From assembly GCF_041080675.1 (NCBI RefSeq), contig NZ_CP163520.1, positions 8,213,501 to 8,277,500 of the forward strand: a DNA stretch of 64,000 nucleotides. Direction: 5' to 3'. The translations under genes and the position numbers were made by a program. Below, piece by piece: positions 1 to 64,000 of the stretch (the first letter of the stretch is position 1; each line of letters opens with the position of its first letter). The DNA comes from Streptomyces sp. cg36 (lineage in GTDB: Bacteria; Actinomycetota; Actinomycetes; Streptomycetales; Streptomycetaceae). The notes under the pieces were generated by a model. The model was not told the DNA's origin and searched no databases. It saw only the letters and a program-made list of their open reading frames with translations.

Positions 1-2459
1 TGGCCGGCGCCGGGATCTGCGAGATGATGCTGGCCGCCGCCGCCACGATCTTCGAGACCGACCGGGTGCAACTGCGGGACCTGCGGCTTGAGCGGCCCCT
101 GGTGCTGGACCCCGAGCCTTTGGTGTCCGTGGTCGCCGTCCGCGACGGGGACGGCGCGCGGGTGGAGGTCCTCTCCCGCGCGACGGGAGCGGACGCACAC
201 CAGGACCATGTCCGGCACGGCCACGCGACCGTGGCGCCGCTGCACGAAGATCCCGGTGAGCCGGACGTGAAGCAGTGGGTGCCCGCAGCGGACTGGACCG
301 ACATCGCCCCCAGCGACCTTTATGCGTATTTCCGTGAACGGCACGGCGTCACGCACGGTCCGGCCTTCACCGGCCTGGAACGCATCCAGCTCGAACCCAC
401 CGGCGCGCGGGCGGTGGCGACGCTCCGGCTGACCGATGAAGCCCGGGTGTCCTCCTGGATGATGCGGCTGCACCCGGCCCTGCTGGACGAGCTGGCTCAG
501 ACGGGGGCGGCGGTGTGGCGGGATCGCCACGTGCTGGCCCCCGGCCCCGTGGTGTTCGCCGGCATCGACCGGCTGACCGTGTCCGGGCCCGCCGCGCACG
601 CCCGCCGCGCCCACGTCCAGCTCGATGCCGCCGACCACACGTCGACCTCCGTGTCCGGCCTGCTGAGCCTGGCCGACGGACACGTGGTGGCCCAGGTCGA
701 GGGGCTGCGCATCGTCAACGCCACCCCACCCGAGCAACGCTTCGCCTCCCGGCTGGCCCACCTGGCCTGGGTACCGGCCGAGACTCCCCGGCCCTCCACC
801 GCCGCCGCCGCCCTCACGGACCAGGGGAGCTGGGTGGTGGTGGCCGAAACCACCGACCCGTGGGCCGAGGCCCTGGCCGGAGCCCTGCGCGGCGCTGGCG
901 CCGAGGCCCACGTACACAAGATCGCGCTGCACGCTGATCCCGCCCCCCACATCGAGGACCTCCTCCACCACGGCCGATGCGCCGGGATCGTGCTGGCGCT
1001 GGGCAACGGCGACGGCAACGACCCGTGCGAGGCGGCTCGCTCCCGGGTCGGCCGGGCCTGCCGGATCGCCGGACTGCTGGCCACTCGGCCGCACCCAGCC
1101 CGGCTCTGGGTGGCCGCCCGCACCAACGGTGCGTCCCTGACCGCAGCCGGGATGCGGGGCGTGCTGCGCACCGCGACCTACGAATGCCCGCAGCTGGCCC
1201 CCAGCATGGTCGAAGCCGAGGCCGACACCCCTCTGGATCACCTGGCCGCCGAGATCCTGCGACCAGGACCCCCTGTGGAGGTCGCCTGGCGGGGCGGCCG
1301 TCGCCACATCGCCCGCCTGCGCTTCACCGCCCCCGACAGCCCAACCCCCGCTCCGCCGAAACCAGTCGCGCGGCCCGACGGCGCCTACCTGATCACCGGC
1401 GGGCTCGGCGGGATCGGACTGGTCACCGCAGCCTGGCTGGCCGGCCACGGAGCCCACCGCCTCGTCCTGGTGGGCCGCTCCGCGCCCTCGGCACAGGCTC
1501 AGCAGACCCTGGAGGCGCTACGCGAGCAGGGCACGCAGATCACCGTCCTGCAAGGCGACATCGGCGAGCCCGGTGCCGCGCAGGCCGCGGTGCTGGCCGC
1601 CGAACAGGAAGGGGCGGTCCTGCGCGGAGTGTTCCACTGTGCCGGCGTCGTACAGGACGCCACCCTGGCCACCCTCGCCGCAGGCGACCTGCACCAGCTG
1701 GCACAGGTGTGGCGCGGCAAGGCGCACGGGGCGTGGGCCCTGCACGAGGCCACTCTCGACCGGGACCTGGACTGGTGGGTCCTGTACTCGTCCATGGCGG
1801 CCCTGGTCGGCTCGCCCGGCCAGGCCGCCCACGCCTCGGCCAACGCCTGGCTGGATGAACTGGCCGCGTGGCGTGCCGCCCAGGGCCTGCCCGCCACCTC
1901 CATCCAGTGGGGTGGATGGAGCGAGGTCGGCGAAGGCCAGCACATGGCCGAACGCGGCTACGCGATGATCTCCCCCAACGACGGCCTGGACGCCCTGGAC
2001 CGCATCCTGGCCGCCGGCTACACCACCATCGCCTACGCCCCGCCGGACCTGGCACGCTGGACCAAGCCCTATCCAGGGGCGGCCGAGACGGCTCTGTTCA
2101 CCGACATCCTAGGCGTGGGCCACGGCCACGACGACAGCGAGCGACTGCTCGCCGACCTGCGTGCCGCCGACAGTCACACGCAGCGGCGGGACATCTTGCA
2201 CGAGCACATCATCGAGGTGGTACGCGACATCCTCGGTACCACCAGCCGCGTCACCCCGGTCACGTCCATGGTGGCACTGGGCATGGACTCACTGGGGGCG
2301 GTGCAACTCCAACAGCGCCTGCAACACGCCCTCAAGATCTCCTTCGAGACCGGTGTCGTGTGGCTCAAGCCCACCGCGGCCGGCATCACCGACTGGATCC
2401 TGCACAAGATGGGCTACCAGCCCGACTCGGCCACTTCACCACCTGGGACACCCGGATGA
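1..2459 (+). CDS. Type I polyketide synthase, C-terminal part (DH-KR-ACP), 5' truncated by the window edge
   Basis: The reading frame is open to the left edge (first full codon at 3), so the KS, AT and the N-terminal DH His motif lie upstream. Visible order, counted from the edge: rest of a DH domain (about residues 1-240, with THGPAF and HPALLDELAQ, whose Asp is the second DH catalytic residue); the KR structural half (about 250-440); the KR catalytic half with GGLGGIG at about 465; and an ACP with GMDSLGAVQL, whose Ser (about residue 763) would carry phosphopantetheine. The KR has Ser in YSSMA, but the usual catalytic Tyr of the YxxxN motif is His (GQAAHASANA, residue about 610). No thioesterase follows the ACP, so release is by another protein. 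The stop overlaps the next gene's ATG. The acyl product cannot be deduced from this fragment. Confidence 0.93.
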   Translation, partial: AGAGICEMMLAAAATIFETDRVQLRDLRLERPLVLDPEPLVSVVAVRDGDGARVEVLSRATGADAHQDHVRHGHATVAPLHEDPGEPDVKQWVPAADWTDIAPSDLYAYFRERHGVTHGPAFTGLERIQLEPTGARAVATLRLTDEARVSSWMMRLHPALLDELAQTGAAVWRDRHVLAPGPVVFAGIDRLTVSGPAAHARRAHVQLDAADHTSTSVSGLLSLADGHVVAQVEGLRIVNATPPEQRFASRLAHLAWVPAETPRPSTAAAALTDQGSWVVVAETTDPWAEALAGALRGAGAEAHVHKIALHADPAPHIEDLLHHGRCAGIVLALGNGDGNDPCEAARSRVGRACRIAGLLATRPHPARLWVAARTNGASLTAAGMRGVLRTATYECPQLAPSMVEAEADTPLDHLAAEILRPGPPVEVAWRGGRRHIARLRFTAPDSPTPAPPKPVARPDGAYLITGGLGGIGLVTAAWLAGHGAHRLVLVGRSAPSAQAQQTLEALREQGTQITVLQGDIGEPGAAQAAVLAAEQEGAVLRGVFHCAGVVQDATLATLAAGDLHQLAQVWRGKAHGAWALHEATLDRDLDWWVLYSSMAALVGSPGQAAHASANAWLDELAAWRAAQGLPATSIQWGGWSEVGEGQHMAERGYAMISPNDGLDALDRILAAGYTTIAYAPPDLARWTKPYPGAAETALFTDILGVGHGHDDSERLLADLRAADSHTQRRDILHEHIIEVVRDILGTTSRVTPVTSMVALGMDSLGAVQLQQRLQHALKISFETGVVWLKPTAAGITDWILHKMGYQPDSATSPPGTPG

Positions 2460-3508
2460 AGGCGGACCCGGTCAATCACCACGGCCCCGGAACCGGTCGA
2501 GGGACGGGAGGTGTCACGGGGTCAGCAACAACTGACCTGGCAGGAGGGACACCGGGCCCCATCCCGTCGCGCAGACATCGCTGGCGCACGTCCCTCATGC
2601 TCTGGGCAGCCGGTGGAGCCGTCGCCCTGGGCCTGCAAGCGGCGGTCTTCGCCCGGTGGATCGCGGCGGGTGACATCCACGCCGCCCCGCGCGACTTCGC
2701 CGTGCCCACGTACCGAGCAGCGTTGATATGGACCGAACAGGCCCTGGGGCTGCTGCTCGTCGCGGCGTGCATCGCCGTAGCGATCGTCCAGAGTCGACGA
2801 GAGCGGAATGTGTCGTGGACCGCGGCCATCGTGATCGGCTCGGCGTTCACCTTCTGGCTCGGATTCTTGAGCTGCTGGGACCGCCAGTACGCCGCCGGGA
2901 ACCGGTACGCGCTGAACGTCACCAGCTGGGCGCCGTACGTTCCCGGCTGGCACGGACCACACCCCGAACGGCAGATCGACACGCTGTTCGCGGCACAGAC
3001 CTTCATGTACATAGGGATCATCTACTGGGCCTGGGTCCAGCAGCTCCTGTTGCGGTACGTCTTCCGTTGCACGCCCCACTCACGGATGCCGCGGATCGTC
3101 CTCTCCCTGCTGCTGTCCGGCCTGCTGGCCGATGTGCTCATCGAAGGGGTGCTCCTCAGCGGCATGGGCGGCTACGCCTATCTGACGGCCAACCGGTCAT
3201 GGGCGGTCTTCGGCGGCCACTGGTACCAACTCCCTCTGGTCAACGTGGCCATCGGCGGAATCACCCTGGCCTGCATGCCCACCGCCATGCAGTGGTCAGC
3301 CGAACGCCGGGGCAGGACAGCGCACATCTTCCGTGGCGAAGAACGCTTCACCGACCGCACCCGCCCTTGGCTGCGGGCCTTGGCGGGGATCGGCTTCATG
3401 AACGTCGTCGTAGCCGCGTACTGGATCCTCACCCCGCTCCTGGTCACCGCTTCCGGACCGGATCCCCTCCCGCCTGACACTCCGGCCTGGCTCTGGAGCC
3501 TGCATTGA
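2456..3508 (+). CDS. AveC-family spirocyclase-like membrane protein
   Basis: The product is about 350 residues. An N-terminal arm of about 40 residues is followed by roughly seven hydrophobic segments (for example SLMLWAAGGAVALGLQAAVF, ALGLLLVAACIAVAIV and VLSLLLSGLLADVLIEGVLL). The block WDRQYAAGNRYALNVTSW, followed by PYVPGWHGPHPERQIDTLF, resembles the AveC family, whose founding member acts in avermectin spiroketal formation. The ATG at 2456 overlaps the PKS stop (ATGA), and its own stop overlaps the next TTG, so the three genes should be translationally coupled. Context therefore supports a role in modifying the polyketide. Many AveC relatives have no proven reaction, so cyclisation versus dehydration is open. 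Confidence 0.75.
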   Translation: MKADPVNHHGPGTGRGTGGVTGSATTDLAGGTPGPIPSRRHRWRTSLMLWAAGGAVALGLQAAVFARWIAAGDIHAAPRDFAVPTYRAALIWTEQALGLLLVAACIAVAIVQSRRERNVSWTAAIVIGSAFTFWLGFLSCWDRQYAAGNRYALNVTSWAPYVPGWHGPHPERQIDTLFAAQTFMYIGIIYWAWVQQLLLRYVFRCTPHSRMPRIVLSLLLSGLLADVLIEGVLLSGMGGYAYLTANRSWAVFGGHWYQLPLVNVAIGGITLACMPTAMQWSAERRGRTAHIFRGEERFTDRTRPWLRALAGIGFMNVVVAAYWILTPLLVTASGPDPLPPDTPAWLWSLH

Positions 3509-4923
3509 CCCCGCACACCCCGCCGCAGCGTGCCCGACCCTTGGGGCGTGCACACGCGGTGGTCATCGGCGCCGGCATCGCGGGTCTGCTGAACGCGAGG
3601 GTGCTCGCCGACCACTTCGAGCGGGTCACCGTCATCGAGAAGGACACACTGCCCGATCACCCCGCGCACCGGTGGGGCACCCCCCAGGACGCGCATCTGC
3701 ACGGGCTGCTCCTACGCGGACGGCAAGTCGTCGAACAGCTTGTGCCGGGCTTCACCGACGACCTCATCGCGCACGGCGCACCCACCATCGACCTCGCCGC
3801 CGACCTCGCGATCCGCAGCCCGTTCGGCTGGGGTCGGCGCGCCCGTTCCGACCTGCGCACGGTCAGCGCCAGCCGCATCCTGGTCGAACGGGTCATCCGC
3901 CGCAGGGTCGCAACCCGGTCCACCATCACCATCCGGGACCGGACCCAGGTGGTCGCACTGGCCGGAACGAGCACCCGTATCGCGGCCGTCCGCGTCCGCC
4001 CCGGGTTCACGGAGAACGCCATTGAGGAGTTGCCGGTCGACCTGGTCGTCGACGCCACCGGACGCGGCTCGCGATCCAGTCACTGGCTCCGCGACCTGGG
4101 GTGCCCGCCGCCTCCCGAGCAGACCCTCAACTCGCGTGTGGGCTACGCCAGCCGCCTGTACGAGATTCCCGCCCAGCACTGCGCCACCTGGAAACTCTGC
4201 CTCCTGCAGACCACCCCCACGGGCCCGTTGCGCGGCGCGGCACTGATGCCCATCGAGCACAACCGCTGGGTGGTCACCCTCATCGGCATCGGCCCCCACA
4301 GGCCCACTCGCCGGGAAGGAGACTTCCTCCCGTTCGCCCGCAGCCTGCCCAGCCCGATCGTCGCCGAGGCCCTCCACAACGCCGAACCCCTGACCGACAT
4401 CGCGATCAGCACCGCCACCAGCAACCACCGCCGACACCCCGACCGGGTGGCACAGCGGCCGGACAACCTCCTCGTCACGGGCGACGCTCTCTGCTCGTTC
4501 AACCCGGTCTACGCCCAAGGCATGACCGCCGCCGCGACCTGCGCCGCCCTGCTCGGCGACTGCCTCGACCGCCACGACGCCGACGGCAGCCGCTCAAGGA
4601 TCAGCAGCCACTACTACCGCCGTGTCCGCCCGCTCCTCGCCAACTGCTGGACCCTGGCGACCACGGCCGACTGCGGATACCCGGACGGGCCGCCGCCCAC
4701 CCCACGGCAGCGGATCACCCGGCGCTACCTGGACCGCGTCCTGCTCGCCGGTACCCACGACTTCCCCGTCCAGCTGGCGTTCCTGCGCGTACTCAACATG
4801 CTCCGCCCGCCCGCGTCCCTGCTGGAACCGGCCGTCGTCGCACGGGTGCTGCGCAACCACCACCCGACGGCCGACGCCATCCCCAGCCATCCGCCGGGGG
4901 ACCGGTCGGGTCCCCGACACTGA
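3505..4923 (+). CDS. FAD-dependent monooxygenase/epoxidase-like oxidoreductase
   Basis: This is a 472-residue flavoprotein of the aromatic-hydroxylase/squalene-epoxidase-like fold. The Rossmann FAD site VVIGAGIAGLLNARVLADHF starts near residue 17, and the second FAD contact GDALCSFNPVYAQGM is near residue 330. The TTG start at 3505 overlaps the stop of the AveC-like gene (ATTGA). No signal peptide or membrane anchor is evident, so it is probably a cytoplasmic enzyme handling a lipophilic polyketide. A plausible role is epoxidation or hydroxylation of the chain before or after cyclisation; this is inferred from coupling to the PKS and AveC-like genes. It is the last gene of this tightly overlapped trio. 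Confidence 0.82.
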   Translation: MTPHTPPQRARPLGRAHAVVIGAGIAGLLNARVLADHFERVTVIEKDTLPDHPAHRWGTPQDAHLHGLLLRGRQVVEQLVPGFTDDLIAHGAPTIDLAADLAIRSPFGWGRRARSDLRTVSASRILVERVIRRRVATRSTITIRDRTQVVALAGTSTRIAAVRVRPGFTENAIEELPVDLVVDATGRGSRSSHWLRDLGCPPPPEQTLNSRVGYASRLYEIPAQHCATWKLCLLQTTPTGPLRGAALMPIEHNRWVVTLIGIGPHRPTRREGDFLPFARSLPSPIVAEALHNAEPLTDIAISTATSNHRRHPDRVAQRPDNLLVTGDALCSFNPVYAQGMTAAATCAALLGDCLDRHDADGSRSRISSHYYRRVRPLLANCWTLATTADCGYPDGPPPTPRQRITRRYLDRVLLAGTHDFPVQLAFLRVLNMLRPPASLLEPAVVARVLRNHHPTADAIPSHPPGDRSGPRH

Positions 4924-5096
4924 CGTGACCGCGGTCGCCAACCCCACCCGTCACGACCAATGTGGGCCCAATTTCCCTTTTTGCCGCCCGTCGCCTTACT
5001 GCCAGGCACTTTGCTGAGGGCCGTCGAAGTGGAGAGCGCGCGCCGGAGCGGCCACGCTTGGTGATCGAGCCGATCCCGCCCTCTAGGAGCCCGCCC

Positions 5097-5372
5097 ATGG
5101 TGCACAGCACGGCCACCCAGCACTCGTTCACCCCGCGTGAGCGCGAGATCCTTGCCCAACTGCCGGACGGCACCACCTACCAGGCCATCGCGCACAGCCT
5201 GGGGCTCAGTCGGCACACGGTCGACACCTACATCCGGCGGCTGCGCGGCAAGACCGGTACGGCCAACCGCACCGAGCTGGCCGTCCTGGCCGCCCAGCTC
5301 GGCTTCTCGTCCTACCGCCCCAACCCGCGCGTCGCGGTCACCGCCGACCCGAGCCCCGCGCCCAGGTGGTAG
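5097..5372 (+). CDS. Small LuxR/GerE-type DNA-binding regulator
   Basis: The product is only 91 residues and is nearly all one LuxR C-terminal helix-turn-helix. FTPREREILAQLPDG leads into the helices around YQAIAHSLGLSRHTVDTYIR and LRGKTGTANRTEL. There is no receiver, PAS or ATPase domain, so any signal must come from dosage, partners or transcription. The ATG at 5097 begins just before the domain; an upstream in-frame ATG at 4962 would add a low-complexity Arg-rich leader and is less likely. It lies between the PKS trio and the sulfotransferase and is a candidate pathway-specific activator. Confidence 0.8.
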   Translation: MVHSTATQHSFTPREREILAQLPDGTTYQAIAHSLGLSRHTVDTYIRRLRGKTGTANRTELAVLAAQLGFSSYRPNPRVAVTADPSPAPRW

Positions 5373-5534
5373 CAGGCCGCCCTCTGCCCGGCTCCTCCCT
5401 CCTCGGCTCATCGCGGCGTACCAGCCAGCGCCGCCCTGTCCTCCCGCCTTCCCGCTGAACCGCCGCACCCGCAGAGCCAACCCACCACACAGACCCCAAC
5501 CGGATACGTGTCCCCTGTGACAGGAGCAGAGAAA

Positions 5535-6341
5535 ATGCGATTCATCTTCGTCGGCGGCTCAGCCCGCTCTGGCACCTCACTGGTCCAGAAGTTGCTGGTC
5601 AGCCACTCGGCGATTGCCGGAGGCCCGGAGTTCGACCACACGGCGGCGATCTTCCGGATGTATCGGGACATGGCCCAGCCCTGGCGGCTGGAGCGGCAGT
5701 CCTTCTACTACGACGCCGCTGGGCTGGCCCAGTCGTTCAAGCAGTTCTACGAGGGCTTCTTCACCGATGTGGCGGCTGACAAGACCAGCGCCCGCTTCAT
5801 ATCGGAGAAGACGCCCAGCAACCTGGCCGTCGCCGAGACCCTGCTTCGCCTGTGGCCCGACGCGGTCTTCGTGAACGTCGTCCGGGACGGACGCGACGTC
5901 GTGCTCTCCCACCGGGACGTGAATCGGCGCTATCGGGAGCGCGGGGAGCGCAACCCCGAGCGGGACCACCTGCTCAACGTCTCCCGCTACTGGAACGCCA
6001 GCGCCGAGCAGTACTTCGCCCTGAGCACCCGCCCCGAACTTCGCGACCGGGTCCACCTGGTGGAGTTCGAGAAGCTGGTCTCCGACCCGGAGCCCGAACT
6101 GGCCAAGCTGTTCGGCTTCCTCGACCTCCCCATCGAGGACCTCCAGCGCAGTCCGGAAGCGATCACTGAGCAGCAGACGGGCGTGGTGCTGGAGGGGGCC
6201 TACTTCACGAAGGAGCTCTACCGCCAGCCGTACAACCCCGGCAAGACCCTGCGCTGGCGCAAGGAGATGAAGCCCGTCGAACGGACGCTGTCCACCGTGC
6301 TGATGCGCAACAACCTCCAGCGTTTCGGCTATCCCGTGTGA
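5535..6341 (+). CDS. PAPS-dependent sulfotransferase (Sulfotransfer_3 type)
   Basis: The product is about 268 residues. The 5'-phosphosulfate-binding loop GGSARSGTSLVQKLL lies at the N-terminus, and the 3'-phosphate-binding region VFVNVVRDGRDVVLSH is near residue 115. EKTPSNLAVAETLLRLWPD and NPGKTLRWRKEM also fit this bacterial/TPST-like sulfotransferase group. The ATG at 5535 has AGGAG about 9 nt upstream; an in-frame GTG at 5508 is a less likely start. It would transfer sulfuryl from PAPS to a hydroxyl, and dedicated PAPS synthesis genes occur 3 kb downstream. Likely substrates are the PKS product or an intermediate. Sulfation could be a final decoration or, as in CurM-type chemistry, a leaving group for elimination; the sequence does not decide. 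Confidence 0.88.
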   Translation: MRFIFVGGSARSGTSLVQKLLVSHSAIAGGPEFDHTAAIFRMYRDMAQPWRLERQSFYYDAAGLAQSFKQFYEGFFTDVAADKTSARFISEKTPSNLAVAETLLRLWPDAVFVNVVRDGRDVVLSHRDVNRRYRERGERNPERDHLLNVSRYWNASAEQYFALSTRPELRDRVHLVEFEKLVSDPEPELAKLFGFLDLPIEDLQRSPEAITEQQTGVVLEGAYFTKELYRQPYNPGKTLRWRKEMKPVERTLSTVLMRNNLQRFGYPV

Positions 6342-6364
6342 CCCTCCGCGCGACAGTTGGCCCC

Positions 6365-6394
6365 GGGCCCTGAGCGCCCGTCCGCTCAGGGCCC
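6365..6394. terminator. Bidirectional terminator hairpin between convergent genes
   Basis: A perfect 12-bp inverted repeat, GGGCCCTGAGCG and CGCTCAGGGCCC, is separated by a 6-nt loop. It sits 23 nt after the sulfotransferase stop and 8 nt before the P450 stop on the other strand. The position between convergent genes fits a shared terminator. Confidence 0.8.
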
Positions 6395-6402
6395 GTCCAT
6401 GG

Positions 6403-7620
6403 CTATGCCCTCAACGGCACGGACCGGTAGGCGGCCAGCCCGAAGACCTCGTCGCGCACCACCGCCGTCCGGTCGAGTCGCTCCGGGACCCCGGCCGCGC
6501 GCAGCTCGGCCACAGCGGCCTGGAGGTGCATGCGCGCCAACGGTGCCCCGAGGCAGTAGTGCCGTCCCCGCCCGAAGGCCAGGTGGGGGCGCGGCCGGTG
6601 ACCGGCGCCCCCAGCCCCCGTCACGGGACAGCCGGTGGTGCCTGCCTCCGCCATGTCCTCACGCCCGGCCGAGGCCAGCAGCAGGACCACCCGCTGGCCC
6701 TTGATGATCTGGTGGCCCTTGTAGTCGAAGGAAGCCTTCGCCTCGCGCGGTGCGAACTGGAACGGTGGCTCGGCCCGCAACGCGGCCTCGACCACCGCCG
6801 CGTCATCCGTCGGCACGCCCCCTTCTCCTGCGGTGCGCGAGCTCTGGACGGACATGCCCAGGGCAGCGGTGCACGTGGCCGTCGCGGTCGGCTCGATGCC
6901 GCCGGTGACCAGTTGGGCGACCATCGCCACCACGTCTGCCGGCTCGATCCGGGGATCCTCCGTCGCCCGGGCCAACTGGACGGCCATCGGCGTGGTCGCC
7001 CGGGGCAGCAGTTCGTCGCGCACGAACGAGGTGAGCCCCGTGACGGCCGGCAGGGCCACACGCGCCACCTCGGCATCCAGTCCGGCGTGCCGCAAGTACT
7101 CGATCAATAGGTCGGACCACGCCTCAAGTTGGCGGCCCTCCTGCTCCGCGTGCACCCCCAGCAGCCGACTGACGGTCCATCGGGCGGCCGGGCGGGCGAA
7201 GTCGTCCAGCAGATCGGCCGGCCCGGCCAGCCCCTCCTGGACGTGGCGGCGGACCGCCGCCCGGATCTCCGGCTCCAGGGGCTGGACCGCTGACCGGGTG
7301 AGCACCGACTGGAGCCGCCTGCGCAGCAGGGCCTGGGAAGGGCGGTCGGAGAACACCGGCCAGCGCGCCAGGTGGTCTTCGACCGGCGCGATCACGGCAC
7401 GGTCCTGCTCCGGCAGTGTGTGGATCACATCGGGGTAGTCGTGCGCGCCGAGGCGCGCATCGAGCAGCAGCTCCGCCACATCGGCGTAGCGACTGATGTA
7501 CCAGGAGGAGGTCGCCGCGTCCCAGTGCACCGGCGAGTGCTCCCGCAACAACTGGTAGAGCGGGTACGGGTCACGCCCGTTCTCCGGGGAGACGAGCGGC
7601 GGGATGGGACGGGCGCTCAT
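6403..7620 (-). CDS. Cytochrome P450 monooxygenase
   Basis: This is a 405-residue soluble bacterial P450. The heme-binding loop is FGRGRHYCLGAPLAR with Cys at about residue 356, the ExxR motif is in EAALRAEP, and the I-helix oxygen-activation motif is VTGGIEPTATA, matching the (A/G)Gx(D/E)xT pattern. Redox partners are not encoded nearby. The ATG overlaps the stop of a 59-residue ORF (ATGA), so the two may be co-translated. It converges on the sulfotransferase across a shared terminator. A role in hydroxylating the polyketide, possibly creating the hydroxyl that is sulfated, is inference from position. Confidence 0.9.
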   Translation of the reverse strand: MSARPIPPLVSPENGRDPYPLYQLLREHSPVHWDAATSSWYISRYADVAELLLDARLGAHDYPDVIHTLPEQDRAVIAPVEDHLARWPVFSDRPSQALLRRRLQSVLTRSAVQPLEPEIRAAVRRHVQEGLAGPADLLDDFARPAARWTVSRLLGVHAEQEGRQLEAWSDLLIEYLRHAGLDAEVARVALPAVTGLTSFVRDELLPRATTPMAVQLARATEDPRIEPADVVAMVAQLVTGGIEPTATATCTAALGMSVQSSRTAGEGGVPTDDAAVVEAALRAEPPFQFAPREAKASFDYKGHQIIKGQRVVLLLASAGREDMAEAGTTGCPVTGAGGAGHRPRPHLAFGRGRHYCLGAPLARMHLQAAVAELRAAGVPERLDRTAVVRDEVFGLAAYRSVPLRA

Positions 7621-7796
7621 ATCGCCCCCGCGGACTCGTACGCCAGGTTCTCCGTGGCTTGGCGGCCCGTCCAGCAGAACATCGTGTACATGGAATCGCA
7701 GAGATCGGCGATCTGCACACTCATCCGTTGGGGCGCCGGGTGCGGGCGGACGGATCGGCGGAGTTCGTTTACCGTGAAGGCAAAAAGATCTGTCAT
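7617..7796 (-). CDS. Small ORF coupled to the P450, unknown function
   Basis: The product is 59 residues, starting MTDLFAFTVNELRRSVRPHP and ending NLAYESAGAI, with no recognised family. Its stop overlaps the P450 start (ATGA), the usual arrangement for translational coupling. No clear ribosome-binding site precedes the ATG. The sequence just upstream on this strand is unusually AT-rich, with TATATA and TAATGT elements, so the mRNA could be leaderless or the ORF could simply be part of the P450 leader. Coding is supported mainly by the junction. Confidence 0.45.
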   Translation of the reverse strand: MTDLFAFTVNELRRSVRPHPAPQRMSVQIADLCDSMYTMFCWTGRQATENLAYESAGAI

Positions 7797-7929
7797 GGTC
7801 GTGACATTAGAGGCTGTTGGAACATTTCTGGTATATATCCCGGTCCATTCCGCAGGGGGTAATGGGGAAAGCGGGCGCGGGAGAGGGGATTCGCACTCCA
7901 TGCCTTTCGCCACTGCACCGGACAACGCC

Positions 7930-7962
7930 CTCGCCCGAAGAGTTCTTCTCCTTGGGCGAGGC
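7930..7962. terminator. Nested hairpin downstream of the methyltransferase
   Basis: An 8-bp perfect inverted repeat, CCTCGCCC and GGGCGAGG, encloses a second perfect repeat, GAAGA-GT-TCTTC. It lies about 65 nt beyond the methyltransferase stop on the minus strand and upstream of the P450 unit, so it probably ends methyltransferase transcription. Confidence 0.5.
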
Positions 7963-8026
7963 AGCGCAACGGGCGGCCCGAGTCTGAGCCCCCCGCGGGG
8001 GCATCCGACATTCGTGAACAGTGGGT

Positions 8027-8791
8027 TCAGCGGCGCAGGCAGATGACGTATCCGGGGCCTGCCGGTTCGCGTTCCAGGACCTCCAGCGTCCACGCCGACT
8101 CGGCGACAGCGGTGGCGATTTCGTCCGGCGTCGCAAACCAGTAGTCGAACCACGGGGTCGCCGTGTCGCCGTCCCGCATCCGGATGCGCAGCTGCCCGCG
8201 GGCCCGCCCGCGGCTGAGGTTCCAGGCGTGGTATTCGGCATGGGCCTCGGCGCCGTAGAGAGGGTCCATGCCCTTGCCGATCAGCCGCGCGCCGGGTCGG
8301 GCCACCGTGGCGAGCGCCGCCAGGATCTCAGGCGCCTGAACGGGTCCGCCCAACAGGCCAAGATTGTTGCCGAACAGGGCGATCGTGTCGAACATCCCAA
8401 GTCCCTCGGGCAGGTTCGGCACCTCGCCCACCACCGTCTCGACACCCCGCTCACGCGAGACGCGCACCGCCTCCGGTGACGGCTCCAAACCCACGACCTG
8501 ACGGCCGAGTTCCACCCACGGAACAGCGTGTCGCCCACCGCCGCTCCCGACGTCCAGGATCCGCCCCGTGGCCTGCTCCCAGCCCCAACGCTCCAGGTCG
8601 GACCAGCGCTCCGGGGCGTCGAAGTACCGCGACGCGTCGTTGGCCTCGATCAGGCCGTCGTCGCGCTCGATGACCTCCACCGCCGACCACGGTGCGGCGC
8701 CGGCGTCCCAGCAGCGGCCCATCACGCGGCCCACCGCGTCGCCGATCCGGGGTTGCCGCATTTCCGGATGCAGGTCCAGGTTCGTATCCAT
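8027..8791 (-). CDS. SAM-dependent methyltransferase (class I)
   Basis: The product is about 254 residues. The SAM-binding motif I, ILDVGSGGGRHAVPW, lies near residue 78, followed by an acidic loop (VVGLEPSP) and motif-IV-like FDTIALFGNNLGLL. Start chosen at ATG 8791 (MDTNLDLHPEM); the frame is open further upstream but without methyltransferase features. The DYWFATPDEIATAV segment and the C-terminal VLEREPAGPGYVICLRR are typical of small-molecule methyltransferases in this fold group. It is transcribed with the P450 strand but separated by a hairpin. An O- or C-methyl tailoring role in the cluster is inference. Confidence 0.85.
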   Translation of the reverse strand: MDTNLDLHPEMRQPRIGDAVGRVMGRCWDAGAAPWSAVEVIERDDGLIEANDASRYFDAPERWSDLERWGWEQATGRILDVGSGGGRHAVPWVELGRQVVGLEPSPEAVRVSRERGVETVVGEVPNLPEGLGMFDTIALFGNNLGLLGGPVQAPEILAALATVARPGARLIGKGMDPLYGAEAHAEYHAWNLSRGRARGQLRIRMRDGDTATPWFDYWFATPDEIATAVAESAWTLEVLEREPAGPGYVICLRR

Positions 8792-9130
8792 GGGGGGCAA
8801 CGATGCCAGACGGCCTCGTCCTCCGGCAGCCACGTGAATCCGGTACCGCGGGCCTGGGACCTTCGGAGAGCGTGCCTGGAAGCACCGGCCGATACGCTCC
8901 CCGGCGGGGCAGCTGTCAAGTCCCGGATCTGTTGGACCACACAATCGGCCCATCCAACTCGGGACTTGAGCTCTTTCGCGTTGGCGGATGATGATGACCA
9001 GGGGAAATTCCACACGCCACGATCAATCCGCCAGTCCACCGTTGGGTTCACGGAACAAGGCCCGCCATTGCGCCGCCACCACACTGATGTCTCACACCCG
9101 TCGGCCACTCCCGAATTACGGATATCCACC
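8792..9130. promoter_or_regulatory. Divergent leader between methyltransferase and cysC with a nested inverted repeat
   Basis: No credible gene is seen in these 339 nt. The main feature is TCAAGTCCCG (8916-8925) and its perfect complement CGGGACTTGA (8960-8969). They enclose a second 5-bp pair, GTTGG (8931-8935) and CCAAC (8954-8958). This could be a transcription-factor site for the divergent genes or a structured 5' leader for the sulfate-activation operon. Neither role can be assigned by eye. Confidence 0.5.
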
Positions 9131-9604
9131 ATGCAACCCCGCCGATCCCGCACCCTCCGTCCATCTCCAGTGGTCACCGCTGGTGCCACTGTGTGGCTGA
9201 CCGGGCTGCCGAGTGCGGGTAAGACGACGATTGCGTGTGAGTTGGCGGGTCGGTTGCGGGGTGGGGGGCGTCGTGTGGAGGTGCTTGATGGGGATGAGGT
9301 GCGTGAGTTTTTGTCGGCGGGGCTGGGGTTCAGCCGTGAGGACCGGTTTGTGAATGTGCAGCGGATCGGTTTTGTGGCGGAGTTGCTGGCTTCGCATGGG
9401 GTGCTGGTGCTGGTGCCGGTGATCGCGCCGTTCGCGGACAGCCGGGAGGCGGTGCGCGCGCGGCATCGGGAGGCGGGGACGGCGTTTGTGGAGGTGCATG
9501 TCGCGACTCCGGTGGAGGTGTGTGCGGTACGTGATGTGAAGGGGTTGTATGCGCGGCAGGCGGCGGGGGAGCTCGCCGGTCTGACGGGGGTGGATGACCC
9601 GTGA
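9131..9604 (+). CDS. cysC: APS kinase (CysC), C-terminus apparently disrupted
   Basis: The kinase phosphorylates adenosine 5'-phosphosulfate to PAPS. A P-loop, WLTGLPSAGKTT, starts near residue 23. EVLDGDEVREFL, GFSREDR and CAVRDVKGLYARQAAG are the family's APS-binding and lid motifs. The frame stops at 9602, just after GLTGVDDP, where CysC proteins normally continue for about 20-40 residues. Sequence typical of that missing tail (EVPLAPDLRIESHLQS, then VGESAAAVHGVLSERGLA) is present immediately downstream in two other frames up to 9705. The catalytic core is complete. The frame breaks are either real mutations or sequence errors. Confidence 0.88.
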   Translation: MQPRRSRTLRPSPVVTAGATVWLTGLPSAGKTTIACELAGRLRGGGRRVEVLDGDEVREFLSAGLGFSREDRFVNVQRIGFVAELLASHGVLVLVPVIAPFADSREAVRARHREAGTAFVEVHVATPVEVCAVRDVKGLYARQAAGELAGLTGVDDP

Positions 9605-9685
9605 GGTGCCCCTGGCGCCGGATCTGCGGATCGAGTCGCATCTGCAGAGTGGGGGAGTCCGCTGCCGCGGTGCATGGCGTGCTGA

Positions 9686-10633
9686 GTGAGAGGGGTCTGG
9701 CATGACGGGGGCTGTGCGGGCGGGGGTGCGGACAGTCCGTACGCGCTCACCCATCTGGATGCGCTGGAGTCGGAGGCGGTGCACATCGTGCGTGAGGTGG
9801 CGGGTGAGTTCGAGCGGCCGGTGATCCTGTTCTCCGGTGGCAAGGACTCGATCGTGATGCTGCATCTGGCGTTGAAGGCGTTCGCGCCGGCCGCGGTGCC
9901 CTTCACGCTGCTGCACGTGGACACCGGCCACAACTTCCCCGAGGTCCTGGCCTACCGCGACCGGGTGGTGGCCGGGCACGGGCTGCGGCTTCATGTCGCC
10001 TCGGTGCAGGACTACATCGACCGGGGCGAGCTGAGGGAGCGGGCGGACGGGACGCGTAATCCGCTGCAGACGCTGCCGCTGACGGACGCGATCCGGGCGC
10101 ACCGCTTCGATGCGGTGTTCGGCGGCGGGCGCCGTGATGAGGAGAAGGCACGGGCGAAGGAGCGGGTGTTCTCGCTGCGGGACGAGTTCTCGCAGTGGGA
10201 TCCGCGCCGCCAGCGCCCCGAGCTGTGGCAGCTCTACAACGGCCGGCACGCGCCGGGCGAGCATGTGCGGGTCTTCCCGCTGTCGAACTGGACCGAGCTG
10301 GATGTGTGGCAGTACATCGCCCGTGAGGGCATCGCGCTGCCGGACATCTACTTCGCGCACGAGCGGGAGGTGTTCGAGCGGGGCGGGATGTGGCTGACGG
10401 CGGGCGGCTGGGGCGGCCCCGCGAGCGGTGAGAGGGTGCAGCGGCGGCGGGTGCGTTACCGCACGGTGGGCGACATGTCGTGCACGGGCGCCGTCGACTC
10501 GGACGCGGCCACCCTGGACGCCGTGATCGCCGAGATCGCCGCCTCCCGCCTGACCGAGCGGGGCGCGACCCGCGCCGACGACAAGATGTCCGAGGCCGCG
10601 ATGGAAGACCGCAAGCGCGAAGGGTACTTCTGA
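9686..10633 (+). CDS. cysD: Sulfate adenylyltransferase subunit 2 (CysD), N-terminus probably frameshifted
   Basis: This is the ATP-sulfurylase catalytic subunit of the PP-loop/PAPS-reductase fold. It has SGGKDSIVMLHLALKAF, the metal/nucleotide motif LLHVDTGHNFPE, FGGGRRDEEKARAKER, and NWTELDVWQYIAREGI. The open frame can only start at GTG 9686, giving an atypical leader. A better start is ATG 9702, which overlaps the frame-restored cysC stop (ATGA) and reads MTGAVRAGVR before losing the frame near 9729-9731, where one base seems missing. From DSPYALTHLDALESE onward the protein is normal. It works with CysN to make APS from ATP and sulfate. Confidence 0.9.
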   Translation: MRGVWHDGGCAGGGADSPYALTHLDALESEAVHIVREVAGEFERPVILFSGGKDSIVMLHLALKAFAPAAVPFTLLHVDTGHNFPEVLAYRDRVVAGHGLRLHVASVQDYIDRGELRERADGTRNPLQTLPLTDAIRAHRFDAVFGGGRRDEEKARAKERVFSLRDEFSQWDPRRQRPELWQLYNGRHAPGEHVRVFPLSNWTELDVWQYIAREGIALPDIYFAHEREVFERGGMWLTAGGWGGPASGERVQRRRVRYRTVGDMSCTGAVDSDAATLDAVIAEIAASRLTERGATRADDKMSEAAMEDRKREGYF

Positions 10634-10634
10634 C

Positions 10635-11936
10635 ATGACCACCACCACGAACCAGCCGCTGGCCGGCCTGGCCGCCACCACCCTGCTGCGCTTCGCCACC
10701 GCCGGCTCCGTCGACGACGGCAAGTCCACCCTGGTGGGCCTACTCCTGCACGACTCGAAGTCGGTCCTGGCCGACCAGCTGGAGGCCGTCGAGGCCGCCT
10801 CCGCCCGCCGCGGCCAGGACACCCCCGACCTCGCCCTGCTCACCGACGGGCTGCGCGCGGAGCGCGAGCAGGGCATCACCATCGATGTCGCCTACCGCTA
10901 CTTCGCCACCACGCGGCGCCGTTTCATCCTGGCCGACACCCCCGGACACGTGCAGTACACCCGCAACATGGTGACCGGCGCCTCCACCGCCGACCTCGCC
11001 CTGGTCCTGGTGGACGCCCGCAACGGGGTGGTCGAGCAGACCCGCCGCCACGCCGCCGTCGCCGCCCTGCTGCGGGTGCCGCACGTGGTCCTGGCGGTCA
11101 ACAAGATGGACCTGGCCGGCTACCAGGAGAAGGTCTTCGCGGCGATCGCCGCCGAGTTCACCGCCTACGCCGCCGGACTGGGCATCCCCGACATCACCGC
11201 CATCCCCCTCTCCGCCCTGGAGGGCGACAACGTGGTCGAGCCCTCCGCCCACATGGACTGGTACGGCGGCCCCACCGTCCTGGAACACCTGGAAACCGTC
11301 CCCGTCAGCCACGACCTCACCACCTGCCACGCCCGCCTGCCCGTCCAGTACGTCATCCGCCCCCAGACCGCCCAGCACCCCGACTACCGCGGCTACGCCG
11401 GGCAGATCGCCGCGGGCACCTTCCGCACCGGCGAGAAGGTCACCGTGCTGCCCTCCGGCCGCACCACCACCATCAAAGCCATCGACCTGCTGGGCGAGCC
11501 GGTGGACGTGGCCTGGACCCCCCAGTCGGTGACCCTCCTGCTGGAGGACGACCTCGACATCTCCCGCGGCGACCTCATCGTGCCCAGCGGCGACGCACCC
11601 GCCACCACCCAGGACGTCGAGGCCACCGTCTGCCACGTCGCCGACCAGCCCCTCACCGTCGGCCACCGCGTCCTGCTCAAACACGGCACCCGCACCGTCA
11701 AAGCCGTCGTCAAGGACATCCCCTCCCGCCTCACCCTCGACGACCTCTCCCTGCACCCCCACCCCGGCCACCTCGCCGCCAACGACATCGGCCGCGTCAA
11801 AATCCGCACCGCCCACCCCCTCCCCCTCGACACCTACGCCGACTCCCGCCGCACCGGCGCCTTCATCCTCATCGACCCCACCGACGGCACCACACTCACC
11901 GCAGGCATGATCGGCGAGCCGAACTCTCCCTTCTGA
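10635..11936 (+). CDS. cysN: Sulfate adenylyltransferase subunit 1 (CysN), GTPase
   Basis: This is a 433-residue translation-factor-like GTPase that drives ATP sulfurylase. The P-loop GSVDDGKSTLVGLLL begins near residue 22. Switch II is DTPGHVQYTRNMVTGAST and the guanine-specificity motif is NKMDLAGYQEK. The beta-barrel domains follow (VQYVIRPQTAQHPDYRGYAG, GEKVTVLPSGRTT). It starts 1 nt after the cysD stop. Length is normal for CysN without a fused APS kinase, matching the separate cysC upstream. Clustering with the sulfotransferase implies a dedicated PAPS supply; a shared role in cysteine synthesis is possible but no PAPS reductase is present here. Confidence 0.95.
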   Translation: MTTTTNQPLAGLAATTLLRFATAGSVDDGKSTLVGLLLHDSKSVLADQLEAVEAASARRGQDTPDLALLTDGLRAEREQGITIDVAYRYFATTRRRFILADTPGHVQYTRNMVTGASTADLALVLVDARNGVVEQTRRHAAVAALLRVPHVVLAVNKMDLAGYQEKVFAAIAAEFTAYAAGLGIPDITAIPLSALEGDNVVEPSAHMDWYGGPTVLEHLETVPVSHDLTTCHARLPVQYVIRPQTAQHPDYRGYAGQIAAGTFRTGEKVTVLPSGRTTTIKAIDLLGEPVDVAWTPQSVTLLLEDDLDISRGDLIVPSGDAPATTQDVEATVCHVADQPLTVGHRVLLKHGTRTVKAVVKDIPSRLTLDDLSLHPHPGHLAANDIGRVKIRTAHPLPLDTYADSRRTGAFILIDPTDGTTLTAGMIGEPNSPF

Positions 11937-11937
11937 G

Positions 11938-13311
11938 GTGAACGAACCGATGTCCCAACCCCCTCGCCGCATCGCCGTAATCGGCGCCGGAGCCGCGGGC
12001 ACTCTGGTCTCGATGCAGCTGCTTCGCAGGGCTGCCGCACTCCAGGCCGACCTGGAGGTGCAGCTGATCGACCCGGCCGCCACCACCGGGCGGGGTGCGG
12101 CCTACGCCACGGACGCCCCGCACCACCTCCTCAACGTGCCCGCCGGTCGAATGAGCGCCTACCACGATGCGCCGGACCACTTCGTCGGGTGGCTGGCACG
12201 GCGTGCGCCTGGAGCCCATGGCGGTGGCGACCACGTCCCCCGGGCGCTGTACGGGGAGTACCTCGCCGATGTCCTCTCCACCACAGCAGCCCGTCCTGGG
12301 GCGGGGCGGTTGCGACGGGTCCACGAGCGGGTTGTGAGCGTGCGCGAGCACGGGGGTGGCATGACTGTCGCCGTCGGTTCCGGGAAAGCCCTGCGGGCGG
12401 ACGCGGCGGTCCTTGCCCTCGGCAATTTTCCGCCCGGCGAGGCATGGGTCCCATCCGCCTTGCACGGGTCTCCCCGGTATCTGCCCGACCCCTGGGCCCC
12501 AGGCGCTCTCGCCAGGCTGCCGCGCCACGGGGACGTCCTCCTCGTCGGCACCGGCCTGACCATGGTCGACGTGGCGCTCACCGTCAGCCGCGCAGGGCGT
12601 ACCGCCCTGGCGATCTCCCGGCGCGGCCTCCTGCCCCAGCCGCACGCCGAGTCCGCCCTTCCCACGATCCCTGCCCCGACCATCGACCCGAGCGCGGGCT
12701 TGCACCACGTCCGCCGCGCGCTGCTGCGCCACGTCTCGGCCTGCCGTCGTGCGTATGGCAACTGGCGGGTGGGGATCGACAGTCTGCGCCCGGTCACCGC
12801 CGAGCTCTGGCAGCAGCTCACCGTTGCCGACCGCACCCAGTTCCTCCGCCACGACCAATGCCTGTGGAACGCCCACCGGCACCGCATCCCGCCGGCCAGT
12901 GCCCGGGCCCTGCGGGAAGGGATCAGCGCGGGCCGGATCCAGGTCGCGGCGGGCGAGGTCGCCGACGCGGTACCGGGGGAGGACGGCGTCTCGGTCCGCC
13001 TGCGCGACGGCCGCACGCTGCGTGTCGCCGCTGTCGTCAACTGCACCGGCCCCGAGGCGGACGTCCGCCGCGTGAAAGACCCGCTGGTCACCGACCTCCT
13101 CGCCACTGGGCTGGCAGCGCCCGACCCCACCGGCCTCGGCGGCTTCCACACCACCTCATCTGGCCGCCTCCGTGGCAGCGACGAGTCCATGCAGGCCCCG
13201 CTCTGGGCCCTCGGCCCCCTGCTGCGCGGCACTCACCTCGAATCCACCGCCATCCCCGAAATCCGCACCCAGGCGCATGCCCTGGCCACCAGCATGCTCG
13301 GGAGTGCGTGA
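11938..13311 (+). CDS. FAD/NAD(P)-binding oxidoreductase-like protein
   Basis: This is a 457-residue protein with an N-terminal dinucleotide site, RIAVIGAGAAGTLVSMQLLRR. Characteristic blocks of the FAD-NAD(P)-binding (YdhS-like) family follow: GRGAAYATDAPHHLLNVPAG, a second binding region VLLVGTGLTMVDVALTV, and VVNCTGPEADVRR. The GTG at 11938 lies 1 nt after the cysN stop; ATG 11950 is an alternative. Co-transcription with cysCDN suggests a place in sulfate activation or product tailoring, but the reaction is unknown. Similar genes are often found alone in actinomycetes, so the link could be coincidental. A weak hairpin (CCGATC-CGGC-GATCGG) follows the stop at 13316-13331. Confidence 0.75.
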   Translation: MNEPMSQPPRRIAVIGAGAAGTLVSMQLLRRAAALQADLEVQLIDPAATTGRGAAYATDAPHHLLNVPAGRMSAYHDAPDHFVGWLARRAPGAHGGGDHVPRALYGEYLADVLSTTAARPGAGRLRRVHERVVSVREHGGGMTVAVGSGKALRADAAVLALGNFPPGEAWVPSALHGSPRYLPDPWAPGALARLPRHGDVLLVGTGLTMVDVALTVSRAGRTALAISRRGLLPQPHAESALPTIPAPTIDPSAGLHHVRRALLRHVSACRRAYGNWRVGIDSLRPVTAELWQQLTVADRTQFLRHDQCLWNAHRHRIPPASARALREGISAGRIQVAAGEVADAVPGEDGVSVRLRDGRTLRVAAVVNCTGPEADVRRVKDPLVTDLLATGLAAPDPTGLGGFHTTSSGRLRGSDESMQAPLWALGPLLRGTHLESTAIPEIRTQAHALATSMLGSA

Positions 13312-13499
13312 TCTGCCGATCCGGCGATCGGAGGGTGAAGGCGCGGATGCCCCGGGGAATCGCGGCACAGGGATGCACTCGGGTTCGGGGCGAGCCGCGG
13401 GCGTGCCAGTCTTCCGCGGCGCTCCGCCGCAGACTGCGGACCACCGCGGGCCCGTGAACTCCTCTCGCCCGGACGGTCACGCGTCGGGCTGCGGAGTGA

Positions 13500-14498
13500 T
13501 CAGGAGGGCTGAGGCGGGAGCCAGCCGTGCTGGACGGCGCGGACGCCCGCCTCGAAACGGCTGCGTGCGCCGAGGCGTTCCATCAGTTCGGTCGCGGTGC
13601 GCCGGGCGGTGCGCGGGGAGACGCCGAGCCGTTTGGCGATGGCCTCGTCGGTGTGGCCCTGTGCCAGCAGCCGCAGGGTGGTGGACTCCTGCGGGCTGAG
13701 CCCGTTGGGGTCCTGGCGCGCTGCCTGGCCGAGGGGCTGTGCGGTGTCCCAGACGCTCTCGAAGAGCGCGCACAGCGCGGTGAGCGTGCCCTGTCCGGTC
13801 AGGACGACGGCTCCGGCGGAGGTGTCGTCGCTGTTGACCGGGATGACGGCGGTGGACCGGTCCGTGATGATCATCCGGGTGGGCAGTGCCGGAACGGTGC
13901 GGACGAGCCCGCCGCGCTGGGCGAGCCAGTCGGCGTACTCGACGGTGGGCTGGTCGTTGCGGACACTGCTGAGGTAGACGGTGCGCATCCGCACCCCGCG
14001 CCGGAGGAGCTCCTCGTCGAGGGGGCGTGATGCCTGCATCTGAGCCTCGGGCTGGGCGCCTCCGGGAGCGAAGGACATGACGTCGGCGGTGACGTCGCGG
14101 GTGAGGCGGGCGAGCCGGTCGCGGATCCGGTCGATGCCGATGAGCTGTTCGACGCCAGGGCTGGCGGCGGTGGGACGCAGGTCGGCGTACTCGGCGATGA
14201 GCTGGGCCGCCACGGCCCGGGACGCTTCGAGACGGTGCTGCTGCGCGGCCAGTTCGGCCTGCTGACGGGCCATCAGGATCTCCATGCCGAGGTCGGGCGA
14301 GACCGCCCGCAGGCCGCCCTCGTGGTCGGCCGAGGGCCGCACCAGGGCGAGTTCGCTCAGGACGTCCAGGGCTGCGCATACCTCGTGCTCGGGCAGACCC
14401 GCTCTGGCGACGATGTCGGCCACCCCGCCCGCCGGATCGGCGAGCATGGCGCGGTAGACGGATTCAGCTGCCGCGTCGAGTCCCAGTTCCGTCAGCAT
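13500..14498 (-). CDS. TrmB/LuxR-type transcriptional regulator
   Basis: The product is about 332 residues. The N-terminus (LTELGLDAAAESVYRAMLAD, then a winged-helix region) resembles TrmB-like sugar-sensing regulators. A middle domain follows (DVMSFAPGGAQPEAQMQASR, MRTVYLSSVR, TRMIITDRSTAVIPV). The C-terminus is a LuxR HTH (LSPQESTTLRLLAQGHTDEAI, AKRLGVSPRTARRTATELME). Start chosen at ATG 14498 (MLTELG); the open frame extends 16 codons further without domain sequence. This architecture is frequent in Streptomyces with unknown ligands. It is divergent from the small gene at 14676 and convergent with the FAD/NAD(P)-binding gene. Confidence 0.85.
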   Translation of the reverse strand: MLTELGLDAAAESVYRAMLADPAGGVADIVARAGLPEHEVCAALDVLSELALVRPSADHEGGLRAVSPDLGMEILMARQQAELAAQQHRLEASRAVAAQLIAEYADLRPTAASPGVEQLIGIDRIRDRLARLTRDVTADVMSFAPGGAQPEAQMQASRPLDEELLRRGVRMRTVYLSSVRNDQPTVEYADWLAQRGGLVRTVPALPTRMIITDRSTAVIPVNSDDTSAGAVVLTGQGTLTALCALFESVWDTAQPLGQAARQDPNGLSPQESTTLRLLAQGHTDEAIAKRLGVSPRTARRTATELMERLGARSRFEAGVRAVQHGWLPPQPS

Positions 14499-14600
14499 CG
14501 AGCAACCCCCCAGAGCCTGTGCCGTGACCCCCACTCGGGTCCACAAAGATCATGCCACGCCACGCGTGACTCAGGCGGCGCGGGCGGCAGTTCAGGGGTG

Positions 14601-15021
14601 CGGAAGCGGCCATGGCCCAAAGTGTCCATCGGCCGCGCCTGGGAGGCGGGTTGACTTTCTGGAAGAGTTCGGCGCATGTATCTCGTCCACGCCCGTCTGC
14701 GCGGGCCGCTCGGTGCCCGTCTGCCCGGTGACACGCGGTCGCTGGTCCGTGCCCAGGCCCACGAGGGCGGCGGCATCGAGCACGTCGCCGTCCACGCCAA
14801 CGCCTCGCCCGACCCCGTACTCGGTCTCTACGTACGCGCGGACAGCCTTGCCGACGCCGAGGAGCGGGCGGCCGAGGTGTGCCTGCGGGTGCTGAGCCGC
14901 CCCGAGTTCGGCGGCTGGTCACTGCTGTCGGCCCAGGTACCCCTGGTGGCGCCGTTCTATGAGGCGCTGCTGTCCGCTTCCGGCCCGGCGCGGTCCGGCG
15001 AGGACGGAAGCGGCCATGGCC
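14601..15021 (+). repeat. Pair of 17-bp direct repeats flanking a small gene
   Basis: CGGAAGCGGCCATGGCC occurs exactly at 14601-14617 and again at 15005-15021, on either side of the bulk of the 132-codon gene at 14676. The core GGCCATGGCC is a perfect palindrome. The flanks differ, so this is not one long duplication. It may be a regulator site pair or chance in GC-rich DNA. Confidence 0.55.
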
Positions 15022-15074
15022 GTTTGGGGCCACCGGAAAACCCTTCCACTGGACCTGACCAGCGGCGAAAGTAG
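14676..15074 (+). CDS. Small hypothetical protein
   Basis: The product is 132 residues, starting MYLVHARLRGPLGARLPGDT. It is compact and mixed alpha/beta (HEGGGIEHVAVHANASPDPV, LYVRADSLADAEERAAEV) up to about residue 95, then has a Gly/Pro-rich tail. No signal peptide or membrane helix is seen. GGAAGAG 8-14 nt upstream can act as ribosome-binding site. I do not recognise the family, although short proteins of this kind are common in Streptomyces. The tail overlaps the second copy of a 17-bp direct repeat. It is divergent from the TrmB/LuxR-type regulator, which may control it. Confidence 0.6.
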   Translation: MYLVHARLRGPLGARLPGDTRSLVRAQAHEGGGIEHVAVHANASPDPVLGLYVRADSLADAEERAAEVCLRVLSRPEFGGWSLLSAQVPLVAPFYEALLSASGPARSGEDGSGHGRLGPPENPSTGPDQRRK

Positions 15075-15181
15075 TTCTCGCCAGCAGGGAACACCACCTG
15101 GCAGGCGGAACCGGACAGCGTCACCGCGGGATGCGAACCGGTTCCCGTCACCGACACCACGTCAGAAGAAGAGGACCTGCC

Positions 15182-15331
15182 ATGCTCCGCACCACGCTCG
15201 CCCGGGCCACCGCGGTCACTGCCCTGCTCACCAGTGTTCTGGGCCTCAGCAGCGCCCTGTGCCCCGCACCTGCGCACAGCACCTCCGCCACGGCTCCCGT
15301 CGCCGCCCCGCAGACCATGGGCTGGTCCTAA
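15182..15331 (+). CDS. Tiny secreted peptide
   Basis: The product is 49 residues. Basic start MLRTTLARA, a hydrophobic core (AVTALLTSVLGLSSAL) and a probable cleavage site around APAHS leave a mature peptide of about 17-20 residues ending APQTMGWS. An AGAGGA motif precedes the ATG. It lies upstream of three secreted FG-GAP proteins on the same strand. The family is not recognised; its signal sequence and RBS are the main support. Confidence 0.55.
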   Translation: MLRTTLARATAVTALLTSVLGLSSALCPAPAHSTSATAPVAAPQTMGWS

Positions 15332-15596
15332 CCGCCGGGCCCAGAGCGCCCGTTACGTCTTGCGGCCTCCCGCCGCACGGCCTGTGAGCGCCGCGCCAGC
15401 TGCTCCTGCAGGGCAGCTGTAGCAGTCGCCCTCCCCGCACCCCCCCCCGGGCCCTCACCCTCAATACCCGGTGCCGTGCCGTGCCGCCCGGCCAGGCCGC
15501 CTCATTCGTCGGCGCCCGCGTCGGTGCAGAACCGGGCAACTGCCGCCCGGCGACACCGCTTCCTGTCTCTCCTCCTCGCCCAGTGAAGGTTCCGCC

Positions 15597-16799
15597 ATGC
15601 CCACACGCCGTACCCCCTCCCGTACCGCTGCGAAAACGGCCACCGCCGCCCTGGCCCTTGCCGGGGTGACCCTCTCGCTGACCTGCGGCGGCACCGCGAA
15701 CGCCGCCTCTCTCAGTACATGGGAGAAGGTCGCCCACTGCGAGTCGACGGACGACTGGACCATCATCTCGTCCAACCACCAGTACTACGGCGGCCTCCAG
15801 TTCCTCCTCTCCACCTGGGACGCCTTCGGCGGCCGTCAGTACGCCACGTATCCCAACCGGGCCACCAAACAACAGCAGATACTCATCGCCGAGAAGGTCC
15901 TCAGACACCAGGGGCCGCAGGCATGGGGCAGCTGCGGGCGACAGGCGGGCCTGACCGACGACGGCATCGACCCCTACCCCACGACGAACATCCCGCCCGC
16001 GCCCGTCGGCATCGTCCAGCTCACCGCCGCCGACTTCAACGGCGACGGCAAGGCCGACCTCGTCGGTGTGGAGGCCGCGACCGGCAAGCTGTGGCTGTAC
16101 CCCGGCAACGGCAACGGCACACTGGGCGAGCGGGTGCTGATCGGTTCGGGCTGGGGCGCGATGAGCGGTCTGACCGCCGCCGACTACACCGGTGACGGCA
16201 AGCCGGACCTGCTCGCCGTCGACTCCACCGCCGGGAACCTGTACGTATATCCGGGCGCCGGTACCGCGGCGGGCATGGGCACTCTGGGGGACCGGGTGCA
16301 GATCGGCACCGGCTGGGGCGGGATGCGGGACCTCACCGCGATGGACGTCGACAAGGACGGCAAGCCGGACCTGCTAACCGTCGACTCCGCCGGCGCGCTG
16401 TGGGCCTACCCCGGGGCCGGTTCGCTCAAGGGCACCAACACCCTCGGCGACCGCGTTCAGATCGGCTCCGGCTGGGGCGGGATGGCCGAACTCGCCAGCC
16501 CCGGCGACCTGAACGGCGACGGCAAGGCCGACCTCGTGGCCGTCGACACTGCGGGCGGGCTGTGGAAGTACCCCGGCACCGGCTCCCTCAACGGCATGAA
16601 CACCCTCGGCGACCGCAACCAGATCGGCACCGGCTGGACCACCATGCGCCAGCTCGTCGGCGCCGACTTCAACGGCGACGGCAAGGGCGACCTCGACGCC
16701 GTCCAGGCCCCCGCCGGATCCACCGGCACCTTCTACTTCTACCCCGGCAACGGCGGCGGCGGCTTCGCCGACCGCGCCGCGATCGGCACCGGCTGGTAG
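15597..16799 (+). CDS. Secreted Rpf-like transglycosylase fused to FG-GAP/VCBS propeller
   Basis: The product is 400 residues. A signal peptide ending near GTANA is followed by a resuscitation-promoting-factor/transglycosylase domain (LSTWEKVAHCESTDDWTI, YYGGLQFLLSTWDAFGG) with the catalytic Glu in CES. This cleaves peptidoglycan glycan strands. After a short Pro linker come about five FG-GAP/VCBS blades of the form DFNGDGKADLVGV...WLYPGNGNG...IGSGW, whose DxNGDGxxD loops bind calcium. The protein ends exactly at IGTGW. The ATG at 15597 has GAAGG upstream. The next two genes share the same C-terminal module with other enzymes at the front, so the propeller probably serves as a common targeting or binding unit. 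Confidence 0.9.
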   Translation: MPTRRTPSRTAAKTATAALALAGVTLSLTCGGTANAASLSTWEKVAHCESTDDWTIISSNHQYYGGLQFLLSTWDAFGGRQYATYPNRATKQQQILIAEKVLRHQGPQAWGSCGRQAGLTDDGIDPYPTTNIPPAPVGIVQLTAADFNGDGKADLVGVEAATGKLWLYPGNGNGTLGERVLIGSGWGAMSGLTAADYTGDGKPDLLAVDSTAGNLYVYPGAGTAAGMGTLGDRVQIGTGWGGMRDLTAMDVDKDGKPDLLTVDSAGALWAYPGAGSLKGTNTLGDRVQIGSGWGGMAELASPGDLNGDGKADLVAVDTAGGLWKYPGTGSLNGMNTLGDRNQIGTGWTTMRQLVGADFNGDGKGDLDAVQAPAGSTGTFYFYPGNGGGGFADRAAIGTGW

Positions 16800-17021
16800 C
16801 AGCGGGCCCACCCGCTCACGTCCTTCGTCGCACCCAGCAGCGCACCCGGCAGCGCCGGCCCGACGCGCCTTGCGTCACCACCTGCTTCACGACCTCCGGC
16901 AGCGACGGCCACCACCGCGGGCGTACACCGCGGTCGCGTACTGCCACGCACCTTTGCGCACTACCGACTTCCCTCATTCCAGACGCGGTTCACCGCGCCC
17001 TTTTCCACAGGAGAATCCACC

Positions 17022-18371
17022 ATGTCGCAGTTCACCGCCAAGCTGAAGAAGACCACCGTCGCCACCCTCGTCGCAGCCGCCGCCGTGACGGGTCTGTCGG
17101 TCGCCGGACCGGGCGCCGCCACTGCCGGCGCCGCCGGGACCTCTTCGGTCGGCGGCAGCATCACCACCGCCGAGGTGCTCTCCCGCGCCCAGTACTGGGT
17201 CAACAACGGCGTCCCGTACAGCCAGTCCAGCTACACCGGCGACCCGCAGGGCCGCAACTACCGTCAGGACTGCTCCGGCTTCGTCTCCCTCGCCTGGCAC
17301 CTGCCCACCAGCCTGACCACCTGGTCGCTGCCGGACGTGTCCGCCCCGCTCTCCAACCTCGACCAGCTCCAGCCCGGCGACATGCTCGACAACATCAACT
17401 CCCATGTCGTGCTCTTCGTGAGCTGGACCGACTCCAGCCACGCCACGGCGAACATCATGGAAGAGGCCCACACGGGCACCAACGCCCGCAAGGCCACGTA
17501 CAGCCGCAGCTACATCAACAGCAACGGCTTCAAGCCGTACCGTTACAACAAGATCGTCGAGGGTGCGCCGACCCCGCCGAAGGACGCGGGCATGGCCAAC
17601 CTCGCGGGCGGTGACTTCTCCGGCGACGGCAAGGCCGACGTCGTGGGCGTCGAGGCGGCCACCGGCAAGCTGTACTTCTACCCCGGCACCGGTGGCGGCT
17701 CGCTCGGCGAGCGGGTCCAGATCGGTACCGGCTGGGACACCATGAGCGAGCTGACCTCCGGCCACTTCACCGGGTCCGGCAAGCTCGACATGGCCGCCGT
17801 CGACGCCGACGGTGTGCTGTGGATCTACCCGGGCAACGGCAACGGCACCTTCGGGGAGCGCACCAAGGCGGGCACCGGCTGGGACGGTATGCACGACCTG
17901 GCGGGCGCCGACCTCAACAAGGACGGCAAGAGCGACCTGGTGGCGGTCGAGTCGTCCACCGGAAAGCTGTTCTTCTACCCCGGCAACGGCAACGGGACCT
18001 TCGGGGACCGCGTGCAGATCGGCGCCGGCTGGAACGGCATGGACCAGATCGTCAGCCCCGGCGACCTCAACAAGGACGGCAAGGACGACATCGTCGCCCG
18101 TGAGGTGTCCACCGGCAATCTGTACGCCTACCCGGGTGCCGGTTCCGTCAACGGCATGAACACCCTGGGTGACCGGGTGCAGATCGGCTCCGGCTGGGGC
18201 GCCATGACCAACCTGGTCAGCGGTGACTTCAATGGTGACGGCGTCGGCGACGTGGACGCCGTCCAGGCTGCCGTAGGCTCCACCGGCACTTTCTACACCT
18301 ACCCGGGAACCGGCTCCCTCAACGGCATGAACACCCTGGGCGACCGCGCCCAGATCGGCACCGGCTGGTAG
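17022..18371 (+). CDS. Secreted NlpC/P60-like peptidase fused to FG-GAP/VCBS propeller
   Basis: The product is 449 residues. The signal peptide MSQFTAKLKKTTVATLVAAA leads to a domain of about 150 residues. Its RQDCSGFVSLAW supplies a nucleophilic Cys, and NSHVVLFVSW supplies a His in the usual NlpC/P60 or CHAP-like order. Such enzymes hydrolyse peptide crosslinks or amide bonds in cell wall. From about residue 190 it has FG-GAP repeats (DFSGDGKADVVGVEAATGKL and relatives), ending IGTGW. AGGAG lies 7-11 nt before the ATG. It is 222 nt after the transglycosylase fusion and 111 nt before the third member, so all three may form one transcription unit. Confidence 0.87.
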   Translation: MSQFTAKLKKTTVATLVAAAAVTGLSVAGPGAATAGAAGTSSVGGSITTAEVLSRAQYWVNNGVPYSQSSYTGDPQGRNYRQDCSGFVSLAWHLPTSLTTWSLPDVSAPLSNLDQLQPGDMLDNINSHVVLFVSWTDSSHATANIMEEAHTGTNARKATYSRSYINSNGFKPYRYNKIVEGAPTPPKDAGMANLAGGDFSGDGKADVVGVEAATGKLYFYPGTGGGSLGERVQIGTGWDTMSELTSGHFTGSGKLDMAAVDADGVLWIYPGNGNGTFGERTKAGTGWDGMHDLAGADLNKDGKSDLVAVESSTGKLFFYPGNGNGTFGDRVQIGAGWNGMDQIVSPGDLNKDGKDDIVAREVSTGNLYAYPGAGSVNGMNTLGDRVQIGSGWGAMTNLVSGDFNGDGVGDVDAVQAAVGSTGTFYTYPGTGSLNGMNTLGDRAQIGTGW

Positions 18372-18482
18372 TTTCCGGCGACACCGCACCCGCTCCACCT
18401 TCGGGCAGCCGCCGCACCACCGGTGCGGCAGCTGCCCCGCACCACGTCCACGCACCATCTACCAGGAAGGGCCAGCACCGCC

Positions 18483-20594
18483 ATGACCATCCCAGTCCGC
18501 AGGATCCGCACCTCGGCACGCGGCGCCGCCGCAGCCGCCGTGGCGCTGACCTCGCTGCTCGCGGGGGCCGCCGGCGCGAGCCCGGCCGCCGCGACCACCG
18601 CCCCCACGGTCCCCAACGGGGCCATCGCCACGTACAACACCATCACCCACGTCGCCGCAGACGGCATGGGCCTGCGGGACAGCGGCGCGCAGGCCCGCTG
18701 GGCGGCGGACTTCGAGTCCGCCCACCCCGCTCTGAAGCGCACCACGATCAACGGCGTCCTCACCAGCCCGTCGCAGACCCAGGCCCGACCGCTGTGCCAC
18801 CCCTCCAACACGGCGGGTGCGCAGGGCTTCTGCTGGTCCGCCGCCGACGACGCCACCAGCACCTGGATCCCGCAGGGTCTCACCGGCTCCGGTGAGTCAC
18901 CCCAGTCGCAAACCCTGGTCGACGGCCGCAAAGTCCTCCTGACCAGCTGGTACGGCACCAACTCGCCGAACGGCATGGAGCGGATCACCTTCGCCGACGT
19001 CACCGACCCGGCCCACGTGACCTACAAGCACGCCCAGTTGGTGACGTCCTCCAGCGACGGGAACAACTACGTCCCCGTCATCGGCGGACACGCGCACGGC
19101 ATCGTCTGGTCGGGCTCGAAGCTGTACGTGGCGAGCACGGGCAGCACCCTGGACGTCTTCGACCTCAACGACATCTGGCAGATGTACATCACCTCGGACA
19201 CCGCCGTCGGGATCGACGCGAACGGCAAGACGCACGGCGGTGGCCACGACTACGTCCTGCCGCGCCAGGGGACCTACGAGTACACCGGCGCGGGCACCGG
19301 CTGCGGCAGCTACCCCGGCGCCGACGTCCCCCAGCGCCCCTGCATCACCGCCGCCTCCCTCGACCTCACCGGCGCCCAGCCCGCCCTGGTCACCGCGGAG
19401 GGAGACTCGGCCGGCGTCGAGGGCGACTTCGGCAAGGTCGCCGCCCGCATCGTGCGCTGGCCGATCGACACCGCCACCGGCCGCCTGAAGGCCGACGCCA
19501 CGGGTCGCGTGCAGGCCGCCGAGGCGTTCGCCTCACCCCTGGGCGGCGTCCAGGGCATCGCCATGAACAAGGGCCGCTTCGCCCTGTCCGGCCCCTGCCC
19601 GGAATTCGTTCCTGCCGAGCACGGCGGCACCAACATCCCCAGCTGCCTCTACCACGCATGGCCCGACGAGCCCGTACGCCTGGTCACCCGCACGGCCATC
19701 AACCTGGAGAACCTCTCGTACTGGCCCGGCACCGACGAACTGTGGATGGTCAACGAGAACCCCGGCAACCGCATCGTCGCGCGCACGGCCTGGCCGAAGG
19801 ACCCCGCACCGGCGGGCATGACCGACCTGGCCGCCGCCGACCTCACGGGCGACGGCAAGCAGGACCTGGCCGGCATCGAGGCGGCCACCGGGAAACTGTT
19901 CCTCTACGCGGGCACCGCCAACGGCACCTTCGGCCCCCGCGTCCAGATCGGCACCGGCTGGAACACCATGGACAAGCTCACCGCCGCCGACTACACCGGC
20001 GACGGCAAAGCCGATCTCGTCGGCGTCGAGAAGAGCACCGGCAACCTCTACCTCTACCCCGGCACCGGCAGCGCCGCCCTCGGCAACCGCGTCCTGATCG
20101 GCACCGGCTGGAACGGCATGCGCGAACTCACCGCCATCGACGTCAACGGTGACGGCAAGCCGGACCTGCTGGCCGTGGACGTGCGCGGCGGGTTCTGGGC
20201 CTACCCCGCGAGCGGCTCCCTCAACGGCACCAGCACCCTGGGCGACCGGACCCAGATCGGCGCCGGCTGGGACACCCTGACCGAGCTCACCTCCCCGGGC
20301 GACCTCAACGCCGACGGCAAGAGCGACGTGGTGGCGGTGGACAAGAGCGGCGCGCTGTGGAACTACCCCGCCACCGGCTCCCTGAACGGCATGAACACCC
20401 TCGGCACGCGCACCCAGATCGGGACCAACTGGGACAGCATGCGCCAGCTCGTCGGAGCGGACTTCAACGGCGACGGCGCCGGCGACGTGGACGCCGTCCA
20501 GGCCCCGACCGGCACCACCGGCCCGCTCTACTTCTACCCCGGCACCGGCACGGGCGCCCTGGGCGACCGCACCCAGGTCGGTACGGGTTGGTGA
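18483..20594 (+). CDS. Secreted protein with unrecognised N-terminal domain fused to FG-GAP/VCBS propeller
   Basis: The product is 703 residues. A signal peptide (RRIRTSARGAAAAAVALTSL, cleavage near SPAAA) precedes an extracellular domain of about 430 residues. That domain includes ATSTWIPQGLTGSGE, VLLTSWYGTNSPNGMERI, GHAHGIVWSGSKLYVAS and LENLSYWPGTDELWMVNENP. The pattern of short beta-rich blocks suggests a propeller-like lactonase/secreted fold, but I cannot assign it. The C-terminal ~230 residues are FG-GAP blades nearly matching those of the two upstream genes, ending VGTGW. AGGAAGGGCC lies before ATG 18483. A strong hairpin follows 44 nt after the stop. Confidence 0.85.
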   Translation: MTIPVRRIRTSARGAAAAAVALTSLLAGAAGASPAAATTAPTVPNGAIATYNTITHVAADGMGLRDSGAQARWAADFESAHPALKRTTINGVLTSPSQTQARPLCHPSNTAGAQGFCWSAADDATSTWIPQGLTGSGESPQSQTLVDGRKVLLTSWYGTNSPNGMERITFADVTDPAHVTYKHAQLVTSSSDGNNYVPVIGGHAHGIVWSGSKLYVASTGSTLDVFDLNDIWQMYITSDTAVGIDANGKTHGGGHDYVLPRQGTYEYTGAGTGCGSYPGADVPQRPCITAASLDLTGAQPALVTAEGDSAGVEGDFGKVAARIVRWPIDTATGRLKADATGRVQAAEAFASPLGGVQGIAMNKGRFALSGPCPEFVPAEHGGTNIPSCLYHAWPDEPVRLVTRTAINLENLSYWPGTDELWMVNENPGNRIVARTAWPKDPAPAGMTDLAAADLTGDGKQDLAGIEAATGKLFLYAGTANGTFGPRVQIGTGWNTMDKLTAADYTGDGKADLVGVEKSTGNLYLYPGTGSAALGNRVLIGTGWNGMRELTAIDVNGDGKPDLLAVDVRGGFWAYPASGSLNGTSTLGDRTQIGAGWDTLTELTSPGDLNADGKSDVVAVDKSGALWNYPATGSLNGMNTLGTRTQIGTNWDSMRQLVGADFNGDGAGDVDAVQAPTGTTGPLYFYPGTGTGALGDRTQVGTGW

Positions 20595-20637
20595 CCTGCC
20601 CGTACACCTGACGAGCCACTACGGATCAAGACACCGT

Positions 20638-20681
20638 CCTTGGGGCAACGAGCCGAAACACAGCGCCCGTTGACCCCAAGG
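20638..20681 (+). terminator. Terminator hairpin after the third FG-GAP gene
   Basis: CCTTGGGGCAACG (20638-20650) pairs with CGTTG-A-CCCCAAGG (20668-20681), giving a 13-bp stem with one bulged base and a 17-nt loop. It lies 44 nt after the stop and should end the three-gene secreted-protein unit. Confidence 0.65.
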
Positions 20682-20690
20682 GCGGACAAA

Positions 20691-20723
20691 TGTCCCAAGG
20701 TTCCTGGGACAGAGATCTCTGTC
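20691..20723. promoter_or_regulatory. Overlapping palindromic operator-like sites
   Basis: TGTCCCA-N7-TGGGACA (20691-20711) overlaps a perfect 16-bp palindrome GACAGAGATCTCTGTC (20708-20723). They lie 80-110 nt before the NTF2-like gene, where a promoter is expected. Two interlocked dyads are unusual for chance and suggest a dimeric repressor site; the regulator is unknown. Confidence 0.5.
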
Positions 20724-20800
20724 GCCCCCAAAGCCCCGTCGACCAGGCTGTTCGATGTCGTGAAGGCCGCGACACCGAACACGACAGGGGACGATCACGG

Positions 20801-21118
20801 ATGGACCAGCCACTCGTGGAGCGCGTACTGGACTGGCTGAGCGCCGGCCTGGCCGGGGACACGGCGGCACTGGACGCCGCCTGCGCCCCGGATTTCGAGA
20901 GCATCCGGTGCGACGAAGCCGGGCGCGTCGTGAAGCTGACCCGGCAAGAGTTGCTGTCCGGCCCGCACGCACCAAAACGATGCGCGGGGGAGCGGACGGG
21001 CGAGATACACCTCCTGACTACGAGCGAGTACGACGGTCACGAGGTCGCCCTCGTACGCCGCGCCCAGCAGGGCACGGCGGTGCTGCACACCTTCGTGTGG
21101 CGCGCGGAGCGGGGCTAG
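20801..21118 (+). CDS. NTF2/SnoaL-like small protein
   Basis: The product is 105 residues, starting MDQPLVERVLDWLSAGLAGD. The N-terminal helices with ALDAACAPDFESIRC, then beta strands ending with GTAVLHTFVWRAERG, resemble the cone-shaped NTF2/SnoaL fold used by small isomerases, cyclases and ligand-binding proteins. No catalytic residues can be assigned. AGGGGA lies 9-14 nt before the ATG. Overlapping palindromes upstream suggest it is regulated on its own. Family assignment is by overall pattern only. Confidence 0.55.
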   Translation: MDQPLVERVLDWLSAGLAGDTAALDAACAPDFESIRCDEAGRVVKLTRQELLSGPHAPKRCAGERTGEIHLLTTSEYDGHEVALVRRAQQGTAVLHTFVWRAERG

Positions 21119-21195
21119 CGTCGGATGCTGCTGCGGGAGTTCCTGTACGGGGAGAGCGTCGTGGACGGCCCCTTGCGCAATCAGCAACGGCCAGA

Positions 21196-21372
21196 GTGAA
21201 GCCCGTTGGCGTGGCGGCCGAAGTCCCGCCACCCCGTATCACGGCACGAGACGGTTCGGGACCCCTCCTGCGCCTGGCCCGCACCCTCTCCGACGACGAG
21301 CACATCTGTTACGTCCAGGACGTTGTGGTGAATCCGGCGAACCGCCCGGATCTGCGCGAGACGGCTCCGTAG
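21196..21372 (+). pseudogene. GNAT N-acetyltransferase remnant
   Basis: An open stretch of 58 codons contains LARTLSDDEHICYVQDVVVN, followed by PANR. This matches the central beta strand and the approach to the acetyl-CoA loop of GNAT enzymes. The expected Arg/Gln-x-x-Gly-x-Gly/Ala loop is missing: after NPANR the frame runs into PDLRETAP and stops. Neither the N-terminal third nor the C-terminal half is present nearby, so this is a decayed fragment. Confidence 0.6.
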
Positions 21373-21392
21373 CAGGAGCAGACGGGGAGCGG

Positions 21393-21845
21393 TCAGCAGG
21401 TGACGGTCACCTCGTGGGTGACCGGGCGCGCCGTCCAGGGGTAGGTGGTGACACCGAAGGTGGCGCGGACGGTGGAGCCGCAGGCCACGTCGGTGCTCAG
21501 ACCCGCAACGTCCAGGTTGGCGCTGTTGAAGAGGGCGTACTTGGTGGCGTTCGGCAGCAGAGCGCCATCGACCGTGGCGGTGAAGGTGGTGGTGAGTTCC
21601 TTCGGCGTGGGGGCCGGGCTGCCGGGGGAGGGCGGGCCGGCGAGGCCGACCTTGCCGACGAAGGTGATGGTGTTGCCGGCGACTTCGGCGCACAGACGGG
21701 TGGAAAGGCCGGACTGCAGACCCGAGTTGCCGCAGGTGACTACGGTCTGGGCGGAGTTCGCAGGGGCGGCGACGGCGATGGCCGGGGTGAGGGCGGCGAG
21801 GCTCAGGCTCGTGATTGCGGCAGTGAGGAACATCGAAGACTTCAT
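21393..21845 (-). CDS. Small secreted protein, unknown function
   Basis: The product is 150 residues with a clear signal peptide (MKSSMFLTAAITSLSLAALT, cleavage near AVAAP). The mature part has four cysteines, probably two disulfides, spread as TCGNSG, RLCAEV, DVACGS and the terminal TVTC. A Pro-rich loop (AGPPSPGSPAPTPKE) occurs in the middle. Beta-strand-rich composition (NTITFVGKVGLAG, LTTTFTATVDGA) suggests a small extracellular beta sandwich. GGGAGATC precedes the ATG. I do not recognise the family. Confidence 0.75.
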   Translation of the reverse strand: MKSSMFLTAAITSLSLAALTPAIAVAAPANSAQTVVTCGNSGLQSGLSTRLCAEVAGNTITFVGKVGLAGPPSPGSPAPTPKELTTTFTATVDGALLPNATKYALFNSANLDVAGLSTDVACGSTVRATFGVTTYPWTARPVTHEVTVTC

Positions 21846-22274
21846 GGTGGATCTCCCTACAAGGAGAGGCCGTCGAGTGGATCCCGCTCGGCTCGTATGA
21901 CATGTGATATTGCACAGCTTGTGTGAAGATCAAGTGTTCTTCATGTGAACGATTTGAAATCGCGTGGCGGCGACTCATCAACGCCGTTGTCGGGAGGCGG
22001 AGTTGACGGAAGAGGGGGCGGCGGGCGGGCATGTCAATGGGGGGCGAAGACCCCCGCCCCTGAGCGCCGGTCCGGGCCTGCCGAGCGCACCTGCGGTCCC
22101 GCCAGCAGCGCCTCTGCTGTTGCCCTTACTTGATCGAGCTCCTGCCACACGTGGCTCGGACGCTACGCTGCCGAACTCGATATGAGTCGGTCAGGGCGTC
22201 AGGTCAGGTGGTGGAATTCGGCCCCCGGTCGCGCCGCAGCGGGAACTTCAGTGCTCGGTACCGGATCGTGCTGC

Positions 22275-22685
22275 CTATCCCTCATCGGCTTCCTGGTCGT
22301 CGGCTTCGTTGGCACGGTCGATCTCGGCCATGTGCTCCTCCGCCCAGTTCCGCAGTCCCGCTAGCGCGGCTTCCAGGGACAGCCCGAGTTCGGTGAGTCG
22401 GTAGAAGACCCGTGGTGGCACGGTCGGTTCGACCCGGCGTGACACCAGCCCGTCGCGGGTCAGGCTTCGCAGGGTCACGGACAGCATCTTCTGCGAGACG
22501 CCGGGCATCCGGCGTTTCAGTTCCGCGAAGCGCACCTCGTCCGGTGCGGCATCGGCGAGCGTCTTGACGGCCATGGACGTCCACTTCGTACCGATGCGGT
22601 CCAGCAACTGCCGCGTCGGGCACTGGGGATCGAACAGATCGCCGCGTGCCCCGCGGTCGGCGGCCCCGGTTCCTGCGGTGGTCAC
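22275..22685 (-). CDS. HxlR-family transcriptional regulator
   Basis: The product is 136 residues. The HxlR winged helix is evident: CPTRQLLDRIGTKWTSMAVK, then FAELKRRMPGVSQKMLSVTL, then RSLTRDGLVSRRVEPTVPPR and YRLTELGLSLEAAL. The family Cys (FDPQCPTR) is present and could sense thiol-reactive compounds. It is divergent from an alpha/beta hydrolase, with an inverted repeat in the 101-nt gap. The usual model for such pairs is repression of the divergent gene and itself until an electrophile or xenobiotic appears. Confidence 0.9.
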   Translation of the reverse strand: MTTAGTGAADRGARGDLFDPQCPTRQLLDRIGTKWTSMAVKTLADAAPDEVRFAELKRRMPGVSQKMLSVTLRSLTRDGLVSRRVEPTVPPRVFYRLTELGLSLEAALAGLRNWAEEHMAEIDRANEADDQEADEG

Positions 22686-22735
22686 CTGTGGCTCACCACC
22701 TTCCCTGAAAGTGCCGTCTTGGAAGCGATCGGACA

Positions 22736-22768
22736 GTTACTTATCGTTTTGTGGTCACTAATAGTAAC
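22736..22768. promoter_or_regulatory. Operator-like inverted repeat in HxlR/hydrolase divergent promoter
   Basis: GTTACT (22736-22741) and AGTAAC (22763-22768) form a perfect 6-bp dyad with a 21-nt spacer in an AT-rich patch between the divergent genes. Spacing of about three helical turns and position fit an HxlR dimer site. Confidence 0.55.
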
Positions 22769-22786
22769 CGCTCAAGGGGAACCGTC

Positions 22787-23644
22787 ATGCCTGATACCAA
22801 CGCACCCGATCTGCGCCGCATCGCAACGAACGGCGTCCAGCTCAACGTCGCAATCGCCGGGGACGGACCTGCGGTTCTCCTGCTGCACGGCTTCCCGCAC
22901 ACCTGGCAGCTTTGGAGCGGCATCATGGGCCAACTGGCCAGCCACTACCGGGTCATCGCCCCGGACCTACGAGGCTGCGGCGCCAGTACACGCGCCGTCG
23001 AGGGCTACGACGCGGGCACCCTCGCCGCCGACGCAGAAGGGCTGCTCGACGCCCTCGGCGAGCCCTCTGCAGCGGTGGTCGCCATCGACGCGGGCACCGC
23101 CCCCGCTGTCCTGCTCGCACTGCGCCGACCCGACCTTGTCCGGCGCCTGGTCGTGATGGAAGCACTGCTCGGCCACCTGCCCGGGGCGGAGCACGCCGTC
23201 GCGGGCGGCACACCGTGGTGGTTCGGCTTCCACACCGTCCCCGGCCTCGCCGAGACCGTCCTGGCCGGCAACGAGGCCCCATACATCGACTGGTTCCTCA
23301 ACTCGGGGACGCTCGGGCGCGGAGTACCCGACGACGTCCGCGCGGCCTTCGTCCATGCGTACACCGGCAGCGAGGCCCTTCGCTGCGCGTTCTCCTACTA
23401 CCGGGCCCTGCCGACCAGTGCGCAGCAGATCCAGGACGCCGTCGCGACGGCTCGGCTGACCATGCCCACCATCGCCGTTGGCTCTCACCCCGTCGGCGCG
23501 GCGCTCGAACGCCAACTCCGTCCCATCACTGATGACTTGGTCGGATACCACCTCCAGGACTGCGGCCACATCATTCCCCTCGACCGCCCGGACGCATTGC
23601 TCGCGCTCCTTGCTCCCTTCCTCTCCATCGATCTGGCGAAGTGA
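22787..23644 (+). CDS. Alpha/beta hydrolase, epoxide/haloalkane-hydrolase-like
   Basis: The product is 285 residues. The oxyanion-hole motif is LLHGFPHTWQLW near residue 35. The nucleophile elbow reads VVAIDAGTAPAVLLAL, placing Asp rather than Ser as nucleophile, as in epoxide hydrolases and dehalogenases. The C-terminal His is in DCGHIIPLDRPDALL. A cap region (HTVPGLAETVLAGNEAPYID) lies between. ATG 22787 was chosen over an upstream in-frame GTG/ATG because it begins the conserved protein. It is controlled, by position, by the divergent HxlR regulator. A detoxification role is inferred. Confidence 0.85.
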   Translation: MPDTNAPDLRRIATNGVQLNVAIAGDGPAVLLLHGFPHTWQLWSGIMGQLASHYRVIAPDLRGCGASTRAVEGYDAGTLAADAEGLLDALGEPSAAVVAIDAGTAPAVLLALRRPDLVRRLVVMEALLGHLPGAEHAVAGGTPWWFGFHTVPGLAETVLAGNEAPYIDWFLNSGTLGRGVPDDVRAAFVHAYTGSEALRCAFSYYRALPTSAQQIQDAVATARLTMPTIAVGSHPVGAALERQLRPITDDLVGYHLQDCGHIIPLDRPDALLALLAPFLSIDLAK

Positions 23645-23654
23645 GTGGATGCTT

Positions 23655-23935
23655 GTCCGCGCAACTCGCTGGCCAGGAGCCCGTACAGCACCCTCACGGT
23701 GGACAGCAGCTCGCCGGTGCGCGGGTGGCGGGCGGTGAGGTCCATCGCGGAGGAGGCGCCGTTGTGGATGCGCAGGGCGAGGCGGTCGCGGTGCAGGACG
23801 TCGAGCATGTCGAGGATGTACTGGTTGCCGCGCACAAGGCGGAACGTCTCGGAGATGTGCACGGTGTCGCCCGATGGCCTGCGCTGAATGACCGGCCAGC
23901 GCATCGAGGTCTCCGGTGGGCCCCCTGAGTGACCG
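23655..23935 (-). pseudogene. Serine recombinase (resolvase) fragment
   Basis: On the minus strand the translation contains GDTVHISETFRLVRGNQYIL, then DVLHRDRLALRIHNG, then MDLTARHPRTGELLSTV. This is the central catalytic-domain region of an actinomycete resolvase-type recombinase. The N-terminal Ser-containing part survives only partly, in a shifted frame, and the sequence diverges after LLSTV, losing the dimerisation helix and DNA-binding domain. It is therefore a relic of a mobile element lying just beyond the hydrolase gene. Confidence 0.65.
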
Positions 23936-24153
23936 GGCGAGCCTGTCCGGGGCTTGCCGATGTTCCCCGGGGGCGTGGTCCGAGGCGTGTACGTCCGGCT
24001 CGACCGCCGCGTCGAAGCGGCTGCGGCCACAGGCCCGGCGGCCTGATCTGTCCGTCGCCATCCGGCGAGGACGCCAGAGCGTAAGGGGCGCGTCGGCGGC
24101 AGATGTCGTCAGCTCGTCCTCATCACCTCCGGCAAGCAGCCGGCCCCGTCGAG

Positions 24154-24206
24154 GTGCAACCGTCAGGTTGCACTCAACGCCATGACATGCAACCCTTGAG
24201 TTGCAT
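24154..24206. promoter_or_regulatory. Two tandem ArsR-type operator-like dyads
   Basis: GTGCAACC-GTCA-GGTTGCAC (24154-24173) is a perfect 8-bp inverted repeat. A second, related dyad, ATGCAA-N8-TTGCAT, follows at 24187-24206. Both share the TGCAA/TTGCA half-site and lie just before the AHSA1-ArsR operon, so autoregulation by the ArsR protein is likely. Confidence 0.7.
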
Positions 24207-24236
24207 CTCGATGGTGGTGATGAAAGGAGTCCCCTG

Positions 24237-24683
24237 ATGAGCGAGGACCGTATCGAACGCGAGACCCTGATCGAAGCACCCCTGGAGCGGGTCTGGTCCC
24301 TGGTGGCTGAGCCCGGTTTCTGGGTGGCCGACAAGGCGAGCCTGCCCGGCACGGTGGCCAGGGAGGGCGAGACCGTGGTGGCGAAGAACCCGGAGTACGG
24401 CGACTTCCCGGTGCGCGTGGAGAAGGTCGAACCGCCGACCTATCTGGCCTACCGCTGGGCCAGCGCGTTCCCCGGAGAAGAACTGCGAGAGGACAACAGC
24501 ACTCTCGTGGAGTTCACGCTGACGCCGGAAGACGGCAGGACGCGGCTGCGCGTGGTCGAGAGCGGGTTCTCGGCGCTGGCCGGATCCGAGGAGCTGCGCG
24601 GCAGGGCCGTCCAGGACAACACCGGCGGCTGGCAGCAGGAGCTCGACGCACTCAAGACGCGCGCCGAGCAGCCCGCCGCGTGA
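24237..24683 (+). CDS. SRPBCC/AHSA1-family protein
   Basis: The product is 148 residues with the START-like beta-grip pattern: RIERETLIEAPLERVWSLVA at the N-terminus, VEKVEPPTYLAYRW in the middle, and LRVVESGFSAL and NTGGWQQELDAL near the end. These proteins bind hydrophobic ligands, and no catalytic residues are defined. AAAGGAG lies 6-12 nt before the ATG. The stop overlaps the GTG of the ArsR gene, so the two are coupled. AHSA1-ArsR pairs are common in actinomycetes. Confidence 0.88.
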   Translation: MSEDRIERETLIEAPLERVWSLVAEPGFWVADKASLPGTVAREGETVVAKNPEYGDFPVRVEKVEPPTYLAYRWASAFPGEELREDNSTLVEFTLTPEDGRTRLRVVESGFSALAGSEELRGRAVQDNTGGWQQELDALKTRAEQPAA

Positions 24684-25072
24684 CCGACCAACCCCGCGGC
24701 GCCGCAGAGGCGGTCGACACCGTCCTCGCCGCCCTGGCAGACCCGACACGGCGCCGACTGCTTGAACTGCTCGCCGCCCAGGGCGAGGCCACCGCGACGA
24801 CGCTCGCCGCGCATCTTCCCGTCTCGCGTCAGGCCGTGGTCAAACACCTCGGTGTCCTGGACGCCGCCGGGCTGGTGAGCGGCGGCCGTATCGGGCGGGA
24901 GGTGCGCTATGCGGTGCAGCCGGCGGCGCTCGATGCGACGGCGCAGTGGATGGCCGCGCTCGCCGTCGACTGGGACCGGCGCCTGGCACGCATCAAGCAC
25001 ATCGCCGAGGCCGCAGAGCGGGAATCGCCAGCCGGCCGGACGAGCCGTAACGCGTCAGATCCACCGAAGTGA
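24680..25072 (+). CDS. ArsR-family transcriptional repressor
   Basis: The product is 130 residues with a winged helix: LAALADPTRRRLLELLAAQG, then LAAHLPVSRQAVVKHLGVLD, and the wing GLVSGGRIGREVRYAVQP. The C-terminal helix has WDRRLARIKHI. The metal-binding cysteines of arsenic- or zinc-sensing ArsR members are absent, so the signal is probably organic or a partner protein. The GTG start overlaps the upstream AHSA1 stop. Two dyads at 24154-24206 are the likely operators. Confidence 0.9.
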   Translation: MTDQPRGAAEAVDTVLAALADPTRRRLLELLAAQGEATATTLAAHLPVSRQAVVKHLGVLDAAGLVSGGRIGREVRYAVQPAALDATAQWMAALAVDWDRRLARIKHIAEAAERESPAGRTSRNASDPPK

Positions 25073-25092
25073 CCCCGTAGAGGAGCATGATC

Positions 25093-25566
25093 ATGTCTGT
25101 GGAGAACCAACACCTCACCCACGCCCCTGCGGCATACGCCTGCATGATGGTGCGCGCGCCCGCGGCGGAGGCGTTCCGGGCGTTTGCCGATCCGACGGTC
25201 ACGACCCGGTTCTGGTACAGCAAGAGCAGCGGACCCATGGTGACGGGGGCCGAAGTGCGCTGGGAGTGGGAGACCTACGGGGCATCGGCCGACGTCCGGG
25301 TCCAGGAGGCGGAGGAGGGACGTCTGATCCGGTTCGAGTGGGGCAACTATCAGCAGCCGACCACGGTCGAGCTGAAGTTCAGCCCGCGCACGGAAGAGAC
25401 CACCTTCGTCGAGGTCACCGAGACCGGCTTCCAGGGCTCGGGGGACGACGCCGTCCGCTGGGTCAACGACACCGTCGGCGGCTTCACCACCGCTCTGTGC
25501 GCGATGAAAGCCCTGCTCGAACACGGCATCGAGCTCAATGCGGTCCCTGACCACCACCCAGCCTGA
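25093..25566 (+). CDS. SRPBCC/AHSA1-family protein (second copy)
   Basis: The product is 157 residues: ACMMVRAPAAEAFRAFADPT, FWYSKSSGPMVTGAEVRWEW, VEVTETGFQGSGDDAVRWVN and TTALCAMKALLEHGI follow the AHSA1 pattern. ATG 25093 was chosen because AGGAG at 25081-25085 gives 7-nt spacing; ATG 25087 would be only 1 nt away. It is downstream of ArsR on the same strand after 20 nt, so it belongs to the same operon. It is not closely similar to the first AHSA1 gene, so this is not a recent tandem duplication. Confidence 0.88.
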   Translation: MSVENQHLTHAPAAYACMMVRAPAAEAFRAFADPTVTTRFWYSKSSGPMVTGAEVRWEWETYGASADVRVQEAEEGRLIRFEWGNYQQPTTVELKFSPRTEETTFVEVTETGFQGSGDDAVRWVNDTVGGFTTALCAMKALLEHGIELNAVPDHHPA

Positions 25567-26391
25567 CCACGTGCTAGGAGGTGGGCGGAGGCTGTCCTTG
25601 ATGTTTGAGAACGGCCCCTGCCGCCCGGTCGGCCGGAAGATCCTGGCGCCTGTCGTCCAAACGTGGTCGGGTCGGCTGCTGTGGGCCACGATCAGCGCCT
25701 GGCGGCCATCCTCCTGCGGCGCGGACCTGATCGACCTGGAGCTCGACGGAGGCCGCTTCACACCGGTCCCCGAACATGCCCGCTCGATCTGGGAGCGGCG
25801 GCTCGCTGGACCGCCGGCCGCCGCGAACACCTGGGCCGGCATGGACGTCACCTTGGCATGAGCCGTGTCCGATCCGTTTCCCTGGCCGTCCATGTCCCTC
25901 CTCCGCTCTCGCCCCGGGCCGGGCGAGATAGCCCGCAGATGCCGGGATGTCGTGTCATGCCGATCGTGGCGACCAGGGCGGGGCGGCGGTCGTAAGGGTG
26001 GGGGTGGCCGGGGAGGTGCGCGGTCGGGTTGGACGAAGAGGTGGTTCGGGGGCTGGCAGGTTGCTCCGAGCAGGCCGCTTTTCCCCTATCGAGACCGCCG
26101 CGTGACCTTCGGCATGACTCATCTCATAGCGGGCTTGCCGAATCTTGACCCATTTATGAAAGGTGCTTTTAAATCCCACCTGTTCGCCCCGGTCCGGGGC
26201 GGGCGTGGAGCAGCCGCATCCGCCAAAGATCACGGCTGCTCCACCGTGTGGAAACCACAGGGGGAGAGTACGTCAAGCGCTCCTGCGTGCGCTTCGTGCT
26301 GCCGTCACCTCCGTCGCGACGGCCCCGGTGAGGTCATCGGAGTGACGTGAGGAACGCCTTGCCCTCTCCCTCGCATCAGGCAAGGAACAGA
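25567..26391. other. Gap without a recognised gene; contains inverted repeats
   Basis: The 825 nt contain open frames but none with a recognisable domain, and the first half could be decayed coding DNA. Around 26110-26180 the sequence becomes relatively AT-rich. This is followed by a palindrome CGCCCCGG-T-CCGGGGCG (26185-26201) and a perfect 12-bp inverted repeat, GTGGAGCAGCCG (26205-26216) with CGGCTGCTCCAC (26233-26244), loop 16 nt. The latter could be a terminator or part of a small RNA or leader. Confidence 0.5.
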
Positions 26392-26718
26392 GTGAAGAAG
26401 ATCATCACGGGCATCCTGGCGGGCGCGATCGTCCTCGGTGCCGCTCCCGTGGCCCAGGCTGTGGACCCCCGGCAGGAGCACAACATCTCGAACTGCTACT
26501 TCGACAAGAGCAAGACGGGCCAGCAGAGGGCGAAGTACTGCAAGGCACTCGAAGGCCGCCCGATGACCCAGGCGGCCAGGAACTGCCTTCTGCGGGCGGG
26601 AGTCGGCAGCGCCGCGGCACTGATCGTGGGGCGGATCAACAAGAAGGTCGCCCGTGAGATCGCCGTCAACACCGTGGGAGCGGGGGCGGCTGCCTGCCTC
26701 TCCTCCATGATCAAGTAG
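26392..26718 (+). CDS. Small secreted Cys-containing protein
   Basis: The product is 108 residues if started at GTG 26392, which follows AAGGAACA. The N-terminus KKIITGILAGAIVLGAAPVA is a signal peptide with a site near AQAVD. The mature part has four cysteines (NCYFDK, KYCKAL, RNCLLR, AACLSS) and a Gly/Ala-rich hydrophobic stretch (RAGVGSAAALIVGRINKKVA) suggesting membrane or surface insertion. An upstream GTG at 26347 would add 15 residues before the signal sequence. The family is unknown. It is followed 8 nt later by a one-helix membrane protein. Confidence 0.65.
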   Translation: MKKIITGILAGAIVLGAAPVAQAVDPRQEHNISNCYFDKSKTGQQRAKYCKALEGRPMTQAARNCLLRAGVGSAAALIVGRINKKVAREIAVNTVGAGAAACLSSMIK

Positions 26719-26726
26719 GTCGAGGT

Positions 26727-26882
26727 ATGCGCATGCTCCGCAAGGTTGCCGTTCTAGCCGTGTGGTCCGCCACGCTGGCGGTGGTCAACAAATTCTGGAT
26801 CGAACCGCTCTGGGGCGAACTCCTCTTCACCGCCGTCACAGCAGTCCTGGTGGCCTACATCCTGGGCCGACTGGACCGGTGA
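26727..26882 (+). CDS. Tiny membrane protein
   Basis: The product is 51 residues, starting MRMLRKVAVLAVWSATLAVV, then NKFWIEPLWGE, then a second hydrophobic segment LLFTAVTAVLVAYILGR. Two short transmembrane helices joined by a charged/aromatic turn are predicted by eye. GAGGT lies 1-5 nt before the ATG, which is close; ATG 26733 would have better spacing. It is 8 nt after the small secreted gene, so probably co-transcribed. No family is recognised. Confidence 0.5.
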   Translation: MRMLRKVAVLAVWSATLAVVNKFWIEPLWGELLFTAVTAVLVAYILGRLDR

Positions 26883-27293
26883 GCGGAGCGCCGAGCCCCA
26901 CCACTCGCCCTGACCGCGGAGCCTGAGAGGCAAGGCTGTAGAGGGGTGGGCGCTGCTCGTGGCGCTCGCCACCTATGGCCCCGGTGCCTCCGTGCCTTCA
27001 CGAGCGTGGTGGCTCTCACCACCCTGCCCGTGAGCCGTTCGGCGGGGCAGGTACCCGCCGGCTGGCGGGGGAGGGATCAGTCCGCTGGGCGATTTGAGGG
27101 AAGTGATCGCCTTGGCAAGCTATTGCAGGGGCGGTTCAGGGTCGGTTTCCCGATCAAGCCGCAGCCCCAAGGGGGCAGCTCCTCCTCGCTGGGCGCCAGG
27201 GGGAGCGGCGACTATCAATTTCATTGAGCTCGTGACCCGACGGTTTGACCACCGTCGTACTACGGGTTCGACTGCACAGAGAAAGGAACGCAC
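26883..27293. promoter_or_regulatory. Gap upstream of a small secreted gene
   Basis: There is no recognised gene in 411 nt. Close to the downstream gene there is CGACGGT-N6-ACCGTCG (about 27237-27256), a perfect 7-bp dyad in a locally less GC-rich segment, and AAAGGAA precedes the next ATG. A promoter for the small secreted gene is expected here. Confidence 0.4.
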
Positions 27294-27647
27294 ATGATGC
27301 GTTGGGGGAACAAGGCTGCCGCAGGAGCACTCGCCGTCGTGCTGGGGGCCGGCGGTACAGGTCTCATCGCTGCGGCTCCGGCTCAGGCGGCCGGAAAGTA
27401 CACCTGCAAGGCGTACGCCGACATGGACCGGGCGGGGCGGCCGAACGCCTACTCCGTGTGCAACGGTGGCGGCAGCAAGAACGTCTCGCAGCACCGGGTC
27501 CAGATCAAGTGTGACCAGGTCCAGGGAGCCCGGGAGCGCGTCGTGACGCTCACGCTGCACGGGGCGTGGGTCGGTCCGGGGCAGAAGTCCAAGGTGCAGT
27601 GCGGGTTCAAGAACTTCCTGCGCGGCTTCAGCGTCCAGACCAAGTAG
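27294..27647 (+). CDS. Small secreted protein
   Basis: The product is 117 residues. The signal peptide NKAAAGALAVVLGAGGTGLI has its cleavage site near AQAAG. The mature ~83 residues begin KYTCKAYADMDRAGRPNAY. They contain four Cys (YTCKAY, SVCNGG, IKCDQV, VQCGFK), likely two disulfides, and beta-strand patterns (RERVVTLTLHGAWVG). AAAGGAA lies 7-13 nt before ATG 27294; ATG 27297 is an alternative. A very strong hairpin follows 9 nt after the stop, so it forms a monocistronic unit. The family is not recognised. Confidence 0.7.
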   Translation: MMRWGNKAAAGALAVVLGAGGTGLIAAAPAQAAGKYTCKAYADMDRAGRPNAYSVCNGGGSKNVSQHRVQIKCDQVQGARERVVTLTLHGAWVGPGQKSKVQCGFKNFLRGFSVQTK

Positions 27648-27656
27648 CGGTCCAAC

Positions 27657-27703
27657 ACGGGGAGCGGCCCGGTACGCGCGATGCGTACCGGGCCGTTCCC
27701 CGT
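27657..27703 (+). terminator. Strong 21-bp terminator hairpin
   Basis: Arms at 27657-27677 and 27683-27703 pair over 21 bp with a single G-U position and a 5-nt loop (GCGAT). The stem is ACGGGGA...GGTACGC against GCGTACC...TCCCCGT. It directly follows the small secreted gene. Confidence 0.85.
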
Positions 27704-27861
27704 GGAGTGCGCGGTGTGTTGGCGGACGTCGCCCATGTGCCCCTTGGCCGCCGCGCAAAGTGGCAGGCCGGCGGCACTGGCGTAGGGCGGTAGGGCGCGC
27801 GGACGGGCTGGGGCGATCCCCGCGGCCTGCATCGTGTTCCTCCCCGACGCGGCATCGATCG

Positions 27862-28155
27862 TCAGTCGAGGCCCTCGACGATGCGGAAATCGCGCTCGAC
27901 GCTGTCAGCGAGTACGGCCAGTGCCTCCTGGTAGGCCGCACTCGTGCGTGCGGCCACCGCCTGTTCGAAGCTGTCGAACTCGATCAGGATGGTGCGCTCG
28001 GCGATTCCGGCGTCATGTGCGACGACCCGGCCGTCGCGGGAGAGCACCCGCCCGCCTGCGGCCCTGACGGCTGGACCGGCCAGTTTGTCGTAGTCGGCAA
28101 GCGTCTCAGGGTCTGTGATGGCGCGGTAGACGCTGACCCAATAGCCCTTGGCCAC
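27862..28155 (-). CDS. DUF1330-family protein
   Basis: The product is 97 residues of the dimeric ferredoxin-like alpha/beta-barrel type. MAKGYWVSVYRAITDPETLA begins the protein; YDKLAGPAVRAAGGRVLSRD and TILIEFDSFEQAVAARTSAA are the DUF1330 hallmarks. The function of the family is undefined. It lies after the PhzF-like gene on the same strand (194-nt gap), and a GGAGGTACC site precedes the ATG. Confidence 0.9.
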   Translation of the reverse strand: MAKGYWVSVYRAITDPETLADYDKLAGPAVRAAGGRVLSRDGRVVAHDAGIAERTILIEFDSFEQAVAARTSAAYQEALAVLADSVERDFRIVEGLD

Positions 28156-28348
28156 GGTACCTCCGGTGTTTGGAATGGATGATCGGAAGCTTGCTCAGAT
28201 GTATGGCCGACGCGCTGTGGGTCAGCGAGCCGACGGGGTCGGCGTTGAAGCTGTGGCTCCGCCCGCAGGTACCGCCTGAACCTGCCGGCCTCTCGCCGCA
28301 GCAGTTGGACCTGCTGCAACCGGCACCCTCGCGTTGGACGCGCGCGCC

Positions 28349-29203
28349 TCATCGCATGACGGCGCGCACGATTGCTGCCTGGCCGCCGACTTGGATCCGG
28401 GGTCCCGTACGGTCGCGGTGCACGGTCGCCGTGATGGTGGACGGGCTGCCGAGGTGGTCACCCATGTCGACAGCGAGATGGTGTGTGCCGAATCCGGCAA
28501 CATGCGCTGCCAGGCAGGCCGTGCTGTTGGCGTTGGCGATGTCTTCGGGGACGCCGATCGACGGGGCGAACATCCGGGCTCCTGCTCGGCCGTGCCGGTC
28601 TGGGGGCGAGTAGGCGTAGCAGCCCAGCAGGCCGTTACGGTCACAGGCTGCGCGCAACAGGGCAAAGTCCGGGGCGAGTTCGGCCAGTGCGGCGCGGGAC
28701 CGTACGGGCAGGAGGAGCCTCGGCCGCCCGTTCGACGCCACGCAGGCGTCGCCCGTGATCGCGTCCTCCGTCAGTCCGAGGCCCCCTGCGACTGCCCTCA
28801 GTTCGGTTCCACCAGTGTTACGCAGGCTGACCGGACCCGGATCGAACGATGCCATCAGGCCGACGCCGTTCCGGTTTGCCCGGCCGTCGAAGCTGCGGTG
28901 GGCCGTATGCAGGACGGCGCGGTAGTCGTCGTCGCCTTCCCGTTCGGCGAGTATGGCAAGGGCGGCGACGGTGCCGTGACCGCAGGCGGGCAGCTCACCC
29001 TGGGCGGTGAAGAATCGCAGGGTGTAAGAGGGGCGACCACGCTCGACTCCGGCCGGGCAGAGGAAGACGGCGTGCGATGTCCCCCACTCCGCGGGAAATC
29101 GGCACCGCTCCTCGTCGGTGAACGGCCCATCGTCCAGAACGGCGGTCGGGCTGCCACCCGCGCCGTCGCGCTGACAAGCGAGGGCGACTGCTACCTCGGA
29201 CAT
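28349..29203 (-). CDS. PhzF-family isomerase-like protein
   Basis: The product is 284 residues with the two-fold PhzF architecture. TLRFFTAQGELPACGHGTVA is the conserved first-half loop. The second half has GDACVASNGRPRLLLPVRSR, ARMFAPSIGVPEDIANANST and LAAHVAGFG. PhzF enzymes isomerise or epimerise small acids. The family's catalytic Glu normally sits in a SET-x-F motif; here the aligned segment is WGTSHAVFL, with His in its place, so chemistry may be altered. ATG 29203 overlaps the nadC stop by 13 nt, implying coupling to the NadC homologue. Confidence 0.82.
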   Translation of the reverse strand: MSEVAVALACQRDGAGGSPTAVLDDGPFTDEERCRFPAEWGTSHAVFLCPAGVERGRPSYTLRFFTAQGELPACGHGTVAALAILAEREGDDDYRAVLHTAHRSFDGRANRNGVGLMASFDPGPVSLRNTGGTELRAVAGGLGLTEDAITGDACVASNGRPRLLLPVRSRAALAELAPDFALLRAACDRNGLLGCYAYSPPDRHGRAGARMFAPSIGVPEDIANANSTACLAAHVAGFGTHHLAVDMGDHLGSPSTITATVHRDRTGPRIQVGGQAAIVRAVMR

Positions 29204-30084
29204 GGCGCCGGGCCGGTGGTCAGCAGCATGGTCAGGTCCAGTGCGGGCGCGCTGTGCGTCAACGCCCCGACCGAGATCAGGTCGACGCCCGTTTCGGCGA
29301 TGGCGATAACGGTGTCCAGCCGGATGGTGCCCGAAGCTTCCAGCAGGATCTGGGAGGCGTCGTCCCCCGCGTCCCGGATCTTCACGACCTGCTTGATGTC
29401 GGCCATCGGCATGTTGTCGAGCATGATCCAGCGGGCTCCGGCGTCGAGAGCTTCGACGGCCTGGGCGACGGTCTGTACCTCGACATCGCATTCCACGGTC
29501 TGCCCGGTGCGTGCCATCCCGCGCCTGACGGCCTCGATCGCGGCGGTCACCCCGCCCGCCGCGGCGATGTGGTTGTCCTTGAGCAGGACCATCGCCGCGA
29601 GGTCGAGGCGAAGGTTGTGGCCGCCGCCTGCGGTGACCGCGTACTTGTCCAGGGCGCGCAGGCCCGGCGCCGTCTTGCGCGTGTCCAGGATGCGCGCCTT
29701 GGTCCCTGCCACGGCTTGGACGTAGCGGTCGGTCAGGGTCGCGATGCCGCACATGCGCTGCAGGAAGTTCAGCGCCGTACGCTCCCCGGTGATCAGGCTG
29801 CGCGCCGAACCGGACAGGTGCACCAGAACCTGACTGTCGGCCAGGCGGGTGCCGTCGGCGACGGCCGGCTCGACCTTGACCTCGGGGTCGACCTGCGCGA
29901 AGACCTCAGCGACCAGGGGGAGGCCGGCGGCGATGCCGCTTTGCCGGGTGCGGATCTCGGCCGTGGCCACCAGGTCCTCGGGGACGCTCCACATGGTGGT
30001 GATGTCCCGCCCTGACGCGTCCTCGGCCAGGGCGGTAGCGGCGGCGGCCCGTGCTGCGGCCGAGGGAAACTCGGTCGTGGTCAT
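29191..30084 (-). CDS. nadC: Nicotinate-nucleotide pyrophosphorylase (carboxylating), QPRTase
   Basis: The product is 297 residues. It converts quinolinate plus PRPP to nicotinate mononucleotide with CO2 release. Key regions: LITGERTALNFLQRMCGIAT, RILDTRKTAPGLRALDKYAV, GGGHNLRLDLAAMVLLKDNH and the C-terminal barrel strands (CDVEVQTVAQAVEALDAG, IMLDNM, LEASGTI, ISVGALTHSAPALDLTM). ATG 30084 has GGAG upstream. NadA and NadB are not nearby, so this could be an extra copy or an unlinked NAD gene. Coupling to a PhzF-like gene and an opposed HxlR regulator is unusual for housekeeping nadC. Confidence 0.92.
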   Translation of the reverse strand: MTTTEFPSAAARAAAATALAEDASGRDITTMWSVPEDLVATAEIRTRQSGIAAGLPLVAEVFAQVDPEVKVEPAVADGTRLADSQVLVHLSGSARSLITGERTALNFLQRMCGIATLTDRYVQAVAGTKARILDTRKTAPGLRALDKYAVTAGGGHNLRLDLAAMVLLKDNHIAAAGGVTAAIEAVRRGMARTGQTVECDVEVQTVAQAVEALDAGARWIMLDNMPMADIKQVVKIRDAGDDASQILLEASGTIRLDTVIAIAETGVDLISVGALTHSAPALDLTMLLTTGPAPCPR

Positions 30085-30470
30085 CTGGTCTCCATGTCTG
30101 AGCTGATCTGGGCTTGGTGGCGGCAACTGCCGACGGGGCAGCACCGAAGGTCCGCTGGGCCGGTCCACAGGGCTCGGCGGACGCCGTACTCGGTCTCCCG
30201 CACGCTGGTCATCCGTCCCACCACCATGCACAGATGCCAGGTGAGTCGTTCGTGTGACTCGGTGGCGGCGTCGGACCCGAGGCGCCATGTGCATGTACTG
30301 GCCCGCCCGGCCGGTCTTGGCCTGGGCGACACGGGCATTGAGGAACGCCTGTCACCGAGGCCGTTGGGGCAGATGCCACGACACTCTCCTATGTTTCGAT
30401 TTCCGAAGCGGTCGCTGATGCTAGCGTGTCGGTATTCGAAGCATCAACCCCGGAGGCAGGGCATCCCCAC
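30085..30470. promoter_or_regulatory. Divergent promoter region between nadC and HxlR
   Basis: There is no recognised gene in 386 nt. The last 80 nt, next to the HxlR start, are less GC-rich and carry two related motifs, TTTCGATTTCCGAAGC (about 30394-30409) and GGTATTCGAAGC (about 30431-30442). These could be binding sites for the HxlR protein. Confidence 0.4.
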
Positions 30471-30893
30471 ATGGCAACACCCAGACCTGGCAGTCCTGTT
30501 CGCGGCTCGACCACCGGCCGCCCCCTCATGGCCGCACTCGATCTGTTCGGGCGACGGTGGAGTCTGCGCATCCTGTGGGAGCTTCACGAAGGGCCGCTCG
30601 GATTCCGCCCCTTGCAGAAGCGGTGCGACGACATGTCCTCCAGCGTGATGCGGCAGCGCCTGACCGAACTCCTGGAGGCGCGTGTGATTCACCAACTGCC
30701 GGACAGCCGCTACGAACTCACCCCGCTGGGACAGGAGGCGCGCGACGCCCTCAACCCCCTCGCCCAGTGGGCGGGACGCTGGGCAGCCACGATCGATCCA
30801 CAAGGCGCGGACCACATCGACGACCAGCCCGCCCGCGTCTCACGCCCGGACACCGTGGACGACGGGGCGCAGGAGAGAGGCTCCGCGGACTGA
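30471..30893 (+). CDS. HxlR-family transcriptional regulator
   Basis: The product is 140 residues if started at ATG 30471 (MATPRPGSPVRG); a GTG at 30426 is the alternative and overlaps the presumed operator. The winged helix is clear: LDLFGRRWSLRILWELHEGP, RCDDMSSSVMRQRLTELLEA and RYELTPLGQEARDALNPL. The tail is acidic. The Cys is in the LQKRCDDM segment. It is opposite the nadC-PhzF pair and likely controls it. Confidence 0.87.
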   Translation: MATPRPGSPVRGSTTGRPLMAALDLFGRRWSLRILWELHEGPLGFRPLQKRCDDMSSSVMRQRLTELLEARVIHQLPDSRYELTPLGQEARDALNPLAQWAGRWAATIDPQGADHIDDQPARVSRPDTVDDGAQERGSAD

Positions 30894-31464
30894 CGCCCCG
30901 CCTGGGATCGGAGGCGGGACGGGACCGCCGGGTCGCGAGATCGGCGTGGCTCGGGCGTGGGCCGGGGGACAGGCGTGAATCCATCACCCATCCTCGTGAA
31001 GGCAACCGCCAGGACAGCGCCGAAGATCGGGCGGACTTCATGCGCTGCGCACGACTTCGCGAACCGAACGGCCCCGGGGTGAACGGATACTCGTCTTCGC
31101 GAGCACTATCACCGGTCGGCCGAGGTACGTGTAGTCGACCAGGGCCTTCGTGATGCTGACGCGGCGAAGGGCCAAATCTTCGCGCCCTTCCCACGGTGCG
31201 GAGATGTCTTGCGTGGTGCTGGAGTCGGCCTCGGGCTGGCCGTCGCGCGGGGCTTCGCCGAGGTGATCGGAGGCAGAAGGTCTGCGCCCGCTTTCGCCGC
31301 CATGTTCCCAACGGAGACGGTGCGGTCCCAAGGCGGCTTGCTGTTCCGGGGGTTTGTAACGCACCGCAGGAGCCGCCGTGCGCTGGGATCCCTGAGTGGA
31401 TACTGGAGCCTTGGGCGGGTCCGGATGGCGCCCGTGCCGGACGTCCGTGGCGGGTGCGGTGTCG
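30894..31464. pseudogene. Gap with a probable sensor-kinase fragment at about 31200-31290
   Basis: On the plus strand at about 31209-31278 the translation reads RGAGVGLGLAVARGFAEVIG. This matches the G2 box region of a KdpD-type histidine kinase ATPase domain. Nothing before it (N/G1 boxes) or after it (response regulator) is recognisable, so it would be a small relic. The rest of the 571 nt shows no supported gene. Confidence 0.35.
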
Positions 31465-31836
31465 CTAGGCGGCAGCGTCGCGGGACACCTGGCGCGCCCA
31501 CAGCACCAGGGGAATCTGGAGCGGCACCCGCGCCTGAGCGGCACGCTTCAACGGCGTGGGCTTGTCACGCCAGTCGAGGGCCATCTGCGCGTTGGCGGGT
31601 ACGACCGCGACGAAGAACGCGGCGGCCGCGGAGGCTGTACGTGCCCGAGTGCGCGGCAGAGCGATGCCGGCGGCGAGGGCAAGCTCCATCGCGCCGCTGG
31701 CGTAGGTCCAGGCGCGTGCTGATCCTGGCAGGACGCGCGGCACGATCGCGTCGAACGGCTTGGGCAGCAGCAAGTGGGCTGCCCCCGCCCCGGCGAGCAG
31801 TCCGGCGAGGAGGTGCGGGGAACGGGCGCGGGGCAT
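31465..31836 (-). CDS. DoxX-like small membrane protein
   Basis: The product is 123 residues with four hydrophobic stretches: LLAGLLAGAGAAHLLLPKPF, TYASGAMELALAAGIALP, TASAAAAFFVAVVPANAQMA and VPLQIPLVLWARQVS. The ALDWRDKPTPLKRAAQ loop, resembling DoxX/SURF4-type proteins, is typical of the DoxX-like group. AGGGAGG precedes ATG 31836. A perfect TetR-style palindrome lies 40-59 nt upstream, so the gene is probably repressed by a TetR protein that is not encoded beside it. Confidence 0.85.
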   Translation of the reverse strand: MPRARSPHLLAGLLAGAGAAHLLLPKPFDAIVPRVLPGSARAWTYASGAMELALAAGIALPRTRARTASAAAAFFVAVVPANAQMALDWRDKPTPLKRAAQARVPLQIPLVLWARQVSRDAAA

Positions 31837-31875
31837 GGGGGCCTCCCTGTGATCGGGGCACGGATGGCGCGCCAT

Positions 31876-31895
31876 CTTACTTACCAGTAAGTAAG
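31876..31895. promoter_or_regulatory. TetR-type operator palindrome
   Basis: CTTACTTAC-CA-GTAAGTAAG is a perfect 9-bp dyad with 2-nt centre, a typical TetR-family operator layout. It lies upstream of the DoxX-like gene. No tetR gene is adjacent. Confidence 0.75.
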
Positions 31896-32285
31896 GGTGT
31901 CGAGAGCCGGCGAGGCGTCCACCGAGTGACCAGTCCCCGCACAGTGTCCCGGCCAGTTCTGAAGGGGCTGCATGGGCACCGGCGTCGAGCGCGCCCTGCA
32001 AGCCTGCTTGCCACTTGCATGACTGGGCGAGCTGCTCCTTCGGGGTTCGTTCTCCACGCCGTCGCGTGTCCTGGTCCGGGAGCGGGGCGCGATCAGCGAG
32101 GTCGGTCTCGCTCGCGGGTAGGCATGACGCGAAGCGCTGCCGGGTGCTCCTTCCGCCTGGTCAGCGAGAGCCGTCCCGTGCGGAGCGCACGGCCGCGCCG
32201 GATACGTGGTGGCGGCGGGCGAAGCTCCTTTGGGTGCAGTTCGCTCGGGGGCGGCGAGCGGCTCGGCGACGGAGGGTCTTCGTGC
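31896..32285. other. Gap with no recognised gene
   Basis: The 390 nt between the DoxX promoter and the Lrp gene contain open frames in several phases, but none with a ribosome-binding site plus a recognisable protein. If a tetR gene once matched the operator at 31876-31895, it would be expected here, and no HTH remnant was seen. Confidence 0.4.
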
Positions 32286-32756
32286 CTACCCGACGGTGTC
32301 CACCCGAGGCACCCCTGGCCCCCGCAGCGGGAGCGTGCGGCTGAGGACGAGGTTGGTGGTGGTGCTCCCGAACTCGGCCAGCTCGTCGACGATCTCCTCC
32401 AGGTGGGCCATCGACGTGGCCGCCACCTTCATGACGTAGCAGTCGTCTCCGGTGGTGCGCAGGCACTCCATGATCTCCGGGCGCTCCTCCAGCAGTCGGC
32501 GCAGCGGCTGGTGCCGGGTTCCCGGCCCCGGGTACTTGAGCCGGACCACCGCCATCACGGGGTAACCGGTCCGCTCCGGGTTCACCTCTGCCCGGTACCC
32601 CGTGATCACCTCGGCCTCCTCAAGGCGGCGCACCCGCTCCTTGGTCGCCGACGCGCTCAGGTTCACCCGCCGTGCCAGCTCGGTGAACGGGATCCGGCCG
32701 TCCCGCTGAACCTCTGCCAGGATCGCCCAGTCCGTCGCGTCGAGAATCACGGTCAT
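32286..32756 (-). CDS. Lrp/AsnC-family transcriptional regulator
   Basis: The product is 156 residues. The N-terminal HTH is LDATDWAILAEVQRDGRIPF with ELARRVNLSASATKERVRRL. The C-terminal RAM-type ligand/oligomerisation domain includes VMAVVRLKYPGPGTR, PEIMECLRTTGDDCYVMKVA and LEEIVDELAEFGSTTTNLVL. These proteins sense amino acids or related metabolites and often control the divergent gene, here the LLM oxidoreductase starting 95 nt away. Confidence 0.93.
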   Translation of the reverse strand: MTVILDATDWAILAEVQRDGRIPFTELARRVNLSASATKERVRRLEEAEVITGYRAEVNPERTGYPVMAVVRLKYPGPGTRHQPLRRLLEERPEIMECLRTTGDDCYVMKVAATSMAHLEEIVDELAEFGSTTTNLVLSRTLPLRGPGVPRVDTVG

Positions 32757-32851
32757 ACGCCCACTCTACCGGCGTATCCACGGCAGAACCGCCTCTGAAC
32801 AGGCGGGAATCCCTTCTGCCGACCCCTACGCCCTGCCTAGGGTTGGGCCCT

Positions 32852-33727
32852 GTGAAGATCGGAGTGAACGTCCCCAATTTCGGCCCGGGCACAGACCCTG
32901 GAGCGCTGCGGAGCTGGGCCCAGACCATGGAGGGCCTGGGCTTCGACCTCCTGATGATCTCGGACCACATCGCCATCACACCGGATGTCGCCGAGCGCTA
33001 TCCGCCCCCCTTCTACGAGCCCTTCACGGCCTTGTCCTGGCTGGCCGCCCTCACCACCCGGATAGAGCTCGGCACAACGGTCCTCCTCGCTCCCTACCGG
33101 CACCCGCTGCTCACCGCCCGCATGGCGGCCAACCTCAACGAGCTGAGCGGCGGCCGCCTCGTCCTCGGCATGGGAGTGGGCTGGGCACGGCAGGAGTTCG
33201 CCGCCCTCGGCATCCCGTTCACACAGCGCGGACGGCTGACCGACAGCCATCTGCGGGACATGCGGGCCGCCTGGAAGGACTCCGCCTCCTACGGAGAGCG
33301 GCGGATCCCGGTGTGGGTCGGCGGCAACAGCGACGCAGGGCTGCGCCGGGCCGTTCTCCATGGAGATGCCTGGCATCCGCTGCGCCCCACCCTGCCGTGG
33401 CTGCGGGAAGCCACCGGCAGGCTCACGACGTACGCGGGCCAGCAAGACCTGCCCACGCCCGCCCTGGCTCCCCGCATCGCCCTGCGACTCACCAAGGAAC
33501 CGGTCGACAAACCGGAACGGCTCGCCGGTGAAGGCACCATCGACCAGGTCATGGACGACCTTGACCAACTGCGGCGACTGGGTGCCGAATCCGTTGTCCT
33601 CGACACCTACACGGGTGACCCCCGCACGACATGTCGCCCACAGGCGGCCTGGCAGGCTCTCGCCACCGTGGCCGCGCACCTCGCGCCACCCAGCATCCCA
33701 CCCAGTCCCAAGACGGAGCAGCCATGA
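32852..33727 (+). CDS. LLM-class (luciferase-like) F420/flavin-dependent oxidoreductase
   Basis: The product is about 291 residues. The TIM-barrel pattern of the luciferase-like family is evident: KIGVNVPNFGPGTDPGALRS, GFDLLMISDHIAITPDVAER, TTRIELGTTVLLAPYRHPLL, ELSGGRLVLGMGVGWARQEF and RRIPVWVGGNSDAGLRRAV. The GTG at 32852 fits the family's start; TTG 32843 would add three residues. A -10-like element lies close to the GTG, so the transcript may be leaderless. The stop overlaps the start of a nucleoside deaminase (ATGA). The substrate is unknown. Confidence 0.88.
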   Translation: MKIGVNVPNFGPGTDPGALRSWAQTMEGLGFDLLMISDHIAITPDVAERYPPPFYEPFTALSWLAALTTRIELGTTVLLAPYRHPLLTARMAANLNELSGGRLVLGMGVGWARQEFAALGIPFTQRGRLTDSHLRDMRAAWKDSASYGERRIPVWVGGNSDAGLRRAVLHGDAWHPLRPTLPWLREATGRLTTYAGQQDLPTPALAPRIALRLTKEPVDKPERLAGEGTIDQVMDDLDQLRRLGAESVVLDTYTGDPRTTCRPQAAWQALATVAAHLAPPSIPPSPKTEQP

Positions 33728-34152
33728 TCACACCGGACGACCACGTCCTCCTCCGGCGGGCCATCGCTCTCGCGGCCAAGGCACGCGTGAGCGGCAACCC
33801 GCCCTTCGGGTCCCTGCTGGCAGGACCGGACGGGACGATCCTCGCCGAGGAACACAACACCACCCTCACCGACAACGACGTCACCGCACACCCCGAACTC
33901 AAACTGGCGAGGTGGGCCGCAAGAGAGCTCGACGCGCACACAGCGGCAGGCACCACGATGTACACCAGCTGCCAGCCGTGCGGAATGTGCGAGGCCGTCA
34001 TCCAACTGGCGGGACTGCGCCGAGTGGTCTTCGCCCTGTCCAACGAACAGCTCCTGGACATCAGACCGGGCACCGACCGACCGCCCGTGCCGCAGGACGG
34101 CCCCGCACTGCTCGACGAGGTACGGGCCGCGGTCGAGCCCTACTACCGCTGA
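33724..34152 (+). CDS. Nucleoside/cytidine deaminase-family zinc enzyme
   Basis: The product is 142 residues of the CDA fold. The zinc motif is split as HPE (in DVTAHPELKLARW) and TSCQPCGMCEAVIQ (PCxxC), with the Glu as proton shuttle. GNPPFGSLLAGPDGTILAEE is the usual N-terminal substrate loop. Similar actinomycete proteins are called nucleoside deaminases (guanine- or cytosine-type). The substrate cannot be named. Translationally coupled to the LLM oxidoreductase, so the two probably act on the same pathway, possibly under the divergent Lrp regulator. Confidence 0.9.
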   Translation: MITPDDHVLLRRAIALAAKARVSGNPPFGSLLAGPDGTILAEEHNTTLTDNDVTAHPELKLARWAARELDAHTAAGTTMYTSCQPCGMCEAVIQLAGLRRVVFALSNEQLLDIRPGTDRPPVPQDGPALLDEVRAAVEPYYR

Positions 34153-34255
34153 ACGCCGCGCCCAGACCGGGCCGAACTGGGGTGTCAGAAGCCCCTCTTG
34201 GCGTCCTCAGCCGTGCAGTGGCGGGGGGCGGTCGTTGGGCTGACATAGGGGGAGG

Positions 34256-34283
34256 GGGAGGGGCCGCGCCAACGGCCCCTCCC
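34256..34283 (+). terminator. Terminator hairpin after the deaminase
   Basis: GGGAGGGGCCG and CGGCCCCTCCC form a perfect 11-bp stem with a 6-nt loop, about 100 nt after the deaminase stop. It should end the LLM-deaminase transcript. Confidence 0.7.
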
Positions 34284-34699
34284 GGTGGAGCTTGCGCGTC
34301 GGACCGTCAGTCCCGGCGCAAAGGCAGCCATTCTTCATGGTTCTGTCCCTTGCCGTGAGTATGCCGCTGTGCGGACTTGTTCATCGCGTCTGCTTCTTCA
34401 CAGTCCCCGGAAAGGCTGTGAACAGGAAGAACGCTGGTGGTGCGGCAATTGTTCACGCCGGGTGGATGGGCTGTGGATTAGTTCATCGCGAAGGACAATG
34501 TAGCTGTTATGGCGTAAGTCGGTCATTTTGCTATAGGTGTCCAGAGAGCCCTGCCGGGGGCATGCTGAGGGTGCCGGTCGCCACCCGTTCCGCCGCCCCG
34601 GCGGCGGAGCGAGCGGGTCGCAGCGCCAACTGCGGCCCGTGCAGGGCGGGGACCAGGCGCCAGGTATCGGACCGTCACTTCGCGGCAGGAGTCGCCACC
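34284..34699. promoter_or_regulatory. AT-richer control region before the XRE-NACHT unit
   Basis: There is no recognised gene in 416 nt. Base composition drops between about 34320 and 34540. TTCACAG (34397-34403) and CTGTGAA (34416-34422) form a 7-bp dyad. GTTCATCGCG occurs twice (about 34379 and 34477), and a third GTTCA-containing site lies between. Repeated sites suggest a promoter with several copies of one regulator's box, possibly the XRE domain of the downstream protein. Confidence 0.45.
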
Positions 34700-34909
34700 A
34701 TGCTGATCTCCGGTTTCCCTTCCCGCTCGTCCGCCTCCGTTCCATCCGTCCGAGTTGTCGTCATCGTCATAGTCATCGCTGTGATCACCACCGCGCTCAC
34801 GCGCAGCGGGTACAGCGCGAGCGCCGCACTCTCCCTCGTCGCCATGGCCACGGCCACGGCCGGTGAGCTGGCCCGCCAGCTCACCACTGTTTCGCGGAAG
34901 CGGCGGTAA
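34700..34909 (+). CDS. Small one-helix membrane protein upstream of XRE-NACHT gene
   Basis: The product is 69 residues. A short polar N-terminus (MLISGFPSRSSASVPSVR) is followed by a strongly hydrophobic segment VVVIVIVIAVITTALTR. A weaker second segment (ASAALSLVAMATATAGELA) and a basic tail, TTVSRKRR, follow. AGGAG lies 7-11 nt before ATG 34700. It ends 5 nt before the GTG of the XRE-NACHT gene, so the two are almost certainly co-expressed. The family is unknown. Confidence 0.6.
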   Translation: MLISGFPSRSSASVPSVRVVVIVIVIAVITTALTRSGYSASAALSLVAMATATAGELARQLTTVSRKRR

Positions 34910-34914
34910 GCGCC

Positions 34915-36993
34915 GTGGGCACGGGACGGCCCGGACGCCCGCAGCGCCCGCTCGACACCACCGTCCCGGCCCTGGCGGAGCTCGCGCACCACCTGCGCGG
35001 GCTCCGCCGCACGGCCGGGCTGACCCTCGAAGACCTGTCCCACGCGACGAACTGGAGCAAGGGCGCACTCAGCAAGGCGACCACGGGCCGGGATCTGCCC
35101 AGCCCGGAGCTCGTCGCGGCGTGGGTGCGTACCTGTGCTCCCGGGGCCAACGCGGACCTGTGGCTGGCCCGTTACGCGCGGGCCGCCGAGGACTACGGTC
35201 GGTTTCGTCTCGGACGGGGTGGGCCGCCACCCCCTGCCTCCGCCCTGGCCACGGCGCCATCTGCGGCCCCGGCACCAGGCCCGGACCCAGGGCCGGCCGT
35301 GTCCGTGACACCGCTGCCCGCAGCGGACGAAGCGCTGCGCCAATATGCCCGGAGTTCCCTGGCCGAGGACGAGCGGGCCTGGGGGCCGAAGGCGCATCCG
35401 GCGCCGATCCCGCTGCGGTACGCCACCGTGGGCGCGGACTTCACCGACCCCGGCCCGACCGCCCCGGATCTGAGCGGTACGTACGACGACATCGGCGAGG
35501 TCTTCGCCCTCGCCGGCTCGCACCGTCTGGTGATCCTGGGCGACGAGGGGAGCGGCAAGACCGAACTGGCCCGGCAGCTGGGCGTTTCGCTCCTCGCCGA
35601 CGCGGAGGGCGTCCCGCGTCCAGGGGCGCGTACGGATGCGGATCCCGGCCAGGACGTCACCGCAGCTGTCGCGGGAACAGGCGCCGCCCTGCCGGTGATG
35701 ATCTCGCTCACCGACTGGACGGCCGAGGACGAACCGTACGGGATGGCGGGCTGGCTGGCCCGCCGGCTCACCGGCACCCGCACCGGCGCCGACGACGTAC
35801 ACGCACTCCTCACCCAGCGCCGACTCCTGCCCATACTCGACGACTTCGACCAGCTCCCCGCGCGAGCGCGCGCCCACGTCCTGCATGCACTCGACCAGCT
35901 CCCGCAGCAGGCGCCGTTCGTGCTGGTCAGCGGTTGGAAGGAGTTCACCGACACGGTGGAGCGGACCGACACCGTCATCGCCCGCAGCGTCGGGATCCGG
36001 ATCTGCCGACTGGACGTCGCCGACCTGGACGGCTGGATCCAGCGCACCTTCCGGACGGTGTCCAAGACCGCCGAGTGGTCCCAAGTGCTGGAGGCGTTGC
36101 GCGCCGACGCGAACGCTCCGGCCCGGGAGCTGCTGAGCGACCCGTTCTTCGCGGGCGCCGCCCGGCTGCTGTACAGCGACGGCCGCGCCGACCCGGGCGA
36201 GCTGGTCCGTGACGGCGTGACCACGGCCGGCCTGGAGGCCCGCCTGCTGGAGCGTCTGCTGGGTGCGACGGCGCCGCCGCCGCGGCGCACGGGCAGCGAG
36301 CCGGTGACGGATGCCCAGGTCGACAAGGCGCTCCGGCTGGTGGCCAGCGCAACGAACCAAACCGGCGAACCCGTCCGCAAGCTGCGCAGTGTGTACCTAC
36401 GGCGTCGCCAACGCCGCCGGTCCGCCGCCGCGTACGGCGTCGCCTTCTTCTTCCTGTGCCTCCTCATCGCCGATTTGCCCCTCGCACTGATGGCGGCGAT
36501 CGGCGGCTACCTGTACCTGCGCCACGACCTGGAACGGCCCCTCCTCGGCGGCCGACTGCCCAGCCTGCCGCGCTGGGCGAGGCTCAGCCTGCTGGGCGAA
36601 TGTCTCCTCGGCCTCCTCGGTGTGGCTCTCGTCCCCACCTTCTCAGCAGCCGAGAGCACGCAACTGGCGTTCTGGGCGAGACTTCTGTCGACCGTGACGG
36701 TGCTGGGGTGCTGCTGTCTGCTGTTGGCCACGCTCGATGGAGCGTGGCTGCGGGCGAACATCCGCTCGCTCCTGCAACTGAACGACCTCACCCCGCCGCG
36801 CCTTGAGGAAGCCTTGGACCTCGCACGGCGCCGAGGTCTGCTGCAGTGCACCGGCCGGGGCATCACGTTCACGCACCCGGCGGTGGCCCGTTGGTACGGC
36901 GAAAGGTCTTCGGGACCGCTGAGGGAGCTTTGGCAGGATCACCAGCCGAGGCTGGACCGATGGGGGAGGAGGGCGCGTCCGACCACCAGCTGA
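34915..36993 (+). CDS. XRE-NACHT NTPase with C-terminal membrane helices
   Basis: The product is 692 residues. The N-terminal XRE helix-turn-helix is LAELAHHLRGLRRTAGLTLE with NWSKGALSKATTGRDLPSPE, followed by a Pro/Ala linker. The STAND-type NTPase has Walker A LGDEGSGKTELARQLG near 208-222 and Walker B RLLPILDDFDQLP near 302-314, with LPVMISLTDW and FVLVSGWKEF as flanking NACHT elements. Around 504-608 there are at least three hydrophobic segments (YGVAFFFLCLLIADLPLALM, LLGECLLGLLGVALVP, LLSTVTVLGCCCLLLATL). NACHT proteins are signal-transducing switches and some defend against phage. The effector here may be the membrane region. The signal is unknown. Confidence 0.85.
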   Translation: MGTGRPGRPQRPLDTTVPALAELAHHLRGLRRTAGLTLEDLSHATNWSKGALSKATTGRDLPSPELVAAWVRTCAPGANADLWLARYARAAEDYGRFRLGRGGPPPPASALATAPSAAPAPGPDPGPAVSVTPLPAADEALRQYARSSLAEDERAWGPKAHPAPIPLRYATVGADFTDPGPTAPDLSGTYDDIGEVFALAGSHRLVILGDEGSGKTELARQLGVSLLADAEGVPRPGARTDADPGQDVTAAVAGTGAALPVMISLTDWTAEDEPYGMAGWLARRLTGTRTGADDVHALLTQRRLLPILDDFDQLPARARAHVLHALDQLPQQAPFVLVSGWKEFTDTVERTDTVIARSVGIRICRLDVADLDGWIQRTFRTVSKTAEWSQVLEALRADANAPARELLSDPFFAGAARLLYSDGRADPGELVRDGVTTAGLEARLLERLLGATAPPPRRTGSEPVTDAQVDKALRLVASATNQTGEPVRKLRSVYLRRRQRRRSAAAYGVAFFFLCLLIADLPLALMAAIGGYLYLRHDLERPLLGGRLPSLPRWARLSLLGECLLGLLGVALVPTFSAAESTQLAFWARLLSTVTVLGCCCLLLATLDGAWLRANIRSLLQLNDLTPPRLEEALDLARRRGLLQCTGRGITFTHPAVARWYGERSSGPLRELWQDHQPRLDRWGRRARPTTS

Positions 36994-37063
36994 TCGCGCC
37001 CTGGCCGCCCAGTCCCAGGCGGACCCCCGTGGCACTTCCGGCTCACCGATAGGCTGCGTCACC

Positions 37064-37501
37064 ATGATGCGTACCTGGGGGCTGCCCCTGTTGCTGGTGT
37101 TGGGCGGCTCGTCCGCCGCGACGGGGCTGTTCGTCCAGGGAAGCCCCGGCTCAGCCGCAGTACTCCTGTTGGTGTTCCTGGTGCTCGCAGGCATGCACTC
37201 GCCCCTGATCTTCCCCCGGTCGATCGGCGCACTGGAGGCACAGCGCCGCAGCGCGGCCGACGGCCGGCCCGTCGTGTTCTGGCGGCCGGGCTGCAAGTAC
37301 TGCATACGACTGCGCATCCGGCTGGGCCGCAGCGCCCGCCAGTTGTACTGGGTGGACATCTGGCGTGACCCGGCGGGAGCAGCGGCGGTGCGGGCGGCCA
37401 ACGACGGCAACGAGACCGTGCCGACCGTCGCCGTGGCGGGTCGGCCACACACCAACCCGGGTCCTGAGTGGGTGCGCGAACAGCTCTCCCCTTCCGCGTG
37501 A
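37064..37501 (+). CDS. Membrane-anchored glutaredoxin/mycoredoxin-like protein
   Basis: The product is 145 residues. Two N-terminal hydrophobic segments (LPLLLVLGGSSAATGLFV and AAVLLLVFLVLAGMHSPLI) lead to a glutaredoxin-like domain. This has VVFWRPGCKYCIRLRIRLG (Cys77-x-x-Cys80) and the cis-Pro region ETVPTVAVAGRPHTNPG. It probably reduces or forms disulfides or mycothiol mixed disulfides at the membrane. ATG 37067 is an alternative start. It lies 70 nt after the XRE-NACHT gene; functional linkage is uncertain. Confidence 0.82.
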   Translation: MMRTWGLPLLLVLGGSSAATGLFVQGSPGSAAVLLLVFLVLAGMHSPLIFPRSIGALEAQRRSAADGRPVVFWRPGCKYCIRLRIRLGRSARQLYWVDIWRDPAGAAAVRAANDGNETVPTVAVAGRPHTNPGPEWVREQLSPSA

Positions 37502-37781
37502 TCGGCCTCCGCGCGCTGTCGGAGAGGCACCCTCGGGCTGGAGCGGAAGCGGGCGAGGGAGTGTGTGAACGCCGGTCTTGCGGTGTCCGCCAGGATCGTG
37601 CCGGTCATCCGGATGGTCTTCTCGACCGTGGTTGCCCGATGGCCCATCCGCCCGAGGGCGGCCTCCACCCCGGGCAACTGAGTGGGGGCGGGAGCGGGGC
37701 CGGTGGTCCGGCCTCGCTCCCCCCCTGGCGGCGCGTCCCTGTTGGCCTGGAGTTCCCCGGCCAACAGGTCATCGCACGGTG
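37502..37781. other. Gap between convergent genes
   Basis: 280 nt with no supported gene. Only low-complexity GC-rich open frames occur. No strong hairpin terminator was recognised by eye, although this is where the two convergent transcripts must end. Confidence 0.35.
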
Positions 37782-40700
37782 TTACGGCGTGACGAGATTG
37801 TTCGCCGTGCCGAGGCCGCCGGTGCCGTTGCCGTTCTGGAGGGCCAGGCGGCCGTTGTTCCAGAGGGTGAGCAGGTCGGCCTTGCCGTCGCCGGTGAAGT
37901 CACCGCCGGCGATCGCCTTGGTCTCCTTCCACTCGGCGTTCGGCGCGAGCAGTGTCACGTCCTGGCCGAGTCCGCCGGTGCCGTTGCCGGGGTGGAAGCT
38001 GAGTTCTCCGTCGACCCAGCGTGCGACGAGGTCGGCCTTGCCGTCCTGGTTGAAGTCGCCCGAGGTGAGCTGGACGTCGAACTTCCAGACGGAACCGGCT
38101 GCGGCCAGCTGCTTCTCGGCGCCCAGGCCACCCGTGCCGTTGCCGGGGTAGAGGCTGAGGACACCGGTGGAGCGGGCGCTGACCAGGTCGGTCTTGCCGT
38201 CGCCGGTGAAGTCTGCGGCGGCCAGCGCGACGGCGCTCTTCCACGCCTCGCTCGGCGCGGCCAGCATGATGTCCTTGGCGAACCTGCCGTCCCCGGTACC
38301 GGGGTAGAGGCTCAGCTCGCCGTCGCTCCAGCGGACGACCAGGTCGGTCTTGCCGTCGCCGGTGAACTCCCCGGCGGTGATGACGGTGGCGTGGTTGGCC
38401 CACAGGCCGTCGGCGGCCTGGGCCTGGATCTCGGCGCCGAACCAGCTGGTTCCGGTGCCCGGGGCGATACGGATCTCGCCGTCGGTGCGCACGGTCAGCA
38501 GGTCGGTCTTGCCGTCGCCGGTGAAGTCGCCGCCGGTGCTGAGCTTGACGCCCTTCCACTGCGCGGCGTCGCCGAGCGTGGCCTTGGGGTAGGGGCCGCG
38601 GAAGACCGTTCCGGCCGCCGGGTCCGGGTGGCCGGCGACGATGGCCGGGCGGCCGGTCGCGGTCTGGATCCACAGGTCGCCGTGGTCGTCCCCGGTCAGG
38701 TCGCCGTCGGCGCCGAGCTGGGGGTGACCGGCACGCGTGAGCCCTTCGGCGATCCGCACCCGGCGGTCCGTCTCGCCCAGCGAGTTGCCCGGGTTGTCGG
38801 TGCTGTTGAGGATCTGGAAGAGGTCGCCGGAGCCGCCGTCGCGCAGCCACAGGTCGGCGAGGCCGTCACCGTCCGCGTCGCCCGGGGCGAGCAGGTCGGT
38901 CGTGGCCCAGCCGGTGGCGCCGAGCTTCACCGGGGTGTCGACCTTGCCGTCGCCGGTGCCCGGGTAGAGGTAGAGGCTGTCGTCCTCGACGGTGAGGAGG
39001 TCGGGGTAGGTGTCCCAGGTGACGTCGCCGGCGGAGACGAAGCTGGTGACCTTGGACCAGTCGGGGCTGGGTGCGCCCGCCGGGCGCGGCAGCGTGGTGG
39101 TGGCCTGGAAGTCGCCCATGCCGTCGCCGGGGTAGAGGCGCAGGTTCTTCGGGTCGAGGGGCAGCAGGGCCAGCAGGTCCTCGTAGCCGTCGCCGGTCCA
39201 GTCGCCGCGGTGGCTGAGCTTGCCGCCCGACCAGCCGCCGCCGAAGACCTTGGCGTCGCCGAAGCCGCCCTTGCCGTTGCCGGGGTGGCGCGAGAGCTTG
39301 TCGCCGTCGATGGTGAAGACGTCGGTGGACCCGTCACCGTTCATGTCGCCCTCGGGGTCGGCGTGCGAGGTGCCGGTCTTGAAGGCGTACTTGTAGGTGT
39401 CGGAGAGGTTGCCCGCGCCGTCCGCGCTGCGGACGTAGAGGGTGTTGGCGCCCCACTTGAACGGGGTGAGCTTTGCCTGGGCGGTGCCGCCCGGCTTGTC
39501 GGCCTTGACCGTGGCGGGCTTGGAGCCGGTGGTGAAGTCGTGGTTGAGGGAGTACTGGAAGGACTCGACGTCGGCGATGCCGTTGGCGTCGAGGACGAAG
39601 ACGCCGGGGGTGCGGGCGGCGGCGCCGGCCTTGTCCTCGGGGTACTGCTCGGAGGAGACCTTGGGCCGCTCGGCGGGGCGGGTGAAGTCCACGCCGAAGG
39701 AGCAGGTCGCGGTCGTGGCCGAGGTCACGCCGTACGGGTCGCGTGCCTGGACGTTCCAGGAGTACGACTCGCCGTCCTTGAGGAGTTCGGTGGCGATGCG
39801 GACCTTGGCGGGCGAGCCCGACTTGACGGTGGTCTCGGGCGTGGTGATGTCCGCGCCACCGAAGTGCTTGAAGGTGAACTTCGCGGTGACGTCTCCGCCG
39901 TCCGGGTCGTTCACGGTGGCCTGGAGCCCGATGCCCTTCTCGGTGAGCACCTTGCCGATCTTGGGGAGGGGCTGGGTGCGACCGCAGGGGATGGCGGGGT
40001 CGGTGACGACGTCCGAGGGGGTGTCGGGGGCCCGGTCGTACTCGGTCACGAGCACCGGGTCGTTCTTGAACTTCTTCCAGGCGTACGTGTCGGACTCGTT
40101 GCCCGCGCGCAGGCCCAGGGTGATGTCGTTCCAGCTGCCCTCGGCGGCCTGCTGCACGGTGGGGGTGACGTCGAACTCGACGCCGCCCGCCGGGCAGTCG
40201 CTGCCCCAGCCCTTGGCGACGTTCGCGGAGCCGATCTTGGACATCCAGCTCGGCTGGTTGTTCCAGTTGGTGCCGGAGTTGATCTGGCCGGTCTGCCACA
40301 GCTCGACGGGCCGCGCCGAGCACGACCAGGACCACGTCTCGTAGGCGCGGAAGGTCGACTTGGTGACCTTGACGCCCTTGAGGTTGCGGGAGTCCATGGT
40401 GAACAGCGAGCGCGAGAGGCCGTCGGTCTCGTTCTCGAAGCCGACGCGTGCCGGGTCGGTGGAGTTCCAGAAGCTGGTGGTGGGGTAGCGCTTGTAGACC
40501 CGGCTCCAGTTGGCGCGGTTGCCCTGCGCGTACTGCTGGCTCATCTGCACGGGGTACTGGGTGGCGGCGGCGCGCAGGAAGGCGGTGTCGGTGGCCAGGC
40601 GCAGGGTGGTGCCCTCGACCTGGGCGCCGCCGAGCGCGGTGCGCGAGCGGTCGGGGCCCTGGGGGGCGTCGTCGCGGCCGGGGCCGCCGCCGGTGGAGTC

Positions 40701-41429
40701 CGACAGGACCGGGGCGGGCGCGGCCAGTGACGGCTCGTCGGCGCCGCGCGCGGGGGCGGCGGCGACGTTTCCGGTGGAGTCGGCGCTGAGCTTGAGGCCG
40801 TCCGCCGAGCGGGCGGTGAGCTTGATCTCGCCCAGCGCGGGGTTGTCGGCGGCCTTGCGGTCCTTGATGACCAGGTCCTGCTCGACGCCCGCCGCGGCGG
40901 CGGTCAGCCGCAGGTCGACGCCGGGCAGCACCTCGGGGTAGAGGGCGCCCGAGCCGTCGACGCGCGGTGCGGGCAGGGCGGTGGGCCAGTGGTAGGAGAG
41001 GGCCTTGCCGTCGGCGCCCTCCATGGTGAGCAGCGGGCCGTCGCCGCCGGGGGAGAAGGACATCTGCATCGCGGTGGCGGCCGGCTGCCAGCGCCCGTCG
41101 GCGTTCTTGTGCAGCGCGGTGTCGACGGGGATCCAGGTGTCGCCGCGCTTGACGCGCTTGGGTGCGCCGAGGGTCTCCTCCAGCGTCATGGTGCCCGAGG
41201 GGTTGGCGAAGAGCTCGCTCGTCTCGGTGGTCGCCCGGTCGACCCGGACCCGCTTGCCGGTCTTGCGGGCCTCGGCGCGGGCGCCGTCCTCCGCTGAGGT
41301 TCGGGGTGATTCAGGCGATTTGCTCTGGACGTGAAGCCCATAGGCGTGGGCGGCGGTTGCGGGCGCGGCCAGCGCGAGCAGCGTGGCCATCGCGGTGGTG
41401 CGGATGCGATGGCTCGGGGGCCGAGGCAC
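37782..41429 (-). CDS. Large secreted FG-GAP/VCBS-repeat protein
   Basis: The product is about 1,215 residues. GTG 41429 was chosen: GAGAGGACC lies just upstream, and the signal peptide (MATLLALAAPATAAHA within the first 30 residues) follows. The N-terminal ~400 residues (LFANPSGTMTLEETLGAPKR, GDTWIPVDTALHKNADGRWQ, LPGVDLRLTAAAAGVEQDLV) match the leader found in actinomycete RHS/DNRLRE-type secreted proteins. Then come beta-sandwich domains (NDPDGGDVTAKFTFKHFGG) and, from about residue 700, FG-GAP blades (DFTGDGKTDLLTVRTDGEIR and relatives) to the C-terminus. It is divergent from an RHS protein. It is probably a surface or released adhesion/carrier protein; no catalytic domain is recognised. 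Confidence 0.85.
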   Translation of the reverse strand: MPRPPSHRIRTTAMATLLALAAPATAAHAYGLHVQSKSPESPRTSAEDGARAEARKTGKRVRVDRATTETSELFANPSGTMTLEETLGAPKRVKRGDTWIPVDTALHKNADGRWQPAATAMQMSFSPGGDGPLLTMEGADGKALSYHWPTALPAPRVDGSGALYPEVLPGVDLRLTAAAAGVEQDLVIKDRKAADNPALGEIKLTARSADGLKLSADSTGNVAAAPARGADEPSLAAPAPVLSDSTGGGPGRDDAPQGPDRSRTALGGAQVEGTTLRLATDTAFLRAAATQYPVQMSQQYAQGNRANWSRVYKRYPTTSFWNSTDPARVGFENETDGLSRSLFTMDSRNLKGVKVTKSTFRAYETWSWSCSARPVELWQTGQINSGTNWNNQPSWMSKIGSANVAKGWGSDCPAGGVEFDVTPTVQQAAEGSWNDITLGLRAGNESDTYAWKKFKNDPVLVTEYDRAPDTPSDVVTDPAIPCGRTQPLPKIGKVLTEKGIGLQATVNDPDGGDVTAKFTFKHFGGADITTPETTVKSGSPAKVRIATELLKDGESYSWNVQARDPYGVTSATTATCSFGVDFTRPAERPKVSSEQYPEDKAGAAARTPGVFVLDANGIADVESFQYSLNHDFTTGSKPATVKADKPGGTAQAKLTPFKWGANTLYVRSADGAGNLSDTYKYAFKTGTSHADPEGDMNGDGSTDVFTIDGDKLSRHPGNGKGGFGDAKVFGGGWSGGKLSHRGDWTGDGYEDLLALLPLDPKNLRLYPGDGMGDFQATTTLPRPAGAPSPDWSKVTSFVSAGDVTWDTYPDLLTVEDDSLYLYPGTGDGKVDTPVKLGATGWATTDLLAPGDADGDGLADLWLRDGGSGDLFQILNSTDNPGNSLGETDRRVRIAEGLTRAGHPQLGADGDLTGDDHGDLWIQTATGRPAIVAGHPDPAAGTVFRGPYPKATLGDAAQWKGVKLSTGGDFTGDGKTDLLTVRTDGEIRIAPGTGTSWFGAEIQAQAADGLWANHATVITAGEFTGDGKTDLVVRWSDGELSLYPGTGDGRFAKDIMLAAPSEAWKSAVALAAADFTGDGKTDLVSARSTGVLSLYPGNGTGGLGAEKQLAAAGSVWKFDVQLTSGDFNQDGKADLVARWVDGELSFHPGNGTGGLGQDVTLLAPNAEWKETKAIAGGDFTGDGKADLLTLWNNGRLALQNGNGTGGLGTANNLVTP

Positions 41430-41666
41430 AGGTGGTCCTCTCAGACATGACGGGTAGAACGCGCACACTTTACACAGCATTTACTAATGGTTTGCCTGTG
41501 CTTCCATGTGCTTTGAGTCGCCCTTGACCGACAGGTCATGTGGCGTCCCAGTCATGCCGTCATGCATTCAATGCTTTTGAGCGGGAAGTTCGTTTTGATA
41601 TCTTCAAATAGGTATGCCGGTTTTGGGTGCCTTCGTAGGGCCCGGAGACCTCGGTCCCGGAGCCAT
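41430..41666. promoter_or_regulatory. Divergent promoter of two large secreted-protein genes
   Basis: 237 nt between the starts of the FG-GAP and RHS genes. Two AT-rich patches stand out for this genome: about 41461-41500 (minus-strand side) and about 41565-41615 (plus-strand side). Each is suitable for a promoter of its gene. The RHS gene could start as early as ATG 41538 inside this region. Confidence 0.5.
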
Positions 41667-44600
41667 GTGAGACTCCTGGCGGGCGTGTTGCTGACCGCGC
41701 TGCTCGCCCCCCTCCTCGGCAGCTGGCCCGCACTGGCCGCCGAGCGCGCACTGCTCGACTTCCACCTCCGCAAGACCCAGCAGGAGAAGTCGGTCTCCGG
41801 CACCCCGGTAGCGGTGAAAACACCGGGCGGCGACCCGATGAGGGGCCGGGACTACCGTCCCGCCAAGGCGACTTGGCCCGCCGCGGGCACCGCCGAGGTC
41901 GACCTCTCCGACGCACCCGCCGCGCCCGCCCTGCGCTCCCTGGGCGCGGGCGCCCCGGCCGCCGGACGCGCCGCGGCCCAGGGCCTCAAGCAGGCCGGAA
42001 CGCTCCCGGTGAAGGTGGGCCGCACCGAGGCCCCGGCCCCGCTGAAGGCCGCCGCGCGCAGTGCCGCCTCGGCCCCTGCCCTCGACCCCGCCCCCGGCAA
42101 GGTCGGCATCTCCCTCCTCGACCGCACGGCGGCCCAGCAGGCCGGCGTGGACGGCCTGCTCGTTCGCCTTGAGCGCAAGGACGGCAAGACGGCAGGCGGG
42201 TCCATACGGGTCGAAATGGACTATTCCGCCTTTGCTCAGGCATACGGAGGGGACTGGGCCTCCCGGCTCACCCTGTTCCGCATGGGCGACGGCAAGAACG
42301 GCGGCCCGGCCGTCCCGCTCACCGGGGTGAAGAACAACCCCAAGCTGCGCACACTCAGCGCCGACGTGCCCCTCGCGGCCTTCGGCGCGGCCCCGGCCAC
42401 CTACGCCCTGGCCGCCCAGGCAGCCGGCGACGGCGGCAGCTTCAGCGCCTCCTCGCTCTCCGCCTCGCAGGCATGGGCCGAGGGCGGATCCTCGGGTGCC
42501 TTCACCTACTCGTACCCGGTCGAGACGCCGGAATCCCCGGCAGGCGAAGGCCCCACCGTCGCGCTCTCCTACAACTCCCAGGCGCTGGACGGCCGTACCT
42601 CGGCCACCAACAACCAGTCGTCCTGGATCGGCGACGGCTGGGACTACTCCACCGGCTACGTCGAGCGCTCCTACAAGTCCTGCTCGCAGGACATGGGAGG
42701 CGGCGCCAACAACACCGCCAAGACCGGCGACCTGTGCTGGGGCCCCGACATCGTCACGCTCTCCCTGGGCGGCTCCTCCTCACAGCTGGTGAAGGACGAG
42801 AAGACCGGTGTCTACCGGCCCACCAAGGACGCCGGCGAGAAGGTCGAGCGCCTGAGCGGCGCCAGCAACGGCACCGACGAGGGAGAGCACTGGAAGGTCA
42901 CCGCGACCGACGGCACCCAGTACTTCTTCGGCCTGAACCGCCTGCCCGGCTGGGGCACGGGCAAGGAGGAGACCAACTCCGCCTGGACCGTCCCCGTCGC
43001 CGGCAACAACAAGGGCGAGCCCGGCTACGCCACGGCGTTCGCGAACTCCTTCAAGACCCAGGGCTGGCGCTGGAACCTGGACTACGTCGTCGACCCGCAG
43101 GGCAACACCTCGACGTACTGGTACACCGCCGAGCGGAACAACTACGGCAAGAACAACGGCGACACCGGTACCTCCTACGTGCGCGGCGGCCACCTCAACG
43201 CCATCCGCTACGGGCAGAAGTCCGACGAGCTGTTCACCGCGAAGCCGCCCGCCGAAGTCGCCTTCACCACCGCCGAGCGGTGTGTGCCCGGCGCCGGTGT
43301 GGACTGCGACCCGGCCAAGCTGACGAAGACCACCGCGAAGAACTGGCCGGACACCCCGTTCGACCAGATCTGCGCGGACGGCGCCAAGTGCACCACGCAG
43401 AAGTCGCCGACCTTCTTCAGCCGCAAGCGCCTGACCGACATCACCACCCGTGTCCTCGTCGGCGGCGCCCTCAAGGACGTCGACTCCTACAAGCTGGAGC
43501 AGAGCTTCCCCGAGACCGGCGACGGCATGCCGCCGCCGCTGTGGCTGAAGTCCATCACCCGCACCGGCAAGGACGGCACTCCCGTCACCCTGCCGCCGGT
43601 CACCTTCACCGGCGAGCAGCTGGCCAACCGCGTCGACGGCCTGGAGGGCCTGGCGCCCATGGTCCGCTGGCGCGTGGCGTCCATCAAGACCGAAGCCGGC
43701 GGCGTCATCGGCGCCACCTACTCGGCCCCCGAGTGCACCCCCTCCTCGCTGCCCGAGCCCGCGACCAACGCCAAGCGCTGCTACCCGGTGTTCTGGGCCA
43801 AGGACGGCGCCGAGAAGCCGACCGTCGACTGGTTCCACAAGTACGTGGTCACCCGCGTCGTCGAGAGCGACACCACCGGCGGCGCCGCCGCCAAGGAGAG
43901 CTCCTACGAGTATCTGGGCGCCCCCGCCTGGCACTTCGACGACAGTGAGATGGCCAAGCCCGAGCACCGCACCTGGAGCCAGTGGCGCGGCTACGGCAAG
44001 GTGCGCACCCTGCTGGGCACCAAGGGCCAGGCCGGGCGGACCCAGACCGAGGCCGTCTTCTTCCGCGGCATGGACGGCGACAAGGCCGCCTCCGGAACCC
44101 GCTCGGTGAAGGTCGCCGACTCCGAGGGCCGCGAGATCACCGACGCCGACGCACTCGCCGGCACCGTCCGCGAGACGCTCAGCTACGACGGCGAGGGCGG
44201 CAAGCTGCTCGGCGCCGAGGCGTCCGACCCGTGGCTGCGCGGCGCGACCGCGTCCCGCCCGCGCACCGGTCTTGCCCCGCTCACCGCGTGGATGACCGCC
44301 ACCGCCGAGACCCGCACCCGCACCCTGGGCGAGGGCGAGCAGTGGATCCGCACCCGCAAGACCACCACGTACAACGACCACGGCGAAGCCGTCGAGGTCG
44401 ACGACGCCGGTGACCTGTCCACCGACTCCGACAACCTCTGCACGCGCACCACGTACGCGGAGAACGCGGACAAGTGGATGTTCGAGGACCCCGAGCGCGC
44501 CGAGACCGTCTCGGTGTCCTGCGCGGCCACCGTGCAGCGGCCCGGGGACGTGGTGACCGACACCGTCACCTCCTACGACGACAAGGGCAACGTCACCGAG

Positions 44601-47600
44601 GTCAAGGGCCTCAAGGACTACGCCGACGGCAAGGCGCAGTACAAGAGCGCGTCCAAGACCACGTACGACACCTACGGGCGTCCGCTGACCGAGGTCGACG
44701 CGAGCGGCAGGACCAGCCGGACCGAGTACGTCCCGGCCACCGGCGCCAACCCGGTCAAGACGACCGAGACCGACGTCCTGGGCAACGTCACCACCCTGGA
44801 GATCAACCCGACGCGCGACCTGCCGCTGGCGCAGACCGACCCCAACGGGCGGCGCACCGACGCGGACTACGACGCGCTCGGCCGCACCCTCGCCGTCTGG
44901 GCACCGGGACGCACCAAGGACACCCAGACGCCCTCGGTGCGCTACCGCTACGAGATGTCGCAGACCAAGCCCTCCGTGGTGACCACGGAGACGCTGAAGG
45001 ACGACGGCAACTACGCCGCCTCCAACGTGATCTACGACGCCCTGCTGCGCGAGCGCCAGACCCAGGTTCCCGCGGTCGGCGGCGGCCGGGTCAACGAGGA
45101 CAGCGTCTTCGACTCACGCGGCCTGGAGATCGCCCACAACGGTCCCTACTACAACGACCAGGCCGTCACCGGCGACCTGCTCAAGCCCAACGACAACGAG
45201 CTCCAGCGCGCCACCGGCTACGTCTACGACGGCGCCGGCCGGCCCACGGCGTCGGTGTTCTACTCCCTCGGCGACGAGAAGTGGCGCACCACCACGACGT
45301 ACGCGGGCAACGTCACCACCACCGTCCCGCCCAGGGGCGGCACGCCCACCACCACGGTCGTCGACGTCCGCGGGCACGTGGTGGAGCAGCGCCAGCACCG
45401 CACCACCACCGGGCCGGGCACCTTCGACACCACGAAGTACACCTACACCCCCGAGGGCGACCTCGCCACCATCACCGACGCGGCGGGCAACACCTGGACC
45501 AACACCTACGACGTCGCGGGCAACCGGACCAAGGTCACCGACCCCGACTCCGGCACCCAGTCCATGGCCTACGACGACCAGGGCCACCTCACCTCCACCA
45601 CGGACGCGCGGGGCAAGAAGACGTCGTACGAGTACGACATCGCGGGCCGCAAGACCGCCGAGTACGAGGGCGGCACCGACGGCACCAAGCTCGCCTCCTG
45701 GTCCTACGACTCCCTGGCCAAGGGATATCTGAGCTCCTCCACCCGCTACCAGGACGGCCGCGCCTACACCGAGGCCATCGACGGCTACACCGACGACTAC
45801 CAGCCCACGGGTATGACGGTCACCGTCCCGGCCGAGGAGACGGGCCTGGCGGGCACGTACAACGTCAAGTTCGGCTACACCACCACCGGCCAGATCGCCT
45901 GGGAGCAGTACGAGGCCAAGGGCGGCCTGAAGGCCGAGCGCGTCACCCACACCTACACCGCGGACGGCGTGCCGGCCGCGACCACGGGCGGCGGGGTGCG
46001 CTACGTCCAGGAGAGCAGCTACTCGCCGTTCGGCGAGGCCACGCAGCTGGTGCACGGCACCGCCGGCGCGCGCGTCGGCGTGACCACCACCTATGACGAG
46101 GCCACCCGGCGCCTGGAGCGCTCGGTCGTGGACCGCGAAGTCACGGGCGGGGCCAACACCGACGACCGCTCCTACGTCTACGACCCGATGGGCAACGTCC
46201 TGGGGATCAACTCCAAGCAGGACAACAACGCGCTGGGCACCGACAACCAGTGCTTCCGCTACGACTACCTCGGCCGTACCACGGACTCCTGGACGCCGAA
46301 GTCCGGCTGTGCCGCGGACTCCGCGCCCAAGGCCGAGGACCTGGCGGGGCTCGCCCCGTACTGGCACTCCTACACCTACGACGTGATGGGCAACCGCACC
46401 TCGCGGACCACCCACGACACCACGGGGAACACCGCCAAGGACATCAAGGACACCTACACCTACAACGCGCCGGGCACCGCCCAGCCGCACGCCGTGCGCA
46501 AGGTCACCACGACCGGCGGCATGACGGGCGAGTCGTCCTTCGACTACGACGAGTCCGGCAACACCGTCAAGCGCACCCTCCCGGAGCTGCCCAAGGGCCA
46601 GTCGCTGAAGTGGGACGCCAGCGGCGACCTCGTCGCCGCCGACACCGAGGGCAACACCAGCAGCTACCTCTACGACGCCGAGGGCAAGCAGCTCATCACC
46701 CGCGGCCCGCAGGGCGTCACCCTCAACCTGGGCGACGAGCAGTTCACCTGGGACCCGGCGAAGAAGTCGCTGCGCGGCACGCGCTACTACACCCACGGCG
46801 ACGAGCAGGTCGCCGTACGCACCGCCGCCGACGACGGCACGACCCCGGTCAGCTACCTCATCAACGACCACCACGGCACCAACGTCACCCAGATCGGCTC
46901 GGTCGGCCTGGACGTGACGCGGCGCACCCTGGACGAGTTCGGCAACGAGCGGCTCAAGCAGTCCGCGCCGTGGACCGGGAACAAGGGGTTCGTGGGCGGC
47001 ACGCTCGACCGGACCACCGGGCTCACCCAGCTCGGCGCCCGCCCCTACGACCCGCAGCTCGGCCGGTTCATCTCGGTCGACCCGGTCCTGGACCCGACCA
47101 GTCCGCAGCAGCTCAACGCGTACCAGTACGCCAACAGCGCGCCCGCGACGATCTCGGACCCGGACGGGACCTGGTGGGGCGAAAGCGTGTGGAAGAAGGC
47201 CAAGAAGAAGGTGGCGACGGTCACCCACAAGGCCACGAACTGGGTGAAGCAGAAAGTCGTCGCCCCGGTCGTCAAGCAGGTCAAGAAGGTCTACCACAAG
47301 TACGTACCGAAAAAGCTCCAGAAGATCGTCCGGAGCGTCAAGCAGAAGGCGACCAAGATCTGGAAGTCCACCAAGCGGTGGGTGAAGACCAAGGTCTGGC
47401 CTACAATCAAGCGGGCCTATCACGCCACGCGCAAATACGTGGCCAAGCAGGTCAAGGCGGCGGGCAACCGGATCCGCAAGGCCGGGGACTCGGTCTCCAG
47501 CGGAGCGAAGAAGGCGTCCGACGCGATTTCGCACAAGGTCGACTCCTTCAAGAGTGACTGGAAGCACAAGGTGGTCGACGTGGCCATCGGCGCGGTCGCG

Positions 47601-47954
47601 GCCGCGGGTACCGCGGCCTGCGTCGCCTCGGTCGTCTGCGGTGGCGGTCTGTTCATCGTCGGCGCCGCGGCCCTGTTCACCGCGGGCCTCGGCGCCCACA
47701 TGGCGGTCGCCTCGGACGACGAGCGCAGAAAGGGCGGAACCCAGTTCCTGCTGCGCACGGGCAAGGCGGAAGCCAAGGGCATCATCAGCGGAACACTGTT
47801 CGGCCGCGGCCTGGTGGGCGGACTGCTCAAGGGCGCGAAGTCCCCGGCGGTCTCCGCGCTCAGCAGCCGGTCCGGATCGTCGCCCTTGTTGTACGGCGTA
47901 CCCAGAAGCCAGTGGGGAAGCACGATCGTGAACCACGTGCGGAACCTCTTCTAG
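41667..47954 (+). CDS. Secreted RHS/YD-repeat protein with Lys-rich, membrane-active-looking C-terminus
   Basis: The product is about 2,095 residues from GTG 41667, which begins the signal-like LLAGVLLTALLAPLLGSWPA; earlier in-frame starts to 41538 are possible. After the SpvB/TcdB-like N-terminal region (TYSYPVETPESPAGEGPTVA, SSWIGDGWDYSTGYVERSY) come many YD repeats. The RHS core signature LTQLGARPYDPQLGRFISVD lies near residue 1,790. The remaining ~270 residues are the variable tip. It has a long Lys-rich part (VWKKAKKKVATVTHKATNWV and similar), a hydrophobic stretch near VAIGAVAAAGTAACVASVV, and ends VNHVRNLF. RHS shells usually encapsulate a toxin; this tip matches none I know. The next two small genes could be immunity genes. 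Confidence 0.88.
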   Translation: MRLLAGVLLTALLAPLLGSWPALAAERALLDFHLRKTQQEKSVSGTPVAVKTPGGDPMRGRDYRPAKATWPAAGTAEVDLSDAPAAPALRSLGAGAPAAGRAAAQGLKQAGTLPVKVGRTEAPAPLKAAARSAASAPALDPAPGKVGISLLDRTAAQQAGVDGLLVRLERKDGKTAGGSIRVEMDYSAFAQAYGGDWASRLTLFRMGDGKNGGPAVPLTGVKNNPKLRTLSADVPLAAFGAAPATYALAAQAAGDGGSFSASSLSASQAWAEGGSSGAFTYSYPVETPESPAGEGPTVALSYNSQALDGRTSATNNQSSWIGDGWDYSTGYVERSYKSCSQDMGGGANNTAKTGDLCWGPDIVTLSLGGSSSQLVKDEKTGVYRPTKDAGEKVERLSGASNGTDEGEHWKVTATDGTQYFFGLNRLPGWGTGKEETNSAWTVPVAGNNKGEPGYATAFANSFKTQGWRWNLDYVVDPQGNTSTYWYTAERNNYGKNNGDTGTSYVRGGHLNAIRYGQKSDELFTAKPPAEVAFTTAERCVPGAGVDCDPAKLTKTTAKNWPDTPFDQICADGAKCTTQKSPTFFSRKRLTDITTRVLVGGALKDVDSYKLEQSFPETGDGMPPPLWLKSITRTGKDGTPVTLPPVTFTGEQLANRVDGLEGLAPMVRWRVASIKTEAGGVIGATYSAPECTPSSLPEPATNAKRCYPVFWAKDGAEKPTVDWFHKYVVTRVVESDTTGGAAAKESSYEYLGAPAWHFDDSEMAKPEHRTWSQWRGYGKVRTLLGTKGQAGRTQTEAVFFRGMDGDKAASGTRSVKVADSEGREITDADALAGTVRETLSYDGEGGKLLGAEASDPWLRGATASRPRTGLAPLTAWMTATAETRTRTLGEGEQWIRTRKTTTYNDHGEAVEVDDAGDLSTDSDNLCTRTTYAENADKWMFEDPERAETVSVSCAATVQRPGDVVTDTVTSYDDKGNVTEVKGLKDYADGKAQYKSASKTTYDTYGRPLTEVDASGRTSRTEYVPATGANPVKTTETDVLGNVTTLEINPTRDLPLAQTDPNGRRTDADYDALGRTLAVWAPGRTKDTQTPSVRYRYEMSQTKPSVVTTETLKDDGNYAASNVIYDALLRERQTQVPAVGGGRVNEDSVFDSRGLEIAHNGPYYNDQAVTGDLLKPNDNELQRATGYVYDGAGRPTASVFYSLGDEKWRTTTTYAGNVTTTVPPRGGTPTTTVVDVRGHVVEQRQHRTTTGPGTFDTTKYTYTPEGDLATITDAAGNTWTNTYDVAGNRTKVTDPDSGTQSMAYDDQGHLTSTTDARGKKTSYEYDIAGRKTAEYEGGTDGTKLASWSYDSLAKGYLSSSTRYQDGRAYTEAIDGYTDDYQPTGMTVTVPAEETGLAGTYNVKFGYTTTGQIAWEQYEAKGGLKAERVTHTYTADGVPAATTGGGVRYVQESSYSPFGEATQLVHGTAGARVGVTTTYDEATRRLERSVVDREVTGGANTDDRSYVYDPMGNVLGINSKQDNNALGTDNQCFRYDYLGRTTDSWTPKSGCAADSAPKAEDLAGLAPYWHSYTYDVMGNRTSRTTHDTTGNTAKDIKDTYTYNAPGTAQPHAVRKVTTTGGMTGESSFDYDESGNTVKRTLPELPKGQSLKWDASGDLVAADTEGNTSSYLYDAEGKQLITRGPQGVTLNLGDEQFTWDPAKKSLRGTRYYTHGDEQVAVRTAADDGTTPVSYLINDHHGTNVTQIGSVGLDVTRRTLDEFGNERLKQSAPWTGNKGFVGGTLDRTTGLTQLGARPYDPQLGRFISVDPVLDPTSPQQLNAYQYANSAPATISDPDGTWWGESVWKKAKKKVATVTHKATNWVKQKVVAPVVKQVKKVYHKYVPKKLQKIVRSVKQKATKIWKSTKRWVKTKVWPTIKRAYHATRKYVAKQVKAAGNRIRKAGDSVSSGAKKASDAISHKVDSFKSDWKHKVVDVAIGAVAAAGTAACVASVVCGGGLFIVGAAALFTAGLGAHMAVASDDERRKGGTQFLLRTGKAEAKGIISGTLFGRGLVGGLLKGAKSPAVSALSSRSGSSPLLYGVPRSQWGSTIVNHVRNLF

Positions 47955-48110
47955 GGTGGGTCCCGGTGGGCGTCGGATGCATTCCGGCGCCCACCTGCCG
48001 CGCCACCGCTCCACTCCCGGAGCGGCGGCGCGGAAAAGCGCAGACAGAATTGCCGGACGCGGAATCCGCGGACACGGAAGCCGACACGAAAGCGGATACG
48101 GAAAAGGAAA

Positions 48111-48536
48111 ATGTCGACCATCATCGAGATGCTTCTGATCCTCGCGGTGGCGGGTGCCACGACGCGGGTCGTGATGTCCGTGCGACGCCGCCGGGCAGCC
48201 GAGCGGTCCGCCCAGCTGCGGGACGGAAACCGCGTGGAGATCCCCTGCCGCATCACCTGGAAGCAGGGGACGGGCAGCCGGCGGTCGGTCTACGGAAAGC
48301 TGACCGCGGCCCCGGACGGCGGCCAGGTCCTCTTCGTCCGCCCGATGCGCTCTGCCGTGCCGGTCCCGGCGGGCCGGATCGCGCAGACGGCGAACAGCTG
48401 GCGGGCCGGGAACACCGACCTGCTCTACCGGACCCTGGACGGCCAGGAGATCCGGATCATGACGAGCGCCCCCGACACCAAGGCCGTCACGGCGCTGCTC
48501 GGCCGCCCCGGCACCAGCACGGGCGGTACCAAGTGA
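48111..48536 (+). CDS. Small membrane-anchored protein, DUF2550-like
   Basis: The product is 141 residues. One N-terminal transmembrane helix (TIIEMLLILAVAGATTRVVM) is followed by a basic cluster, VRRRRAAERS, and a small beta-rich cytoplasmic domain (RVEIPCRITWKQGTGSRRSV, GQVLFVRPMRSAVPVPAGRI, LLYRTLDGQEIRIMTSAP). The layout resembles actinobacterial DUF2550 proteins. It lies 156 nt after the RHS gene and its stop overlaps the next gene's GTG. It could be an immunity protein or unrelated. Confidence 0.6.
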   Translation: MSTIIEMLLILAVAGATTRVVMSVRRRRAAERSAQLRDGNRVEIPCRITWKQGTGSRRSVYGKLTAAPDGGQVLFVRPMRSAVPVPAGRIAQTANSWRAGNTDLLYRTLDGQEIRIMTSAPDTKAVTALLGRPGTSTGGTK

Positions 48537-48847
48537 GCCACGACCCCAACTTCGGGACCGGACCCGGCGACGGGCACGACCCCCACGCACGCGCCGCCGC
48601 CGACGAAGCCGCCGAGCGGGAGGCCCTGCGCGCCGACCTGCCCGACGCGCACTTCGGACTGGCCGCCGCCATCATCCTGTCGGCTCTCGTCGGAGCCTTC
48701 GTCGCACCGCTCTACGGGCTGCTCGTCGCGGGTGCCTTCGCCGCGATCTTCCTCGTCGTCCTCGGCGCGCAGTGTCTGGCCGGCTTCACCTGGGAGTCTG
48801 TCCGCCGGGCGTATCTGGTCACCTTCGTCTGGGGCCGCTGGCTCTGA
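48533..48847 (+). CDS. Small membrane protein coupled to the DUF2550-like gene
   Basis: The product is 104 residues. The N-terminal 40 residues are acidic and His-rich (SHDPNFGTGPGDGHDPHARA). Two transmembrane helices follow (FGLAAAIILSALVGAFVAPL and GLLVAGAFAAIFLVVLGAQC), ending RAYLVTFVWGRWL. The GTG start overlaps the previous stop (GTGA), so the pair is co-translated. No family is recognised. A two-helix protein after an RHS gene with a possible membrane-active tip is a reasonable immunity candidate, but this is inference. Confidence 0.6.
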   Translation: MSHDPNFGTGPGDGHDPHARAAADEAAEREALRADLPDAHFGLAAAIILSALVGAFVAPLYGLLVAGAFAAIFLVVLGAQCLAGFTWESVRRAYLVTFVWGRWL

Positions 48848-48943
48848 CCACCCGGGGCGCGCGCCACGGGCGCACGCCCACGCGGTCGGCCCGCCTCTCC
48901 CTCTCCACGTTCCCTCTACGTCTGCTCAAGGAAGTCCGTCCCC

Positions 48944-49684
48944 GTGCTGAACCGTTCCACCCGACGCCGCACCACCCTGGGGGCACTGGCCGTGCTGCTG
49001 TGCACCGGCGCTGCTGCCTGCTCCTCCGGGAGCGGGGAAAAGGCCGAGCCCGCGCCGACCGTCTCCACGGTCGGCCCGACCGCGCGCGCCGGGCAGGCGA
49101 TGGCGACGCTCGCCACCCTGCCCGCCAAGCTCGGCGCCGACGGGGTCTCGCTGGTCGTCGGCAAGGACTCCGCTCCGCACACGGTGAAGGTGCTGGAGGA
49201 CCCGCGCTGCCCGTACTGCGCCAAGTTCGAGACCGCGGCAGGCCCGAAGCTCGCCGAGCTCACGGCCGACGGCAAGATCAAGATCGAGTACACCATCGCC
49301 TCGTTCCTCGACGCGAACCTCGGCGGCAGCGGCTCGGCCAACGCCGCCCGGGCCCTGCGCGCCTCCGTCGACGCGGGCAAGTTCCCGCAGTTCCACGCGG
49401 CCCTCTACGCCTCCCAGCCCAAGGAGTCGGTCGACGGCTTCACGCCCGCCTTCCTGCTGACGGTCGCCGACCAGGTGCCCGGGCTGCGCGGCGCCGCCTT
49501 CGACAAGGCGGTCGGCTCCGGCGCCCACGCCGACTGGTCCGCCCGCGCCGAGAAGGCATTCGAGACGTCGGGCGCACGCGGCACGCCCACGGTCCTCCTG
49601 GACGGCAGGCCCCTCGGACCCGATGACGCGCTGTACGAGGCGGGCGCCTTCACGAAGGCGCTCAAGGAACGCGGCATCGGCTGA
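48944..49684 (+). CDS. DsbA-like thioredoxin-fold lipoprotein
   Basis: The product is 246 residues. The basic start MLNRSTRRRTTLGALAVLLC contains the lipobox LCTGAAAC, so it is probably a membrane-tethered lipoprotein. The thioredoxin fold has KVLEDPRCPYCAKFETAAG with the redox pair Cys89-Pro-Tyr-Cys92. A helical insertion follows (ANAARALRASVDAGKFPQFH, then ALYASQPKESVDGF), and then the cis-Pro loop SGARGTPTVLLDG. It would oxidise or isomerise disulfides in exported proteins, which are abundant around it. The GTG at 48944 was chosen. Its substrate set is unknown. Confidence 0.9.
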   Translation: MLNRSTRRRTTLGALAVLLCTGAAACSSGSGEKAEPAPTVSTVGPTARAGQAMATLATLPAKLGADGVSLVVGKDSAPHTVKVLEDPRCPYCAKFETAAGPKLAELTADGKIKIEYTIASFLDANLGGSGSANAARALRASVDAGKFPQFHAALYASQPKESVDGFTPAFLLTVADQVPGLRGAAFDKAVGSGAHADWSARAEKAFETSGARGTPTVLLDGRPLGPDDALYEAGAFTKALKERGIG

Positions 49685-50014
49685 TCCCTCGGGGTGGGTG
49701 CCCCCGAGTGCCCTGACCACGTCCTGGCCCTTGCGTTCGCCGGCTTCGGCCTGCCGCTGTGCCGCCCCTGCCCTGGTCCGGCAGACCTCGCGGTAGCGCG
49801 GGTCTGTGGCCTGTGGCCGGTTCGAGTCGACGGCTTCCACGGCTTCCGGTGGCCGTCGGTGAACTTCCCTATGGAGGTCGTAAACGGCCCGCCGAGGGCG
49901 TGTGATCCGTTCGGGTGAGGAAAATCGGTTCAGCGTGTGGCGGGGAGTGACCGGGCCAGAAGGAAGCCGGAAGGGTGACTGCCGTAGGTCTACCGCTTCT
50001 TGAGGAGACGTCCC
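49685..50014. other. Gap with no recognised gene
   Basis: 330 nt between the DsbA-like gene and a small secreted gene. Open frames here are short and lack recognisable domains. GAGGAG near 50002 is the ribosome-binding site for the next gene. Confidence 0.4.
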
Positions 50015-50362
50015 ATGCTGCTTCGCCGTGCTTCCCTCGCCGCCTTCGGCGCCTTCACCCTCCTGCTGGCCATCCCGTCCTCGGCCTCCGCCGCCGTGGG
50101 CGAGTTCCAGTACTCCTACGTCGGCTTGGACGGCAAGCCCCACGTCCGCATCCTGCTCGACCCCGACAGCCGTGAGTGCATCACCCTGTCCGAGGTCGCC
50201 GACCCCGCCGCCAGTGAGCCTGCGCACTCCCCGCGCAACCGCACCACCTCGACGGCCACGGTCTTCACCGGACCCGACTGCGACGGCGACTACTTCACGC
50301 TGCGCCCGCTCGTCGGCCGCGGCAGCGAGCGGCTGAAGCTCCGCTCCGTCGTCTTCAGCTGA
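50015..50362 (+). CDS. Small secreted protein
   Basis: The product is 115 residues. The signal peptide MLLRRASLAAFGAFTLLLAI has a cleavage site near SASAA. The mature part contains VGEFQYSYVGLDGKPHVRIL, SRECITLSEVAD and PDCDGDYFTLRPLVGRGSER, with two Cys. The spacing of aromatic strands with a closing VVFS is reminiscent of a single beta/gamma-crystallin-like or proteinase-inhibitor-like motif, but I do not claim it. GAGGAG is well placed before ATG 50015; ATG 50000 is an alternative. Confidence 0.7.
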   Translation: MLLRRASLAAFGAFTLLLAIPSSASAAVGEFQYSYVGLDGKPHVRILLDPDSRECITLSEVADPAASEPAHSPRNRTTSTATVFTGPDCDGDYFTLRPLVGRGSERLKLRSVVFS

Positions 50363-51154
50363 GCCAACTGGGCCGGGCCCGAACCCGTAGCGGGGCGGGA
50401 GGCGTTCGTCGGCCGCCCTCCCCGCGACGAGGACGCCTCCGGCCTGCGATGAGTTCGGGCCGGAATCACGGCTCCTGAGAAGTGGGGGAATCGGGCCATG
50501 CGCGATGCTCCGCACAAGTGCCGGCCGGGGAAGGAACCCCGGGTGACCTCGTCCACCGGTCCCGTCGGTCGACGCACCGTCAGCCCCCAGCCCTGGTAGC
50601 GCCCGAGGCGATCGCACACGGGAGCTTGGGGAGCTGCTCGTCGCCGAGCTCGTTCAGCGGCAGCTCGTCGGCACTCGGCATGGCCGCGACAATACCGACC
50701 CGTCGGTGTGCCGGAGTCGCGGTTGCACGGGAGAACATGGGTCGCGGTGGCCGCCCGCCACCCGGCGCCCCGGCCGCCCTCGGACCCGGACGGCGGGGTC
50801 CATCGCGCGGGTCTTGGGGGCGGCCTTACGTGTAACTCCTGCGGCCCGGCCGCGATTTCGGCGTGTTCGGTGGCCAATCGCCGCTTTGGGCGTGCCGGGG
50901 GAGGACACGGAGTGCGCGCATCGCTCGCGTGATCGGTGCAGTGAGGTCTGGCGCATCTCCCCGGGCCGGTCCGATTCGACCACTGCCGGAGTGCCTGGCG
51001 GATTCGGCCCGGGACATGGCATCAGCGCCTGGTAAAAGTGTCCTCCTGGCACCGGCCGTTCGCCGCGCCGCGCGCGAAGTACCCCTAGCCTTACGGGAGA
51101 TGAGGGGCGACGCCCGGACGGACGGGCCGCACCGTTCGAGGGGGTGGGGGCGAG
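50363..51154. other. Long gap, no supported gene
   Basis: 792 nt with open frames in both strands but none that pairs a ribosome-binding site with a recognisable protein. Conflicting phases suggest decayed coding sequence around 50480-50900. The last 100 nt should hold the promoter of the nSTAND-WD40 gene. Confidence 0.4.
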
Positions 51155-54100
51155 GTGCGTCGGTTCGTCGCTGCGGGGCTACAGGTGGCGCTGCTGCTGA
51201 TCGGCGTGGTGGCGGGTCTGGCGGCCAACTTCCTCACCGGTGACGCCGGCCACCCGCCGACCGCCGTCGCCTGGGTGCAGCGGTGGGCCCTGGGCATCCT
51301 GGTGGGGGCGGTCGTCCTGGCGGTCGCCGCCCAGTTCGCCGCCTCGCTGCTGGACGGTGCCCCGCCCTCGCGTCCCGTATGGTCCACCGACCGCATCCCT
51401 TACCCCGGCCTCCGGTCCTTCGACACGGACGAAGCCGCGGTGTTCTTCGGCCGCACCGCCGACATCGACCGCCTCGCCGCCAAGGTGGCCGCGTTCGGCG
51501 ACGCCCCCGCCGCGCGGGTGCTGGCGGTCGCCGGAGCCTCCGGCGTCGGCAAGTCGTCACTGGTGCGCGCCGGTCTGCTGCCCCGGCTCAAGAGCACCCG
51601 GCAGTGGATCGCCCCGTCCGTCCTCACCCCGGGCCGCTCACCGCTGCACGGGCTCGCGCTCGCCCTCGGACAGCTGCTGCCGGACAGCGACCCGCACACG
51701 CTCGCCACCGCGCTGGCCGGTCCCCAGGGGTCCGCCGAACTGGTGCGCGCGCTGGACCGCGTCCGCAGCCGCGAGACGGGCCGTCCCGCCCGGGTCCTCC
51801 TCGTCGTCGACCAGGCGGAGGAGCTGCTGACCCTGGCCGAGGAGCGGTCCACGGCCTCCTTCCTCGCCGTGCTCAGCGGGGCGCAGGCCGTCGATCCCGG
51901 GCTGTGTCTGGTGTTCGTGACGCGGCTCGACTTCATGGCGGCGCTCCTCGCACAGCCCTACGGTGCGCTGTTCCAGGACCCCGTGCTCGTGGCGCCGCTG
52001 CGCACTGACGCGCTGGCCGAAGTGGTGGAGGGGCCGGCGGCCCGGGCCGGGCTCTCCTTCGAGCCCGGCCTCGTCGCCCGGATCGTGGCCGACACCGGCA
52101 GCGGAGAGGCACTCCCGCTGCTCGCCTTCACCCTTGCCGGGCTCGCCCGGCGCGCCGAGCGCGACGGCCTCGTGCGGACCCGGGCCTACGAGGAGTCGGG
52201 CGGGGTCCACGGCGCCCTGTCGGCCCACGCCGACCAGGCACTCGCCGGCCTCGGCCCGGAACAGCGGGAACGAGCGCTGCCCACCCTGCTGCGCTTCGTC
52301 ACCCTCAGCGAGGGCGCGCCCGCCCGGCGCCCCGTGCGCCGTGACGAACTCGACGCCATCGAACGGGCCGTCGTGGAAGCGTTTGTGACGGCCCGTCTGC
52401 TGACCACCTCGGACGACGGGGACGGCCAGGTGGTGACCCTCTCGCACGAGGCCCTGCTCGTCCACTGGCGCCCGCTGGCCGACGAGATCGCCGCGCGGGC
52501 GGTGTTCCTGGAGCGGCTGGCGGAGCTGGGCGCCCTCGTCCAGGACTGGATCCGGTCCGGGCGCGAGCCCGCCTATCTCGTCCGCGAGGAGCGGCTGCGC
52601 ACGGTGGAGCAGTGGCTGGCGCAGGACGGGCAGCTCGGCGCGGACGCCGACACCCGCGCCTTCCTGGAGGCCGCCCGAGCGGCGGACGGCGAGAGCGCCC
52701 GGCGCCGGGCCGACGCCCTGGCCCAGCAGGCGCTCGACCGCCAACGCCGCGACCCGGAGCTCGGGCTGCTGCTGGCGCTGACGGCGGTGGAGGAGTACGC
52801 GCCGACCGCGCGGGCCCGCCGGGCGCTGGTGTCCGGGCTCGACGCGTTCCGGCTCGGGCAGGTGCTGCGCGGCCACGCCTACATGGTCCGCCAGACGGCC
52901 TGGTCACCGGACGGCCGCCTCATCGCCACGGCCGCACACGACCGCACCGTACGCATGTGGAGCGCGGACGACGGGTCCGCTGTGCGGGTGCTGACCGGGC
53001 ACGCGGATGCCGTTGACGCCGTGTGCTGGTCGCCCGACGGCGGGCGGCTCTGCTCGGGCGGGCGCGATCTGGTCCTGCGGCTGTGGGAGACCGAAACGGG
53101 TGCCCCGCTGCGTGTGCTGTCCGGCCACACCGACCGTATCGACGCCCTCGCCTGGTCTCCGGACGGCGGGCTGCTGGCCTCGGGGTCGGCCGACGCGACG
53201 GTACGGGTGTGGGACGCGGACACCGGAGCGTGCCTGCACGTGCTGACGGGGCACCAGGGCAACGTGCGCCGCGTGGTCTGGTCGGCCGACGGGCGCCTCG
53301 CGTCCGCGGGTGCCGACGGGACCGTGCGGATCTGGCCCGCGGACCGGACCCGGGGCGCCCGCGTCCTGACCGGGCACCGCTCGGCCGTCACCTCGGTGGC
53401 GTGGTCGCCGGGCGGCGACCGGCTCGCCAGCGTTTCCGACGACCGTACGCTGCGCGTCTGGGCCGCCGACGACGGTGCGCTCCTGCTGGCGGTGCCCGCC
53501 CACACCGACACGGTCTGGGACGTGGCCTGGTCCCCGGACGGCCGACGGCTGGCCACCGCCTCCTCCGACTACACCGCGCGGCTGTGGGACGCGGGCTCGA
53601 TGGCTCCGCTCCAAGTCCTCGCCGGGCACCGCGACTTGGTGTGGAGCGTCGCCTGGTCCCCGCGCGGTGACCGGCTCGTGACCGGCTGCCAGGACTCCGT
53701 CGCCCGGATCTGGGACGTACGCAACGGCACCGAGCGGTGGGTCATGAGTGGACATGAGGCGCTGGTGCGGGATGTGTCCTGGGCGCCGCGCGGTGCGCTG
53801 GTCGCCACCGCCTCGGACGACGGGACGGTGAGGGTCACCGACGCCGCGAACGGCGCGGTGGCGCGCGTCCTGGAGGGACACGAACTGCCCGTGTGGGAGG
53901 CCAGCTGGTCGCCCGACGGCCGCCGTCTCGCCAGCGCAGGCCACGACCGGACCGCCCGCATCTGGCCGCTCGACGGCTCCGCCGCGCCGGTCGTCCTGAC
54001 GGGCCACGAGGACTATGTGTGGCGCTCGCGCTGGTCGCCCGACGGGCGCCTCGTCGCCACCTCGTCCTCCGACGGCACGGCCCGGCTGTGGCAGCCCGAC

Positions 54101-54835
54101 GGCGCCGGTGCGGCGCGGGTGCTGCGCGGCCACGACGGCATCGTCGCCACGCTCGCCTGGTCGCCGGACGCGCGGCATCTGGTCACCGGCTCCCACGACC
54201 GTACGGCCCGGATCTGGGACGCGCAGACCGGCGAACCGGTGCGGGTGCTGCGCCACCACGAGAAGACGGTGTTCGAGGTGGCGTGGTCACCGGACGGGGC
54301 ACTGGTGGCGACCATGGCATGGGACCACACCGTCGGCCTGTGGGAGGCGGCGAGCGGACGACTCCTGCACGTGCTGCGCGGACACACCGACACGGTCACC
54401 CATATTCGCTGGTCCCCGGACCCCACCGTGCTTGCCAGCGTCTCGCGGGACCGCACCGCCCGGCTGTGGGACACCCGCACGGGCTCCCTCATCCGTGTCC
54501 TGGGCGGCCACGACGACTTCGTCCGCGATCTGGCCTGGTCCCCGGACGGCACCCGGGTGGTCACCGGGTCCAACGACTGCACCGTCCGCTCCTGGTCACC
54601 GGCGGAGGACGCCGAGGCCGATGTGATCGGTACCCACGCCGCGCCCGTGACGGCGGTGGCCTGGTCGCCCGACGGTCGCGCGGTCGCGTCGGTCTCGCAC
54701 GACCTCACCCTGCGCGTCTGGGACGCCGCCCGCGACCTGTCCGCCCTCACCGGCGAGGCCCGCGCCCGGCTGCGCCGCCCGCTCACGGCCGAGGAGCGGG
54801 CGGAGTTCGGGGTGCCGGAACGGCGCGGGGGGTGA
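51155..54835 (+). CDS. nSTAND-type NTPase with C-terminal WD40 propellers
   Basis: The product is 1,226 residues. Two N-terminal transmembrane helices (VALLLIGVVAGLAANFL and WALGILVGAVVLAVAAQFAA) are followed by the nSTAND1 domain entry PYPGLRSFDTDEAAVFFGR. Walker A is VAGASGVGKSSLVRAGLL near 125-140 and Walker B is VLLVVDQAEELLTLAEE near 213. A helical arm (LLVHWRPLADEIAARAVFLE) leads to about 15 WD40 repeats from residue 569 to 1,200, each of the type VLTGH...WSPDGRLxASxSxDxTVRIWD, enough for two propellers. Membrane-tethered ligand sensing through the propellers with NTP-driven oligomerisation is the family model. No separate effector domain is visible. Confidence 0.92.
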   Translation: MRRFVAAGLQVALLLIGVVAGLAANFLTGDAGHPPTAVAWVQRWALGILVGAVVLAVAAQFAASLLDGAPPSRPVWSTDRIPYPGLRSFDTDEAAVFFGRTADIDRLAAKVAAFGDAPAARVLAVAGASGVGKSSLVRAGLLPRLKSTRQWIAPSVLTPGRSPLHGLALALGQLLPDSDPHTLATALAGPQGSAELVRALDRVRSRETGRPARVLLVVDQAEELLTLAEERSTASFLAVLSGAQAVDPGLCLVFVTRLDFMAALLAQPYGALFQDPVLVAPLRTDALAEVVEGPAARAGLSFEPGLVARIVADTGSGEALPLLAFTLAGLARRAERDGLVRTRAYEESGGVHGALSAHADQALAGLGPEQRERALPTLLRFVTLSEGAPARRPVRRDELDAIERAVVEAFVTARLLTTSDDGDGQVVTLSHEALLVHWRPLADEIAARAVFLERLAELGALVQDWIRSGREPAYLVREERLRTVEQWLAQDGQLGADADTRAFLEAARAADGESARRRADALAQQALDRQRRDPELGLLLALTAVEEYAPTARARRALVSGLDAFRLGQVLRGHAYMVRQTAWSPDGRLIATAAHDRTVRMWSADDGSAVRVLTGHADAVDAVCWSPDGGRLCSGGRDLVLRLWETETGAPLRVLSGHTDRIDALAWSPDGGLLASGSADATVRVWDADTGACLHVLTGHQGNVRRVVWSADGRLASAGADGTVRIWPADRTRGARVLTGHRSAVTSVAWSPGGDRLASVSDDRTLRVWAADDGALLLAVPAHTDTVWDVAWSPDGRRLATASSDYTARLWDAGSMAPLQVLAGHRDLVWSVAWSPRGDRLVTGCQDSVARIWDVRNGTERWVMSGHEALVRDVSWAPRGALVATASDDGTVRVTDAANGAVARVLEGHELPVWEASWSPDGRRLASAGHDRTARIWPLDGSAAPVVLTGHEDYVWRSRWSPDGRLVATSSSDGTARLWQPDGAGAARVLRGHDGIVATLAWSPDARHLVTGSHDRTARIWDAQTGEPVRVLRHHEKTVFEVAWSPDGALVATMAWDHTVGLWEAASGRLLHVLRGHTDTVTHIRWSPDPTVLASVSRDRTARLWDTRTGSLIRVLGGHDDFVRDLAWSPDGTRVVTGSNDCTVRSWSPAEDAEADVIGTHAAPVTAVAWSPDGRAVASVSHDLTLRVWDAARDLSALTGEARARLRRPLTAEERAEFGVPERRGG

Positions 54836-55040
54836 TGCGGGGCCCTGGGGGATTCGCGTACGTGAGGGGCGGGAGTGAACGCCGGTTGCCCGGGCGTGAG
54901 GTCCGGCGCACCAGCGCTCAAGTCGTCCGCCCCTGCCGGAATGCCTGTCCTTCTGCGACATCTCCGCCTTCGCCAGGCGCACTTCACCGCGTACCAGCTC
55001 CTCAACTAATTGACGCCAGCACCCGCCGTGCACCGGGCGG

Positions 55041-55883
55041 TCAGCGCGCCGCCGCCGGCGCATCGAGGGCCCGCAGCAGCTGCACCGTGTCGAGGCAGCA
55101 TCTGGCGAGGCGATGCGCGTGGGCGTACTGCGTCGAGAGGTGCTCCGACTTGCTGTCGAGGGCGAGTTGGCGGTGGGCTTCGGTGACGCCGAGGAGGACG
55201 CGGCTGCGTGACGGGTCGTCCACGGGCAGGTGTGCCTCGGTGTCCTGGAGGGCGGGCAGCAGCATCATGAGGTGGCCGCGGTAGCGCAGTGTCCGTGCCG
55301 TCGCGTCGTCCAGCGTGAGGGTGTCGGCGCGGGCCGGGGTTCCGTCGAGGAGGCTGCGGCACTCGTGCGTGATCCTGGCCAGGTCGGGCCGGACCGTAGC
55401 AGCGACGCCCCCGGGCTCGGCGGCGCGGCGGCGGCCGAGGCGGATGACCCCGTCGACCCCGGCCGGGACGCAGAAGTCCTCCCGACGGCGCGGCGGGCAG
55501 ATCCAGTACGCACCCGGGCGGGCCGTGCGGTGCACAGCGGGGACACCCAGCCACGTCGTCTCGGGGGTGAGCAACTGCGCGTCCGGGGTGTTGTGGTGGG
55601 TACAGGTGCCGAGGGGGACGAGGGCGTAGTACCAGACGCCTGAGTTGTAGGCGTCGTGGATGACGGGCCCGTCCATCATGTGGTCCAGGTACGCGGCGAC
55701 CGTGTCCGAGTCGCCGCTCTGTGCGGCGGCGTGGACGATGGCGGCGGAGATGCGGACGGTGTCGAAGGCCCGGCCGGTCGGCAGTATCGCCAGGCCACTC
55801 ATCATCCACTCCCCGCGGGCCGCCGGGGGTGCTGGGTGCGCGGACGCGAGCCAGTCGGTGATGGCCGCGGTCTGGTCCGTCAC
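55041..55883 (-). CDS. Hypothetical protein divergent from an XRE regulator
   Basis: The product is about 280 residues from GTG 55883 (TDQTAAITDWLASAHPAPPA). It contains GEWMMSGLAILPTGRAFDTV, AYLDHMMDGPVIHDAYNSGV, WYYALVPLGTCTHHNTPD and WICPPRRREDFCVPAGVDGV. The first part resembles the N-terminal segment of actinomycete primase/polymerase-like (prim-pol) hypothetical proteins, but catalytic residues are not evident. The C-terminal half is alpha-helical. The opposite-strand XRE regulator starts 153 nt away. No function is assigned. Confidence 0.65.
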   Translation of the reverse strand: MTDQTAAITDWLASAHPAPPAARGEWMMSGLAILPTGRAFDTVRISAAIVHAAAQSGDSDTVAAYLDHMMDGPVIHDAYNSGVWYYALVPLGTCTHHNTPDAQLLTPETTWLGVPAVHRTARPGAYWICPPRRREDFCVPAGVDGVIRLGRRRAAEPGGVAATVRPDLARITHECRSLLDGTPARADTLTLDDATARTLRYRGHLMMLLPALQDTEAHLPVDDPSRSRVLLGVTEAHRQLALDSKSEHLSTQYAHAHRLARCCLDTVQLLRALDAPAAAR

Positions 55884-56035
55884 GGCGCGGTCACCTCGGT
55901 CGCCAGCTGTGCGGGGTCTGTGGATCCCGTTTGGGCAGAGTTCTTGGGTTCGGCCATGACCAGACCGTACGGGCGGTATACCGAAAGCAGACCACACGAT
56001 GTGTGTGGGTTCTTCACCTGCTTCCGGAGCACGCC

Positions 56036-57271
56036 ATGGACAGCTCCCAGTTCGGCCGTCGTGTCAACTACTGGCGCACCCGCCGACGCATCCCACGTGC
56101 CGAGTTCGCCCGCCTCATGGGCAAAAGCTTGCGCTGGGTCGAGGAACTTGAGGCCGGGCGTCGCCAGGCCGACCCCCAGTGGTCCGTGATCCAGCTCGCG
56201 GCCCTGCGCCTCAATATCACTGCGGAACGACTCATGGCTGATGCTCTGGACGCCGAGTGCGTCGACGAGAGCGAGATCGATGCTGTGCGCGCCGCGCTTC
56301 AGCGTCACGACGTGCTTACCGGGTCCTGTGACGATTCCTCAACCGACCCGCTCCCCGTCGCCGCGCTCTCTCGGAGGCTCGCCCATGCCCGCACCGGCTT
56401 CCAGGCCGGCCACTTCGCGCAGCTTGGAACCGAGATCCCCGTGCTCTTGGTGGACACCACCCGCGCTGCCCAACGTTACGAGGGCGCCGACCGGCTCGCC
56501 GCGTATGAAGTGCTCTCCCTCGCCCTGGAACTCACCGAGGCCGCAGCCATCAAATGGGGCGACTCAGAGTTGGCCGTCATTGCCGGACACCGTGCGGTCA
56601 CCGCTGCTGAGCGGTCTGGGAACCCGGTCATCATGGCCAGTGCCGCGCGGCATCTCGGTGACGCGATGACCAATCACGGCCGGGCGGCAGCCGCTGCCGA
56701 GTTCGTGCTCAGCGCCGCGCGCCGCCTGGAGCCGGACCTGCTCCGCAGCGGGCCCGACGGATTCAGCGTGCTCGGCATGCTCTACCTCAAAGCAGCGATG
56801 GCAGCCGCCGCAGCGAGCGAAGCCGAGGACCGCGATCCGGCTCGCTACGCCCGCCGCGTGCCCGACTATCTCGACGAGGCTGACGAGCACGCCGAGCGGC
56901 TCGGCGGCGACCAGAACCGGCTTTGGACCGCATTCGGCCCGACCAACTGCAACCTCTACCGGGTCGCCTCCCATATCTACCTGTCCGAAGGCGCGGACGC
57001 CGTCGCCGGGGACATCCCCGCCGCCGCCTTCAACGATCTTCCGCGCGAGCGCCGAGCCCACCTACTCACCGACCGAGCGATCGGCGAGACGCAGGCCGGG
57101 CTGCGGGAGCGGGCCGTCGATACCCTCCTGGAGGCCGATGAACTCGCGCCGGAGGAGGTGCGGTGCCGACCCCGGACAAAGGCACTTGTCGAGGATCTGC
57201 GCCTTCTCGGCGTGGGTACCGCCGAGAGCCGCTTGCGTCTGCTCGTTGATCGCTGTGGACTGTCCCGGTGA
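56036..57271 (+). CDS. XRE-family regulator with helical sensor domain
   Basis: The product is 411 residues. The N-terminal helix-turn-helix is FGRRVNYWRTRRRIPRAEFA with LMGKSLRWVEELEAGRRQAD. A long alpha-helical, TPR-like region follows (AAYEVLSLALELTEAAAIKW, VIAGHRAVTAAERSGNPVIM, RDPARYARRVPDYLDEADEH). The layout is typical of Streptomyces XRE proteins with a C-terminal repeat sensor. GGAGC lies 6-10 nt before ATG 56036. The stop overlaps the GTG of a flavoprotein gene (GTGA). Confidence 0.85.
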   Translation: MDSSQFGRRVNYWRTRRRIPRAEFARLMGKSLRWVEELEAGRRQADPQWSVIQLAALRLNITAERLMADALDAECVDESEIDAVRAALQRHDVLTGSCDDSSTDPLPVAALSRRLAHARTGFQAGHFAQLGTEIPVLLVDTTRAAQRYEGADRLAAYEVLSLALELTEAAAIKWGDSELAVIAGHRAVTAAERSGNPVIMASAARHLGDAMTNHGRAAAAAEFVLSAARRLEPDLLRSGPDGFSVLGMLYLKAAMAAAAASEAEDRDPARYARRVPDYLDEADEHAERLGGDQNRLWTAFGPTNCNLYRVASHIYLSEGADAVAGDIPAAAFNDLPRERRAHLLTDRAIGETQAGLRERAVDTLLEADELAPEEVRCRPRTKALVEDLRLLGVGTAESRLRLLVDRCGLSR

Positions 57272-57816
57272 AGAACCGCACTCTGTATCTGATCGCCTGC
57301 GCGGCTCCGCCCGTACGGCGTCTCGAAACCCCCATCCGTGCTGCGCAGCAGGCCGGATGGGACGTATGCGTGATCCTCACGCCCTCCGCGTATCGATGGG
57401 CCGCCGAAGACTCCGAGGGTGAGATCCAGATCGAGGCCCTTGAAGCGCTTACGGGGCACCCGGTACGCCATCAGTACAAGCTGCCGAGTCAGGACGATGT
57501 GCTGCCGCCACCGGACGCGCTGCTCGTGGCCCCGCTGACCTCCAACACCCTGGCCAAGTGGGCGATGGCCGTCAGTGACACCCTCGCGCTCGGGCTCATC
57601 ACTGAGGGGATCGGGCTCGGCCTGCCGATCGTTGCCCTGCCCCACTGGAACAACGCGCAGGGTGCGCACCCGGCCATCGCCCGGCACGTCTCTACCCTGC
57701 GCGAGGAGGGTGTCATTGTGCTGCTGGGCGACGGCGGGTTCACCCCGCACCGCCCTCGGCATGGTGACTTGGACGGGTACCCGTGGGCGGCGGCCATCGC
57801 GGCCCTCCCGGTGTAG
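57268..57816 (+). CDS. Flavoprotein (PPC-decarboxylase-like fold)
   Basis: The product is 182 residues. The HFCD-type flavoprotein fold is seen: TLYLIACAAPPVRRLETPIR, then GWDVCVILTPSAYRW, and PPPDALLVAPLTSNTLAKWA followed by MAVSDTLALGLITEGIGL. These proteins bind FMN and decarboxylate cysteine-containing substrates, or act as orphan flavoproteins. The Asn in TSNTLAKWA is the family's flavin-contact residue; the decarboxylase catalytic His was not verified. It is translationally coupled to the XRE regulator. Confidence 0.85.
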   Translation: MKNRTLYLIACAAPPVRRLETPIRAAQQAGWDVCVILTPSAYRWAAEDSEGEIQIEALEALTGHPVRHQYKLPSQDDVLPPPDALLVAPLTSNTLAKWAMAVSDTLALGLITEGIGLGLPIVALPHWNNAQGAHPAIARHVSTLREEGVIVLLGDGGFTPHRPRHGDLDGYPWAAAIAALPV

Positions 57817-57898
57817 CCAAGACGGAGCATGCCCCCTCTTTACCCAGAAGAGACCGGGCGTCGCGGCCGGTCTCCCACGCTCAACCAGACTCGAACGT

Positions 57899-58300
57899 GC
57901 ATCCGAAGATCCGTCGCCCCTCCTTGCCGCGCTCCTGTTCCTGGAGCGCGTGCAGCGAGCCGACCTCGCCCGGACACAGCGCTGGATTGAGCAGAGACGG
58001 CAGCGCGCCGCCGAGGAGGTTGCCCGCTGTCCGCCCCCACCGCCGCCGGACTGGGTGATCGCCTACCAGCGCACCGCCCGCGGCTCGGCCCCACACGACG
58101 TGCACGTCGGGGGCTGCACGATGGCCGAGGAGCGGGTCGACCTCATCACCCGCGAGCAGGCCCTCGCGGCGCTCGCCGGGGGCGTCGCGGCCTGCGGTTT
58201 CTGCTGCCCTGACCGTAGCCCCGGACATCAGCTCAGAGGTGAACTCGACGGCTCCTGCGGGCTGCTGCCAGCCACAGTCCACAGGAAGGTGTCGCCCTGA
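57899..58300 (+). CDS. DUF6233-family protein, start unresolved (possible frameshift)
   Basis: From ASEDPSPLLAALLFLERVQR onward the translation matches the Streptomyces DUF6233 family. DLARTQRWIEQRRQRAAEEV, PPDWVIAYQ, DVHVGGCTMAEERVDLITRE and ACGFCCPDRSPG follow, with Cys at the usual positions. No ATG, GTG or TTG lies in frame just before this block. A GTG at 57897-57899 is in another frame, 2 nt out, so the start may have been lost to a small indel. The 5' coordinate given is where homology begins. It follows the flavoprotein gene. Confidence 0.6.
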   Translation, partial: ASEDPSPLLAALLFLERVQRADLARTQRWIEQRRQRAAEEVARCPPPPPPDWVIAYQRTARGSAPHDVHVGGCTMAEERVDLITREQALAALAGGVAACGFCCPDRSPGHQLRGELDGSCGLLPATVHRKVSP

Positions 58301-58373
58301 AGCGAGCTGCCCCAGACCGGCTGACCTCTGAGAGCTCGAAATGCGTCAGCACGCCGGTCGGGGTGCGCGTGGA

Positions 58374-59261
58374 CTATCCGTTGTTCGCTTCGAGCTCGGT
58401 TGCCAGCGTCTGCTGGGTGGCTGTCCAGGACGCCAAGAGCGCCAACTTCTCAGCGGTCGGTGTGTCTGCCGACGCGGTGTAGACGTTGAGGATCAGGCCG
58501 GGTTCGGCGGGCAGTTCCAGGGACTCGACGTCCAAGTCGAGCTGGCCCACGATCGGATGGTGCAGCCGTTTGCGTCCGGACCGGTGCAACCGTACGTCCC
58601 GAGACGCCCACCGGTGCCGGAACAGCTCACTGCACGTGGAGAGTTCGCCGACCAGGGCGATCAGATCCTCATCATGCGGATTGCGGCCGGCTTCCATGCG
58701 TAGCTTTGCGGCCGTGTCCATGGCGATGCGGTCGTAGTCGACGAAGAAGTCTCTGGCCGCCTCGGGGTGCAGATAGACGAACCGTGCTGTGTTGGCGGGC
58801 CTTCGCGGGTCGGCCAGCATCGGTGCGTACAGCGCGCGAGCGAGCTGGTTCATGGCGAGCACGTCATAACGGCCGTTACCGATGACGGCGGGCGCACCGG
58901 AGATGGCGTCGAGCACCTGCCGCAGTGCCGGGCGCAGCGGCACGGCACGCCTGCGCCGACGTGGGCCGCCGGGCGTCCTGGACTGGCGCGAGAGCTGGAA
59001 CAGGTGGTCGCGTTCGGCCTCGTCGAGTTGCAGGGCAGAGGCCAATGCGTCGAGTACGCCATCGGAGGCACCGGCGAGGCTGCCGCGCTCCATGCGCACG
59101 TAGTAGTCGACCGACACCCCCGCCAGTAGCGCCACCTCTTCACGGCGCAGACCTTTGACTCGACGGTTGCCGCCGAAAGCGGGCAGACCGGCCTGCTCGG
59201 GTGCGATGCGGGCGCGGCGCGAGCTGAGGAACTCCCGGATCTCGGTGCGTAGATCCATCAT
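58374..59261 (-). CDS. XRE-family regulator with MmyB-like ligand domain
   Basis: The product is 295 residues. The HTH is RVKGLRREEVALLAGVSVDY with YYVRMERGSLAGAS. The C-terminal half has the MmyB-type pattern: VLAMNQLARALYAPMLADPR, ARFVYLHPEAARDFFVDYDR, FRHRWASRDVRLHRSGRKRL and HHPIVGQLDLDVESLELP. Such proteins often control an adjacent SDR oxidoreductase. Here the SDR is 33 nt upstream on the same strand, so both are likely in one autoregulated operon. Confidence 0.92.
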   Translation of the reverse strand: MMDLRTEIREFLSSRRARIAPEQAGLPAFGGNRRVKGLRREEVALLAGVSVDYYVRMERGSLAGASDGVLDALASALQLDEAERDHLFQLSRQSRTPGGPRRRRRAVPLRPALRQVLDAISGAPAVIGNGRYDVLAMNQLARALYAPMLADPRRPANTARFVYLHPEAARDFFVDYDRIAMDTAAKLRMEAGRNPHDEDLIALVGELSTCSELFRHRWASRDVRLHRSGRKRLHHPIVGQLDLDVESLELPAEPGLILNVYTASADTPTAEKLALLASWTATQQTLATELEANNG

Positions 59262-59294
59262 GGCCCTCCTCTCACCGTGAGCTCGGCCCGCAGT

Positions 59295-60101
59295 CTATGG
59301 CGTGCCCGACGCGGTCGTCGCGATGCCGCCGTCTACCGGGATGATGGTGCCCGTGAGGTAGGAGCCGGCCCGGCTGGCGAGAAACACGGCGATGCCCGCC
59401 ATGTCGTCGTCGCGGCCGATCCGGCGCAGAGGGGTCGCCGCCGCGATCGTGTCGCCGATCGCCTCGAGCGTGGACGTCATCATCTGCGACGGGAACACCC
59501 CCGGTGCCACCGCGTTCACCGTGACGTGCTGTGGGCCCAGCTCCCTGGCAAGCACTCTGGTGAGCTGATGGAGTGCAGCCTTGCTGCTGGCGTACGAGTA
59601 GTTGGGCGACTGGGCGACATGGATGGCGGCGATGCTGCCGATGTTGATGATCCGCGCGGGATCGTCGGCGGTGCCCGCTCTGCGAAGTGCGGGAAGCAGC
59701 GCTTGCACCAGCCAGAACGGCGACTTGAGGTTGAGGTCGATCACTGAGTCCCAAGCCTCGTCCGGGAATGTGGCCAGCGGCTCGCGCCACATCGCTCCCG
59801 CGTTGTTGACGAGGATGTCCAGGCGTTCCGAGTCGGCTTGGACGAGATCAGCGAGGCGTTGGCATTCGTCGTGCCTGGACAGATCGGCGGGGATTGCTTC
59901 GACGTCGCCGAATTCTGACAGCAGATGCTGTGCCTCCGCGCACGTGTCCGCGTTGCGCGAGCTGATGGTGACGCGGGCGCCCGCCTGGAGAAGGCCGCGC
60001 GCGATCATCATCCCGATGCCCTTGGTGCCACCAGTGACCAGTGCGTGCTTCCCGCTCAGATCGAAAAGCCCTGTGTGAGTGGTGAATTGACTGATCGTCA
60101 T
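59295..60101 (-). CDS. Short-chain dehydrogenase/reductase
   Basis: The product is 268 residues of the classical SDR type. The cofactor site is ALVTGGTKGIGMMIARGLLQ near residue 20. DILVNNAGAMWREPLA and the catalytic Ser...Tyr-x-x-x-Lys (NIGSIAAIHVAQ, then SYASSKAALHQLTRVLAREL) are intact, and the C-terminus has GTIIPVDGGIATTASG. ATG 60101 follows AGAAGGGATGG. The substrate is unknown. It is the first gene of the SDR-XRE pair. Confidence 0.93.
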   Translation of the reverse strand: MTISQFTTHTGLFDLSGKHALVTGGTKGIGMMIARGLLQAGARVTISSRNADTCAEAQHLLSEFGDVEAIPADLSRHDECQRLADLVQADSERLDILVNNAGAMWREPLATFPDEAWDSVIDLNLKSPFWLVQALLPALRRAGTADDPARIINIGSIAAIHVAQSPNYSYASSKAALHQLTRVLARELGPQHVTVNAVAPGVFPSQMMTSTLEAIGDTIAAATPLRRIGRDDDMAGIAVFLASRAGSYLTGTIIPVDGGIATTASGTP

Positions 60102-60324
60102 TGGCCACCATCCCTTCTGTAGTCCGGCGTGACGGAATTCGCCGAGACGGTCACGCACTCCGGGGTGCTTCCTCGGCTCAACCAGGTTGACAGGCGTTTC
60201 GTGCGGCTGGGAGTTCCTGGTGATACAGGTACTGGGAGGGCTCCCTTCGTGAGGATGTCGTCCTGGAGTGCGGGGCCGTACGGGAGGAGCAGCGGGGGAG
60301 CGCGGGTTCGGGACCGTACTTCGG

Positions 60325-61137
60325 TCACCAGTCTCTGTCCCGGGGGCCGGGCCGCCTGCGGGACAGTCCCGGCAATGACCATGGCGCGGTGCGCGTGGAC
60401 AGCCGCGCTGGACCGGTCCGTGACGCAGTGTCCGGCTCGGCCCGTGCCGCGTGCCGCGCGCCCTCTGCGGGAAGCGGCGGCGAGGCGGGTCTCTGCGGGG
60501 CGCCGAGGTAGGTGAGGACCGCGAGGACACGCCGGTGGCCGCTGTCCTCGGGGGGCAGTTCCAGCTTCATGAAGATGTTGCCGACGTGCTTGTGCACGGC
60601 CCGCTCGGTGACGACGAGCCGGTCGGCGATCTCGGTGTTGCCGTATCCCTGGGCCATCATCGCGAGTACCTCGCGTTCGCGTTCGGTCAGCCGCGCCAGC
60701 GGGTCCGCGCTCGCCGCGAGGAGTTGGCGGACCACTTCGGGGTCGAGTGCGGTGCCGCCCGCCGCCACCCGGTGGAGGGCGTCGAGGAAGTCGTCGACGC
60801 GGGCGACCCGGTCCTTGAGGAGGTAGCCGACGCCGGTGCCGTCGGCGACGAGCTCGCGTGCGTAGGTGTCCTCGACGTACTGGGAGAGCACGAGGACGGG
60901 GAGTCCGGGGAGGTGTTCCCGGGCGCGGAGTGCGGCTCTGATGCCTTCGTCGGTGAAGGACGGGGGGAGGCGGACGTCGACCACGGCCACGTCCGGACGG
61001 TCGGTGAGCGCGGCCGTCACGAAGGAGTCGGCGTCCTCGGTGATGGCGAGGACCTCGTTCCCCAGGGCCTCCAGCAGCGCGGAAAGACCTTGGGCGAGGA
61101 GGGCGTTGTCCTCGGCGATCAGGATGCGCACGGGCAC
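60325..61137 (-). CDS. NarL/LuxR-family response regulator with C-terminal extension
   Basis: The product is 270 residues. The receiver domain is VRILIAEDNALLAQGLSALL with phosphoacceptor Asp in VAVVDVRLPP, Lys in GVGYLLKDRVARVDDF, and a C-terminal LuxR HTH (LTEREREVLAMMAQGYGNTE, IADRLVVTERAVHKHVGNIF). NarL regulators normally end shortly after ...RRVLAVLTYLGA. Here about 55 extra Pro/Arg/Ala-rich residues follow, possibly through loss of the stop. The GTG at 61137 overlaps the end of the kinase gene. Confidence 0.92.
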   Translation of the reverse strand: MPVRILIAEDNALLAQGLSALLEALGNEVLAITEDADSFVTAALTDRPDVAVVDVRLPPSFTDEGIRAALRAREHLPGLPVLVLSQYVEDTYARELVADGTGVGYLLKDRVARVDDFLDALHRVAAGGTALDPEVVRQLLAASADPLARLTEREREVLAMMAQGYGNTEIADRLVVTERAVHKHVGNIFMKLELPPEDSGHRRVLAVLTYLGAPQRPASPPLPAEGARHAARAEPDTASRTGPARLSTRTAPWSLPGLSRRRPGPRDRDW

Positions 61138-62360
61138 TCCACGGTGATGACGGTGGGGCCGCCGGGAGGGCTCTGCACCCGCAGTACGCCGTCGACCGCC
61201 TCGATGCGCCGGCGCATGCCGCGCAGTCCGGTGCCGCGGCCCTCGGCCGCCCCGCCCCGGCCGTCGTCGGTGACTTCCGCGCGGAGCGTGTCACCGGCCT
61301 TGGCCAGGGTGACCGATGCGGTGCGGGCCTGGCTGTGCTTGGCCGTGTTGGTGAGGGCCTCGGTGATGGCGAAGTACACGGCGACCTCGACCTGCGCCGG
61401 TATGTCGTCCAGTTCGCCGAGGTGGGCGGTGGCGGGTACCGGGCAGCGGGCGACGACGGCCGAGAGCGCCCCGGCCAGGCCCCGGTCGGCGAGCACCGGC
61501 GGGTAGACGGACCGCAGGAGGTCACGCAGTTCGGCCATCGCCTCCTCGGCGCCTTCTCGCGCCCGGGTCAGCAGCGGGCCCACGGCCTCGGGATTGGAGC
61601 CGAGGGTCCGTTCGGCGAGGCCGAGTTGCATGGCGAGGGAGACCAGGCGGGCCTGGGTGCCGTCGTGCAGGTCGCGTTCGATGCGACGCAGCTCGTCGCC
61701 GTGCGCCTTGATCGCCCCGGTGCGCGTACGGTCCAGGGCCGCCACGCGTTCGGCGAGGACCACGGCGGCCGAGGCGGTGAGCAGCCGCCGGCTGGATGCC
61801 GCCACCAGCCGGGCGATCAGGGGCGGGCCGAGGAGGGCGAGCAGCAGGCTGAGGAGGAGCTGGGGCACGCCGACGTACAACGCGGATCCCCAGCCGTCGA
61901 TCGGGATGTTCATCATCACCTTGATCGGCTCGTCCGCGGGGAACACCCACCACAGTGCGACGAGGACGAGCACGGCGGCGGGGAAAAGGAAGAGCGCCGT
62001 GCCGATGAGCCCGAGCAGGGTGCCGGCGACCGCCATGCAGGGTGCCCAGCGCAGGTCGTGGCGGGTTGCCGGGTCCGACAGCACGGCCACCAGGGTGCTT
62101 CGCGCGTGCGGCCCGGCTGGCGCTGGGGGTGTCGCCGCCCAGCGGCCCAGGCGGGCGCGCTCGGCGTCGGCCAGGCGGCGCAGCAGCCGGAGTTCGAGCG
62201 GCAGGACGAGCAGGCCCACGCCGACGAGGCAGAGCACGGCCGAGTACAGGAGTACGGGTACCAGTATGACCAGGGCCAGGCCGCGGGCGGACGCGGTGGC
62301 GCAGTATCCGGCGGCCCGGGCGGAGCGCAGCGCGTGCGTACGCGCCATTGACAGGTCCAT
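61119..62360 (-). CDS. Two-component sensor histidine kinase (HisKA_3 type)
   Basis: The product is about 413 residues. The N-terminal membrane region has helices such as LALVILVPVLLYSAVLCLVG, APCMAVAGTLLGLIGTALFL and LYVGVPQLLLSLLLALLGPP. The phosphoacceptor His is in LRRIERDLHDGTQARLVSLA. The ATPase domain has TEALTNTAKHSQ (N box), TDDGRGGAAEGRGTGLRGMR (G boxes) and VITVECPCAS at the end. ATG 62360 was chosen (MDLSMARTHALRS). It overlaps the response regulator gene by 19 nt. By context it may control the divergent CPBP gene, but the signal is unknown. Confidence 0.9.
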   Translation of the reverse strand: MDLSMARTHALRSARAAGYCATASARGLALVILVPVLLYSAVLCLVGVGLLVLPLELRLLRRLADAERARLGRWAATPPAPAGPHARSTLVAVLSDPATRHDLRWAPCMAVAGTLLGLIGTALFLFPAAVLVLVALWWVFPADEPIKVMMNIPIDGWGSALYVGVPQLLLSLLLALLGPPLIARLVAASSRRLLTASAAVVLAERVAALDRTRTGAIKAHGDELRRIERDLHDGTQARLVSLAMQLGLAERTLGSNPEAVGPLLTRAREGAEEAMAELRDLLRSVYPPVLADRGLAGALSAVVARCPVPATAHLGELDDIPAQVEVAVYFAITEALTNTAKHSQARTASVTLAKAGDTLRAEVTDDGRGGAAEGRGTGLRGMRRRIEAVDGVLRVQSPPGGPTVITVECPCAS

Positions 62361-62473
62361 CACGGACCCAGTCTTCCTCTGCGGGCCTCCGGCCACAGTG
62401 GAGCCAGCTACACCATGCGCAAGGGAGCGCACACGATCGCCCCGGTCACCCGTCGGTTCGTAGCGTCGCCGCC

Positions 62474-63376
62474 ATGAAACGAGCGAACTCCCCAGAACGT
62501 ACGAGCCCCGGGCTCTTCCCCTTCCTCGTGATCAGCTTCGTCGGCGCGTGGCTGACCATGGTCCCCCTGTGGCTCGACGGCCTGCGCCGCACGAGCGCCG
62601 AGCAGGAGACGCCGCCACTCGCGGCAGTCTGCATGCTCCTGATGATGGTGGTGCCGGCCCTGACCGCCTTCGGCCTCACGGCACACCGGCGGGGCGCGCG
62701 CGAGGCCGTACGTGTCCTGGGCCTCCTGCGGTCCACACCGTGGCGGCACGAACTGCGCTGCGTGGCCGCGGCGCTCACGATCCCGCTCGGCCTCACCGCC
62801 GCCGGCCTGGCCCTCTCCACCCTCGCCGGCTGGTACGTCCCCGCGCACCTGCCCGGGCCCGGCACGGTCGCGCCACTCGTGCTGAGCGCGCTGGTGTCCG
62901 TACCGCTGTACTTCGGCGAGGAACTCGGCTGGCAGGGCTACATGCTGCCTCGGCTGGTGGCGCGCGGCAGGTTCCGCGGACTGCTGCTCGGCGGGGCGAT
63001 CTGGGGGGCGTGGCACGTTCCGATGACCGCGCTCGGCGGGAGCTACCCCGGTCATCCGGTGGTGCTGGGGATACCGGTCGCGGTGGTGACCGCGATGCTG
63101 TTCGGAACGGTGATCGCGACCGTGCGGCTGGCAACCGGGTCGGTGTGGGCGGCCGTGGCGGCGCACGTTTCGCTCAACGAGTTCGCACTGCCGCTGACCC
63201 GCCACGTCTCGGGCGAGCTCGTCGACCCGCTGCTCGCGGGGCCGCTGAGCATCACGACCTGGCCGGCGAGCGCCCTCGTGGTGGTGGGCATCTGGCTGAC
63301 GTACCGACGCCGCGGCGGGCTCCACGCGGCGACCGGTGGCGTGGTGGTCGCCGTGTCCGGACGTACCTCGCCGTAA
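62474..63376 (+). CDS. CPBP-family intramembrane metalloprotease
   Basis: The product is 300 residues with about eight hydrophobic segments. The CPBP motifs are present: motif 1 YFGEELGWQGYMLPRL, motif 2 IWGAWHVPMTALGG, and motif 3 AVAAHVSLNEFALPL. The Glu pair and the two His supply metal and catalytic residues of this Rce1/Abi group. In motif 1 the common Arg (EExxxR) is Gln. ATG 62474 was selected. Divergent from the sensor kinase with a 113-nt gap. Substrates are unknown; members act in peptide processing or self-protection. Confidence 0.9.
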   Translation: MKRANSPERTSPGLFPFLVISFVGAWLTMVPLWLDGLRRTSAEQETPPLAAVCMLLMMVVPALTAFGLTAHRRGAREAVRVLGLLRSTPWRHELRCVAAALTIPLGLTAAGLALSTLAGWYVPAHLPGPGTVAPLVLSALVSVPLYFGEELGWQGYMLPRLVARGRFRGLLLGGAIWGAWHVPMTALGGSYPGHPVVLGIPVAVVTAMLFGTVIATVRLATGSVWAAVAAHVSLNEFALPLTRHVSGELVDPLLAGPLSITTWPASALVVVGIWLTYRRRGGLHAATGGVVVAVSGRTSP

Positions 63377-63694
63377 GCGTGGGGAAGGGGGCATCCAGGT
63401 GTACCCCCGCCCGGTCGGCAGGTGCAGTGGCCTGCCGGGCGCCATCGTGGCCCGCGTACGGATGCGGCGGATTGGTCAGGTCAACTGGTCAGAGGGCCCC
63501 CTCCAGTTGGGTCGAGAACCCGCGCCTTATGGAGGTTCCCTTCGTAACACGGCCGTGTTAAGAATTAGCCAGTGGTTTAGACCACTTGGTGCTGGCGGGC
63601 CGTCTTCCGCCCCGGTGTCGCCTGCCCAACTCCAGTCCCTCCGATCGTCACGGTCGAGGGTCCGGACATGCCACCCCCTACCGCGAGGACTCCC

Positions 63695-64000
63695 GTGAAA
63701 CGCACCCTCCTGGCCGGCATGGCGCTCGGCTGTCTGCTGGCCGTCGGCACGGCCCCGATACTTCCCGCACCGTCGGCTGCGGCCGCCGACGGCGCCCACT
63801 CCGCCCCGCTCAATATCGCTCCCGCCGTCGTACCCGCGCCCCAGCAGTGGAGCGCCGGTACGGGGAGGGTCGCCCTGACCGCGAGAAGCCGCATCGTCAC
63901 CCCGCCGGACGCCTCGGTCCAGCTCAAGCAGACAGCACACCAACTAGGTCTAGACACCGAGGAGTTGGTGGCTCTTCGGCTGGAGACGGCCACCGGAGCG
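63695..64000 (+). CDS. Secreted beta-N-acetylhexosaminidase-like protein, N-terminal part only
   Basis: The frame opens with GTG 63695 (MKRTLLAGMALGCLLAVG, a signal peptide with a site near SAAAA) and stays open to the window's end, giving 102 codons. NIAPAVVPAPQQWSAGTGRV with ALTARSRIVTP matches the N-terminal domain that precedes the GH20 catalytic barrel, as in chitobiases. The catalytic part lies beyond the window. A GCGAGGAC motif precedes the start. Confidence 0.65.
   Translation, partial: MKRTLLAGMALGCLLAVGTAPILPAPSAAAADGAHSAPLNIAPAVVPAPQQWSAGTGRVALTARSRIVTPPDASVQLKQTAHQLGLDTEELVALRLETATGA

Follow-up and report, generated by a model that had tools for sequence, protein, structure and literature searches.

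A single-module polyketide synthase, AveC-like and MonCI-like gene triad next to a sulfotransferase and a second cysCDN set in Streptomyces sp. cg36

Gene content of the locus

We analysed a 64,000-nucleotide stretch of the Streptomyces sp. cg36 genome (the window), which opens with the 3′ part of a type I polyketide synthase (PKS) gene (Table 1). HMM searches confirmed, with corrections, the PKS, AveC-like, FAD monooxygenase, cytochrome P450, methyltransferase, sulfotransferase, APS kinase and ATP sulfurylase genes reported in the initial annotation. The sulfotransferase open reading frame spans 5508-6341 and its database entry (P0001) begins at 5535, while the methyltransferase frame is open over the span given in Table 1 and its real start possibly lies nearer 8791. 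The P450 matches P450s of solved structure. The FAD/NAD(P)-binding gene immediately 3′ of cysN is probably cotranscribed with it, and the LuxR-type regulator gene that follows is the probable right edge of the cluster. Describing the locus as the edge of a polyketide cluster proved too modest: the PKS, AveC-like and monooxygenase genes form a triad that is complete in itself, its PKS consisting of one module. The chances are about even that the biosynthetic cluster is small, beginning ~4.3 kb before the first base of the window and reaching ~14.5 kb into it.

Table 1. Genes and tracts identified at the start of the window.
Feature	Position	Strand	Evidence and remarks
Type I PKS, 3′ part (DH-KR-ACP)	1..2459	+	HMM; domains 3-2459
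AveC-like membrane protein	2456..3508	+	AveC_like PF17198, E 9.4e-20
MonCI/Lsd18-type flavin epoxidase (FAD monooxygenase)	3505..4923	+	HMM and PDB sequence search; TTG start
Small LuxR-type regulator	4962..5372	+	GerE, E 1.5e-13
Sulfotransferase, PAPS-dependent type, 268 aa	5535..6341	+	Sulfotransfer_3 PF13469, E 9.6e-30
Cytochrome P450	6403..7620	-	PF00067, E 5.2e-8
Methyltransferase ORF	8027..9013	-	Methyltransf_25, E 3.3e-9
cysC, APS kinase	9131..9604	+	APS_kinase, E 1.9e-49; frameshifted ahead of 3′ end
Tract nearly identical to housekeeping cysCDN (L007:9844-12594)	9172..11917		99.35%
cysD, ATP sulfurylase subunit 2	9686..10633	+	TIGR02039, E 1.5e-136, over cut-off; ORF as read
cysN, ATP sulfurylase subunit 1	10635..11936	+	TIGR02034, E 1.2e-160, over cut-off; short secondary-type tail
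FAD/NAD(P)-binding protein	11938..13311	+	PF13454, E 3.8e-42
LuxR-type regulator	13500..14546	-	GerE, E 2.5e-9

The PKS, AveC-like and epoxidase genes

The PKS gene starts at L006:17090, so that 2,911 nt of it, with the coding regions for KS and AT, precede the window, and it specifies a single module of 1789 aa (KS-AT-DH-KR-ACP); a gene for a discrete acyltransferase sits further upstream. The KS Cys, AT Ser and ACP Ser motifs are retained. The KR carries His at the catalytic Tyr position, as do two of 15 relatives with a readable KR, and the DH motif has Ala in place of the Pro of most relatives, which together make polyene formation less certain for this enzyme. The protein terminates in the ACP, and Pfam detected neither an ST nor a TE domain in it.

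The ATG of the AveC-like gene overlaps the PKS stop, and the TTG start of the monooxygenase gene in turn overlaps the AveC-like stop. A PDB sequence search matched the monooxygenase to MonCI (E 7.7e-74) and Lsd18/LasC (E 2.6e-70), placing it in the flavin epoxidase family of the monensin and lasalocid polyether pathways. In polyether ionophore pathways the PKSs are modular and MonB-type epoxide hydrolases are employed, whereas the present cluster has one PKS module and an AveC-like protein. The latter contains hydrophobic segments (structure model pLDDT 89.6) and belongs with AveC of the avermectin/milbemycin pathways, sharing residues P163, G164, W165 and G254 that are invariant in a 32-sequence alignment including a Streptomyces milbemycinicus locus. 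Avermectin and milbemycin are made by modular macrolide PKSs with a thioesterase; here, in contrast, a single module lacking a TE is paired with an epoxidase. An AveC-type "spirocyclase" had been proposed, of which the family membership stands, the term being no more than the family name; because the neighbour of the AveC-like gene encodes an epoxidase, the protein is no less likely to open epoxides than to form a spiroketal.

Both partners, PKS and MonCI-like, were found within 10 kb of the AveC-like gene at 15 of 62 actinobacterial AveC-like loci, and a second such triad is present in the same genome. None of the 62 loci had the sulfotransferase or cysCDN genes in flanks of up to 10 kb, in agreement with the earlier remark that an AveC-type protein together with a sulfotransferase is a pairing not familiar from described pathways. 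As a route to epoxide-derived rings the triad is compact and open to test, and it provides a setting for the AveC-like family other than macrolides.

The sulfotransferase and the predicted product

The sulfotransferase gene begins 162 nt 3′ of the LuxR gene that follows the monooxygenase gene, on the same strand, and the cysCDN set lies ~2.8 kb beyond it. The protein keeps the RSGT and RDGRDV motifs of the PAPS site, which are invariant across 11 sequences. Its relatives reach 82% identity, and the close family is present in 2 of 392 Streptomyces genomes, the present one counted; two further sulfotransferase-family loci in this genome exceed the Pfam cut-off.

We infer that the sulfotransferase acts on the polyketide of the cluster. 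That two adjacent pathways are present, with one product coming from the triad and another from a pathway to which the sulfotransferase, P450, LuxR and cysCDN genes belong, seems to us somewhat unlikely: the sulfotransferase gene stands close behind the triad on the same strand, and the genes identified at 5.5-14.5 kb include no scaffold-building enzyme. Two pathways would nevertheless accord with the absence of sulfotransferase and cysCDN genes from the 62 AveC-like loci and with another genome (G201), in which relatives of the sulfotransferase, P450 (54%) and LuxR regulator occur together in an unrelated cluster and no matches to the triad were found in the 40 kb analysed. Given that arrangement, the sulfotransferase and P450 may constitute a module of their own.

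The initial annotation had envisaged a polyketide that was either sulfated, or sulfate-activated and eliminated. Sulfation is favoured by the position of a rare-family sulfotransferase behind the PKS-AveC-monooxygenase operon; for elimination, no partner enzyme was recognised. Sulfate serves as a leaving group in aziridine-forming pathways, and a comparable role here, with the sulfotransferase activating a hydroxyl for elimination or displacement as in curacin, would be in line with a hit to the CurM sulfotransferase in the PDB sequence search. CurM is a weak hit (E 2e-5), however, protein-tyrosine sulfotransferases match better (E 2e-14), and the PKS does not have the ST-then-TE order of CurM, making a leaving-group role very unlikely.

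The most likely product is an epoxidised, cyclised and sulfated polyketide. The single-module PKS would act iteratively, assembling the chain on its ACP, and the MonCI-like flavoenzyme, judging by homology, would epoxidise C=C bonds. Ring closure by the AveC-like membrane protein could then proceed via epoxide opening or an AveC-style dehydrative cyclisation, followed by tailoring by the P450 and methyltransferase and transfer of sulfate from PAPS to a hydroxyl, giving a stable sulfate ester, with PAPS presumably made by the co-located cysCDN genes. The notonesomycin cluster of Streptomyces (PMC7081687) is a published precedent for a polyketide cluster that carries a PAPS operon together with a sulfotransferase: it has cysCDN-type genes (nbc9-11) and a sulfotransferase gene (nbc48) whose knock-outs produced only unsulfated notonesomycin B. 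Unlike the product expected here, notonesomycin is a large glycosylated 32-membered macrolactone (PMC7081687).

Two cysCDN sets and probable recurrent gene conversion

A search for a second, housekeeping cysCDN set located one linked to cysH at 1.80 Mb, separate from the window set, which is accordingly not the only sulfate-assimilation locus of the genome. The earlier observation that the locus lacks a PAPS reductase also held, since searching the window plus 40 kb upstream with the strain's CysH (tblastn) gave, once matches no better than chance (E 1 or worse) were set aside, only a weak cross-match to cysD (28%). The polyketide cluster has its own cysC, cysD and cysN alongside the sulfotransferase, as a "complete" set would require, although cysC is frameshifted as assembled. 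The idea of a dedicated sulfate supply is supported by this co-location and by the separate housekeeping set, with the qualification that the window genes nearly duplicate the housekeeping ones in sequence.

An alignment of the two sets spanning 2,753 columns shows 99.35% identity, whereas CysD of other genomes reached at most 92% among the matches listed. The window set shares the cysC-cysD-cysN order without a cysH match of Streptomyces secondary loci (7/7) and their short CysN tail (6/7), and its ends, namely the N-terminus and the CysN tail, have diverged from the housekeeping set as in most secondary sets. It differs from most of these, in which cysD alone matches the housekeeping copy, in matching across all three genes. 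Because a tract nearly identical to the strain's housekeeping genes lies within a copy with secondary-type ends, the set is best explained, on sequence grounds, by ectopic gene conversion from the housekeeping to the secondary copy rather than by a separate pathway operon having been inherited vertically. A recent plain duplication or dosage copy, unrelated to the polyketide, would also account for the near identity, and the two other sulfotransferase-family loci are compatible with it; the diverged ends, and the location of such tracts elsewhere within clearly older secondary operons, render it unlikely.

Gene trees from 22 genomes with two cysCDN sets placed the same-genome copies as sisters for cysD in 15 of 22, for cysC in 3 of 20 and for cysN in 3 of 21; cysD copies were not sisters in the other 7 genomes, and the present window was the most extreme case. 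Eight secondary copies of other genomes grouped in one clade of the cysN tree, and the same eight did so together with a ninth in the cysC tree; in cysD they were scattered. This disagreement concerns other genomes and has no direct bearing on the present one, for which the three trees agree. The comparison suggests that conversion between housekeeping and secondary sets is recurrent, mainly affecting cysD.

The scheme as a whole, a triad-built and sulfated polyketide with a cysCDN set homogenised by conversion, is in our estimation evenly balanced. We advance more tentatively, at slightly less than even probability, the joint proposal that the triad defines an unreported family of short cyclic-ether pathways, with AveC-like proteins replacing MonB-type hydrolases and the present version sulfated, and that secondary PAPS operons of Streptomyces, mainly in cysD, are repeatedly overwritten by housekeeping genes of the same strain; neither was found in print among open-licence papers. 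Pathway-embedded PAPS genes, the comparison suggests, need not evolve as pathway genes, with cysD repeatedly homogenised. If so, cysD cannot reveal the age or origin of such operons, and a "dedicated" precursor supply would stay in step with primary metabolism through gene conversion.

Near-identical cysCDN pairs may, on the same premise, be corrupted in noisy assemblies. That the near identity is itself an assembly artefact is highly improbable, as the copies differ in their flanks and ends within one long contig, even though both contain frameshifts, at different sites, and three of six interior difference clusters fall on GCCGGC sites. Because the two sets are broken at different places, the breaks in both look like sequencing errors, and the window cysC frameshift is probably one. 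The gene stops prematurely where it departs from the housekeeping copy by 2 bases, after which two more small gaps occur up to the start of cysD, itself behind a 1-base gap.

The polyketide synthase and its neighbours

The 5′ end of the window falls within a PKS gene that, joined to the upstream stretch L006, forms a single open frame of 1789 aa encoding one KS-AT-DH-KR-ACP module, with no TE match in a Pfam domain search of this frame. The KS Cys, AT Ser and ACP Ser are retained, and the AT carries a VASH motif, which may point to methylmalonyl use. The KR Tyr position is occupied by His in this PKS and in 2 of 15 readable relatives, the other 13 having Tyr (17 loci were examined; L038, where another frame was picked, and the partial L025 gave no usable KR). 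Polyene formation, likely for the PKS family, is therefore uncertain for this member.

The genes that follow are listed in the table. Among solved structures the flavoenzyme matched MonCI (E 7.7e-74), for which a triepoxide-forming role is proposed (PMC10560226), and Lsd18/LasC (E 2.6e-70). CysH was not found in the window or the 40 kb upstream. Gene content, recurrence and the conversion pattern are directly demonstrated. Our best reading, with the chemistry predicted from family membership, is of a short pathway to an epoxidised, cyclised polyketide that would be sulfated using PAPS made on site, from genes that appear to have been recently overwritten by the housekeeping copy. PMC7081687 offers a precedent for a PAPS operon with a sulfotransferase. 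We also noted three successive genes resembling secreted FG-GAP repeat proteins, the first with a transglycosylase-like domain too and the other two judged from their ends only.

Features of the window and of the loci compared with it (plain coordinates refer to the window)
Feature	Coordinates	Position or remark
Discrete acyltransferase gene	L006:15683-16807	further upstream of PKS
AveC-like protein gene		directly 3′ of PKS, overlapping it; PF17198
Flavoenzyme gene		after AveC-like gene, overlapping its end; MonCI and Lsd18/LasC matches
LuxR gene, Sulfotransfer_3 gene, then P450 and methyltransferase genes (opposite strand)		after flavoenzyme gene
cysC-cysD-cysN (tract compared)	9172-11917	after methyltransferase gene; then FAD/NAD(P)-binding protein and LuxR regulator
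FG-GAP-like genes	15471-20594	
SRPBCC-like genes	24201-24683, 25087-25566	
Housekeeping cysH-cysC-cysD-cysN (L007)	C1:1.80 Mb	same genome
Second triad (L025)	L025:10329-14383 and PKS beyond; G000:C1:8368334-8369263	same genome, ~152 kb downstream
Genes beside G351 triad	L031:4311-5687	
AveC-like and acyltransferase genes, Nonomuraea turkmeniaca	L042:3613-5499	adjoining
G201 sulfotransferase cluster	L035:2-17242	
Sulfotransferase-family genes beside secondary cysCDN	L102:3-866 (G107); L106:958-1827 (G228)	

Recurrence of the PKS, MonCI-like and AveC-like genes

An alignment of 8 AveC-like proteins retrieved 62 distinct loci from named genomes, around which partner genes were sought by tblastn (E 1e-6, flanks up to 10 kb). 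By hand count, and with several contigs stopping inside the flank, 21 of the 62 loci had a MonCI-like match and 16 a KS of at least 60% identity; the two occurred together at 15, from genera including Streptomyces, Nocardia, Actinomadura, Nonomuraea, Streptosporangium and Spongiactinospora. Matches to the sulfotransferase, methyltransferase, cysC, cysD and cysN were found at none of the 62 within the same flanks. AveC-like proteins occur at E 1e-15 in 12 of 392 Streptomyces genomes, own included, and a second PKS-flavoenzyme-AveC triad lies in the own genome. As assembled, the PKS of this second triad has an interrupted reading frame, in which an apparent enoyl reductase stretch was recognised by eye. 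The AveC-like model, built from 32 sequences, reached a mean pLDDT of 89.6, and the alignment shows no variation at P163, G164, W165 or G254. Foldseek returned no PDB match at E 0.001 or better, and the highest VIA-align Z among 395 chains, 4.8, is not evidence of kinship for the modelled fold.

In Nonomuraea turkmeniaca the AveC-like gene directly adjoins a discrete acyltransferase with 63% identity to that upstream of the window PKS. Two window genes, SRPBCC-like by eye, have apparent close relatives beside the G351 triad, sequence starts being compared by eye.

Distribution of the sulfotransferase

A search of 5.8 billion database proteins with the sulfotransferase gave 1839 candidates for scoring, and 83 of these, own protein counted, had an E value of 1e-20 or lower. 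The seven closest to it (own excluded) share 67-82% identity and are from Streptomyces wherever named. In overlapping genome draws the sulfotransferase was found in 2 of 392 genomes of the genus (own and G201), 1 of 394 of the family (own) and 1 of 61 around G201 (G201 itself). In G201 the gene has a related P450 and a related LuxR gene close by, and its cluster also encodes a seryl-tRNA synthetase, a GMC oxidoreductase, an AMP-ligase and a UDP-GlcNAc 2-epimerase. No triad or cysCDN match was found in the 40 kb examined; the link between sulfotransferase and polyketide is therefore inferred from position only.

Probable conversion between cysCDN copies

The initial annotation had proposed a dedicated sulfate supply and suggested looking for a second, housekeeping set elsewhere in the genome; such a separate set was found. 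Along the tract compared, the two operons share 99.35% identity over 2,753 columns; CysD of other genomes reaches at most 92% protein identity among the matches listed in a 295-genome search. The 18 differing columns are clustered. The left edge has a single substitution (9174) and the right edge has three (11903-11910), which lead into a diverged tail; the other 14 columns form six small interior clusters, of which three coincide with GCCGGC sites. The window copy is interrupted by small indels in cysC/cysD (9601-9721) and the housekeeping copy in cysD/cysN (L007 ~10920, ~11793); as they sit at different places, these indels look like residual sequencing errors. All eight housekeeping CysN copies have tails ending in WDF; six of seven secondary CysN of other genomes end within a few residues of AGM, one (L102) having the WDF tail. 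The window CysN has the short kind, as in most secondary copies; in the same comparison the second copy at L133 has the long kind. Because the whole own operon is near-identical, only these diverged ends of the secondary type, together with what is seen in other genomes, tell conversion from plain duplication.

A second cysD is present in many Streptomyces genomes: two or more cysD matches were listed for 82 of 295 rows, own included (a hand count in which some are one gene split). We compared 22 genomes: our own, seven from the top of the list (a biased choice) and 14 hand-picked from low handle numbers (15 searched; G032, its second copy cut by a contig end, was left out). The two copies of a genome were more alike than either was to a copy from elsewhere for cysD in 13 of 22, cysC in 3 of 20 and cysN in 3 of 21, an excess for cysD with Fisher p 0.004-0.005 in a test that treats one genome's genes as independent. 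FastTree placed them as sisters in 15/22 (supports 0.85 to 1), 3/20 and 3/21, respectively; the seven genomes without sister cysD copies run counter to the pattern. Eight secondary copies form a cysN clade (support 0.999) and, with one more, a cysC clade, and are scattered in cysD. Identity profiles were drawn for 13 pairs in all, own included; in the 12 other pairs the near-identical stretches fall chiefly within cysD and close to the start of cysN. G107 and G085, profiled as contrast, had no such stretch along cysD.

Judged by median identity, each of the 13 homogenised secondary cysD genes is closer to the housekeeping cysD of other genomes than to nine non-homogenised secondary ones, which suggests that conversion runs from housekeeping to secondary copy, general conservation being uncontrolled in this comparison. 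The nine were fixed by the closest-copy criterion; two of them (L128, L134) are tree sisters of their own housekeeping copy. Sulfotransferase-family genes adjoin secondary cysCDN sets in G107 and G228 (two of seven proteins examined).
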